DNA from: a virus | IMG/VR virus record: IMGVR_UViG_3300046505_000234 | Span: 1-40,489 of that record | DNA: 40,489 bases | Strand: one strand, 5' to 3' | Shown here: positions 1 through 40,489 of the stretch, piece by piece | How the letters are laid out: each line of letters begins with the position of its first letter | Numbering within the stretch: position 1 is the first letter of the stretch | Position numbers and translations under genes: made by a program | Notes under the pieces: model-generated | Databases searched by the model: none | The model's input: the letters and a program-made list of their open reading frames with translations, nothing else | What the model was told of the DNA's origin: nothing

Positions 1-28
1 TTGGACTCACGATCTCAGAAACGGCGCG
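1..28. repeat. Left copy of a 28-bp inverted repeat shared by both window ends
   Basis: The first 28 bases are the exact reverse complement of bases 40364-40391. The match reaches the very first base, so the true repeat may be longer. On the minus strand this copy encodes the last visible residues of the portal (SEIVSP). At the right end it covers the extreme 5' end of an open frame. It may be a DNA inversion or recombination site, or a fold-back assembly join. Confidence 0.75.
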
Positions 29-1093
29 CAACACCGGTTGCCCAGGAAAGAACTCTGCCAGCAACGGCGCATCAAAATGCTCCTGCAAGACCTCACTAAC
101 CGTCAACGAATCCCCGCGCGCGATCTGCATGAACGTCTCCATATGCGCACCGCCGGCGAGCGTACCGGAACCCGATTCAGCCAACATCGTCAAGAGCCCA
201 CCAGTCGCCACCAAAGTAATCTGCCGGTCAATGTACTCAATCCGTTCCTGAAACGGCGGGCGGTTCCCGCCGCCGTTCACGTACTTGATGTCACTACCAT
301 TCGGCAAATATCCGCGCCCGTCAGAGATCAACTGTTCAGCGATCTTCTGGTATTCCTCTGCCTTTGAATCCGGAGTGTTCGGCGGTCCAACCAGGAACAC
401 CGATGGAATCCCATAAACCTCAAGGAACGAATCCCAATCCTTCATAGCCAAAGTCCGGCCAAGATAGAGCATCGAAAGCAGCCGATTCAACGGGATCGTA
501 TCCAGAATTACGAAATTCGACGGATCAATCGGCATCCCGCGAAACCGACCGCTCACCGCGTTCTGATTATATTCCCAGTCACCGTACATTCCATCCCGCA
601 CCCAGAACCATTGCTCAACCGGCTCAAGCCGCTCGATCAAACCTGAATCCGAGTAATGTTTCTCCAAATGCGCATATCCACGGAAGAACCCGGAGAACAG
701 AAACGAAACCGCATCCCGCAAATTCTCAATCCGGTCATAAGCCTCCCGCAACATGGCAACCTGTTCATCCGCCAAGACGGTATCCGTCTTTGCGTTCTTT
801 GCGACCTTCTGTTCAAATCTTTGTCCGCTCTCAATCTCCGCCACCTGTCGGATATCCCAATCACAACTCAGCAATGCCGCTCGCCGCCGTTGAAGAACCG
901 AGAAGACCATCGCATCCGACCGCTCCATGAAATGGTAAAACCATTGTAAATCCGCATATTGCCCACGTTCCCCAGCATCCAGCAAAGCCAGCAACTTCTG
1001 CAGCGACATTCCCCGCAGGGGATTGTACTGATCCCTCCAGGAATTGTTCTTCTGGCTATAAATCTGAATCGGCATAGGTCCCATCATTCCCAT
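1..1093 (-). CDS. Phage portal protein, Mu gp29-like (DUF935), 3' end cut by window edge
   Basis: This frame has no stop before base 1, so only the N-terminal ~364 residues are present. I identify it from the DUF935/Mu gp29 pattern: an N-terminal 'NPLRGMSLQKLLALLDAGERG' helix, 'DWDI' after the early helical pair, 'GIPSVFLVGPP' in the middle, and 'GGLLTMLAESGSGTLAGG' before the 'FDAPLLAEFFPGQPVL' segment. Portals form the dodecameric DNA channel at a procapsid vertex and dock the terminase. I chose the ATG at 1093 because GGGGA sits just upstream and because the earlier in-frame TTG (1141) lies inside a dispersed repeat (1112-1149). The sequence after 'GQPVL' (RAVSEIVSP) does not look like the usual 'AYFE' continuation and falls exactly in the 28-bp end repeat, so the frame may be chimeric from there on. 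A dispersed repeat (789-822) also lies inside the gene. It is separated from the terminase by the intron and two accessory genes. Confidence 0.85.
   Translation of the reverse strand, partial: MGMMGPMPIQIYSQKNNSWRDQYNPLRGMSLQKLLALLDAGERGQYADLQWFYHFMERSDAMVFSVLQRRRAALLSCDWDIRQVAEIESGQRFEQKVAKNAKTDTVLADEQVAMLREAYDRIENLRDAVSFLFSGFFRGYAHLEKHYSDSGLIERLEPVEQWFWVRDGMYGDWEYNQNAVSGRFRGMPIDPSNFVILDTIPLNRLLSMLYLGRTLAMKDWDSFLEVYGIPSVFLVGPPNTPDSKAEEYQKIAEQLISDGRGYLPNGSDIKYVNGGGNRPPFQERIEYIDRQITLVATGGLLTMLAESGSGTLAGGAHMETFMQIARGDSLTVSEVLQEHFDAPLLAEFFPGQPVLRAVSEIVSP
789..822 (-). repeat. Dispersed repeat family A, copy inside the portal gene
   Basis: A 34-nt stretch (minus strand AAAGATTTGAACAGAAGG...) is nearly identical to 4534-4567 in the terminase gene and to 5712-5744 between DUF5681 and terminase. 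It is read in frame as QRFEQKVAKNAK. Confidence 0.7.
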
Positions 1094-1111
1094 AATTCCC
1101 CGCCGCAACAC

Positions 1112-1149
1112 TCGCGCCTGATTCGCGCTATTCGCGGCCAATCTTTCTT
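1112..1149 (-). repeat. Dispersed repeat family B at the portal/lipoprotein junction
   Basis: On the minus strand this is a run of GCGAAT(A/T)GCGCGAAT-type units preceded by GAAAGATTG. A close copy lies at 5671-5713 just upstream of the terminase start. It occupies the junction between the lipoprotein stop and the portal start. Confidence 0.65.
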
Positions 1150-1556
1150 CAATTTCCCGAAACCGTCACAACCTCCGGCGAAACAACCTGTTGCTGAACC
1201 ACCGTCGGCTCAACCGTCCGCGGCTGTTGCAGCGCCGTTGTCGCAATCTGGGACCCGTAGTACCAACCGATTCCCCACTTCCCGAGCCCGATAACCCCAT
1301 CCACGATCTTCTCCATCACCCCCGGCTCACGCGGTAACACATTCATCGGCGGCAGAATAGAAGCCACCTTGTATTCCGAAACGCCGGTATACGTGATCGT
1401 CATGTTCGTCCCCGTCACCGTCAGCAGATCCACGCTCCGTTGCTGATTGTAATAACTATCCAGCCCCTTATTCACATCCACCTTCTTGACCGTAGAAGCA
1501 CACCCGGCACACAAAACCATCGCCATCACTCCGATTGCACCAATCATCTGTTTCAT
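1149..1556 (-). CDS. Putative small lipoprotein between terminase and portal
   Basis: The 135-residue product starts MKQMIGAIGVMAMVL followed by CAGC, a short basic/hydrophobic signal ending in a cysteine that could be a (weak) lipobox. The mature part has an Asn/Thr-rich stretch (TGTNMTITYTG), a small hydrophobic Gly-rich segment (GVIGLGKWGIGWYYG) and a Gln/Val-rich tail. I chose the ATG at 1556 because AGGAG lies ~9 nt upstream; the in-frame ATG seven codons earlier has no ribosome site. It reads in the same direction as terminase and portal. I do not recognise the family. A phage spanin-like or superinfection-exclusion lipoprotein is possible, but nothing in the sequence proves it. Confidence 0.6.
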   Translation of the reverse strand: MKQMIGAIGVMAMVLCAGCASTVKKVDVNKGLDSYYNQQRSVDLLTVTGTNMTITYTGVSEYKVASILPPMNVLPREPGVMEKIVDGVIGLGKWGIGWYYGSQIATTALQQPRTVEPTVVQQQVVSPEVVTVSGN

Positions 1557-1734
1557 GTCCTGTATCTCCTGTTTCACGTCTCAGGTTTAACCCCACAGCC
1601 TTCAAAAGATGCACAGGAATCAACGGAAAGAGCAGAAAACGAAACAAAACCGACGAGAAGTCCTTGCTTTAACAGCCAAGAGTACTAGCATTTACCTAAG
1701 TCGAACGGACTCCAGCATTTCCGACATGTCTGTC

Positions 1735-1740
1735 TATAAT
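1735..1740 (+). promoter_or_regulatory. Perfect -10 box (TATAAT) ahead of the plus-strand membrane-protein gene
   Basis: TATAAT is followed 28 nt later by the start codon at 1768, with AGGAG at 1756-1760. No convincing -35 hexamer is seen at 16-18 nt spacing. The short leader fits the chosen start. Confidence 0.5.
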
Positions 1741-1767
1741 GCTATGGTTCGCGATAGGAGAAAGATG

Positions 1768-2361
1768 ATGAAAAAGGTATTGTGGATTGCCGTTGCACTT
1801 GGCGTGCTGACGGCATCCCTCGCGTGGTTTTACCCACGACGGAGCACCCATCAGGAAGCATTTCGACCGGACTTCATCGAAACAAATGGCGTTATCTTCA
1901 ATGTCAATGGCCCTCCCTTGGAAGGAACTGTGGAGAACATGACAAATCCCTGGCGCTTACTTCTCACGGTTCAAGGCAAAACAAATGGACTGAAAGAGGT
2001 GATCCTGACCGAAGCCAGGATCACCACCAAGGAGGGACAGACCGTTGACGTTCTGCCAAAAGAAAGATTGCGCATTCCATTCATTCCTGTGCCCAATGAT
2101 GGCACTGTCCGTGCGAGATCGTTTCTTGCAGAAGCGAAGAATCTACCTTTTCACAAAGATCAGACTCTAACCGTAAATATGAAATGGACTCTGGTTACAG
2201 ATCGATCAACGGATGAGTACACAACCGCGCTCCATCTCCGAGCGTTCCTTCATGACTGGTCGGGGCATGTGTCTCGCTGGCGGTTTACCAAAGACATGGA
2301 AAGACTCAAGGAATTGAAGAAAGAGGATAGAGATTTCGCGAATCGGCTCCCCGAGAACTGA
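1768..2361 (+). CDS. Putative membrane-anchored exported protein (moron-like), opposite to phage genes
   Basis: The 197-residue protein begins MKKVLWIAVALGVLTASLAWF, a typical uncleaved signal anchor, followed by a soluble domain with beta-rich patches (TNGVIFNVNGPPLEGTV, TVNMKWTLVTD) and a charged C-terminus (KDMERLKELKKEDRDF). The start is set by AGGAG 7 nt upstream; an ATG immediately before (1765) is also possible. It is transcribed against the terminase-portal operon from its own TATAAT box, which is how lysogenic-conversion genes are often placed. The last codons overlap the predicted 3' end of the group II intron, so the native C-terminus may have been altered by the intron. Family not recognised. 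Confidence 0.65.
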   Translation: MKKVLWIAVALGVLTASLAWFYPRRSTHQEAFRPDFIETNGVIFNVNGPPLEGTVENMTNPWRLLLTVQGKTNGLKEVILTEARITTKEGQTVDVLPKERLRIPFIPVPNDGTVRARSFLAEAKNLPFHKDQTLTVNMKWTLVTDRSTDEYTTALHLRAFLHDWSGHVSRWRFTKDMERLKELKKEDRDFANRLPEN

Positions 2362-2387
2362 CCCAATAGGCCAGCCCCGGGTGCCAC

Positions 2388-2421
2388 ACCACTGATCATG
2401 CGGGTCCGCAATCAGCGGTTC
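2388..2421 (-). ncRNA. Group II intron domain V catalytic hairpin
   Basis: Read on the minus strand, GAACCGCTGAT pairs with ATCAGTGGT, and the distal TGCGG...CCGCA closes the loop; the length is exactly 34 nt. The catalytic triad reads CGC. It overlaps only the spacer just after the reverse transcriptase stop codon, as usual for domain IV-encoded proteins. Confidence 0.85.
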
Positions 2422-2424
2422 CGG

Positions 2425-3693
2425 TCAGACGCGGGCCATTTGCCCATAGTGAAGAGTAATCCACAATTTACGAATGTCGGGAACTCCCTGTTCATGCAGC
2501 CGGCGGTTGTTCAGGGCACGTTGAAGAATACTGTTACTGCTCATCCTCCAATACCCTTTGCGGCTTCGCGTAGCCATGTGTACTTCCTCGCGGCGAATGC
2601 CCAAGGCCAGTAGATGGCGTCGGCGAGTCCGGGGCTGTTTCCATTGCTTCCAGTAGTACAACCGCACTCTTCGCCTGACCCATTCATCCAGTTCCAGCAC
2701 TCCTGTGTAGGTGTGACTGATTCCGAAGTAATTGAGCCAGCCGGTGACATAGCGGCGCAGTTCGTCTATGACATCCTGCACACTGTGTCCCCGATTGCGT
2801 CGGGTGATTTCTCGCACCCTTCGCTTGAAGCGTGTCAGAGCCTTGGCAGTCCATACCACTTTCCCAACTGCTCCGATCTGGAATCCCAGAAAGGCACATT
2901 GCTTGAGCGGCGCGGATTTGCTTTTCGCCCTGTTGACTACCAGTTTCAGCCGTCCTTCGACGAATCGAGTCAGACTCGCCATCACCCGTTCAGCCGCCTT
3001 CGCGCTTCTGACCATGACAAGAAAGTCGTCAGCATAACGGGCAAAACGATGCCCGCGCTTTTCGAGTTCCTTGTCCAAAGGGTCTAGCGTGATGTTGGCC
3101 AGCAGAGGTGACAGCGGTCCGCCCTGCGGCACTCCTTGAGTCGTAGCCTCGCGGGTGCCGTCTGGCAGAACCACTCCGGCTTCAAGGTAACGGTGGATTA
3201 GACCCAAGACCCGTCGGTCGTGAATCTTCCCCCGCAACTGCCCCATCAGCCGTTCATGGTTGACCGTATCGAAGAAGGACTTTAGGTCGCAGTCCACCGC
3301 ATGGCGGCGTCCCTCTTTCCAGCAGGTTTCCACTGCCCGCACCGCTTGATGCGCGTTGCGGCCTTCGCGGAAACCGTAGCTTTGTTGACTGAACCCGCCT
3401 TCGAATCGCGGATTCAGCACTTGCGCCAACGCCTGCTGAATCACTCGATCCAGCACAGTCGGCACTCCCAGCGGACGTTGCGTTCCGTCGGGTTTGGGAA
3501 TGAACACCCGGCGCACTGGCGCCGGACGGTATGTTCCCGCCATGAGTGCAGAGTGAATGCGTGGCCAGTGCTTCCGGTGAAATACCGGAAACGCCTCGAC
3601 TGTCATCCCGTCAATGCCCGGTGCGCCTGCGTTGGCTTTGACTCGTCGCCAAGCCTTTTGCAGGTTTTCCGGATCAAGGACTTGCTCTATCAT
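2425..3693 (-). CDS. ltrA: Group II intron-encoded reverse transcriptase/maturase
   Basis: The 422-residue protein splices its host intron RNA (maturase) and copies it into DNA during retrohoming. Visible landmarks: RT0/RT1 region 'AGAPGIDGMTVE', 'FIPKPDG..RPLGVPTV.DR..Q', 'QSYGFREGR..H.A', then 'DCDLKSFFDTVNH' (first catalytic Asp), 'GVPQGGPLSPLLANI', and the catalytic 'RYADDFLVM' box. The C-terminal maturase domain X (GIIM) includes 'YVTGWLNYFGI'. There is no C-terminal HNH endonuclease; the protein ends soon after domain X, so mobility would be endonuclease-independent, typically priming on replication forks. It is encoded in intron domain IV, with domain V immediately downstream. The frame is intact, so the element may be active. 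Confidence 0.95.
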   Translation of the reverse strand: MIEQVLDPENLQKAWRRVKANAGAPGIDGMTVEAFPVFHRKHWPRIHSALMAGTYRPAPVRRVFIPKPDGTQRPLGVPTVLDRVIQQALAQVLNPRFEGGFSQQSYGFREGRNAHQAVRAVETCWKEGRRHAVDCDLKSFFDTVNHERLMGQLRGKIHDRRVLGLIHRYLEAGVVLPDGTREATTQGVPQGGPLSPLLANITLDPLDKELEKRGHRFARYADDFLVMVRSAKAAERVMASLTRFVEGRLKLVVNRAKSKSAPLKQCAFLGFQIGAVGKVVWTAKALTRFKRRVREITRRNRGHSVQDVIDELRRYVTGWLNYFGISHTYTGVLELDEWVRRRVRLYYWKQWKQPRTRRRHLLALGIRREEVHMATRSRKGYWRMSSNSILQRALNNRRLHEQGVPDIRKLWITLHYGQMARV

Positions 3694-4259
3694 GGTTTCC
3701 TCCTGAACGTTCCCATGCTTCCCTCCGTGGCGGCTCTCATCGTTGCCTCGCCTTTCCCGGCGTCATTGGCTTCGATGTCCTCCACAGGGTCGGATCGTTC
3801 CTGTTCGGTTTGGCCCTTTATGGCATCAAGTCTTCCGGTGTCTATGTTTACGGGCATTTCTCAGCCCCCGGCTTGTTAACCATTACTATGGCCGCTGCTG
3901 ACTCCCCTCCAGGTTGCCCCGTTGGGGTCTCCCCAGGTAAGAGCGCGTTGCTTCCCGGCACGACCGCCGCATTTACCTCCGCGACTGAACCAGCGACTTC
4001 GTTGCGTGGTGCCCCTTCGTCGCATCGCGTCGGCCTTTATATGCGGTTCTTGTTCATCGGCCCGCCGGTTTCCTCTAGCCTTCCTTCCCCCGGTTGGTTA
4101 CCCTTCCAGAGTTGGCTTCAAGTAGTAGTTATGTTTTCATGTTTCCATGAATGGTTCTCCTACAAGAGACTTTCACTCTATTTACAACGCGCCCATGCTG
4201 GGCGCACACCAACCGTTCGACCGTACGCGGTGAACCGCTCCGGTCAAGGCCGGCGTACC

Positions 4260-5654
4260 TCACCCACTCAACACTCGCTCCCGTCTCCTAGTCCGTGTCG
4301 TCAATATCCGTCCGTGTCCCAGTACCCTCAACATCCTCCCGCAACTCTCCGTTTCCCATCTCCGATGATTCGCCAGCGCAAGCGCCATCACGCAATCATC
4401 ATGATATCCCGCCGGTGCCCCATACGTAATATTCCCCGAAGCCGAAATCTGATACTCATACCTCTTCATCTCATTCGTCAAAATATCCCAATGCGAAGCA
4501 TTGCCCTGAGCCTGTCGAACGGGCACTCCATCCTTTGCGTCCTTCGCGATCTTCTGTTCAATTCTTTCTTCCTGACCACTGAACACCGAACACTGAACAC
4601 TCCCGGCCGGCCACGACACTCGTCCTTGCTCTACGGCCACAATGAGCCTCTGCACCAACTCCGTCTTGCTCACCGCCGTAAACTTGAACCCCTCGATATC
4701 ACCATGCAGTCTCTTCAAATCATCGAAGATCGGATCTCCAACACCGGAAGCATCCAGAATCAATCTCCCCCTAAATTTCCGGACGAATGCCAGTATCCGT
4801 TCTTTTTGAATCGGCCAATCCAGATGATTGAACCGTTCCATGGCAAAGCATCGCCCCGTCTCCGCATCCATCGCGATCAATACAGTCCAATCCGTATGCT
4901 TCGCCACATCACAGCCGACAACTACATTCCTCACGCATTCAGGTTTCAGGTGTCCGCCTTCATCCTTGATGAGACACCCTTCAATATTCCTGAAAACTCC
5001 CGCGCTATCTTCCAGGAACTCCGCCTCATATTCCTGCCGGAAAACATCCGCAGGCAATGTCCGCTTCGCTTCCTCCCATTCCTTCGCTGGAAAGTAGGGG
5101 GATGCGTTACTCGGAAACCTGAAACTTGCATAATCCTTCTCGCTGGGATCGAGCCCACGGGTAAAGAGATCGTAGAACCAGTTGCGACCTTTCGGCGTAC
5201 TGACAAACACTGCCCATCCAAGCGTCTGGGCTATTGTCGGACGTAGAACATAATGCCAAACGTCCTGGGGAATAGATGCCGCCTCATCAATCACAAGTCC
5301 GTGAAATCCGAATCCGCGAATGTTGTCGGGATTATCAGCGGACAAGAACCAGACTCGTACCGGTCCAGCCGGACCGGCAAACTCCACCCGCGACGGCGCG
5401 CGTCCCGAAACCTGAATGAACCCATCCGCTATCGTCTTGAACGCCTCAATTCCACGTTCGGCGACATTGTAAGTCGGGGCGACCCAACCATAATCACCAG
5501 CGCATTCACATCCGCCTCTATCCAACAATTCCGCCGCCAGGCAAAGCGTTTTGCCAAATCGTCTGCCGGTACAAACACTCCGGAATCTTACGCCGCGTGC
5601 CCGGTGTATCTCCAATTGCGCAGGATGCGGCTGATAGTTCAGGGTAATCGCCAT
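4260..5654 (-). CDS. Phage terminase large subunit
   Basis: The 464-residue ATPase-nuclease packages phage DNA into procapsids through the portal. The N-terminal ATPase has a Walker A-like 'GRRFGKT' (residues ~31-37), 'WVAPTY', and Walker B 'HGLVIDEAA' followed by 'FVSTPKGRNWFYDLF' (motif III). The C-terminal RNase H-fold nuclease has 'VVGCDVAKHTDWTV', 'LILDASGVGDPI' and 'GYHDDCVMALALA', giving the three acidic positions. Between 'VSWPAG' and 'HWDILTNEM' lies a ~35-residue insert (nt ~4497-4603) made of dispersed repeat sequence (QEERIEQKIAKDAK, then PVRQAQGNA). It is in frame, so the gene is probably functional. It follows the DUF5681 gene by ~98 bp and precedes the group II intron by 52 bp. 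Confidence 0.95.
   Translation of the reverse strand: MAITLNYQPHPAQLEIHRARGVRFRSVCTGRRFGKTLCLAAELLDRGGCECAGDYGWVAPTYNVAERGIEAFKTIADGFIQVSGRAPSRVEFAGPAGPVRVWFLSADNPDNIRGFGFHGLVIDEAASIPQDVWHYVLRPTIAQTLGWAVFVSTPKGRNWFYDLFTRGLDPSEKDYASFRFPSNASPYFPAKEWEEAKRTLPADVFRQEYEAEFLEDSAGVFRNIEGCLIKDEGGHLKPECVRNVVVGCDVAKHTDWTVLIAMDAETGRCFAMERFNHLDWPIQKERILAFVRKFRGRLILDASGVGDPIFDDLKRLHGDIEGFKFTAVSKTELVQRLIVAVEQGRVSWPAGSVQCSVFSGQEERIEQKIAKDAKDGVPVRQAQGNASHWDILTNEMKRYEYQISASGNITYGAPAGYHDDCVMALALANHRRWETESCGRMLRVLGHGRILTTRTRRRERVLSG
4497..4603 (-). repeat. Composite dispersed repeat inserted in frame in the terminase gene
   Basis: Three repeat-like blocks are stacked: a GTTCAGTGTTCGGTGTTCAG tandem-like run (~4577-4600), a family A copy (4534-4567), and the CGTTCGACAGGCTCAGGGCA block (~4502-4524), a short repeat of a kind seen in many environmental bacterial genomes. 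The total preserves the reading frame. Confidence 0.65.
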
Positions 5655-5670
5655 TCTGGTCTCCGAACAT

Positions 5671-5746
5671 TCGCGTCTTATTCGCGCAATTCGCGGGCAA
5701 TCTTTTCTTTCTTCGCTACCTTCGCGCTCTTCTGTTCAAATCTTCT
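5671..5746 (-). repeat. Dispersed repeats A and B in the DUF5681-terminase gap
   Basis: Family B (5671-5713) and family A (5712-5744) lie side by side in the 98-bp gap between the two packaging genes. This is the only non-coding site here in which both families are adjacent; elsewhere they are separate. Confidence 0.65.
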
Positions 5747-5752
5747 TCTTTA

Positions 5753-6118
5753 TCACGGGTCAATTTTCCGGCGGCCATCATCCCCAGCAACAAATTCACT
5801 TTCCGGCACGTCCGTCATCTGTCGTCGGTCCTCAGTAGTCTCCTTCTCGGCGTCCCCGCCGAGTAGCGATCTCCACTGAATCACGCCGTCATGATCGAAA
5901 GACAACTTCGATTCCCTGGGCAGTAAAGGCATAATCACCGTCTTGAAGAACCGAACCGGATTTCCTTGAAAGTCCTTTTCCAACGCCGCAATCAAAGCCT
6001 TCTGATTCTTCTTCCTAGCCAGCAGCTTATCCAAACTCGCCAGCGCCATAATCCGACCACCGTAACTACCTTTTGGCCTTCCGTTGGTATTCCCTGATTC
6101 ACCTGCCTGAAATTTCAT
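5753..6118 (-). CDS. DUF5681-domain protein, likely small terminase/packaging partner
   Basis: The 121-residue product opens with MKFQAGESGNTNGRPKG, the glycine/asparagine motif that defines DUF5681, a short domain found in phage proteins encoded directly upstream of large terminases. A helical middle (ALASLDKLLARKKNQKALIAALEKDF) follows and then 'FFKTVIMPLLPRE'. The acidic C-terminal part (EKETTEDRRQMTDVPESEF) looks like added repeat-derived sequence. I chose the ATG at 6118, with AGGTGAGA just upstream, over the longer frame starting at 6193. Role in DNA recognition for packaging is inferred from domain and position. Confidence 0.7.
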   Translation of the reverse strand: MKFQAGESGNTNGRPKGSYGGRIMALASLDKLLARKKNQKALIAALEKDFQGNPVRFFKTVIMPLLPRESKLSFDHDGVIQWRSLLGGDAEKETTEDRRQMTDVPESEFVAGDDGRRKIDP

Positions 6119-6314
6119 ATTCTCACCTGATCTTTCACTATTAACCTCTGTATAATGCACAGGAATCAACTGCTCCCCACGGCCTCGCGCCATGGGAACA
6201 CCAAATTCTCGGCGGCGATAATCAAGAAGGGAATCCGAATTGACAGGTAGGCCCGAGGGGAGTACCCATCTTCACGGAAGGATGCTATTCTTGAGAAGCG
6301 ACACTGGATTCGCG

Positions 6315-6794
6315 ATGGATACAATGAAACAAATGATCTCTATAATCTGCCTGCCTGTGTTACTCACCGGCTGCGCTTTGTTCCCACTGGAGTATCCGTA
6401 TCAACGGCACATTTTGAATATTTCCAACACAACCTCCCAAGCACAATTCGTCTGTCCAAAACATTCACATCTCTTTAGATTCGTGATCGGAATTCCATAC
6501 GAGAATGGGAAACCTAATTATGTACGCCAAGCCCCACAATTGTCCGGCATTGTTCAAGTCTATAACGGAACCAACATCATGCAAACACTACCCATCCGCG
6601 AAGAGACACTCGAGACCTGCAATTGGCTACCCCAGGAAGAACATCTGGATGGCTTTGCAGTCGATTGGCCGACAACCATAACAAACATGGTGCCCGGAAA
6701 GACATATGACATCCGCGTGAATATACCTGAACTTCCTAAGACACCACTATCGTTATGGATGGAATTCCTCAGCGATGGATTACAGCCTCACTAA
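6315..6794 (+). CDS. Putative lipoprotein on the plus strand (moron-like)
   Basis: The protein (~159 residues) starts MDTMKQMISIICLPVLLTGC, a clear type II signal peptide with lipobox LTGC, so it should be lipidated and exported. The mature part is Asn/Thr-rich (LNISNTTSQAQF, YNGTNIMQTL, TNMVPGKTYDIRVNIPEL) and resembles small beta-sandwich surface proteins of Verrucomicrobiota. The start may be ATG 6315 or 6324; neither has a strong ribosome site. It stands alone and opposite to the neighbouring packaging genes. Family and function are unknown; a role in altering the host surface is a guess from location. Confidence 0.6.
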   Translation: MDTMKQMISIICLPVLLTGCALFPLEYPYQRHILNISNTTSQAQFVCPKHSHLFRFVIGIPYENGKPNYVRQAPQLSGIVQVYNGTNIMQTLPIREETLETCNWLPQEEHLDGFAVDWPTTITNMVPGKTYDIRVNIPELPKTPLSLWMEFLSDGLQPH

Positions 6795-7198
6795 CGCCAC
6801 TACGCTCCGGGCCTGTCACGCATCGTGCTTGCCCTACGGGCGGCACGCTGCGCGCCAGGCCCTACGCTACGTTACCCCCTCCGCGCATCGAGCGTCGTCT
6901 GCTCCCTCGTTCAGCCTCCACCGGCGACGCAATAAATGCGACGCCGGTTCCGTCCTCTCTCCCTCGCAGCCAACACTCCATGCGCTACGCCCCAATACAA
7001 AGCGGAATGCGGCCTTCATGAGTCGTTCCGGTTCTCCGCGCCTACGTCGCTCCGCCCCGGCCCGACACATCAAGGCCGCTTATTATTCTTCACGCCACAC
7101 GCGCCGCTAGTCGCGGACGCTGTGCGGCTCCCGACGCTACGCACTGTCACGCCGCCTGCTAAAAGCAGGCCAGGCGTCGTGCCAGCGCTCCGCTAAAG

Positions 7199-7228
7199 CG
7201 GTGTTCGGCCTACGGCCTCACCTGAACG
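7199..7228. repeat. Palindromic 30-nt repeat, copy 1
   Basis: It starts CGGTGTTCGGCC and ends CTCACCTGAACG, with a GGCC-TAC-GGCC hairpin inside and GTTC/GAAC and GGTG/CACC arms. Copy 2 at 8004-8033 differs only in the loop (TTT). Confidence 0.7.
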
Positions 7229-8003
7229 CAGTTGCCATGCCGTGCGTCCTCCGCGCAAGCGCTCCGGAAACACGGCATCGCAACTGCTCCTGATAGACGC
7301 TCCGCTCCACAGCGCCTCGTCTGGCCGACTACGCCGTGCGGAACGTCTACGCCGTACCGCCCGTCTCGCGTCCAGCCAAGGCCCTGTTCCCGCTCCGCGT
7401 TGCGCGCCTGTCGGCGCTTAGCGGCCTGCTACGCAGTGCCGCCAGATCCATGAAGCAAACGATTACGATTCATCCACCGGCACAGCAGGGAATCGCGTTC
7501 GTCTACGTCGCCCACGATACCCAGCCGTGCCTGCCGTCCAACAAACCAATAGGATCGAGTCTTCTCTCACTCCGAAATCCAATACCTCGATCTCTCTACT
7601 CTGAAATATTTAATCTGATATCTGGAATCGTCCCCCAGACCCCACCGTCACGGCGTCTGCGTACGCACACGCCGCGCCGGTCCCCAACTACCCCCTCCGC
7701 CGCCATTCCGTCGCTGTCGCCGTCTCCAGCCCTTGCAGTTACGGCGCGAAATACGCGCCGACACTGCTGCGTGCTTCCGTCGTCGTCATCGTCGGATTCG
7801 CGGCTCCGCCCCAAAACCCCCAGCGAGCGCGCCGGGATGCTCTCGCGGTCAAGGCTACGCCTTCACCGCTTCGCCGCGTCGACCGCCCGCCTCTACAACA
7901 GCCCCTGAGTCCCCGCTGTTGACGGCGGTCGTTCGTCGCGGACATGCCTCCAGTCGCACTTCGCTGCCCCAAAAGAAGACCCCCTCACTACGTTCGCCCC
8001 AAT

Positions 8004-8033
8004 CGGTGTTCGGCCTTTGGCCTCACCTGAACG
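8004..8033. repeat. Palindromic 30-nt repeat, copy 2
   Basis: Same as 7199-7228 apart from the loop change TAC to TTT. The loop-only difference with intact stems is what a selected hairpin would show, though two copies are too few to prove it. Confidence 0.7.
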
Positions 8034-8500
8034 GTCGCCGCTATGCGGCTCCCTTCCTACGCGGCGGGCGGCACTCGGCACTGCTGTTTCCCCCTTCAGT
8101 TTTCCCCCTTTGGAAACCCCCTTTCCAGATTCCCCCTTTCAAAATTGAATCCGCCAAAGGGGGCAAACCGCAGGGGGCACCAGCACGGCGGCTTTCCGGT
8201 GCGGCGCACGGAGCGGGGACCCCATTTCCCCGCTCCTTTAGTGTGCGCCGCACGCCGCCGCCCTTCGGGTTGCCGGATGCCACTCCGCCGCTTCGCCAAA
8301 CCCCCGAACGCCCCCAACCTTTGGGGGCTAAGGTCGGGCCTACGCCGGCTCGCGCAGCTCACACGGCTTCGGCCCTCCATGGTGTTCGCTTCGCTCACCT
8401 GTCGAAGACACCCCCCCTTGCGCCTTTTGCCCCCCTCGCTGGGGGGCAGGCGCGTTCGTTTTGCTACGGCGCCGCGGTCGCGCGCGCGTTGTGCGCCTGC

Positions 8501-8536
8501 AAAACAAGGGTGGGGCTTCGCCCCACACCCCGTTTT
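8501..8536 (+). terminator. Strong hairpin with T-run, possible intrinsic terminator
   Basis: GGGTGGGG and CCCCACACCC pair around CTTCG and are followed by GTTTTT; an A-run precedes the stem, so it could act in both directions. It lies upstream of the exported-protein gene at 8939. Confidence 0.5.
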
Positions 8537-8938
8537 TCGCGCGCGGCTCCCGCACCGCGAGTCATTCACCAACCTCGATCAACGACTCCATCCGCTCGAT
8601 TGTCCAAAGAGCCCCGGCGGTCGCTCTGGCGCTCGCGTTCCGCTTCGCGCCTTTCGAGCCGCGCCCGCCGGCCGTTCGGGCTTACGCCCTCACTGGGGTC
8701 GCGCCTACGGCGCTCCGTGGAAGAATTCCCACCAGTCTCTAAATACACACACAAGCACCCCACTAACCACACCCCCTTAAGGAACCCCAGAAAGCCCTCC
8801 ATTTTGAGGTTGTCTTCCCACTGCGTTTTTCCCACACTTCAGACACTTGGAGGGAGCGTTTGCCCTCGATCTGGGTCAATCCTCCCCCGCGAAACTATTC
8901 GTAAAGTCAACTTGTCGAATACTGAGTTGGAGCGAGAG

Positions 8939-9502
8939 ATGAGAATTATAGGACAACTCGTGATACTGCTTCTGACGGTCCCGATCGCAGCGGCCCAGTC
9001 GAACCCTCCGGTATCCGCCGTACTTAGCGTTGATCCCGGATACAATCCCGATCACGCTTGGACGCTGAGCATACAGACAAATGGCAACGCCACCTTCACC
9101 CGCATGTTCTCCAAAGGAACCAACACACTACTGACCTTTTCTGTAGAACAAATGTCACGACTTTCCGCGCTGGCGGCGAGCAACGGGTTCTTCTGGTCCA
9201 GCAATGTCTTCGGCGATAACATACTCGACGCTAGCACCAGAAAGATCACGATTGCCAGCGCAACCAAGTCAAACACAGTTGAAATATTAGGGCTTCACAA
9301 CTGGACGTATCACGAGCGTTTACCAGAAGTCGTTCCTTCCCTTCAGGTTTGGGACGAGGTCGAGTCATGGATCAATGAAGATAGAATTATCCGGTTTCGT
9401 GAGCAGGACAAGAAACTGATCAAAAACGCACAGCCGCTCCAACCAACTTCTCCTGGCGATTCCTCGCCCCGCGGCGCGGGTCTCGGAACGCCAGACAAGT
9501 GA
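8939..9502 (+). CDS. Putative secreted protein (moron-like)
   Basis: The 187-residue product starts MRIIGQLVILLLTVPIAAAQ, a type I signal peptide with an AAA-Q cleavage site. The mature part is about 165 residues, with beta-strand-like stretches (NATFTRMFSKGTNTLLTFSVEQMSRL, RKITIASATKSNTVEILGL) and a charged C-terminal helix (EVESWINEDRIIRFREQDKK). GGAG six bases before the ATG supports the start; the open frame extends far upstream but only through low-complexity non-coding DNA. Family not recognised. The layout resembles domains of unknown function seen in periplasmic proteins. It is the third plus-strand exported protein interspersed in the minus-strand phage genome. Confidence 0.65.
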   Translation: MRIIGQLVILLLTVPIAAAQSNPPVSAVLSVDPGYNPDHAWTLSIQTNGNATFTRMFSKGTNTLLTFSVEQMSRLSALAASNGFFWSSNVFGDNILDASTRKITIASATKSNTVEILGLHNWTYHERLPEVVPSLQVWDEVESWINEDRIIRFREQDKKLIKNAQPLQPTSPGDSSPRGAGLGTPDK

Positions 9503-10067
9503 CGTCCAGCGCCCCTAAACTGGGGCCCCAACGCAGGCGTTCCCGGCGTCATCCACAAGCGAAAGCGAGCAAGACGCCAGACAACAACGAGCGGCGGTCT
9601 TTCGTCGTTCGGCGGCAAGCCCCCGTCATTCGCGGAGCGGCCGCGGATCCTGTGCCGGGCGGTTGCCCAGCCGTCGCCGCTACACGCGCCGCCCGGCGCG
9701 CAAGCGGCTCTCGTTCGCGCCCCCGCGCTCACTCGCCGGCAGGGACGACTACGCCCGTCCCAGGGCGGCCACTATGCTCATTCCGGGGACGTTTGCCGCC
9801 TTCACTCACGCACTTGGGGCCCCACCACTACGCGGTCCCGCAAGTGTCGCCAAGCGAAGCGAGGCAAACACCGCCGGGCAAACGAAATCGCCGCGTGTTG
9901 GGGCCCCCAAGACCTGTAAATCCCTGAACGAAACCAGCCGAAATATGCCACAACCCGCTTTATCACAAGAGATTGCGCCGCAGAATAACAATACCGCTTT
10001 TCCTCGTTCTCCCTATGAATAGCGCACGAAAAGCGACAACTTCTCAAGGGAATCGCCCTGATACCGT
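9503..10067. other. 565-bp GC-rich, hairpin-rich intergenic region
   Basis: No credible gene. It contains GGGGCCCC cores at ~9522 and ~9816 and a near copy (GGGGCCCCC) at ~9898, plus multiple local stems such as GGCGTC...GACGCC around 9547-9577. It separates the plus-strand secreted-protein gene from the 3' end of the minus-strand early operon, so both transcription units converge here. Confidence 0.5.
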
Positions 10068-10544
10068 TCATTTTACAGTTCCTGCCGCCTTCCGCATCTT
10101 CTGTTTCGCCGTCTTGACGATGAACAATTCCCTCAACTCAGGAAACATTTCCATAGCCCGCTCGTGCCGAGCTTCCGCGCCGGCAGCCGAAATATTTTGC
10201 TTCCGACCGATCTCGTTATACTCCATTCCCGTGAACCGCCAGCAAACGACATCCCGCAAATCTTGCGGCAACGCCAGTAGCCGGGCGACGAGTTCTTCCA
10301 TCACACCCACCGGCAAAGTCTCGTCCGCCCCATCAACTTCTTCCTGAAACGGCGTCATATCGTAACTCAAATCCGAGCCCTCAACTCTGCCAGGCATGAA
10401 AACAGGCCGACCCTGATGAAGCTCCATCGTGCGAACCGAGACCTCCCGCAGTTCGCACTTGGCGCAGGGCGTCCGCCCGAAAGGAGTCTTGGCATACTTC
10501 CCGGCCTGCACATCCTTCTGATGTTCACACCGATGGCATTCCAT
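10068..10544 (-). CDS. Zinc-finger plus sigma region 4-like regulator, candidate late-gene activator
   Basis: The 158-residue protein begins MECHRCEH and has a second Cys pair (CAKCEL), which together could bind zinc. The second half, 'LLALPQDLRDVVCWRFTGMEYNEIGRKQNISAAGAEARHERAMEMF', matches the layout of sigma-70 region 4 (LP..R.V...R..G..Y.EIA...). The start at 10544 is supported by GGAGG 5 nt upstream and overlaps the resolvase stop (10525). It is the last gene of the early operon, where phages often place an activator of late transcription; that role is inference. Confidence 0.65.
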   Translation of the reverse strand: MECHRCEHQKDVQAGKYAKTPFGRTPCAKCELREVSVRTMELHQGRPVFMPGRVEGSDLSYDMTPFQEEVDGADETLPVGVMEELVARLLALPQDLRDVVCWRFTGMEYNEIGRKQNISAAGAEARHERAMEMFPELRELFIVKTAKQKMRKAAGTVK

Positions 10545-11004
10545 GCTCACCTCCATCCTTCGCGACAAGACCCAGCTTCCAAGTCAGAATCCCCAGCGCA
10601 TCCGCTGTGTCCAGCGTCACGCGCAGATGTGGATACCGCCGCGCCATGAGTTCGCGAATCATCCGTTTCCGCTCAGGTTTGTCTTTCGGCAACCCGCCGA
10701 GAGTCTTCATCCAGACCCCCGGTGCTACGTCCTCAAAGGGGATCCCCAACGCATAGAGAGCCGCTTCGATCTGACCGCACCCCCTGGCGAACTTCGTCGC
10801 CGCATTGGGATGATCGCCCGGCATCCAGAGCCCGACCTTCTCGATCAAACAGGAAAGTCCGGGCAACACCGTCACCAGTTCACGAAGGCGGTCGACCATT
10901 GCCGTCATACCTTCCGGCATGGTCTCCGCCCGGACAACGCCGTCACCATCCACCCATGCCAACCCGCCGCTGGCCCCAGGGTCAATTGCCAACAAGTTCT
11001 TCAT
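10525..11004 (-). CDS. RuvC-like Holliday junction resolvase (phage type)
   Basis: The 159-residue RNase H-fold nuclease shows the RuvC pattern: 'LLAIDPGASGGLAW' (first catalytic Asp), 'CLIEKVGLW' (second acidic residue on strand 4), a conserved 'GQIEAALYALGIPFEDVAPGVWMKTL' region, and C-terminal 'DTADALGILTW' with the last acidic pair. It would resolve or debranch recombination and replication intermediates before packaging. TAGGAGAATTGGC precedes the ATG at 11004. It overlaps the downstream regulator gene by 20 bp, consistent with translational coupling. Length is typical for phage RuvC proteins. Confidence 0.88.
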   Translation of the reverse strand: MKNLLAIDPGASGGLAWVDGDGVVRAETMPEGMTAMVDRLRELVTVLPGLSCLIEKVGLWMPGDHPNAATKFARGCGQIEAALYALGIPFEDVAPGVWMKTLGGLPKDKPERKRMIRELMARRYPHLRVTLDTADALGILTWKLGLVAKDGGEHGMPSV

Positions 11005-11049
11005 GCCAATTCTCCTAGTTTGCCCAAATCAAATTGCCCGTTGAACATT

Positions 11050-11088
11050 CCCACCAACCTCCTCCCCCCGTAGGGGGAGGTTGGTGGG
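11050..11088. repeat. Perfect 39-nt hairpin upstream of the resolvase gene
   Basis: CCCACCAACCTCC and GGAGGTTGGTGGG form a 13-bp perfect stem, extended inside by CCCCC/GGGGG-like pairing. No T-run follows on either strand, so it is not a typical intrinsic terminator. Part of the left arm (CATTCCCAC.AACCTC) recurs at ~11162. Confidence 0.75.
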
Positions 11089-11176
11089 AAACTTGCCGTC
11101 TATTCTGGTTTTCATGTTCCCGTTTTCCGTCGTAAGTGGCTGTTGTTTGCAATGACTTACACATTCCCACAAACCT

Positions 11177-12427
11177 CTAAATCGTAGTTTCTGGTTTCTG
11201 GTTTACCCAATTGCGCTTACTTGGCCGATTTTCAGCCTCTTCGCGCCCCGAATCCGTCACCTCATAACGCCTGAAATATTGGTCTCCACACTCATCGAGC
11301 CACCGCCCTTTTACGCACGCTTTGAGCATCTTTCTGACCGTCTCTTTTCCGCATCCAAGGGCACCGGAAATCAGGTCTACATAGAACGTCTGGCTTTCAC
11401 CGGGCCGGTGCATTACGGCATGTACGCAATCGAAATCATCGTTCTGCTTGCGCCGTCCACCTTTCCGCTTGCTCAATACGTCCTCAACCGCCTCCGCCGT
11501 CGCCTTGTGCCAACAAATCCGCCCGGGCCGATCATCGTGTGCGATGTACTGGACGTTCGTAGGGTTCCCATCATCGTCCAACCACCGCAAACGCTTCCCG
11601 CGTTTGACCGCCCGCAACTCGAAAACACTGTCCGACCCGATGGACCTGATCGCCACCGCAGAACGCGCCGGATTGATCCATTCAGCCGACCCGGCCCCGA
11701 GATAGGCGAAATCGCCCGCTTCCCAATTGTCCTTCTCTTTTCCGCGTAACGGCTTGTTCGTATGATGTGCCAGTACCATTCCAACCTGAAGCCTCTGCAG
11801 GAGTGGATTCAGCAATTCCCGCATGAAATGACTGACGTCCTTTTGGGAATTGCTATCACCGCCCAGGTACGCGAAAGCAGGATCCACCATAAGCAGATCA
11901 AACGGGCCGCGCTCCACGAGCAGGACCTCAATCTCTGCGGCGAACGCCTCAGCACTCTTGTCGCTGACTGTCCGCACAATGATACGTTCCACCGCCAGCC
12001 GCTTCTCCTCATCGGTCAAATCGTCACAACCAGCGAGAACCCCATCCCGCATCTCAGCAAGATCGCCCTCATCGTTCTCAGCCTGCACCAGTAGAATCCG
12101 CATACCTTTCCGCTGATAGATGTCGCCCGGCACGATCCCGAAGAAACCTTTTCCGACCGCCCAGTGAATCGCCGCCTGAACAAGGAGAGAGGACTTCCCA
12201 ATTCCAGTCGGACCACAGACAAGGCAGATACCACCGCGGTAAAGAAACCGATGTTTCAACAGTTCGTTCGGATCGTTCCCATAAACCGGTGTCCGCATCT
12301 CGCCGAGCGACTTAACAGCAGGCGGCTCATGTACCTTCGCGACTTCCGTCTCGATAGCCGTGATTTCCGCCGCCGGCACAAACTCCTTCATCAAGATCTC
12401 AAGCGGACTTGGTTTCTTCATGTTCAT
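11177..12427 (-). CDS. RepA/DnaB-like AAA ATPase (AAA_25), replicative helicase candidate
   Basis: This ~416-residue RecA-fold ATPase has Walker A 'CGPTGIGKSS' near residue 65, 'ILLVQAEND' and Walker B 'FDLLMVDPAFAYLGGDSN', followed by 'VGMVLAHHTNKP', the His-bearing motif typical of RepA-like hexameric helicases. A C-terminal helical, winged-helix-like part follows ('VIHRPGES...LISGALGCGKETVRKMLKACVKGRWL'). I set the start at ATG 12427 (12421 also possible) because GGGG precedes it and the frame upstream overlaps the primase gene. It overlaps the primase stop (12399) by about 29 bp, so the two are probably coupled. It would unwind the element's DNA during replication. Confidence 0.82.
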   Translation of the reverse strand: MNMKKPSPLEILMKEFVPAAEITAIETEVAKVHEPPAVKSLGEMRTPVYGNDPNELLKHRFLYRGGICLVCGPTGIGKSSLLVQAAIHWAVGKGFFGIVPGDIYQRKGMRILLVQAENDEGDLAEMRDGVLAGCDDLTDEEKRLAVERIIVRTVSDKSAEAFAAEIEVLLVERGPFDLLMVDPAFAYLGGDSNSQKDVSHFMRELLNPLLQRLQVGMVLAHHTNKPLRGKEKDNWEAGDFAYLGAGSAEWINPARSAVAIRSIGSDSVFELRAVKRGKRLRWLDDDGNPTNVQYIAHDDRPGRICWHKATAEAVEDVLSKRKGGRRKQNDDFDCVHAVMHRPGESQTFYVDLISGALGCGKETVRKMLKACVKGRWLDECGDQYFRRYEVTDSGREEAENRPSKRNWVNQKPETTI

Positions 12428-13346
12428 CAAACCCCAAAGTTGAAATGAATCCAGCCACACCAATTGCATCACCGTTCCAATAGAGAATTCGTTGCCGAAC
12501 ACGTGAGTCATCGGCCTTCACACGGAGCCCGCCCGGCATCCGTAACCAACCGCAGATATCCCACCGTGTCCGATCAGCCCCAATCAGGCAGCACATCATG
12601 AAGAACCGCGTCTGATTCTGTCGGCTCAGGCTCTCAACGAAGTACCACGCATGAACGCTCTTCCCGCCCGAATCCACCGCCATGACCAGCGGCGCCAGAT
12701 GCCCCAGCGACGACGCAAGCTGCGCTTGCTGTCGCTTGGTCAATGCCGCGTCATCGAACTCAGCTACCAGATACCGCCGCACCATCACATTGTTCTGGCA
12801 CCGCGCCGACGGATGGCCCGTGAGATTCACGGCCAGAGACCCGCGCATCGGATTCACGCAAATGAATTGAAGGCATTCCGCATCGGTCAGAACATCATCC
12901 AACGGTCGAACCGTCGCTCGTTCACTATCAGCACCAGTGCAGACCAGTTCCCCGGACCTGAAAAGGTGGGGAAGAACATCGCCGGGCCGAAGGCCCGTGC
13001 TCGTTTCTCCATCAAACACCGGGTCGGTCTTTTCCATAACCTCCCGGATCAAATCACGATTACACTCCGGCCATTCCAAAGCGCCACGCCCATAGTTCAA
13101 GACAGCAACCGTCGAATGCTCTGCATAGGCAAACTGAACCGCCGCCTCGATCTCCCGATCCGGCACGCGCCGGTGCGCGACGTGTACGTCGCAACACCGC
13201 CGCAAGAACTCCGCGCACTTCGCTGGTGTCAGCATGTGGCTGACGCCACTTGCGACTTGTGCCAGCCAGCGATGCGTTGCGCCCGCCTCTGGCGGTTCCG
13301 CCAAACGCGCCGCCGTGCGTTGAGAAAATGGATAGACGACAGCCAT
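12399..13346 (-). CDS. Archaeo-eukaryotic-type primase-like protein
   Basis: The 315-residue protein has the late motif set of viral AEP-like primases: 'YLVAEFDD' (acidic pair), 'MAVDSGGKSVHAWYFVE' (the S-G-K-S-x-H box), and 'WDICGWLRMPGGLR' (the R-x-PG strand). The N-terminal third (FLRRCCDVHVAHRRVPDREIEAAVQFAY) looks like a separate helical region. It is encoded directly before and overlapping the AAA helicase, the arrangement seen in phage primase-helicase modules. The ribosome site GGGGGTAAG is adjacent to the ATG. Assignment is from motifs only, and a non-catalytic relative cannot be excluded. Confidence 0.65.
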   Translation of the reverse strand: MAVVYPFSQRTAARLAEPPEAGATHRWLAQVASGVSHMLTPAKCAEFLRRCCDVHVAHRRVPDREIEAAVQFAYAEHSTVAVLNYGRGALEWPECNRDLIREVMEKTDPVFDGETSTGLRPGDVLPHLFRSGELVCTGADSERATVRPLDDVLTDAECLQFICVNPMRGSLAVNLTGHPSARCQNNVMVRRYLVAEFDDAALTKRQQAQLASSLGHLAPLVMAVDSGGKSVHAWYFVESLSRQNQTRFFMMCCLIGADRTRWDICGWLRMPGGLRVKADDSRVRQRILYWNGDAIGVAGFISTLGFDEHEETKSA

Positions 13347-13347
13347 C

Positions 13348-13728
13348 TTACCCCCGATTCACGAGACCGCTCCGCGACACAACAACCCATCCCTGATAGT
13401 GGGGGCGTCTCGACACAGCCATGTGGAGACCTGCGGCGATCCGGTGCGCAAGAGGCCACCGACTTGCCGGTGCGACATCGGAGAAAAGAGTTTGATTTCG
13501 CCGCGCCCATTCCCCCAGATTCATGAAACTGAAAACGAGGCCCCGCGGACTTCGTAGAACCCAATAACGCGCCTGGGCATGATCCAATCGCCCACGTTCA
13601 TTCCGACCGCAGCCATGAGGGTATCTCTGACTCCGAGTCAAACATGCCCGCTTTGCAACTCTTGCCAAAGCCAACTTTCGCCGCTCTTCAATTTCCGGAT
13701 AAAGTCTTCTGATTTCTTGAATGAACAT
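13348..13728 (-). CDS. Small conserved-looking phage protein, function unknown
   Basis: The 126-residue basic protein has an N-terminal helix (IQEIRRLYPEIEERRKLALARVAKRACL), a Cys/Arg region and a C-terminal module 'FSFMNLGEWARRNQTLFSD...ASRWPLAHRIAAGLHMA...YQGWVVVSR'. That module resembles short DNA-binding modules found beside phage endonucleases and in phage regulators (N-L-x-x-F/W-x-R ... A..GL ... W). The ATG at 13728 has GGGAGG upstream; a TTG at 13737 also fits. It sits between polymerase (19 bp upstream) and primase. Function not known. Confidence 0.55.
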   Translation of the reverse strand: MFIQEIRRLYPEIEERRKLALARVAKRACLTRSQRYPHGCGRNERGRLDHAQARYWVLRSPRGLVFSFMNLGEWARRNQTLFSDVAPASRWPLAHRIAAGLHMAVSRRPHYQGWVVVSRSGLVNRG

Positions 13729-13746
13729 AGGAATCAACCTCCCGTC

Positions 13747-15591
13747 CTATTTGCCATACATCGAACAAAGCTTCCCGTCCGCCCGCAGCGGTAAACCCGC
13801 CGCCCACGGTACGGACTCCTCGAAAATCCCGACAATCCGCCTCAGATCCTCTTCGGCGGATGCCTCCGGCACCTCAAAGACCAATTCATCATGCACGCTC
13901 AAAACCGGCCGGAATCCCTGCGCATCGCACCGCAACCAGGCCGAAGCCAGAACATCCCTGGCTGTCGCCTGTGTCCAGTTCTCCGCCAGCAACCCGCCGT
14001 AAACCTTGATACGGTCGCCGCAAACCGTGCAGTCAAGGCCGTCTTCATCGGCCTTCACATCACGGTAGATGAGGTAACGGCCCAGCTCCGGGTTAATCTG
14101 AGTGCAGGGGAGAGGGAGAAGGTAGTTGCCACCATCGCAGGAAGCGCAGGCATCGTTGAGACTCTGCCACAAGGTCACGATCTTCGGATTCGACTCCCGA
14201 AATTCCCGAACGATCCGCTCGGATTCTCCTTCGCCGATCTCCAGTCCGGCCATGACCTTGGCGACCTCAACGAACCGTTTGGCACCGCAACCGAACCCAA
14301 GCCCGAGAACACGCGCCTTTGCCAACTGCCGCAATCCCGATCCGGTCTGCAGACAGTAATCGCGCAAAGATTCAGCCTCAGAGAAGCCCATCGTCGCCCG
14401 CGCATGAATCTCGTAGGCATCCGCCTCAGGATTCGCCCGGAACATCTCCAGCGTCTCCACGTCGCCAGCCAGGAAGAGCAGAACCCGACTCTCGATCTGC
14501 GAATAATCCACTACCGCCAACCAGTAACCCGGCGGCGCAACAATGCACCGGCGCAGGTCAACGCCCTCCGCCGGCTTGCGGTTGTAGTTCTGCATGTTCA
14601 ACCCACCGCCACCCGACCACCGCCCTGTACTCGCACCGAAGTATTTGAGTTCATACGCCATCCGCGAATCCGGCATTCTCCTAAGTCGCATGCCGTCCAA
14701 GACCTTCGCGGTCCGGTTCGCCGAACGTATCCGCTGCATGTGTCGCGCCCAAGTCACCGCCTCACTTCGTATCTGTTCTTTCACCCAGGTCATGAAATCA
14801 GGATCGCTGGCAGAAGTGGACCGCGGCGGCGGTGTCCCGATCGCCACGCACGCCTCCTCGAATTTAGGAATTGAAAGCGCAGGCTTCCAGGGCAGGACGG
14901 CGGAAACCGCCGTCACTGTTTCATTCAGGTCAGCAAGGTTGGCCTCGATGTAATCCCAATCAACACACAAACCACGCCGCCCCATGTCAGACGTAAGGTC
15001 GAACAATTGCCGTTCGTGTGCTGGCCAGTACTTCTGCAACTCCGTCCAAAGAGCGAGAGTCATTTCTGCATCGGTCGCCGCATACGCCGCGCCCTCTTCG
15101 GATTGCCCGAACAGGTCAGGTCCGCAGTCACGACCCTTCGCCCGCTTTCGCTGGCTCTTGTCTAACTCAATCCCAAACACCGCACGGACAGCGCCCGCCA
15201 GATCACGCGGCAACTGGAGAAACGCGCACAAAGCCGCAGAACAGTGCCATTTGGTAGGGCGAGGCGTCCCTGCCGAGCCGTTGATGACGCCCAACTCTCC
15301 AAGCCTTCTGTACACCCCTTCGTCAAACTCCCGGTTATGGCTGACCCATTCCCGCCCGTTAATAGTCTCCCAGGGAAATTCCTCCGGTGCACAAACACAG
15401 GTCCGCTCACCGTCCGAAACGCTGACGGCCCAAGCATCAAACCGTCCATCTTGGCAGTAAGCCCAATTGCCCATTTGACTGACCGAGTACGTCGAGGAAT
15501 AGAAGGTTTCAAAATCAACACCGACAACGGGCCCGACGTTACCGTCGGCCCATTGCTTCGGTGTCACCCGTTTTGCCTTGGGCAAATTCAC
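13747..15591 (-). CDS. Family A DNA polymerase with 3'-5' exonuclease
   Basis: The ~614-residue phage-type DNA polymerase I lacks the 5'-3' exonuclease. The N-terminal proofreading domain has 'VVGVDFETFYS' (D-x-E), 'WVSHNREFDEGVY' (N..FD) and 'YAATDAEMTLAL' (Y..D). The polymerase domain has 'STGRWSGGGGLNMQN' (motif near A), 'LAVVDYSQIESRVLLFLAGD' (motif A Asp), 'RQLAKARVLGLGFGCG' (O-helix, motif B) and 'FRPVLSVHDELVFEVPE' (motif C, HDE). All catalytic positions appear intact. I prefer the GTG at 15591, which overlaps the nuclease stop (GTGA), to the TTG-type extension to 15633. It replicates the element's DNA. Confidence 0.92.
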   Translation of the reverse strand: MNLPKAKRVTPKQWADGNVGPVVGVDFETFYSSTYSVSQMGNWAYCQDGRFDAWAVSVSDGERTCVCAPEEFPWETINGREWVSHNREFDEGVYRRLGELGVINGSAGTPRPTKWHCSAALCAFLQLPRDLAGAVRAVFGIELDKSQRKRAKGRDCGPDLFGQSEEGAAYAATDAEMTLALWTELQKYWPAHERQLFDLTSDMGRRGLCVDWDYIEANLADLNETVTAVSAVLPWKPALSIPKFEEACVAIGTPPPRSTSASDPDFMTWVKEQIRSEAVTWARHMQRIRSANRTAKVLDGMRLRRMPDSRMAYELKYFGASTGRWSGGGGLNMQNYNRKPAEGVDLRRCIVAPPGYWLAVVDYSQIESRVLLFLAGDVETLEMFRANPEADAYEIHARATMGFSEAESLRDYCLQTGSGLRQLAKARVLGLGFGCGAKRFVEVAKVMAGLEIGEGESERIVREFRESNPKIVTLWQSLNDACASCDGGNYLLPLPCTQINPELGRYLIYRDVKADEDGLDCTVCGDRIKVYGGLLAENWTQATARDVLASAWLRCDAQGFRPVLSVHDELVFEVPEASAEEDLRRIVGIFEESVPWAAGLPLRADGKLCSMYGK

Positions 15592-16388
15592 GCAGCCTTC
15601 GCCCTCGGATCGTAACCTTTGATGTACCGCCAAATCTCAGCCAGCCTCGTGAACGCATCCCAGTCCTTCTCCGGATGCGCATGCTTCACAACTTCCATCC
15701 GGCCCGGTTCCGTCGAACTGATGAAGACATTGGCCGCCAAAACCCGACCGATATTCTCCTCGCCCCAGTACGTCGCGGCATACGCCGCCAACTGCATGGC
15801 CTGATCCTCGTAAGCCCCAACCGGTTTACCTGGTTGAGTCTTCCTCGTCTTGTAGTCCAAGATGCCGATGCCGTTCTCTCCGTACCGGAAGAGAACGTCC
15901 GCCGTGCCGGCGAACCCGTGCGCCGTGTTCACCAGTCGCGCCTCGCGATCAAGAATCAGGATGCCCGTCTTTTCCTTCCAAGCCAGCACCGGATCCACGT
16001 AAACCGAAAGGGAGGGGTCGAATGGCTCACCAGCCATCGCCGCCTCCAGAGCACCATGAATCATTCCACCCAGGTCCGCCGCTTCCTCTACCTGTTCGAA
16101 GGCAGCATTACGGACACGGTTGCACCAGTAGTCTTCACCTTCCTCCGCCGCCTTCGGCGTGCGGAGCGTTGCCAACGCCATCTGGTTCAACTTCCAGGTC
16201 TCCAGCCCCGGCTTCGCCAAAACGCTCAAGATACTTGTCACACTGGGGTAAAGTCCCAGTCGCTTCGCATCCCTGATCGTGGTAATCCGTTCGCCCGCAC
16301 CGTCCGCAGTAGCGATCCGGTGCGCAGGGGTTCCATCGGCTTTGTACCAATGCCCCGCCTTAATCATGTTCTTTGTGAGTACAGCCAT
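15588..16388 (-). CDS. RecB-family PD-(D/E)XK exonuclease
   Basis: The 266-residue nuclease shows 'VNTAHGFAGTADVLFRY' (Asp of the GxxD motif), 'GIGILDYKTRK' (D-x-K signature) and 'AYEDQAMQLAAYA' (QxxxY motif) in order, matching Cas4/RecB-like phage nucleases. An N-terminal 'YPSVTSILSVLAKPGLETWK' and 'GGMIHGALEAAMAGE' (His of the family) also fit. It would resect DNA ends for recombination-dependent replication together with the SSB-like protein. GGGAG precedes the ATG. The stop overlaps the polymerase start. Confidence 0.88.
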   Translation of the reverse strand: MAVLTKNMIKAGHWYKADGTPAHRIATADGAGERITTIRDAKRLGLYPSVTSILSVLAKPGLETWKLNQMALATLRTPKAAEEGEDYWCNRVRNAAFEQVEEAADLGGMIHGALEAAMAGEPFDPSLSVYVDPVLAWKEKTGILILDREARLVNTAHGFAGTADVLFRYGENGIGILDYKTRKTQPGKPVGAYEDQAMQLAAYAATYWGEENIGRVLAANVFISSTEPGRMEVVKHAHPEKDWDAFTRLAEIWRYIKGYDPRAKAA

Positions 16389-16465
16389 AAGAAGTCTCCC
16401 GGTCCGGCGGGGCGGCCCTTAGGCCGCGCCCGCCATAATTCCCATGCATCCCATCAGTCCCATTC

Positions 16466-17059
16466 CTAGAACGGAATCGGATCATTCGCCGGCGCAACAC
16501 TCGGCGCGCCAGTCCTTACGGCTGGTGTAGGCCGCGCCATCGGTCGAACGCCGCCCGGCTGGGCCGGAGCGGCTGCAGGCCGTGCGCCCGCCACTGGCTG
16601 AACTGCCAACGGCACCTGCGGTCCCGCGCCCATGCTTTGGGGCACCGGACTCAGCGCCGCGATCCCGGCGAATACGCCGGTCCCGTCGCGCCGCTGGATA
16701 TGCTCGACCGTCAAAAGGCATTGCTGTCCCTTGACCGCCATGTAATCCCAGCCGAACTGGGGTGCGCGTCCAAGCAGGCTCTTGAGGAACCCGAACAAGG
16801 TCGCCTTTTCGTTCCCGCTGATCTTCATGCGCCTGCTTGAAACCCGATGCTCAAACCCTTGTGCATCCCGGAATCCGAACAGGAAGGTCGTAAGGTCCAC
16901 GGTCTCAATTTCGGTCGATTGAAACTTGGTACGCTGGACCCCGAACTCATCGACGATGTCTATCACCGTCGCCACGAACGTACCCGCCGGAGCCAGATCG
17001 TCACCGATCTGTTCCGCAAACACGTTCCCACCAACTACTGGTTGCTGTAGAATCGCCAT
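16466..17059 (-). CDS. SSB-like protein with an SSB-type C-terminal tail
   Basis: The 197-residue protein has a ~125-residue globular part with OB-fold-like alternating strands (GTFVATVIDIVDEFGVQR, VDLTTFLFGFRDAQGFEHRV, QQCLLTVEHIQRRDGTGVFAGIAAL). A disordered Ala/Pro/Arg-rich linker follows, and it ends in ANDPIPF. The final PF after an acidic residue matches the tip (D-x-x-P-F) by which SSB proteins recruit partner enzymes. It is the gene just before the exonuclease and polymerase. AAAGGAAATTACT precedes the ATG. Sequence similarity to classical Ssb is not obvious, so it is a functional inference from the tail, linker and operon position. Confidence 0.6.
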   Translation of the reverse strand: MAILQQPVVGGNVFAEQIGDDLAPAGTFVATVIDIVDEFGVQRTKFQSTEIETVDLTTFLFGFRDAQGFEHRVSSRRMKISGNEKATLFGFLKSLLGRAPQFGWDYMAVKGQQCLLTVEHIQRRDGTGVFAGIAALSPVPQSMGAGPQVPLAVQPVAGARPAAAPAQPGGVRPMARPTPAVRTGAPSVAPANDPIPF

Positions 17060-17113
17060 AGTAATTTCCTTTGATTATCTGATTTCTGATCTCGGACTTC
17101 CGACCTCTACGAT

Positions 17114-17383
17114 CTAGTAGTCCCTCTGTTTTTCGTTCATCCGTTTGATCTGCCCGTGTTCCACCGCCGTGAAGAGTATCCAGTGGAATCCACTGCACAA
17201 GATCACGGCGAAGACAGCGGTCGCCCAGGCCTCGTGCGGTGTCCCCCAAGCCATATGCCGAGCCAGCCAAACCACGCCGGCCAACACGGCAAGATAGGTG
17301 GCCAAAACCCACATGATCGTTGCGAACCCGCACAGCCATTTCTCCCACAATATTCCGTATGTCTTCTTCTCATTCATTTCCAT
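17114..17383 (-). CDS. Small two-helix membrane protein
   Basis: The 89-residue product contains two hydrophobic segments (LCGFATIMWVLATYLAVLAG and AWATAVFAVILCSGFHWILF) flanked by charged ends, so both termini should face the cytoplasm. It lies in the early operon between the HTH gene and the SSB-like gene. Family not recognised. Small membrane proteins in this position are often superinfection-exclusion or holin-like, but there is no specific evidence. Confidence 0.55.
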   Translation of the reverse strand: MEMNEKKTYGILWEKWLCGFATIMWVLATYLAVLAGVVWLARHMAWGTPHEAWATAVFAVILCSGFHWILFTAVEHGQIKRMNEKQRDY

Positions 17384-17460
17384 GTTCAGTCCTCACTATT
17401 CTTGGTTTTCGATTTCATCATTTATCCGATTTGTCCGAAATGTCCTCTCAGTCCGACTTC

Positions 17461-17811
17461 CTATTTCTTGCCCGTTGATTTCACCTCCTCGCGATCCTCC
17501 CTCAACAACTCAGTCCTCTTCTTGAACTCATCACTCGCCAGGTACGCCTCCACCTCGCTCATCCGGAATCGTCGCCGGCCACCCAGTGCATGACCAGGCA
17601 CGCCCCAGCGCCAAAGCGAACACGAACTCACGTTCAGTCGCCGCGCGACCTCTCGAAGGGTCAGGAATGGTTCGGCCTGCCCTGAGAACCGCCGAAGGGT
17701 GTCCGCATCGGCGATTGTCGGCTCACCGCGCAAGATCTTCAGTACTGCCGCTTTGCGCTCAGGAGTCGCCGCAACTACTGCGGCCAGGAGTTCACCAGTC
17801 AAATCACTCAT
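17461..17811 (-). CDS. Excisionase-like HTH protein (MerR-type HTH_17), early operon
   Basis: The 116-residue protein has an N-terminal helix (MSDLTGELLAAVV...ERKAAVLKILRGE) and a winged HTH 'FLTLREVARRLNVSSCSLWRWGVPGHALGGRRRFRMSEVEAYLA', the excisionase/MerR-type fold that recognises short sites. It is clearly paralogous to the HTH protein at 34534-34917 (same MSD..LL..V....RKA..L..LRGE start and the same HTH layout). AGGAGG precedes the ATG at 17811, which overlaps the stop of the upstream small gene. It is probably a DNA-binding regulator of the early operon or an excision factor. Confidence 0.78.
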   Translation of the reverse strand: MSDLTGELLAAVVAATPERKAAVLKILRGEPTIADADTLRRFSGQAEPFLTLREVARRLNVSSCSLWRWGVPGHALGGRRRFRMSEVEAYLASDEFKKRTELLREDREEVKSTGKK

Positions 17812-17959
17812 AACCGCCACCCTCCTTCTGGTAATCGATGTGGTAATCAACCCAGAGAATGTGAATTGCGGCCTCGTCGCCTTCGCGGGCTAGATCCAGG
17901 TTCTGTTGAAACCAACAGTCTCTTTTGTTCTTCCGTCCTGCTCGTACCTTCTCGTCCAT
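17804..17959 (-). CDS. Small protein upstream of the excisionase-like gene
   Basis: The 51-residue product starts MDEKVRAGRKNKRDCWFQ and ends KEGGGYE. A clear GGAAGGAG lies before the ATG at 17959, and its stop overlaps the next start (ATGAGTGA), so translation is coupled. It appears to be the first gene of the early operon. No family recognised. Confidence 0.5.
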   Translation of the reverse strand: MDEKVRAGRKNKRDCWFQQNLDLAREGDEAAIHILWVDYHIDYQKEGGGYE

Positions 17960-17992
17960 GCCAAAACTCCTTCCGTTGTTTCGGCTGGGCAC

Positions 17993-18025
17993 AAAAAAAA
18001 GGCGCCCAGCTTTCGGCTGGACGCC
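17993..18025 (-). terminator. Intrinsic terminator after the unknown two-gene cassette
   Basis: On the minus strand GGCGTCCAGC pairs with GCTGGGCGCC (one G-T pair) around CGAAA and is followed by eight T. It closes the 18101-20678 cassette and insulates the phage early operon from it. Confidence 0.85.
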
Positions 18026-18100
18026 TCTTCGTTCGTCCCGCCTCAAAGGAAGAGGCGGGAACAGGTCGTTCCCATCGGGAAGAAGTCGTTCCTTAACTCA

Positions 18101-19507
18101 TCATTCTGAAATCTCCTGCCACACTATGCCTTTCGTCGGCGAATAACGGTTGATCTCACCGTAGCGAAGAACATCCTTGTCATTCAGATGCTTCCATAAC
18201 TCCGCGTCGTTCATCTGAATGCACTTCAAAACCTTACGCAGGTGCTTCCCCAAAAGATTCGATTGCCGTGCGAATGCGTCGTTCGGGAAACGCTTTGCCA
18301 GTCGCCGCCCATCAGGCCCCGGCTTCGTGTGCTCAACCAGGAAGGCCAATAATTCGTCACGCTTCACCTCGAGAACATCACGATCCTTCGCCAAACTGGG
18401 ATCGTCTTTACCCTCGCGCAGCGCAATTTCAACATCCCTGATCATGCCTTCGTAGCGCCTGATCTCAGACTCATCTAGAATGTCCTGTCCCGAATCTGGC
18501 TGCCATTGAAGGGCAACCTGGAGTTGTCCCTCATTGTTGAACATCACATCATTGGCCTCCCCGTCCGAGACTGTGGAAACGCACGAACCCTCGATAGCGG
18601 TGATCAGCGCGTCAGGTCGCAGGTCTTTCTTACAGTGCAACAGCAGGTGAACCAAGTACTCAGAACCCACGACATTCGGTAGGTCGAATTCGGGACCACG
18701 GAACCGAATTGCCCACAGCCGCATCTTTCGCTTCACGTTCTTCGTTCGATACGACTTCGTCCCTCGACATCGCAAACTAAAGGAAGCCACAGTTCCTTTC
18801 CCGCCGGAAGGAACATCTTCCCGTCGCCGATCCGCTTCCACACTCGTTCCAAAGACGTCACGAAAGAGGGGCGACGACGTAATCCGTGCGCCGAGCGCAA
18901 CATCGCATCCCAAATTCTGCCCATCTTTGATCAGCAAGTCTTCCAACGCCCAGTACATGATCCGACGCGTACCACAAGCCTTCGCGATGCGTTCATTATG
19001 TTTTGGCGTCAAGAGCACAGGGGAGCCAGACCCACCGAGAAACCATCGATCAACGCAGGATTCCTGACCACCGATGCCAGGCGCCATCATAAGCCCGATA
19101 CGGACACGTAAACCCTCAACAACCAAAGAACCATCCAGCACGGGATACTCGCAAACTTCCAAAGGTGAACTAGCCTCAGAACCAAGAACCGAGAAGATGG
19201 TTGAGGCCAATTCAACCCTGTCCAACTCGACCTCCATGGCGTCACGCTTGAGAAGGGTCAACTCCTCCAAGGCCAAGCCGTCATCCTCGGAGTCCGGCCC
19301 CGCCTTGTACACGCCCCCTGATTCCGAAACCTGCCAGCGCGCCCCGTCTGGTCCGGGAATACTCACCGCAGATGCACCGGTTTCGATCAGGTAGTCATCG
19401 ATAAAGAGGGCATCTGCCCCTGCGCACGCGCGCCAATCGGCACGCGTGGCAGGGACATAAGCCAACTTCTCAATCGCCGCCCAGATGTTCTTAGGCTGCT
19501 GCTGCAC
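18101..19507 (-). CDS. Unrecognised protein B of an isolated two-gene cassette
   Basis: The 468-residue protein has no domain I can name. Visible features: an N-terminal 'IWAAIEKLAYVPATRADWRACAGADALFIDDYLI' segment, 'GIGGQESCVDRWFLGGSGSPVLLTPKHNERIAKACGTRRIMYWALEDLLI' in the middle, a basic patch 'RCRGTKSYRTKNVKRKMRLWAIRFRG' followed by 'SEYLVHLLLHCKKDL', and a helical, charged C-terminal region ('YEGMIRDVEIALREGKDDPSLAKDRDVLEVKRDELLAFL') with coiled-coil character. The GTG start at 19507 overlaps the end of gene A by 17 bp with AAGGAGATC upstream, indicating translational coupling. The terminator at 17993-18025 follows. Position in a defence-rich stretch suggests an anti-phage role; this is inference only. 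Confidence 0.7.
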   Translation of the reverse strand: MQQQPKNIWAAIEKLAYVPATRADWRACAGADALFIDDYLIETGASAVSIPGPDGARWQVSESGGVYKAGPDSEDDGLALEELTLLKRDAMEVELDRVELASTIFSVLGSEASSPLEVCEYPVLDGSLVVEGLRVRIGLMMAPGIGGQESCVDRWFLGGSGSPVLLTPKHNERIAKACGTRRIMYWALEDLLIKDGQNLGCDVALGARITSSPLFRDVFGTSVEADRRREDVPSGGKGTVASFSLRCRGTKSYRTKNVKRKMRLWAIRFRGPEFDLPNVVGSEYLVHLLLHCKKDLRPDALITAIEGSCVSTVSDGEANDVMFNNEGQLQVALQWQPDSGQDILDESEIRRYEGMIRDVEIALREGKDDPSLAKDRDVLEVKRDELLAFLVEHTKPGPDGRRLAKRFPNDAFARQSNLLGKHLRKVLKCIQMNDAELWKHLNDKDVLRYGEINRYSPTKGIVWQEISE

Positions 19508-20678
19508 GACGTATGATCTCCTTGCTCATCATAAAACCGTTCGCCCTCAGCAAATCCTCGAGCGCGGTCGAGTCGCTGTCCCGACAGTAATTCGCTCGTC
19601 GTCCTGCCGAAACACGCACGGGCCGCGGTTTGCCGGCATCACCGAAACTGATGCCAAAGATCGCATGCTCAACACGCTCGGCATAATCCGGCACCAGCAA
19701 TTCCCCTGGCAGAAGCGTACGCGTAAGACATGACCGGCAACGGCGTCCATCGATCCGATCAGCCGCCATCCGGATGCTGTATTCGATCTCACGCAGTCCG
19801 TCGCAAACCGCGCCCGGCGTCGTTTGCCACGGTGCATGCCTATGCCCGAAATGCCGCAACCGTTCCAGGTTGAATACCTCCCGGTCACCGAAGAAAGTTG
19901 AATCGCCAGTCAAGAGCAACCCAAAGTGGTACTTGTAACTGGGATGCAACTTGGGCGCTGCCTTCACCTTCAGTTCGCAGTACTTCCGATTGAAGACGAT
20001 CACGTCATATTGCAACTGCCGGATGAAGTGAATGTCGATCCTTCCGTCATCCTTCATGTCGCTAAACATTTCTGTCTTGCTGCCATGCCGGACAAGGAAC
20101 CAGATTTCGTGTCCGAAATCGTAAGGGATCACAGTCGCACTTTTCCCCATGTCGCCGCCATGAAACCAGACCGCCAGAGTCTTCTCCAGCGCTCTGTAGT
20201 TAGCATCCTTGGGGGAAAGCAGATCCACTTCCGTGATGCCCTGCGCCGGCGGGTAGTAATCAAACGCCCGCTGCCGCTGCAAGATCACGCGCGAATGGGC
20301 ACTCTCCAACAACCGCCGATTCAAAAGGCACACCCGCATCGCGAAGTCGTGCAGAGTGCGTCCCTTGATTTCCGCAACTACGACATCGCGATGCGCCAAC
20401 TCAGCCTTCAACTTATCATGCCCGGACGGCTTGCCCAATTCGGCAATCAGAACGATGTCCTGAATCAAGTCCGGCGGGGTTTCGCCCTCAACCACGCGCA
20501 TAAAAAGATCGGGCAACCGGCCCCACGGCATGGTCTCAGCGGTAGCATGGTCCGGCAGTGTGATTCCTCTGGCCGAGAGGTACTCCGGATATTGTCCAAG
20601 AAACGCAGCAAGCGTTTCCGGATGAAACTTCGTCAGTTCTTCGGCGTGCGAAAACGCCTTTCTAATGTCTGCAGACAT
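19491..20678 (-). CDS. Unrecognised protein A of an isolated two-gene cassette
   Basis: The 395-residue protein starts MSADIRKAFSHAEELTKFHPETL and I cannot assign a family. The N-terminal ~150 residues are helical. The central part is strand-rich: 'ATVIPYDFGHEIWFLVRHGSKTEMF', 'YDVIVFNRKYCELKVKAA' and 'YKYHFGLLLTGDSTFFG' look like a sensor-type or ligand-binding beta domain. The C-terminal region has 'RRCRSCLTRTLL' and 'RRANYCRD', with three cysteines that could bind metal. ATAAAGGAGACTGATT precedes the ATG. An intrinsic terminator lies upstream (20723-20760) and another closes the pair downstream, so this is an autonomous two-gene unit. No catalytic motif is evident. Confidence 0.7.
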   Translation of the reverse strand: MSADIRKAFSHAEELTKFHPETLAAFLGQYPEYLSARGITLPDHATAETMPWGRLPDLFMRVVEGETPPDLIQDIVLIAELGKPSGHDKLKAELAHRDVVVAEIKGRTLHDFAMRVCLLNRRLLESAHSRVILQRQRAFDYYPPAQGITEVDLLSPKDANYRALEKTLAVWFHGGDMGKSATVIPYDFGHEIWFLVRHGSKTEMFSDMKDDGRIDIHFIRQLQYDVIVFNRKYCELKVKAAPKLHPSYKYHFGLLLTGDSTFFGDREVFNLERLRHFGHRHAPWQTTPGAVCDGLREIEYSIRMAADRIDGRRCRSCLTRTLLPGELLVPDYAERVEHAIFGISFGDAGKPRPVRVSAGRRANYCRDSDSTALEDLLRANGFMMSKEIIRRAAAA

Positions 20679-20722
20679 AATCAGTCTCCTTTATGTGCTT
20701 CTGTCATGCCACAAGGCATGCC

Positions 20723-20760
20723 AAAAAAAAACGGCGCTGGTGACATTTTGCACCAGCGCC
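20723..20760 (-). terminator. Intrinsic terminator between DUF2188 gene and the two-gene cassette
   Basis: On the minus strand GGCGCTGGTG and CACCAGCGCC form a perfect 10-bp stem with an 8-nt loop, followed by C/G and nine T. It ends the DUF2188 transcript before the cassette, which therefore needs its own promoter in the ~45 bp to 20678 or inside read-through. Confidence 0.88.
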
Positions 20761-20770
20761 GTCCGTATTA

Positions 20771-20995
20771 TTAGCCCCTCGGTGGGCAGTGGTCTGGTCC
20801 ATACGTGTTGCGTTCTCGAACCTCTCCACCACGGTTCTTAAGAAACGCTTCCACACGTGCCGAACGTGCCAAGTCGCGACATTGTTCCCAAGCGACGTCC
20901 TGTCGCTCGTGAACCTTTACGGCTCGATCACTTCCGTGCTGCTGGACCTTCCACCGGCCGTCACCCGCTGGGGCGACTTCGTAGTCACCTTTCAC
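20771..20995 (-). CDS. DUF2188-domain protein
   Basis: The 74-residue protein follows the DUF2188 pattern: 'YEVAPAGDGRWKVQQHGSDRAVKVHERQDVAWEQCRDLARSARVEAFLKNRGGEVRERNTYGPDHCPPRG', that is a W-x-V strand, a helix of Ala/Arg residues, then the conserved 'G..RE...YG.D..PP.G' end. The GTG start has AAAGGAGGCACC directly upstream. DUF2188 is a small widespread domain of unknown function. A strong terminator follows 11 bp after the stop. It is divergent from nothing close; the next gene upstream (21242-21652) reads the same way. Confidence 0.85.
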   Translation of the reverse strand: MKGDYEVAPAGDGRWKVQQHGSDRAVKVHERQDVAWEQCRDLARSARVEAFLKNRGGEVRERNTYGPDHCPPRG

Positions 20996-21110
20996 GGTGC
21001 CTCCTTTCGGCGCAAAACGACTGCGCCTAAAGTTTACGTTGACGGCATGAAGCCCATTGGAGTATTGTGATTATGCAATCTTTTATCCGCCGGGCTTCAC
21101 GCTCGGTGCC

Positions 21111-21146
21111 AAGAAGCTGTTGGTGCTGAAATCACCACAGCTTCTT
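21111..21146. terminator. Long hairpin in the 20996-21241 gap
   Basis: AAGAAGCTG.TGGTG pairs with CACCA.CAGCTTCTT around CTGAAAT. There is no T-run on the minus strand, where the 21242 gene ends; on the plus strand a weak GTTGTTT follows. It could attenuate the gene or act as a weak terminator. Confidence 0.5.
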
Positions 21147-21241
21147 GTTGTTTATAGGACTATCCATCGCATTCATATTTACCCATTCCTCCTTTCCCTA
21201 TGTGAGTAACGGCACCACGCCGCTACACTAAGCTATGTCAA

Positions 21242-21652
21242 TCATTTCTGCTCTGCGGCACATTCTTTCGCTTTGCTGACATCAACCAGGATCATCTTGT
21301 TATCCTCGTCCCAACGGGGAACGTAAGACATGGACTTCTCCCGAAACGAAATACCGAAGTAATCAAGAAAAGCTCGGCAGGCGATGGATGCGGTCTGATT
21401 CACCCGTCCGCCTTTCGCCTTCACATCGCGCCGGTTGATTTTAGCAACCCCCGGCACAGTGGGATCGCTGGTCGGTTTGATCCCAATGGTCTTTGTGTCT
21501 TTGTCGAAATAGAGTTCAGCGAACCAAATTCCAGAATCCAGCTTGAAGGCGCGAAGGGCCCCCTGCGAAAAGCCGATAACGCCATTGTTTCGTATAGAAA
21601 TCCTCGGCGCGTAACTCCCTCCTATCGCATCGAATTTTTCGAACTTAAACAT
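21242..21652 (-). CDS. Small protein of unknown function with its own promoter
   Basis: The 136-residue protein has 'RISIRNNGVIGFSQGALRAFKLDSGIWFAELYFDKDTKTIGIKP' near the start, a strand pattern that resembles AbrB/MazE-like swapped-hairpin folds only loosely, then 'ASIACRAFLDYFGISFRE' and 'YVPRWDEDNKMILVDVSKAK'. A well-formed promoter (21681-21709) and GGAGGCAAGA upstream of the ATG support it. It reads away from the adjacent hsd operon. Function unknown; a regulator or defence accessory is possible. Confidence 0.65.
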   Translation of the reverse strand: MFKFEKFDAIGGSYAPRISIRNNGVIGFSQGALRAFKLDSGIWFAELYFDKDTKTIGIKPTSDPTVPGVAKINRRDVKAKGGRVNQTASIACRAFLDYFGISFREKSMSYVPRWDEDNKMILVDVSKAKECAAEQK

Positions 21653-22146
21653 TCTTGCCTCCTATTTCACTTTCTCTGCGAAACTACCCAAAGTGGTCTT
21701 AATTGTCAAGCAAAGGTTTGCACAAGGCATTACGGCGTGTCACTCGCATTCTTGCGAACACATGCTCTAAAGTGTTACCAAGTGTTACGCAGTGGTATAT
21801 TGTGCTACAAAACAGCGACAAAAGAGAACTGTCATACCAGTGCTATCCTCTGCGCGGTTGGAATGTCAACCCATTTTTCAGGTTGCCCCATTTGGACTAG
21901 CAACCCAATGCGGTGCCAAAGGGTTCTCAATTGACCACTTCCTTTAAGAAGAAACCAAGTCTTGGGAGATCCAAAACCAACAGACCCAGATTATGCGAAA
22001 GAACTCCAAGACCCAGAAAGTAGGCAGGATAACTCGAAGAAAGTCTCGCCCAACCAAGTTGACAAACCACTCACTCCCTGCCAGAGTTTTGACAACTACC
22101 GAATGTTTTGGTAACCACAGAGAAGAACCGGAAGGACCGAGCGATA
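21653..22146. other. 494-bp intergenic region between divergent units
   Basis: It carries the minus-strand promoter at 21681-21709 and the region that must hold the hsdM promoter. An AGTGTTAC pair (~21771-21788) and a TGGTATATT extended -10-like box (~21792) lie within it. I see no gene in it. Confidence 0.45.
21681..21709 (-). promoter_or_regulatory. Sigma-70-type promoter for the 21242-21652 gene
   Basis: On the minus strand TTGACA (21704-21709) is separated by exactly 17 nt from TAGTTT (21681-21686), and the AGGAGG ribosome site follows ~20 nt further on. Confidence 0.7.
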
Positions 22147-24450
22147 ATGGACCAATCAACGCACAACAGGATTGTCTCTTTCATCTGGGGAATCGCTGAC
22201 GACGTTCTGCGCGATCTCTTCAAACGCGGCAAGTATCCGGACGTGATCCTGCCGATGTGCGTAATTCGACGCATGGATGCGGTGTTGGAACCGACCAAGA
22301 AGGCAGTTCTCGAAACAAAGGCGATGCTCGACAAGAGCGGCATTACAGAACAGCGCGCCGCACTCGCTGACGCTGCACGTCAGGCGTTCTACAATACATC
22401 ACGATTCGCCCTGCGCGACCTCAAGTCGCGCGGAAGCCAGCAACAGTTGCTTGCCGATTTTGAGGATTACCTCAACGGCTTCTCGCCGAACGTTCAGGAT
22501 ATCATTGAAAACTTCAAGTTCCGCAACCAGCTCTCCACACTCTCGAAGGCCGATGCACTGGCAACATTGATCAACAAGTTCCTCGATCCCGACATTGATC
22601 TTTCCCCGGCTGGCACTGACAACCACGCAATGGGCACGATCTTCGAGGAACTGGTTCGTAAGTTCAACGAAGACAACAACGAGGAGGCCGGCGAACACTG
22701 GACACCCCGCGACGCCGTCAAACTGATGGCGAACCTTATCTTTCTCCCCATCGTCGCTTCAATCCGCTCCGGCCATTACCTGCTTTATGATGGCGCCCTT
22801 GGCACCGGCGGCATGATGACTGTTGGCGAGGAAACACTGTTGAACCTCGTCACCGCGCGCGGCCAACAGATAACCACCGAACTTTACGGCCAGGAAATCA
22901 ACCCCGAGACCTACGCCATCTGCAAGGCCGATATGCTACTCAAAGGTGAGGGCGAAAGCGCCGACCACATCGTCGGCGGTGCCGAATGGTCCACCCTCGT
23001 GCACGACGCTTTCCCCGCCATGCTCTTCGACTTCATGATGTCAAACCCGCCCTACGGGAAGAGCTGGAAGAAGGACCTTGAGTTGATGGGCGGCAAAGAG
23101 GACATGCGTGACCCGCGTTTCAAGGTGATGCACAAGGGCGAGGAAATGTCACTTGTAACACGTTCAAGCGATGGACAGATGCTCTTTCTCGCCAACATGG
23201 CGTCGAAGATGAATCATGAATCGAAACTCGGAAGCCGCATTGCCGAGGTGCACAACGGCTCGTCGTTGTTTACAGGCGACGCAGGCCAGGGCGAGAGCAA
23301 TATCCGCCGCTGGATTATAGAGAACGACTGGCTGGAAGCCATCGTCGCCCTACCGCTGAACATGTTTTACAATACCGGCATCGCAACCTACATCTGGGTG
23401 CTCTCCAACAAAAAGCCCGCCAACCGCAAGGGCAAGGTGCAATTGATCGACGCCACCCAATGGTTCAAACCTTTGCGAAAGAATCTCGGCAAGAAGAACT
23501 GCGAACTTTCGCCCGAAGACATCGAGCGAATCAGCCGCACCTTCCTGGATTTCAAGGAGACGCCTGAATCCAAGATATTCCAGAACGCCGCCTTTGGTTA
23601 CTGGAAGGTCACGGTTGAACGCCCGCTGCGCCTGCACAGCCAACTTACACTCAAGGCCATTGCCACGCTACACTTCGCCTCAGGCGACGAAGAATTGCGC
23701 GCCGCACTCTATGACGAGTTCGGGGACGATCTCTTTAACAAGTTCACAAAGATATCGGACAAATTGGAGAAGCGCCTCGAAGAATGGAGCGACGCCGACC
23801 AAGAAGGCGACGAAGAGGAAGAGGGTCCCGCCAAGAAGGGTCTGCCCGAGAAGAAGAAAAAGAAGTTGCTCGACCCCAAGACCTGGGCACGCGACGGCCG
23901 ACTTGTAGAAGTCGCCACGAAATTGCGCGATGAACTCGGCGACAAACTCTTCGAAGATCACAACGTCTTTCGCCAAAACATGAATGAAGCAATCGAGAAA
24001 GAGGAAATCGACATTTCCGCATCAGACTTGAAAATCATTCTCAAAGCCGTTAGCTGGCGCGTCGAGACCGCGCCGCCGGTCATCGCCAAGAGGCACAAAC
24101 CCGGCAAGGTAAAGGCCGACCCAATAAACGGCATGTACGAGCAGAAGATTGACGGCAAACCGGCCATTGTGGAGTACGAACCGGATTCGGATCTGCGCGA
24201 CACAGAACAGGTGCCGCTACTAGAAGAAGGCGGGATTGAGGCGTTTATCCGCCGTGAGGTTCTGCCCTACACCCCAGACGCATGGATCAAGGCAGGCGCA
24301 ACAAAGGTCGGCTACGAGGTGAGCTTCACCCGCCATTTCTACAAACCGCAGCCATTACGAACTCTCGAACAGATCAGCGCCGACATACTAACCGCCGAAA
24401 AGGAAACCGAGGGATTCTTGGATGGAATTCTGAAGGTGCCCCGAAAATGA
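22147..24450 (+). CDS. hsdM: Type I restriction-modification methyltransferase HsdM
   Basis: The 767-residue protein is the adenine N6-methyltransferase of a type I system and works as M2S with HsdS. The N-terminal helical domain (IVSFIWGIADDVLRDLFKRGKYPDVILPMCVIRRMD) leads to 'GEHWTPRDAVKLM', then SAM motif I 'LYDGALGTGGMM', 'LYGQEINPETYAICKADMLLKGE' and the catalytic 'FMMSNPPYGKSW' (N-P-P-Y). It is longer than the usual ~500-600 residues: the C-terminal extension includes an acidic/Lys-rich linker (DEEEEGPAKKGLPEKKKKKLL). ATG 22147 is preceded by GGAAGGA; the frame extends to 22108. The stop overlaps the hsdS start (ATGA). Confidence 0.95.
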   Translation: MDQSTHNRIVSFIWGIADDVLRDLFKRGKYPDVILPMCVIRRMDAVLEPTKKAVLETKAMLDKSGITEQRAALADAARQAFYNTSRFALRDLKSRGSQQQLLADFEDYLNGFSPNVQDIIENFKFRNQLSTLSKADALATLINKFLDPDIDLSPAGTDNHAMGTIFEELVRKFNEDNNEEAGEHWTPRDAVKLMANLIFLPIVASIRSGHYLLYDGALGTGGMMTVGEETLLNLVTARGQQITTELYGQEINPETYAICKADMLLKGEGESADHIVGGAEWSTLVHDAFPAMLFDFMMSNPPYGKSWKKDLELMGGKEDMRDPRFKVMHKGEEMSLVTRSSDGQMLFLANMASKMNHESKLGSRIAEVHNGSSLFTGDAGQGESNIRRWIIENDWLEAIVALPLNMFYNTGIATYIWVLSNKKPANRKGKVQLIDATQWFKPLRKNLGKKNCELSPEDIERISRTFLDFKETPESKIFQNAAFGYWKVTVERPLRLHSQLTLKAIATLHFASGDEELRAALYDEFGDDLFNKFTKISDKLEKRLEEWSDADQEGDEEEEGPAKKGLPEKKKKKLLDPKTWARDGRLVEVATKLRDELGDKLFEDHNVFRQNMNEAIEKEEIDISASDLKIILKAVSWRVETAPPVIAKRHKPGKVKADPINGMYEQKIDGKPAIVEYEPDSDLRDTEQVPLLEEGGIEAFIRREVLPYTPDAWIKAGATKVGYEVSFTRHFYKPQPLRTLEQISADILTAEKETEGFLDGILKVPRK

Positions 24451-25832
24451 TCGCCGATCTCAAATCGTATCCAAAATACAAGGAGTCGGACCTGCCGTGG
24501 CTTGGTAAGGTACCAACCCATTGGGGAATCCGAGCATTAAAGCGCCTATGTTCTCGGTCAGCGTTATACGGCGCGAACATCTCGGCATCCAACTATGTGG
24601 AAACTGGGGTCCGTTTTCTTAGAACAACCGATATCACAGAGGATGGCATGCTCCGCCGCGGAGGCGTATTCGTTGAAGAGAACAAGGCGCGGGATTACAT
24701 GTTATCTGACGGCGATGTACTCCTATCCCGTAGCGGAACAATAGGAAGATCACTACGCTACCGCCCAGAAGAACATGGGCCATGCGCATATGCGGGGTAC
24801 CTCGTACGCTTTGTACCCGCACCAAAGACGAATTCCGATTTCCTCTTTCACTTCACTAAGACACCAACCTTCGCGGACTTCATCCGACTAAACGCCATCT
24901 CGTCCACAATTGACAATGTCAATGGCGAAAAGTTCGCGAATATGCCACTGCCACTTCCATCGGTCTCTGAGCAAGATGCCATCGTGCGGTTTCTGGACTG
25001 GGCGAACGCCCGATTAAAGCGGGCACTCCACGCCAAGCGCAAAGTGATCTCCTTTCTCGATGAACAGAAAAACGGGATCATCCACAGAGCCGTCACACGA
25101 GGCCTCGATCCAAAGGTCCCACACAAAACTTCCGGCATCCCATGGCTCGAGGAGATTCCAAAACATTGGCGAATTGCACGCAACATGGCCCTGTTCTCAC
25201 ACAGAGTTGAGGAAGGGATCCCGGGTTTGCCAATTCTGCAAGTCTCCCTCCACTCCGGTGTCACTGCCCAAGCAAATGACCAGTTTGGCCGGCGCAAACG
25301 CTTGATTGCGGACCACACCAAGTACAAACTCGTTCGCAAGGGCGACTTGGCTTACAATACGATGCGAATGTGGCAGGGTGCCATTGGCGTCTGTCCAGAG
25401 GACGGCCTCGTCAGTCCTGCTTACGTTGTAATCCAAGCGCGACAAGGGATAGAACCGCGGTTCTATGAGTTTCTTTTCCGAACCGCAGTATACAAACAAC
25501 AGGTCAACAGATACTCAACAGGTATAGTCTCAGATCGCAACCGCTTGTATTGGCAGAACTTCAAACAGATGCCCAATCTGTCCTTGCCAATCGAAGAACA
25601 GCAGGCGATTTGCAGGTATATTCAAGATGAGACCGCCAACCTTGATCATGCCATCGCCCGCCTCGAAAAAGAGATCGAATTGCTACGAGAATACCGCACC
25701 CGCCTCGTCGCCGATGTTGTGACCGGCAAACTCGACGTGCGCGAGGCGGCGGCAAAGTTGCCCGACGAAGCCGCGCCGGAAACCGCCGAATTGACAGAGG
25801 ACGCTGAACTCAGTACCGAGGAGGTCGAATGA
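24447..25832 (+). CDS. hsdS: Type I restriction-modification specificity subunit HsdS
   Basis: The 461-residue protein carries two target-recognition domains that read the two halves of a bipartite recognition site. TRD1 begins 'YKESDLPWLGKVPTHWG', with 'LLSRSGTIGRS' and 'SEQDAIVRFLDWAN' leading into the first helical conserved region (LKRALHAKRKVISFLDEQKNGIIHRAVTRGL). TRD2 begins 'KTSGIPWLEEIPKHWR', with 'IEEQQAICRYIQDET' leading into the second helical region (LDHAIARLEKEIELLREYRTRLVADVVTGKLDV). The ATG overlaps the hsdM stop, and the darT start overlaps its stop, so all three are translationally coupled. Confidence 0.95.
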   Translation: MIADLKSYPKYKESDLPWLGKVPTHWGIRALKRLCSRSALYGANISASNYVETGVRFLRTTDITEDGMLRRGGVFVEENKARDYMLSDGDVLLSRSGTIGRSLRYRPEEHGPCAYAGYLVRFVPAPKTNSDFLFHFTKTPTFADFIRLNAISSTIDNVNGEKFANMPLPLPSVSEQDAIVRFLDWANARLKRALHAKRKVISFLDEQKNGIIHRAVTRGLDPKVPHKTSGIPWLEEIPKHWRIARNMALFSHRVEEGIPGLPILQVSLHSGVTAQANDQFGRRKRLIADHTKYKLVRKGDLAYNTMRMWQGAIGVCPEDGLVSPAYVVIQARQGIEPRFYEFLFRTAVYKQQVNRYSTGIVSDRNRLYWQNFKQMPNLSLPIEEQQAICRYIQDETANLDHAIARLEKEIELLREYRTRLVADVVTGKLDVREAAAKLPDEAAPETAELTEDAELSTEEVE

Positions 25833-26479
25833 GTAACCCTCCGAACAATCCGATGATCTACCACATCACGCATGTGGAGAATCTCGCCTCGATTCTGGCG
25901 GAGGATGTGATCTGGTCGGATGCCGAGCGATTGGCCCGGAACCTTGGAAATCTTCGGGTCGGTATGACAGCAATAAAGGAGAGACGCCTGCTTTCGCTGG
26001 AGGTCAAGTGCCACCCAGGCACCAAGGTCGGTGACTACGTTCCTTTCTATTTCTGTCCGCGTTCGATAATGCTGTTCCTATTATACAAAGGGAATCATCC
26101 GAATCTCGATTACAAAGGCGGGCAGTCGCCGATCCTGCATCTTCAGGCAAGTTTCCAAAACGCGGTAACATGGGCGGGATTGAATGGCCGGCAATGGGCT
26201 TTCTCGGACAGAAACGCGGGCACCGTGTACGCTGATTTTTTCAACAACCCGACCCAACTGACGGAGATAGATTGGAATGCAGTACATGCACAGGACTTTC
26301 GCAAAGAAACAATCAAGGAAGGAAAACAGGCTGAGTTTCTTATGCACAAATCTTTCCCGTGGTCACTCATCCAGAATGTCGGCGTCCATGATGCGAGGGT
26401 CGAAGCGCAAGTCCAGAGCATATTACAAAATGCGCATCACAAGCCTCTTGTATCCGTGGAAAAGAACTGGTATTACTAA
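25829..26479 (+). CDS. darT: DarT toxin: NAD-dependent DNA ADP-ribosyltransferase (DUF4433)
   Basis: The 216-residue protein matches DarT (DUF4433). It has 'IYHITHVENLASIL' (NAD-binding His near the N-terminus), 'VGDYVPFYFCPRSIMLF' and 'KQAEFLMHKSFPWSLI' carrying the catalytic Glu. DarT attaches ADP-ribose to thymidine (or guanosine) in single-stranded DNA, blocking replication; it is reversed and held in check by DarG. Its ATG overlaps the hsdS stop (ATGA), so it is part of the type I operon. The catalytic residues look intact. Subfamily (thymidine versus guanosine target) cannot be told from the sequence by eye. Confidence 0.9.
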   Translation: MSNPPNNPMIYHITHVENLASILAEDVIWSDAERLARNLGNLRVGMTAIKERRLLSLEVKCHPGTKVGDYVPFYFCPRSIMLFLLYKGNHPNLDYKGGQSPILHLQASFQNAVTWAGLNGRQWAFSDRNAGTVYADFFNNPTQLTEIDWNAVHAQDFRKETIKEGKQAEFLMHKSFPWSLIQNVGVHDARVEAQVQSILQNAHHKPLVSVEKNWYY

Positions 26480-26502
26480 TGGCACATTAAGCGGCAAAGA
26501 CA

Positions 26503-27552
26503 ATGATCACAACCACACATGGCGACGTTCTGAAACAGGATGCCGAGGCGCTGGTCAACACAGTCAATTGCGTGGGGATCATGGGCCGGGGCGTCGCGCT
26601 CCAGTTTCGAAAGGCTTTTCCTGAGAACTACACAGCGTACAAGAAAGCCTGCGCTCACAAAGAGGTCCATCCGGGAAAGATGTTCATACACGATCTGAAC
26701 AGCCTGGAGAATCCCCGCGTCATCATCAATTTCCCGACCAAACGCCACTGGAAGGGCAAGAGCCGAATCGAGGATATCCAGGCAGGATTGGTCGATTTGG
26801 TTCAAGTCCTTTCCAAGTACAAGATCCGGTCTGTCGCATTGCCACCCTTGGGTTGCGGTTTGGGCGGCCTGAACTGGAAAGAGGTGCGGCCTCTGATTGA
26901 AAAGGCTTTGTCCGCAATCGGGGACATTCAAGTGTACTTGTTCGAACCGGAAGCAACACCGGCAGCCGAGGTGATGGTCAACAGAACCGAACGACCAGAA
27001 ATGACAGTGGGCAGAGCAGCATTGCTGGGTCTGATGGCACGGTATCTGGACGCATTGATGGATGTTGGCGTCTCACTCCTTGAGATACACAAACTCATGT
27101 ATTTCCTCTCAGAAACAGGTGAACCGCTTAAACTGCGATGGGCAAAAGGACCATACGGACCCTATGCCCAGAATCTGCGGCATGTTCTGACATTGCTCGA
27201 TGGCCACTTTATTTCCGGCTACGGGGACGGGAAAGATTCTCCGGACAAGGTCATAGAATTGCAGGAAGGCGCACTTAAGGAGGCCGAAGCGATGTTGGTT
27301 CAGAACCCGATAACACAAATCCGGGTGGGTCGAGTCTCGGAAATAATAGCCGGATTTGAGACGCCATTCGGAATGGAACTCTTGTCAACCGTCCACTGGG
27401 TTGCCACCCGTGAGAAGGCGGCGAATAAGGAAGAGTGCGTCAAAAAGACTTATGCTTGGAGCAAGCGCAAACGCATGTTCACGCCGGAACAGATCGGCAT
27501 TGCATGGGACACGCTCACGAAGTGCCAGTTAATGGCATCGAATCCGGCATAA
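26503..27552 (+). CDS. darG: DarG antitoxin: macrodomain DNA ADP-ribosylglycohydrolase
   Basis: The 349-residue protein has an N-terminal macrodomain (1-150) with 'GDVLKQDAEALVNTVNCVGIMGRGVALQFRKAFPENY' and 'LPPLGCGLGGLNW'. A C-terminal ~190-residue domain follows (VGRAALLGLMARYLDALMDVGVSLLEIHKLMYFL...), which in the family binds and neutralises DarT. The macrodomain removes ADP-ribose from DNA. It starts 23 bp after the darT stop and ends 4 bp before hsdR. Length and domain order match known DarG proteins. Confidence 0.92.
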   Translation: MITTTHGDVLKQDAEALVNTVNCVGIMGRGVALQFRKAFPENYTAYKKACAHKEVHPGKMFIHDLNSLENPRVIINFPTKRHWKGKSRIEDIQAGLVDLVQVLSKYKIRSVALPPLGCGLGGLNWKEVRPLIEKALSAIGDIQVYLFEPEATPAAEVMVNRTERPEMTVGRAALLGLMARYLDALMDVGVSLLEIHKLMYFLSETGEPLKLRWAKGPYGPYAQNLRHVLTLLDGHFISGYGDGKDSPDKVIELQEGALKEAEAMLVQNPITQIRVGRVSEIIAGFETPFGMELLSTVHWVATREKAANKEECVKKTYAWSKRKRMFTPEQIGIAWDTLTKCQLMASNPA

Positions 27553-27556
27553 TGGT

Positions 27557-30500
27557 ATGTCTCCCACTGACACAAGCGAGAAGGGCCTTGAAACCCTGAT
27601 CATGCGCCACATGACGGGGACGGATGGAATTGATGTTCCATCGCTTGTCGTGGCGGAGACACCAGAGGCAATCGCCGCCCAAAAGGCGGGAGGCACCGGC
27701 TACTTCGCCGGCTGCGCCAAAGACTTCGACAGGGCAAATTCAATAGACGCCCCTCAACTCTTCACGTTCCTCAATGCCACTCAACCGCAGGCAGTCGCCA
27801 AAATTGGCCTCGGCAGTTATACAAACGCCAAGGACATCAACCGTCTCAAATTCCTTGCCCGCATCTCATCCGAGATCGGCAAGCGCGGCATCATAGACGT
27901 TCTTCGAAAGGGAATTGACCACCATCCCGCCGGGCATTTCGATCTCTTCTACGGCACGCCATCAGAGGGCAATGCAAAGGCGGCGGCATTGCACGCCCAA
28001 AACCGTTTTGTGATCACCCGTCAACTCGCCTACAGCATGGATGAGACGCGACGGGCATTGGACCTGTGCATATTCATAAATGGACTGCCAATCGCGACGT
28101 TTGAATTGAAGAACAGCCTAACAAAACAGACCGTCGAGGATGCCATCCAGCAATACAAACGCGACCGCGATCCGCGCGAGACGCTCTTTGGTTTTGGTCG
28201 TTGCGTAGTGCATTTCGCGGTGGACGACGCCGAGGTGCGTATGTGCACCGAATTGAAAGGCAAGGCGTCATGGTTTCTGCCGTTCAATCAGGGATATAAT
28301 GACGGCGCAGGTAATCCGCCCAACCCGAATGGCCTCAAGACCGATTATCTCTGGAAGGAGGCCCTCACACCGGCTGGCCTCACCGATATTCTTGAGAACT
28401 ATGCGCAGATCGTCGAAGAGAAGAACGCCAAAACGGGCAAGAAAAAGCCGAAACAGGTGTTCCCGCGCTACCACCAACTCGTCGTAGTCCGCAAGGCTCT
28501 GGCCGAGATACGTTCTCAAGGGGCAGGCAAGCGATACCTCGTCCAACATTCCGCTGGCAGTGGCAAGTCGAATTCGATCGCGTGGCTATCGCATCAACTC
28601 ATCGGCTTGAAACGCAAGGGTAAGGAAGTCTTCGATTCCGTGATCGTCGTCACCGACCGCCGACTTCTTGATGACCAGATACAACGCACAATCAAACAGT
28701 TCATGCAGGTGCGGGCTACGGTCGGCCATGCGGAGCATTCGGGCGACCTGCAAAAGTTCATCGAAGAGGGCAAGAAGATCATTGTATCGACCATCCAGAA
28801 GTTTCCATTCATCCTCGATGAAATAGCAGCGGAAAGTGGCAAGACATTCGCAATTCTAATCGACGAGGCACATTCCAGCCAGGGGGGAAAGACCTCCGCC
28901 GCGATGAGCAAGGCTCTTGGCGGGCCGATTGTTGGCGATGAGGAGGAAGGCGACCCGGAAGACACGGTGAACACGGCATTGGAAAAGCGCATGAAAGCGC
29001 GCAAGATGCTCAAGAATGCCAGCTACTTCGCCTTTACCGCGACACCGAAACCCAAGACGCTGGAGACATTTGGCGAGGCGCAACCGCCGGATGCCGAAGG
29101 CAAGATCAAACACATACCATTCCACAGCTACACGATGAAGCAAGCCATCGAGGAAAAGTTCATCCTTGATGTGTTGAAGGCGTACACACCCGTGGACAGT
29201 TACTACAAACTGGTCAAGAAGATCGAAGAAGATCCGAAGTTCGACAAGAAGAAGGCCAAGAAGAAATTGCGCCGTTACGTCGAAAGCCATGACCATGCTA
29301 TCAAACTCAAGTCGGAGATTATGGTGGACCATTTCCACGAACAGGTCCTTGCGCCCAACAAAATCGGGGGTCAGGCGCGCGCGATAGTGGTCACAAGCGG
29401 CATAGAACGTGCCCTGCAGTATTACCACGCATTCAAGGACTATCTGTTGGAACGCAAGAGCCCGTATCAGGCAATCGTGGCTTTCTCAGGCGAGTTTGAT
29501 TATGGCGGGGCCAAGGTGTCTGAATCCTCCCTCAATGGGTTTCCAAGCCGTGACATTGCCGAGAAGATCCAGGAGGATCCATACCGCTTTCTGATCTGTG
29601 CCGACAAGTTTCAGACCGGCTACGATGAGCCACTTCTGCATACGATGTACGTGGACAAGGTTCTTTCCGGAATCAAGGCGGTGCAGACCTTATCGCGCAT
29701 CAACCGTGCGCACCCGCAAAAGCACGATTGCTTTGTCCTCGATTTTCAGAACAACAGCGCAACGATAAAGTTCGCCTTCCAGGATTACTACAGAACGACA
29801 TTGCTAAGCGAAGAGACCGACCCGAACAAGTTGAACAACATGAAGACAGAACTGGATGCGGTAGAGGTCTATTCATCCGAGCAGGTCCAGAAGATCGTCG
29901 AACTTTTCCTCGCCAATGCAGAAAGGGACAAACTCGACCCAATTCTCGATACCTGTGTGGCAGTCTATTTGGAAACGCTCGATGAAGACGCGCAGGCGCA
30001 GTTCAAGGGTAAGGCAAAGGCATTCTGCCGTTCATACGATTTCCTGGCCTCGATATTGCCAACAACCAACCGCGACTGGGAATGCCTGTCAATTCTGCTA
30101 AACCTCTTGATCCCAAAACTACCCGCACCGAAGGATGTGGACTTTGCCAAAGGCATCCTCGAAGCCATAGACATGGATAGCTATCGCGTCGAGAAGAAGG
30201 CAGTCATGGCGCTCGCATTGGCGGATGCAGACGCCGAGATCAAACCAGTCCCGCCAGACGCTGGCGGTTACAAACCCACACCGGACTTGGACAATCTGAG
30301 CAACATCCTCAAGACATTTAACGAGCATTTTGGGACACTCTTCACCGATTCCGATCGCGTGGTTAAGAAGATAAGGGAGGACATTGCACCAAAGGTCGCA
30401 GCTGATAAAGCCTACCAGAACGCGAAAGAGAACACACCGCACACCGCCCGGATGGCCCACGACCAAGCCCTGGCAAAGGTCATGCAGTTACTCTTGAAGG

Positions 30501-30589
30501 AAGACACCCAGGTCTACAAACAGTTCGTTGAGAACGAATCCTTCCGCCAATTTGTCGGCAACATGGTTTACGCCATGACCAGTCCATAA
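27557..30589 (+). CDS. hsdR: Type I restriction enzyme subunit HsdR
   Basis: The 1010-residue motor-nuclease has an N-terminal PD-(D/E)XK nuclease ('NRFVITRQLAYSMDETRRALDLCIFINGLPIATFELKNSLTKQ', with D and E-L-K), then SF2 translocase motifs: Walker A 'QHSAGSGKSNSIAW', 'VTDRRLLDDQIQ', DEAH box 'AILIDEAHSSQGG', 'FTATPKPKT', 'FLICADKFQTGYDEPLL' (motif V) and 'VQTLSRINRAHP' (motif VI). The helical C-terminal part docks on M2S. Motifs look complete, so the system should cut. It begins 4 bp after darG, with the toxin-antitoxin pair between it and hsdS. Confidence 0.96.
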   Translation: MSPTDTSEKGLETLIMRHMTGTDGIDVPSLVVAETPEAIAAQKAGGTGYFAGCAKDFDRANSIDAPQLFTFLNATQPQAVAKIGLGSYTNAKDINRLKFLARISSEIGKRGIIDVLRKGIDHHPAGHFDLFYGTPSEGNAKAAALHAQNRFVITRQLAYSMDETRRALDLCIFINGLPIATFELKNSLTKQTVEDAIQQYKRDRDPRETLFGFGRCVVHFAVDDAEVRMCTELKGKASWFLPFNQGYNDGAGNPPNPNGLKTDYLWKEALTPAGLTDILENYAQIVEEKNAKTGKKKPKQVFPRYHQLVVVRKALAEIRSQGAGKRYLVQHSAGSGKSNSIAWLSHQLIGLKRKGKEVFDSVIVVTDRRLLDDQIQRTIKQFMQVRATVGHAEHSGDLQKFIEEGKKIIVSTIQKFPFILDEIAAESGKTFAILIDEAHSSQGGKTSAAMSKALGGPIVGDEEEGDPEDTVNTALEKRMKARKMLKNASYFAFTATPKPKTLETFGEAQPPDAEGKIKHIPFHSYTMKQAIEEKFILDVLKAYTPVDSYYKLVKKIEEDPKFDKKKAKKKLRRYVESHDHAIKLKSEIMVDHFHEQVLAPNKIGGQARAIVVTSGIERALQYYHAFKDYLLERKSPYQAIVAFSGEFDYGGAKVSESSLNGFPSRDIAEKIQEDPYRFLICADKFQTGYDEPLLHTMYVDKVLSGIKAVQTLSRINRAHPQKHDCFVLDFQNNSATIKFAFQDYYRTTLLSEETDPNKLNNMKTELDAVEVYSSEQVQKIVELFLANAERDKLDPILDTCVAVYLETLDEDAQAQFKGKAKAFCRSYDFLASILPTTNRDWECLSILLNLLIPKLPAPKDVDFAKGILEAIDMDSYRVEKKAVMALALADADAEIKPVPPDAGGYKPTPDLDNLSNILKTFNEHFGTLFTDSDRVVKKIREDIAPKVAADKAYQNAKENTPHTARMAHDQALAKVMQLLLKEDTQVYKQFVENESFRQFVGNMVYAMTSP

Positions 30590-30611
30590 GGGAGAGAACC
30601 CGAGAATCACG

Positions 30612-30908
30612 ATGAAACTGGTCTGGCGCAAATGGCAAAAGACACCGCCCGACTGGACGCTCGGCCACGGTCTCTGCATCTACGACCGTTCCCGAACACC
30701 CGGCGCACAAATCATAGCCTTCGTAGATGGATATGAGTGGTACAACGGAAAGACGCCAGAAGCCACGATCTACACGATCAAACCGGATAACCAGACACCC
30801 CCGGCAGTCCTGAAACAAATGCGGGAGATTCTCAAGAAGAAGTTGAAACCAAAGAGTTTCCCGTCCGGAACCTTGACCCGCCGCCTCGATATCGTTGCAA
30901 ACGCCTAA
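30612..30908 (+). CDS. Small protein after hsdR, function unknown
   Basis: The 98-residue protein starts MKLVWRKWQKTPPDWTLGHG, has a strand-rich middle (AQIIAFVDGYEWYNGKTPEATIYTI) and a Lys-rich end (ILKKKLKPKSFPSGTL). It begins 22 bp after the hsdR stop, with GGGAGAG near its start, and a terminator-like hairpin follows, so it is probably the last gene of the hsd-dar operon. Family not recognised. Confidence 0.55.
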   Translation: MKLVWRKWQKTPPDWTLGHGLCIYDRSRTPGAQIIAFVDGYEWYNGKTPEATIYTIKPDNQTPPAVLKQMREILKKKLKPKSFPSGTLTRRLDIVANA

Positions 30909-30910
30909 CC

Positions 30911-30931
30911 CCCGCGACCTCGCGTCGCGGG
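30911..30931 (+). terminator. GC-rich hairpin at the end of the hsd-dar operon
   Basis: CCCGCGAC and GTCGCGGG form an 8-bp perfect stem with loop CTCGC, three bases after the 30908 stop. No T-run follows; the insertion sequence is inserted 11 bp downstream, so any original T-tract may have been displaced. Confidence 0.5.
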
Positions 30932-30941
30932 TTCACAAGAT
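30932..30941 (+). repeat. 10-bp direct repeat left of the insertion sequence (target duplication)
   Basis: TTCACAAGAT occurs here and again at 32884-32893, exactly bracketing the transposase region. A 10-bp duplication is in the range reported for ISAs1-type elements and indicates transposition into this site. Confidence 0.7.
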
Positions 30942-32883
30942 AGGGTGGATTGTCATCAGTTGTAAGTGATTCACATGGGGAGAGATAAATAGAAGTACTG
31001 GACAAGCCCTCTGCATTTTCTTACCCTGCCTTGCATGAAGAACAACAAAAAGCCAGATCTGACGGCCTCCGAGCAAGCGATGCTCGACGGAGTAATTGTA
31101 AGGTTGATCGGAAAGGATGAGAGACAACGATTCGACCGGCTGATTGTGGAGGAACACTATCTGCACAGCGTGGAGTTGGTTGGCGAACAGTTGAGATATG
31201 TTGCTGAGTATGAGGGCGAATGGGTGGCGTTACTGACATGGAGTGCGGCGGCGTTCAACTTGAAGGATCGAGAGAGTTGGATTGGGTGGAGTCGGCGACA
31301 GAAGCAGCGGCGGCTGACATTGATGGTCAATAACAGCCGATTCTTAATACCTGCAAACAGACATGTGCCGAATCTGGCAAGTCGCGTGATGAGATTGTGC
31401 CTGGAACGACTGTGCGTCGACTGGCAAGTGACGTATGGGCATGAGGTTTTGATCGCGGAAAGTTTTGTGGATAGTCAACTCTTCCGAGGCACGTGCTATA
31501 AGGCCAGCGGATGGACATTGTTGGGGCAGACGCAGGGATACCGGCGAAGCCGACAAGACTATTACGTGGAGCACGAGCGTCCGAAACAGCTGTGGGTGAA
31601 AGAACTGAGGTCCGGGGCTCGCACGATTCTGCGGGGGCGTAATTTGCCTGAGACGTTGCAGGCGTTGGAGGCAGGACAGATACCGGAGTGCCCAGCTGAC
31701 GCGGCGGAGATGGGACGGATGATGCGCTTCTTTGAAAGCATCCCGGATTGGCGCAGTCGCGAAGGCGACTACCGGGTGGCCAGTTTGGTGACGGTAGCGG
31801 TTTGTGCTGCATTGTGTGGAGTGCATCGTGGGCAGCGGGATTTGGCGGCGTTTGCAGCGAATCTGACTCGAGAACAGATGCAGGTGTTGAGATTCCCCCG
31901 ACGAGGGAATCCCCGACGGTATTGTGTGCCGAAGGAAACAACATTCTTCCAGTTGTTGAGCCACGTTGACAGTCTCGCGCTGGAAAAGGCGTTGCTCGCA
32001 TGGCAGGATCATGTGTTGGGTAAACGTCCATCAAACGATGATCATGCAGCTATTGACGGCAAGGAGTTGCTTAATAGTCAAGGTGTTGAGATCGTCAGCG
32101 CATACTGCGTCAAAAGCGGGCGGTGGCTGGGATCGGAACGTGTTGCCGAGGGTTCCAACGAGATTCCGGCGGCACAAACGCTGTTGCGCCGTGCGCAGAT
32201 CGAAGGGATGTTGGTTGGTGCTGATGCGTTACACACGCAGACAAAGACGGCTCGCATAATCACCCAGGAACGCGGAGCGGACTATCTGTTGACGGTGAAG
32301 GGCAATCAGCCAACGATCTGCCAAAGCGTGGAACGGGTTCACCAAGGCTTGAAGAGCGTATTTTCCCCCTCAACAGGCAACGGATACGGTACAGCAGGTG
32401 GAGTGTAATCGCGGTCGCATCGAGGCTCGTTGTTTGCAGAAGTTCGATGTCACTCCTGAGCAAGCCTGCTTTCCCGGCGCGGAACAGGCGGCACGTTTGA
32501 CTCGGTTTGTTGATCGCAAAGACGCCAAGAAGGATGAAATAGAATTGGAATGGCTTGTCAGTTCCAGACCAATGTCTACAGAATATATGTTGCGGGCCGA
32601 TCGAGGCTATTGGGGAATCGAGAACGGTCTGCACCTTCGACTGGATGTGACAGGAGGAGAAGATCGTAGCCGCGTCCGTAATCCTGTATCAGCCTTGAAT
32701 CTGGCGATGATACGCCGGGCCACGACCAGCTTGGCTATCCACTGGATTCAACGTTGTCCAAACAAACGACAAGCAACGCTTCGCGGATATTACGACTTCA
32801 TGGCCGCAAACAACGCCAGGAAAGCCTTCTCGCTTGTAACTGTCTCTGAATCATCATGGTTGCCGCCTTAGCAATCAGCGCTA
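30942..32883 (+). mobile_element. ISAs1-family-like insertion sequence, ~1.94 kb
   Basis: It is bounded by the 10-bp direct repeat TTCACAAGAT. Its ends are imperfect inverted repeats (left AGGGTGGATTGTCA versus inverted right AGCGCTGATTGCTA, 9 of 14 matching). It encodes a single long transposase interrupted by a frameshift. The element sits between the end of the hsd-dar operon and the Shedu module. Confidence 0.75.
31035..32871 (+). pseudogene. Frameshifted ISAs1 transposase with N-terminal DruA-like DUF4338 domain
   Basis: Two overlapping frames (31035-32408 and the +1 frame continuing to 32871) together encode one ~612-residue protein. Residues ~30-190 match DUF4338, the domain of Druantia DruA (HYLHSVELVGEQLRYVAEY, RESWIGWSRRQKQRRLTLMVNNSRFLI, SFVDSQLFRGTCYKASGWTLLGQT). 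Residues ~220 onward match the ISAs1 DDE transposase: 'FFESIPDWRSREGDYRVASLVTVAV', 'AIDGKELLNSQG' (Asp), 'MLVGADALHTQ' (Asp), 'YLLTVKGNQPT', and in the second frame 'HWI' and 'ENGLHLRLDVTGGEDRSRVR'. The +1 shift lies at the TTTTCCCCC run near 32361-32370. It is probably inactivating, unless the homopolymer is a sequencing error or a programmed shift. The fusion type is seen in other databases as ISAs1/DUF4338, so it is not an assembly artefact of two genes. Confidence 0.85.
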
Positions 32884-32940
32884 TTCACAAGATCATCGCA
32901 CGTTCTTGCACTCGCCCCCGCGCTTTGCTATCAATCAGAC

Positions 32941-33423
32941 ATGGAAATCGACCGCGCACAAGAAATCATCCGTTCACTCGCCGATGGCCGTGACCCGGCC
33001 ACAGGCAAACCTTTCCCGCCTGACAGCGCCTACCAACAGGCCGACACGGTCCGCGCCCTCCACGTCGCAATGGAGACCATGCTGCAGATCGCGATGGTGC
33101 GCCGCCAGCACATCGAAAACGTGAAAACCACCGCACGTCCCATAGATCCCAACCGCCCCAAGATGGGGCGGGCGTGGACACCCCAAGAGGAAGAACAGCT
33201 CATCCAGGCATACAACGAACGCAAATCCATTGCCGATATCGCCGCCGCCCACGGCCGCACCACCGGCGCAATAACCTCCCGCCTCGTGAAACTCGGCCTC
33301 ATCGAAGACAACGCCACCAACCGCGCAGGCCGCGGCCATGCGCCAAAGCCCGGGCAATCTCCCATCCGTCCCACCGATTCCCGTAAGTCACCGGCAGCGG
33401 ACGATGCGGAATATCCATTCTAA
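32941..33423 (+). CDS. SANT/Myb-like small DNA-binding protein, function unknown
   Basis: The 160-residue protein has an N-terminal helical part (AQEIIRSLADGRDPATGKPFPPDSAYQQADTVRALHVAMETMLQIAM) and a central 'RAWTPQEEEQLIQAYNERKSIADIAAAHGRTTGAITSRLVKLGL', which is a SANT/Myb-type three-helix DNA-binding domain. The C-terminus is disordered (Pro/Lys/Ser-rich). Proteins of this kind are common as lone genes next to integrative elements. It lies just right of the insertion sequence and 34 bp before the Shedu gene, in the same direction. Confidence 0.6.
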   Translation: MEIDRAQEIIRSLADGRDPATGKPFPPDSAYQQADTVRALHVAMETMLQIAMVRRQHIENVKTTARPIDPNRPKMGRAWTPQEEEQLIQAYNERKSIADIAAAHGRTTGAITSRLVKLGLIEDNATNRAGRGHAPKPGQSPIRPTDSRKSPAADDAEYPF

Positions 33424-33456
33424 CACATATCTTAGTCGAAAGGGGACGGTGCCAAA

Positions 33457-34188
33457 ATGAGAGGGGGCCTCGCAAATCCTGCATTGAGATTCCAAGATCC
33501 TTGGCAAGAGGCGGACTTCACATCGAAAACGAACCCGAAGTGGCCTAGAGGTTATGAAGATTCCATTCGGGAATTTCGCAAATTATTGAACCGTAAAGTT
33601 GCCGAAGCGCCGGTACAGGACTTTCTAGAAAGAGCGCCATATCTGATCCCCGGAATCGCAACCTATCACCATGGACCGTACGAAGGGATTATCGCAACAA
33701 AATTGGCCCTCGGAGCTGATTTCCAGTCAGACTTTGCATACGTCACATCCAATTCACAGACATTGTGCTTCACTGGCGTCGAGATTGAATCGCCAGGCAA
33801 GAAACTGTTCCGGAAAGATGACAAGTTCCATCGAGACTACCTGGATGCGAGACAACAGATAACCGACTGGCTTTTTTGGGCACACCACAATCTGCGAGAA
33901 GCACTGGACCGCTGGGGACCGCTCTTCAGATACCACCGACTACGCGATAACCAAATCATATTCCGCGGAATATTGGTCTTCGGAAGACGTTCCGATTTCG
34001 CAGGCAACAGAAAACGCAAAGAACGTTGGGCTGCAGAAGCAGGATCCCTGCGATCCAATCTATGCACCATGACATATGACAGAATCCTCGAAAGAGCAGA
34101 TATGCTTCCTCCGGACATGGACAACGACAAACTCGTCGTCTGCAAATATGCGGATCGCCATTTTCAAGTGAAATACGTCTGTGCCTGA
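33457..34188 (+). CDS. sduA: Shedu anti-phage nuclease (SduA, DUF4263)
   Basis: The 243-residue protein fits the DUF4263 PD-(D/E)XK fold of Shedu: 'EFRKLLNRKVAEAPVQDFLERAPYLIPG' (helical lead), 'LGADFQSDFAYV' (acidic residue after the first strand), 'LCFTGVEIESPGKKLFRKDD' (E-I-E with the following Lys) and 'DYLDARQQITDWLFWAHHNLRE' (the conserved Q..DW.... helix). Shedu proteins form oligomers that cut or nick DNA and protect against phage. This copy is short, i.e. mainly the nuclease with little N-terminal sensor region. AAAGGGGACGG precedes the ATG. It lies with the hsd-DarTG operon on the same strand in a defence cluster. Confidence 0.85.
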   Translation: MRGGLANPALRFQDPWQEADFTSKTNPKWPRGYEDSIREFRKLLNRKVAEAPVQDFLERAPYLIPGIATYHHGPYEGIIATKLALGADFQSDFAYVTSNSQTLCFTGVEIESPGKKLFRKDDKFHRDYLDARQQITDWLFWAHHNLREALDRWGPLFRYHRLRDNQIIFRGILVFGRRSDFAGNRKRKERWAAEAGSLRSNLCTMTYDRILERADMLPPDMDNDKLVVCKYADRHFQVKYVCA

Positions 34189-34533
34189 CAATGACTAGGA
34201 GCACAAAATTGGAGGATCCCGGAGAAACCAGATGGTGTCTCACCACGCCATGCCAACGTGGCACTATCGGCCGGGGAACTCAGAACGGAGGGAAAAAGCT
34301 CATGATAAAGCTTTTGACTTCAACCCCAAACACCCATGAACAGCGGGATAACCACACGTGGGGGTGCTGAAAAGCATGGCGACCACCCGCCAGAAACACG
34401 GAAACGATGTGGGCACGCGGTCTGGTATGGCAGAGTGGTAGGGAGGTGGGTCCGTACCACTCACTTTCTGAAATCCGCCTGTTCTTCCGGGCGTTCAGGC
34501 GCCCTCCAGAACAGGAAATCAACATAGGCGCTC
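34189..34533. other. 345-bp intergenic region with a compound hairpin
   Basis: No gene seen. A strong compound stem lies at ~34478-34515 (CCTGTTCT/AGAACAGG outside, GGGCG/CGCCC inside). At 34538-34561 GGCGC/GCGCC followed by six T would terminate plus-strand transcription, converging on the 3' end of the HTH gene. Confidence 0.5.
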
Positions 34534-34917
34534 TTAAGGCGCCACCGTCTGCGCCTTTTTTCGCACGCGCCCACGCATTGATCCAGGCGGCCCGTCCGAA
34601 TACCTCGCGGCAAGCGTCTCAAGGTCAATCCTTCGAAGCCGATAACACCCATGGAAGAGCTCAACCCTCTTCAGTCTCCCAGCATTACATGCCCGCCAAA
34701 GTGTCGCCCGGCTCACACCCAGGTGCTTTGCTGCCTCTCCGACGCGCATAAGGAGCGGTCCTTCACTAGGTCCCACGTCATCACAAGAGGCGGCCTGTTT
34801 CGACCGCAAATAAGGGCATGTGGTGACTTCTCCGCGTAAGACTTGAAGCGCCACAGCCTTGCGATCATCGCTCGAATCCACAAACGCCCTAAGCAAGTCA
34901 CTCGTCGTATCACTCAT
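34534..34917 (-). CDS. Excisionase-like HTH protein paired with the integrase
   Basis: The 127-residue protein has the same plan as the early-operon protein at 17461-17811: an N-terminal 'MSDTTSDLLRAFVDSSDDRKAVALQVLRGE', then a winged HTH 'LLMRVGEAAKHLGVSRATLWRACNAGRLKRVELFHGCYRLRRIDLETL', and a basic tail. It starts 16 bp after the integrase stop, so the two are co-transcribed, as integrase and directionality factor often are. In tyrosine-recombinase elements such a protein usually bends the attachment site to favour excision. Confidence 0.78.
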   Translation of the reverse strand: MSDTTSDLLRAFVDSSDDRKAVALQVLRGEVTTCPYLRSKQAASCDDVGPSEGPLLMRVGEAAKHLGVSRATLWRACNAGRLKRVELFHGCYRLRRIDLETLAARYSDGPPGSMRGRVRKKAQTVAP

Positions 34918-34932
34918 CGGTTCTCCTTAATC

Positions 34933-36345
34933 TCAGGAGACCGCCGCAGACAGACATTGCTGAACCTGCAGGATGAGCCCTGCAACGGTCTCCCGCTTCT
35001 TCGTCCAGTTATCAGGCTTCATCCCTTCCAACGCCTTCAAAGCCTTGTTGAGAAGCTCGCCGGGTCCCTCGGCGGCCTTCTTGGCATCCTGCCCGGCGGC
35101 AAGCAGGGCAACAGGCTTCGCATCACCGCCGGTCAAAGCCACCGGAAGGGCGCCAGTCAGCGCATTGCGCACCTGATCGCGGCTGGGATGAAAGTAATGA
35201 GTCGTAACGACCTCAACGGTCTTGTGACCGCTGACAAGCTTCACGGTCTCGATAGGCACACCGCGCGAAAGCGCCTCAGTGATCCAAGTTGTCCGCAGGG
35301 AATGAAAGTCAAAGACCGAGGCGTCAACCATTCCGTGTTTCCGTTCAACCAGCACGTTCTTTTTGCCCACCGCCTTGCTGAACAACACCCGTAGCTTCCG
35401 CGAAACCAGAACGCGCCCGTTCTGATAAAGCGCCGCCTGTTCCGGCCAGACATAAACGGCCTTCTTCTTTGCCGCCGTGCGCGCCGCCATCAGTTCCCCG
35501 CGCAGACGCTCGTAAACGGGAATACAGACCGTCTCACCGGTCTTGCTTGTCTTCACCGTCACACTGGGGGAGGACGAAGCCAGATCAACGTCAGACCATT
35601 TCAGCAGGCAACAATCGCCAAGCCGCATGGCAGTGCTCAGTCCGCAGACGATCAACGGCCGGCAGAAATCATCCTTTGCCGCCGCCTTCAGTAGTTTCTT
35701 CATATGCTGTTCAGTCAGGGGTTTCCGGTGGATATGAGTTTCCTCGTGCATCCGGAGCCCGTCGAAAGGATTGCGCCAGAGTCCGTATTCGGATTGCAGG
35801 AAACGAAACGTTGCGCGGACGCGCTTGAGTGAATCATTCCACGTCTTATCCGAGAGGCCGCGCGCCTCCTCAGACTCCATAAACTCGCGGGCGATCCGCC
35901 GGTCAATCTGTCCGGCATCTTTCACGTCAGGATGCTTCTCACCCACGAAGTCAATGAACCGCTGAATCGTCGCCTTCACATCCAGTGCGTATCTTGGATT
36001 GAGCATACGGCGTTTTTTCGGCATTGTCTCCCACGCCTTCACGAGATCGGAAACCGCGAAACTTTCGATCTTCGAACCGTACTTGATTTCGTGCAGTTCC
36101 TGCACCAGCGCTTCCGAGGATTTAGCGCCGCGCATGTCGGCGACCAACTGCTTCAGCTTCTCGTTTGCCTCACCGCGTGAACGCTCGAAGGCTGCGTTGC
36201 CATCGTGGCGCAGTGAGTCCGGGGGAGTGCCGGCGATCTCAACGCCAAGGTTCTTCGCGAACCGCTTGCCGTTTATCGCATAAGCGCCATACCAGTATTT
36301 TGACTTGAATGTCCCGTCAGGTTTGTATCTAATCTCAAGCGGCAT
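34933..36345 (-). CDS. int: Tyrosine-type site-specific integrase
   Basis: The ~470-residue recombinase has an N-terminal arm-binding-type part ('IRYKPDGTFKSKYWYGAYAINGKRF'), a core-binding helical domain ('FMESEEARGLSDKTWNDSLKRVRATFRFLQSEYGLWRNPF'), and the catalytic domain: 'GLSTAMRLGDCCLLKWSDVD' (Arg), 'DFHSLRTTWITEALSRGVPIETVKLVSGHKT' (H-x-x-R and H) and 'THYFHP' (nucleophilic Tyr). A ~90-residue C-terminal extension follows the Tyr. I chose ATG 36345, with GGAGGTCTTC upstream, over longer starts to 36414. It is read away from tRNA-Gly 163 bp from its start, the usual arrangement for a tRNA-targeting integrase. Confidence 0.93.
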   Translation of the reverse strand: MPLEIRYKPDGTFKSKYWYGAYAINGKRFAKNLGVEIAGTPPDSLRHDGNAAFERSRGEANEKLKQLVADMRGAKSSEALVQELHEIKYGSKIESFAVSDLVKAWETMPKKRRMLNPRYALDVKATIQRFIDFVGEKHPDVKDAGQIDRRIAREFMESEEARGLSDKTWNDSLKRVRATFRFLQSEYGLWRNPFDGLRMHEETHIHRKPLTEQHMKKLLKAAAKDDFCRPLIVCGLSTAMRLGDCCLLKWSDVDLASSSPSVTVKTSKTGETVCIPVYERLRGELMAARTAAKKKAVYVWPEQAALYQNGRVLVSRKLRVLFSKAVGKKNVLVERKHGMVDASVFDFHSLRTTWITEALSRGVPIETVKLVSGHKTVEVVTTHYFHPSRDQVRNALTGALPVALTGGDAKPVALLAAGQDAKKAAEGPGELLNKALKALEGMKPDNWTKKRETVAGLILQVQQCLSAAVS

Positions 36346-36507
36346 GAAGACCTCCATAGAGTTTATGCAAATGAAATACAGGGAGACTCTACGCGAGTTT
36401 GTGCCGCAGTGCAATCAGAAAAACAAAACTTTCTACCAAACTCGGCCCGTAGAAAGTGCGCCGCAAAGCGCCAAAACAGGCCTAATCTGTTGATTTATTA
36501 GGTAATT

Positions 36508-36581
36508 GCGGGTGTTGCTTAGTGGTAAAGCTCCAGCCTTCCAAGCTGGTAACACGGGTTCGATTCCCGTCGCCCGCTCCA
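36508..36581 (+). tRNA. tRNA-Gly (UCC), CCA encoded
   Basis: It folds as a cloverleaf with acceptor GCGGGTG/CGCCCGC (one G-U), D-arm GGTAAAGC-type loop, anticodon stem-loop CCAGC CTTCCAA GCTGG (anticodon TCC), and T-arm CGGGTTCGATTCCCG; discriminator T and encoded CCA follow. It lies beside the integrase gene and probably marks the attachment site. Confidence 0.96.
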
Positions 36582-36600
36582 TACATTTCATTGTATGGAG
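36577..36600. repeat. Inverted repeat overlapping the tRNA-Gly 3' end
   Basis: CTCCATACA and TGTATGGAG form a 9-bp perfect inverted repeat around TTTCAT. The left arm includes the CCA end of the tRNA. This is where a core recombination site of a tRNA-targeting integrase would be expected, or it may serve tRNA 3' processing or termination. Confidence 0.6.
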
Positions 36601-36611
36601 CGACATCAAAC

Positions 36612-36679
36612 CTGCAAATCTTTGTCGCTATTTCCCATTGCCCTACAAATCTTTGTCGGTTTTCTACAAATCTTTGTCG
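36612..36679. repeat. Three copies of a 16-bp palindromic repeat beside tRNA-Gly
   Basis: CTACAAATCTTTGTCG occurs at 36643-36658 and 36664-36679, and CTGCAAATCTTTGTCG at 36612-36627. Each contains the palindrome ACAAA-TC-TTTGT. Clustered short repeats next to a tRNA attachment site are typical of integrase arm-type binding sites. Confidence 0.7.
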
Positions 36680-37032
36680 AAAAGGGCTGTTTGGGCGGGT
36701 TTGAGAATCCGGGAGATAATCCGGGATGGTTGAGGTTCAGGAAGGGGAAGAACAGCTTACGCATCCTCCTGTCGCCATCGGTTGCCAAGGTATTCAAGGT
36801 AGCCCAATGCGGCTTATCAGCCATTGGCGAGGGCAATGGGCTTGCTCTGCCTATCCTGAAGAGATTGTGGCGCATCCTACGGGGTTCTGTGGGGCTCAAT
36901 TGCCCTGCCGTCAGCTTCAATGTTTCAGACCCTTTTTGAACTCCGCTACAAACAAACCCGATTATTGAATTGATTGGCGGGGATGGAAACGGTAGCATCT
37001 TCAGAAATTGTAGGGAAATACAGGGGAGCAAT
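36680..37032. other. 353-bp intergenic region left of the leucine-rich-repeat gene
   Basis: No credible gene; the short open frames here have no ribosome site. It ends in the AGGGGAG ribosome site (37022-37028) of the next gene. Confidence 0.45.
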
Positions 37033-38727
37033 ATGAAGACATTGAGGATTGCGAGAACCGGCTGCTTGGGATTACTTGGGGCGGCTCTGTTGATGGCGAG
37101 TGCTGAAGCAGCGAGGGGGCAATACAGTTATTCAAACAATGCTGATGGCACGATTACGATTACGGGATATACGGGAACTAATCTTGCGGTAAACATTCCA
37201 AGCACAATCAGTAATCTAACGGTAAGCAGCATCGGGACTAATGCGTTCGATTCTATCGATGTGTCCAGCGTCATTATCCCTAATAGCGTTACGAATATCG
37301 GGTTGCAGGCCTTCTATGGGTGCGGCAGTCTGACCAACATAACAATCGGCAACAGCGTAACCACCATCGGAGGGGCGGCATTCAATGGTTGCGTCAGCCT
37401 GACCAACGTTATAATCCCCAATAGCGTCATATTTATCGGGTACAGTGCGTTCTTTGGTTGTGCTAACCTAGTCAATGTCACAATCGGCAACAGCGTAACC
37501 ACAATCGGATACGATGCATTCGATGGTTGCATCTGGCTGACCAGCGTTATAATTCCCAACAACGTTACCAATATCGAGGACTGGGCATTCTCTCAGTGCT
37601 CTGGCCTGACCAACGTTATAATCCCCAACGGCGTCATCAACATTGGAAACTACGTATTTGAAGACTGTTCCAGTCTGACCAGCATCGCTATTCCCAACAG
37701 CGTAACCAACATTGGGGAAAATGCGTTCCATAGCTGCTACAACCTGACCAGCATTATCATCCCAGATAGTGTCACCAGCATCAGTCTTGGTGCGTTCTAT
37801 GACTGCTCTGGCCTGACTAATTTAACTATTGGCAAGAACGTAATCTATATCGGGAGCCATGCGTTCGTCAATTGCTCCAGTCTGACCAGCATTATGATCC
37901 CCAATAGCGTTACAAGCATCGGGAACGATTCGTTCAGTGGTTGCTCCAGTCTGAGCAACGTCTCAATCCCCAGCAGCGTTACGAGCATCGGGGACTATGC
38001 CTTCTCCGCTTCGGATCTGACCAACGTTATAATCCCCAACAACGTCACCAACATGGGGAACTACACGTTTCAAGATTGTTCCAGTTTGACGAATGTCACG
38101 ATTCTCAACGGCGTCACCAACATCGGAAACGAGGCGTTCCAAAACTGCACCAGCCTGACCAGCGTCACAATCCCCAGCAGCGTCACGAGCATCGGTTACC
38201 ATGCGTTCGATGTATGCACCAACCTGACCAGCGTCAGGATTGGCAACAACGTCACCAGAATCGGAGACGGTGCTTTTGATTATTGCCCCAGTCTTACGAG
38301 CGTTATGATTCCCAACAGCGTCACCAGAATCGGGAACTATGCATTCGTGCTCTGCGCCAACCTCAAAGGAGTCTACTTTAGAGGCAACGCCCCCATCCTC
38401 AATGGCCTAAATGTGTTCAACACCAACAGTGTCATCTACTACTTGCCAAGCACCACGGGTTGGGGATCAACGTTTGGCGGTGCTCCGACAGCATTATGGC
38501 GACCTCACATATCTGGAGACACCAGCTTCGCCATTCAATCAAACCAATTCTGTTTCGACATCAACTGGGCAAGTGGAATGGTTTGCGTAGTAGAAGCCTC
38601 TACTAATCTGATTACTTCCTCTTGGTATCCGCTCCAAACCAATGCCCTTCCTGCCGACTCAACCTATTTCAGCGACCCCAACTGGACGAATAATCCAAGA
38701 TGTTTTTATCGAGTAGTATGGCAGTGA
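37033..38727 (+). CDS. Secreted BspA-type leucine-rich-repeat surface protein
   Basis: The 564-residue protein has a signal peptide (MKTLRIARTGCLGLLGAALLMASAEAARG), a short N-terminal domain, 16 tandem LRR_5/BspA units of 23 residues ('SVTIPSSVTSIGYHAFDVCTNLT' type; nt 37267-38367), and a C-terminal domain with 'YYLPSTTGWGSTFGG' and 'VVEASTNLITSSWYPLQTNAL...CFYRVVW', a terminal segment common in secreted Verrucomicrobiota proteins. One unit (the eleventh) lacks one residue. AGGGGAG precedes the ATG. Such proteins act in adhesion or surface recognition. It is divergent in location and style from the phage genes and may be host DNA or cargo. Confidence 0.9.
   Translation: MKTLRIARTGCLGLLGAALLMASAEAARGQYSYSNNADGTITITGYTGTNLAVNIPSTISNLTVSSIGTNAFDSIDVSSVIIPNSVTNIGLQAFYGCGSLTNITIGNSVTTIGGAAFNGCVSLTNVIIPNSVIFIGYSAFFGCANLVNVTIGNSVTTIGYDAFDGCIWLTSVIIPNNVTNIEDWAFSQCSGLTNVIIPNGVINIGNYVFEDCSSLTSIAIPNSVTNIGENAFHSCYNLTSIIIPDSVTSISLGAFYDCSGLTNLTIGKNVIYIGSHAFVNCSSLTSIMIPNSVTSIGNDSFSGCSSLSNVSIPSSVTSIGDYAFSASDLTNVIIPNNVTNMGNYTFQDCSSLTNVTILNGVTNIGNEAFQNCTSLTSVTIPSSVTSIGYHAFDVCTNLTSVRIGNNVTRIGDGAFDYCPSLTSVMIPNSVTRIGNYAFVLCANLKGVYFRGNAPILNGLNVFNTNSVIYYLPSTTGWGSTFGGAPTALWRPHISGDTSFAIQSNQFCFDINWASGMVCVVEASTNLITSSWYPLQTNALPADSTYFSDPNWTNNPRCFYRVVWQ
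37267..38367 (+). repeat. Sixteen tandem 69-bp units encoding the leucine-rich repeats
   Basis: Each 69-nt unit encodes 23 residues with the pattern xIxIxxxVTxIGxxAFxxCxxLT. The total is 367 residues, one short of 16 x 23, because unit 11 (DYAFSASDLT) is one residue shorter. Confidence 0.85.
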
Positions 38728-38761
38728 GGCAAGTCTGATAACGAAATGAGAGATTGCTATT

Positions 38762-39409
38762 GTGTTCATTTTGAGTCGCCACATCATCGCAAATCGTAAC
38801 GCTGAAAATGTTCTCACCTTCATTGACTATTGGGATAGGCAATATGAAAAACATCTCAACAAGCCTCCAAAGGTCGTCGGAACTAAGCACGGTATTGACT
38901 ACATTGAGCAACTCAACTGGGGCAAGGCTTTGAAATCGGAAAATGTAATTAACCTGCTAAGATGGAAGGACGCTCGTTTCTTAACCCATCCAACAATAGC
39001 CCACAAAATGCAAAACAGGAAGGTCACGCCTGTCTTAAACAAACTAGAAATCCTAAATGAGTTCAGAAACAAGGCTATTGACGAGGACACATTTAAGAAC
39101 GTTACTGAAGCGATGTTCTCCGAGAAGTGTTTCATTTATCGAATATTTCTGTTTCATATTTGTAGACCCGCCGATTATCCAATAGCAGATAGACATGTTT
39201 ACAAAGCGTTCGAGCTGCTTGACAAGCGGGAATGCAGTTCGGGAGATTGGTGGTCAAAGTATGTCACCTACAAAACATTCTTCCTCGATATGGCGGAGAG
39301 ATATGGAGTTGGGAAGAACGACAACAGCGAACTCCACATCCGTAAATTGAAGAAAATAGACAACGCTCTAATGGCATTCGGTAAGTTCGGGAGCTTCTTT
39401 GTGGATTGA
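38762..39409 (+). CDS. Unrecognised protein with an HhH-like 'P.DYPIADRHVYKAF' motif
   Basis: The 215-residue protein starts with GTG and has no clear ribosome site. It is basic and helical. The stretch 'FLFHICRPADYPIADRHVYKAFELL' resembles the helix-hairpin-helix-like segment (P..FPI.D.HV..A) seen in a loose family of predicted DNA-processing or DNA-glycosylase-like proteins, but the catalytic residues cannot be assigned. It stands between the leucine-rich-repeat gene and a tRNA-fragment attachment-like site. Function unknown. Confidence 0.55.
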   Translation: MFILSRHIIANRNAENVLTFIDYWDRQYEKHLNKPPKVVGTKHGIDYIEQLNWGKALKSENVINLLRWKDARFLTHPTIAHKMQNRKVTPVLNKLEILNEFRNKAIDEDTFKNVTEAMFSEKCFIYRIFLFHICRPADYPIADRHVYKAFELLDKRECSSGDWWSKYVTYKTFFLDMAERYGVGKNDNSELHIRKLKKIDNALMAFGKFGSFFVD

Positions 39410-39550
39410 TGGATATTGCCCACTTTGTTCTGCCATTGCCGTTCCCCGCCCTGAAAACTATTTCAACGTTTTTCTGCCAACAACCCTTGCAAAGCTAGAT
39501 TTACACTTTGAAGCGATGGGGCAGGGGTTCAGGCGAAAGTCGGATAAAAC

Positions 39551-39568
39551 TTGCCACCGATTTGCCAC
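39551..39568 (+). repeat. 18-bp repeat, left copy, at tRNA-fragment site
   Basis: TTGCCACCGATTTGCCAC, repeated exactly at 39801-39818. Each copy is itself two TTGCCAC units. The two lie on either side of the tRNA fragment like recombinase arm sites. Confidence 0.7.
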
Positions 39569-39637
39569 GGGGAAAATGGCAGGAATGAGAAGAAAAGATG
39601 AAAAGCCTTGGAAACCCCTGTAAATATTGGCTCAAAC

Positions 39638-39682
39638 TGGTGGGCGATAGAGGGCTCGAACCTCCGACCCCTACCATGTCAA
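39638..39682 (-). other. 3' fragment of a tRNA-Val (GAC), candidate attachment site
   Basis: Read on the minus strand it runs from the anticodon loop (TTGACAT) through GGTAG, a variable loop, the T-arm (GGAGG TTCGAGC CCTCT) and acceptor strand ATCGCCC to A-CCA. The 5' half is missing: the preceding bases do not form the anticodon stem or D-arm. Such 3' fragments mark the end of elements that integrate in tRNA genes. Confidence 0.7.
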
Positions 39683-39800
39683 GCACAGGCAAGCCAAAAT
39701 GGAAACCCAGAAACATCCTAGAATATATTGATATTCAAGGGGTTGTGCAAGTTGGTAAAAACCTCAAAAACCTCATTTTCGGCATAGTCTAGGAAAAAAG

Positions 39801-39818
39801 TTGCCACCGATTTGCCAC
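39801..39818 (+). repeat. 18-bp repeat, right copy, at tRNA-fragment site
   Basis: TTGCCACCGATTTGCCAC, exact copy of 39551-39568, 119 bp right of the tRNA fragment. Confidence 0.7.
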
Positions 39819-39836
39819 CGAAATGCAACGAAATGA

Positions 39837-40343
39837 TCAAAAAGTATCAAGGAGAGCCATATATGAATCTCTCGCTTTGATTTTGATCTTTCTTATCTCT
39901 GCACTGCGAGTAGATTTGTCTAATTCTCCCAAGTCGATCTTTCTGTCCAATCCTTGTCTCTCATTTTTCATCCGATCATAAATCTTAGTTAGAGCGTCCG
40001 AAAGCTCATCCTTATCATTATCGACAAGAAGCAATATATCTACTTCTTTGGGATGCCAAGGATGAAGAATTCCATCTCCATCAGGATGGACTTCCCAATC
40101 AGCATTATAATTATCGTCCCAACCGTACCCTACTAGTTCGTCATAATAAGTGTCATCAATATTCGGCAGCGGCACGTAAACCAATTTGCTGTTTATTATA
40201 TGATCGCCATTTGCCTTCCTCTCTCCCTTCTCAAATAGGCTAGGAAAGTCTTTGATATTAAATTTGACAGATAACTGAAATTGAAGATTCTTTACCTCCT
40301 GCACGATCCCCTCAATGCCTCCTTTAGACTGCATTCTATCCAT
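39837..40343 (-). CDS. Unrecognised acidic protein near the right edge, start uncertain
   Basis: The ~168-residue protein starts at ATG 40343 (MDRMQSKGGIEGIVQEVKNL). The open frame extends to a TTG at 40391, which lies exactly at the end of the 28-bp end repeat, so I distrust the longer form. Visible features are 'SKLVYVPLPNIDDTYYDELVGYGWDDNYNADWEVHPDGDGILHPWHPKEVDILLLVDNDKDELSDAL' (rich in Asp, Trp, His) and a charged C-terminal helix. The DNA is clearly more AT-rich than the phage genes. No family recognised; probably from another element. Confidence 0.5.
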   Translation of the reverse strand: MDRMQSKGGIEGIVQEVKNLQFQLSVKFNIKDFPSLFEKGERKANGDHIINSKLVYVPLPNIDDTYYDELVGYGWDDNYNADWEVHPDGDGILHPWHPKEVDILLLVDNDKDELSDALTKIYDRMKNERQGLDRKIDLGELDKSTRSAEIRKIKIKARDSYMALLDTF

Positions 40344-40363
40344 TAGCGGTTCGGTTACCCAAC

Positions 40364-40391
40364 CGCGCCGTTTCTGAGATCGTGAGTCCAA
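40364..40391. repeat. Right copy of the 28-bp inverted repeat shared by both window ends
   Basis: Exact reverse complement of bases 1-28. Beyond it the sequence runs on for 98 bp that cannot be compared because the left copy ends at the window edge. Confidence 0.75.
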
Positions 40392-40426
40392 AGGGCGGAA
40401 GAATTATGCTACATGGTTGATGGGAG

Positions 40427-40485
40427 CGTTCCCCCCGTCCGGCGGAGGGAGCCCGGAGGGCGACCGAAGCCGGACGGGGGGAACG
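40427..40485. repeat. 17-bp perfect inverted repeat at the right end
   Basis: CGTTCCCCCCGTCCGGC and GCCGGACGGGGGGAACG flank a 25-nt GC-rich loop. No T-run follows. It may be a REP-like hairpin or the end of a mobile element. Confidence 0.75.
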
Positions 40486-40489
40486 ACCT

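Follow-up and report, generated by a model that had tools for sequence, protein, structure and literature searches.

We identified a conserved pair of overlapping genes, A and B, that we judge marginally probable to be an undescribed two-protein transcriptional regulator of the lysogeny/early control region in temperate phages. The window (the whole stretch of DNA analysed, a 40,489-base virus record from IMG/VR) carries both genes on its minus strand. A (19491-20678) encodes 395 residues from an ATG start and B (18101-19507) encodes 468 residues from a GTG start, and the coordinates of the open reading frames confirm the 17-bp overlap described in the initial annotation. The strong minus-strand terminators placed on either side of the pair were also borne out. 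The first, 3' of B (17991-18031, within a folded segment at 17985-18035), folds at -26.5 kcal/mol (z -4.8) and has an 8-T tail; the second, 5' of A (20722-20764, folded segment 20715-20770), folds at -26.6 kcal/mol (z -4.0), has a 9-T tail and marks the end of the preceding DUF2188 gene. The folding energy of neither was matched by any shuffled sequence. A promoter scan returned no sigma-70-like promoter on the minus strand.

Relatives of A were collected with a single motif, YD-V...(about 21 residues)...FG..L.GD, which was obtained by reading A and was written as a degenerate DNA pattern, so the sample is biased to carriers of this motif. The pattern occurs once in the window and is absent from shuffles of it. 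Scanning IMG/VR with the pattern yielded 16 + 5 loci, 17 of which encode full-length relatives of A (about 390-410 residues); the other four (L017, L024, L025 and L030) were dropped as unrelated. The 17 contigs, in which the open reading frames are our own calls, represent about 8 lineages by A identity, so that the pair was found to recur outside the lineage of the window. In an alignment with 11 relatives, A is 24-30% identical over its full length, with 36 invariant columns, and tblastn gave identities of up to 32%. A profile HMM built from the relatives, with the window left out, finds the window's A at E=1.1e-66 (219.5 bits), so the similarity beyond the search motif is independent of it. 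A B-like gene directly follows A in 16/16 loci where the contig extends far enough, and the two frames overlap by 8-65 nt in 15 of these, with a gap of 38 nt in the remaining one. An HMM of the B family, again with the window left out, scores the window's B at E=3.7e-7, against E=1.5 for the next window ORF. Both the pair and its gene coupling are therefore conserved. A is better conserved than either the N-terminal or the C-terminal part of B in most pairs of relatives, and no homology between A and the B N-terminal part was detectable. A terminase match is present in 6/17 of the related records and is strong in three of them; in the window, the terminase large subunit is encoded at 4260-5654.

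The undescribed two-gene unit proposed initially is thus real and recurrent, and the window's A and B had no match in Pfam, NCBIfam, PHROGs or PDB sequences, nor with any PADLOC-DB 2023 family at E<=1 (the PADLOC, PHROGs and NCBIfam scans covered the window's A and B). By tblastn, the two proteins had no match among INPHARED phages or PLSDB plasmids. A relative of A used as a later tblastn query was also without a match in INPHARED, as was a consensus for A against plasmids. Peptide-pattern scans of GTDB genomes and IMG/VR returned no close relatives, PDB searches returned no solved homologue, and literature searches found no earlier description of the pair. Single-sequence AlphaFold models of A and B (pLDDT 37 and 36) were too poor for use. 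No catalytic family was recognised in any member, and A has no recognised enzymatic domain. We considered A as a histidine phosphatase because of an RHG motif and rejected this, as the Arg of FLVRHG is replaced by Lys in L020 and by Trp in L031, and there is no Pfam or PDB match. Zinc binding was rejected as well: the three C-terminal cysteines of A singled out at the outset are present (314, 317 and 365) and vary across the family.

B is modular. Its N-terminal part (about residues 1-220, encoded at 18848-19507 on the minus strand and including an LLTP motif) is conserved in the B-family alignment, and its C-terminal end varies by lineage. In L015 and L021, which form one lineage, this end matches the Rrf2 winged helix (PF02082, 7.5e-6). 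The likeness to Rrf2/winged-helix regulators lies in the DNA-binding end alone, and the organisation of the iron-sulfur regulators was not seen. The ends found in other lineages appear helix-turn-helix-like by eye, for which profile search gave no confirmation. In the window, the C-terminal domain (residues 256-464, 18116-18742 on the minus strand) matched a profile of four actinobacterial AAA/TPR regulators with an hhalign score of 40.9 (P=2.9e-5), where the four proteins had been fetched with a consensus written after reading B, so that B steered the choice of family and the compared residues were unaltered. As controls, none of 300 shuffles of B scored above 21.8 and none of 94 other window ORFs above 16.8. 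The B of another contig, L012, matches the same profile at E=4e-24. The C-terminus of the window's B therefore belongs with the C-terminal domain family of these regulators, with full-length similarity above chance, and its DNA binding is putative, by homology to the regulator C-terminus.

The regulators in question are STAND-like (for example, WP_332880967.1 of Streptomyces sp. NBC_00564) and have in common with B a C-terminal domain of about 175 residues with the pattern FRReG..W...GR...G...L..LL..P / LDd.A...YR / coiled coil / ERAR...V...I / L..HL...TG..C.Y.P, to which the window's B is weakly similar (20-25% identity). Unlike them, B has no NTPase or TPR part, and has instead a phage-specific N-terminus and a partner, A. 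The coiled-coil-like end first noticed in B is there and forms part of this recognisable domain; the basic patch noticed with it is present and sits in an insertion unique to the window member.

Two types of exchange between related phages indicate how the parts of the pair are inherited. First, the flanks of L036 and L037 are 91-92% identical, whereas A plus codons 1-244 of B are only 67% identical (LLR 319); in L036 the exchanged tract runs from just before the upstream region of A to about codon 244 of B (2688-4815). Second, the opposite swap was seen in L014/L016 and L023/L026, where A plus the B N-terminal part are 89-91% identical and the B C-terminal ends 72-75% (LLR 30 and 35; shuffles reached no more than 14 and 11). 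Taken together, the two types imply that A and the N-terminal part of B travel as one unit, and that the DNA-binding-type end of B stays with the downstream early operon. Their joint exchange suggests that A and the B N-terminal part may act together.

In the relatives, the pair lies between the modules for integration and early replication, and the gene order, with variations, is DUF2924, serine recombinase, c5, (LexA/S24), A, B, c6, sigma70_r2, c9, PDDEXK nuclease, AAA_24 ATPase, DUF669, helicase and PrimPol. These integration, LexA, sigma and replication genes are conserved neighbours in 12 or more contigs. Six contigs, from two lineages, have a LexA/S24 gene 50-61 bp upstream of A. In both L032 and L038, LexA, A and B form a unit divergent from the recombinase and recombination genes, a layout that would be expected of a lysogeny switch. 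The arrangement in the window is analogous. A and B stand at the upstream end of a leftward early operon, ahead of the exonuclease and polymerase. This operon starts just after the pair with an HTH_17 excisionase/regulator-like gene (17461-17850, minus strand; phrog_66 2e-7, and PF12728 8e-6, slightly short of the family cut-off) and continues into a recombination/replication block (10525-16388, minus strand) of exonuclease, DNA polymerase A, primase-like, AAA_25 helicase and Holliday junction resolvase genes, as matched in Pfam and PHROGs. The integrase is of the tyrosine type and lies at the opposite end of the record from the pair, adjoining tRNA-Gly(tcc) (34933-36581). Homology between the window and the related contigs is confined to A and B, so the shared position of the pair rests on analogous modules.

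We propose that A pairs with the conserved N-terminal part of B, possibly as a physical complex, to form the sensing or effector half of the regulator, and that the C-terminal domain of B would bind operators in the phage's own early region. By repression or activation, the pair would then set or tune the integration and recombination/replication operons, and with them lysogeny; in some phages it would do so together with a LexA/S24 repressor. Regulation is indicated by the exchangeable DNA-binding-type domains in which B ends. It is also favoured by the absence of any HTH_3 or S24 repressor match above the cut-off in the window and several other contigs. Against it stand the want of a usable structure or solved homologue, the fact that the B end of the window is matched only to a domain with putative DNA binding, and the upstream region of A, where nothing convincing was found in the way of a repeated operator-like site. 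In addition, the role of the pair is not obvious where a LexA/S24 protein is present.

Known phage immunity repressors are among the closest comparisons. CI, the LexA-like S24 proteins and the Rep of cluster A mycobacteriophages (PMC6550527) are likewise located between integration and replication genes; a DNA-binding regulator is expected there, and the parts of these repressors are mosaic, exchanged and diversified, as are those of the pair, which an S24/LexA gene adjoins in two lineages. The pair differs in consisting of two proteins rather than one, neither of which carries HTH_3, a LexA DNA-binding domain or S24, and in that the swapped part is A plus the B N-terminal part and not the DNA-binding end. 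More tentatively, A and B could be the first recognised members of a class of phage switch in which a sensor unit, made up of A and the N-terminal half of B, is traded between phages as an allelic cassette onto varied DNA-binding ends, so that phages would change the signal sensed and keep their operators; we regard this extension as possible and rather doubtful.

If the regulator reading is right, a family with no match in the profile libraries, cultured phages and plasmids that we searched would be a conserved part of the early region in temperate phages from uncultivated hosts, and two unannotated genes would gain a testable role. The evolution of the pair would uncouple the signal sensed from the DNA site acted on. 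It would also mean that a two-gene cassette adjoining defence genes is not necessarily a defence system.

The initial annotation had put the pair forward as a candidate anti-phage system, pointing to type I restriction, DarTG and Shedu within 14 kb. All three were located: type I restriction-modification at 22108-30589 and DarT/DarG at 25829-27552, both on the plus strand, and a Shedu-type protein at 33457-34188. Immunity regions often carry superinfection-exclusion genes, which makes a defence or exclusion role conceivable, and the block swap could reflect diversifying selection. One alternative is thus an anti-phage or superinfection-exclusion module within the immunity region, in which A or the B N-terminal part would recognise an incoming phage, the pair would block it and the B end would control expression of the pair itself. 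The setting in the window fits this alternative, as does the insulation of the unit by terminators, and the A plus B N-terminal block is swapped as an allele between near-identical phages. We nevertheless consider it unlikely. The restriction-modification, DarTG and Shedu genes next to the pair are found in the window only (PADLOC was applied to the window members alone), and the recurrence near defence genes that would have supported it was not seen elsewhere: the neighbours of the relatives are DUF2924, serine recombinase, LexA/S24, sigma-70 region-2 and recombination/replication genes. Compared with the known PADLOC 2023 systems, the pair resembles them, in the window, as a two-gene autonomous unit near such genes, and differs in having no profile match and in having relatives outside defence islands. 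No catalytic family was recognised in any member, which also speaks against defence.

The constant place of the pair, with the recombinase on one side and the PDDEXK/AAA_24/DUF669/helicase genes on the other, could instead reflect an accessory role in phage recombination/replication or in the work of the integrase, such as that of a directionality or loading factor, in which the pair would act on DNA without being a transcription regulator. This is improbable, given that the LexA-A-B unit of L032 and L038 is divergent from the recombinase and recombination genes, that the window's integrase is of the tyrosine type and lies far from the pair, at the opposite end, and that B carries DNA-binding-type domains of differing types. 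Least probable of all, and to our minds very improbable, is that A acts early against the host, for example as a host-takeover factor, and that B is dedicated to repressing or neutralising A: the close pairing and overlap of the genes, the joint swapping of A and the B N-terminal part and the stronger conservation of A would agree with this, but A has no recognised enzymatic domain and is not of typical small toxin size.

Several other features were observed in the related contigs and the window. In L034, a Fic-domain gene (3455-4633, minus strand) is divergent from A, and a perfect 20-nt palindrome, AACGAAAGGATCCTTTCGTT, lies between them. In the AAA_24 protein of L036 (7776-9572), an apparent intein of about 340 residues splits the Walker A site (GVGK / ...THN / STFG), and the L037 protein has this site uninterrupted; the Prim-Pol protein of L039 (12849-15899, minus strand) has a similar apparent intein in its Walker A region. 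In the window, DarT (25829-26479) and DarG (26503-27552) are encoded inside the type I restriction operon, whose genes are tightly packed on the plus strand (HsdM 22108-24450, HsdS 24282-25832, HsdR 27557-30589). The gene at 31035-32408 (plus strand) encodes a protein in which a DDE_Tnp_1-associated domain comes after a DruA domain (PF14236), and looks transposase-type rather than Druantia. A group II intron reverse transcriptase/maturase (2425-3693, minus strand) lies just downstream of the terminase region. The record carries a perfect 28-nt inverted repeat at its two ends (1-28 and 40364-40391), which may be an end effect of the assembly. The tRNA-Gly end has no second copy (12 nt or more) elsewhere in the window, and the other attachment site was not found. 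Beyond the tRNA, the gene at 36970-38727 (plus strand) encodes a leucine-rich repeat protein of the BspA type, has a repeat unit of 69 nt and is probably host flank.
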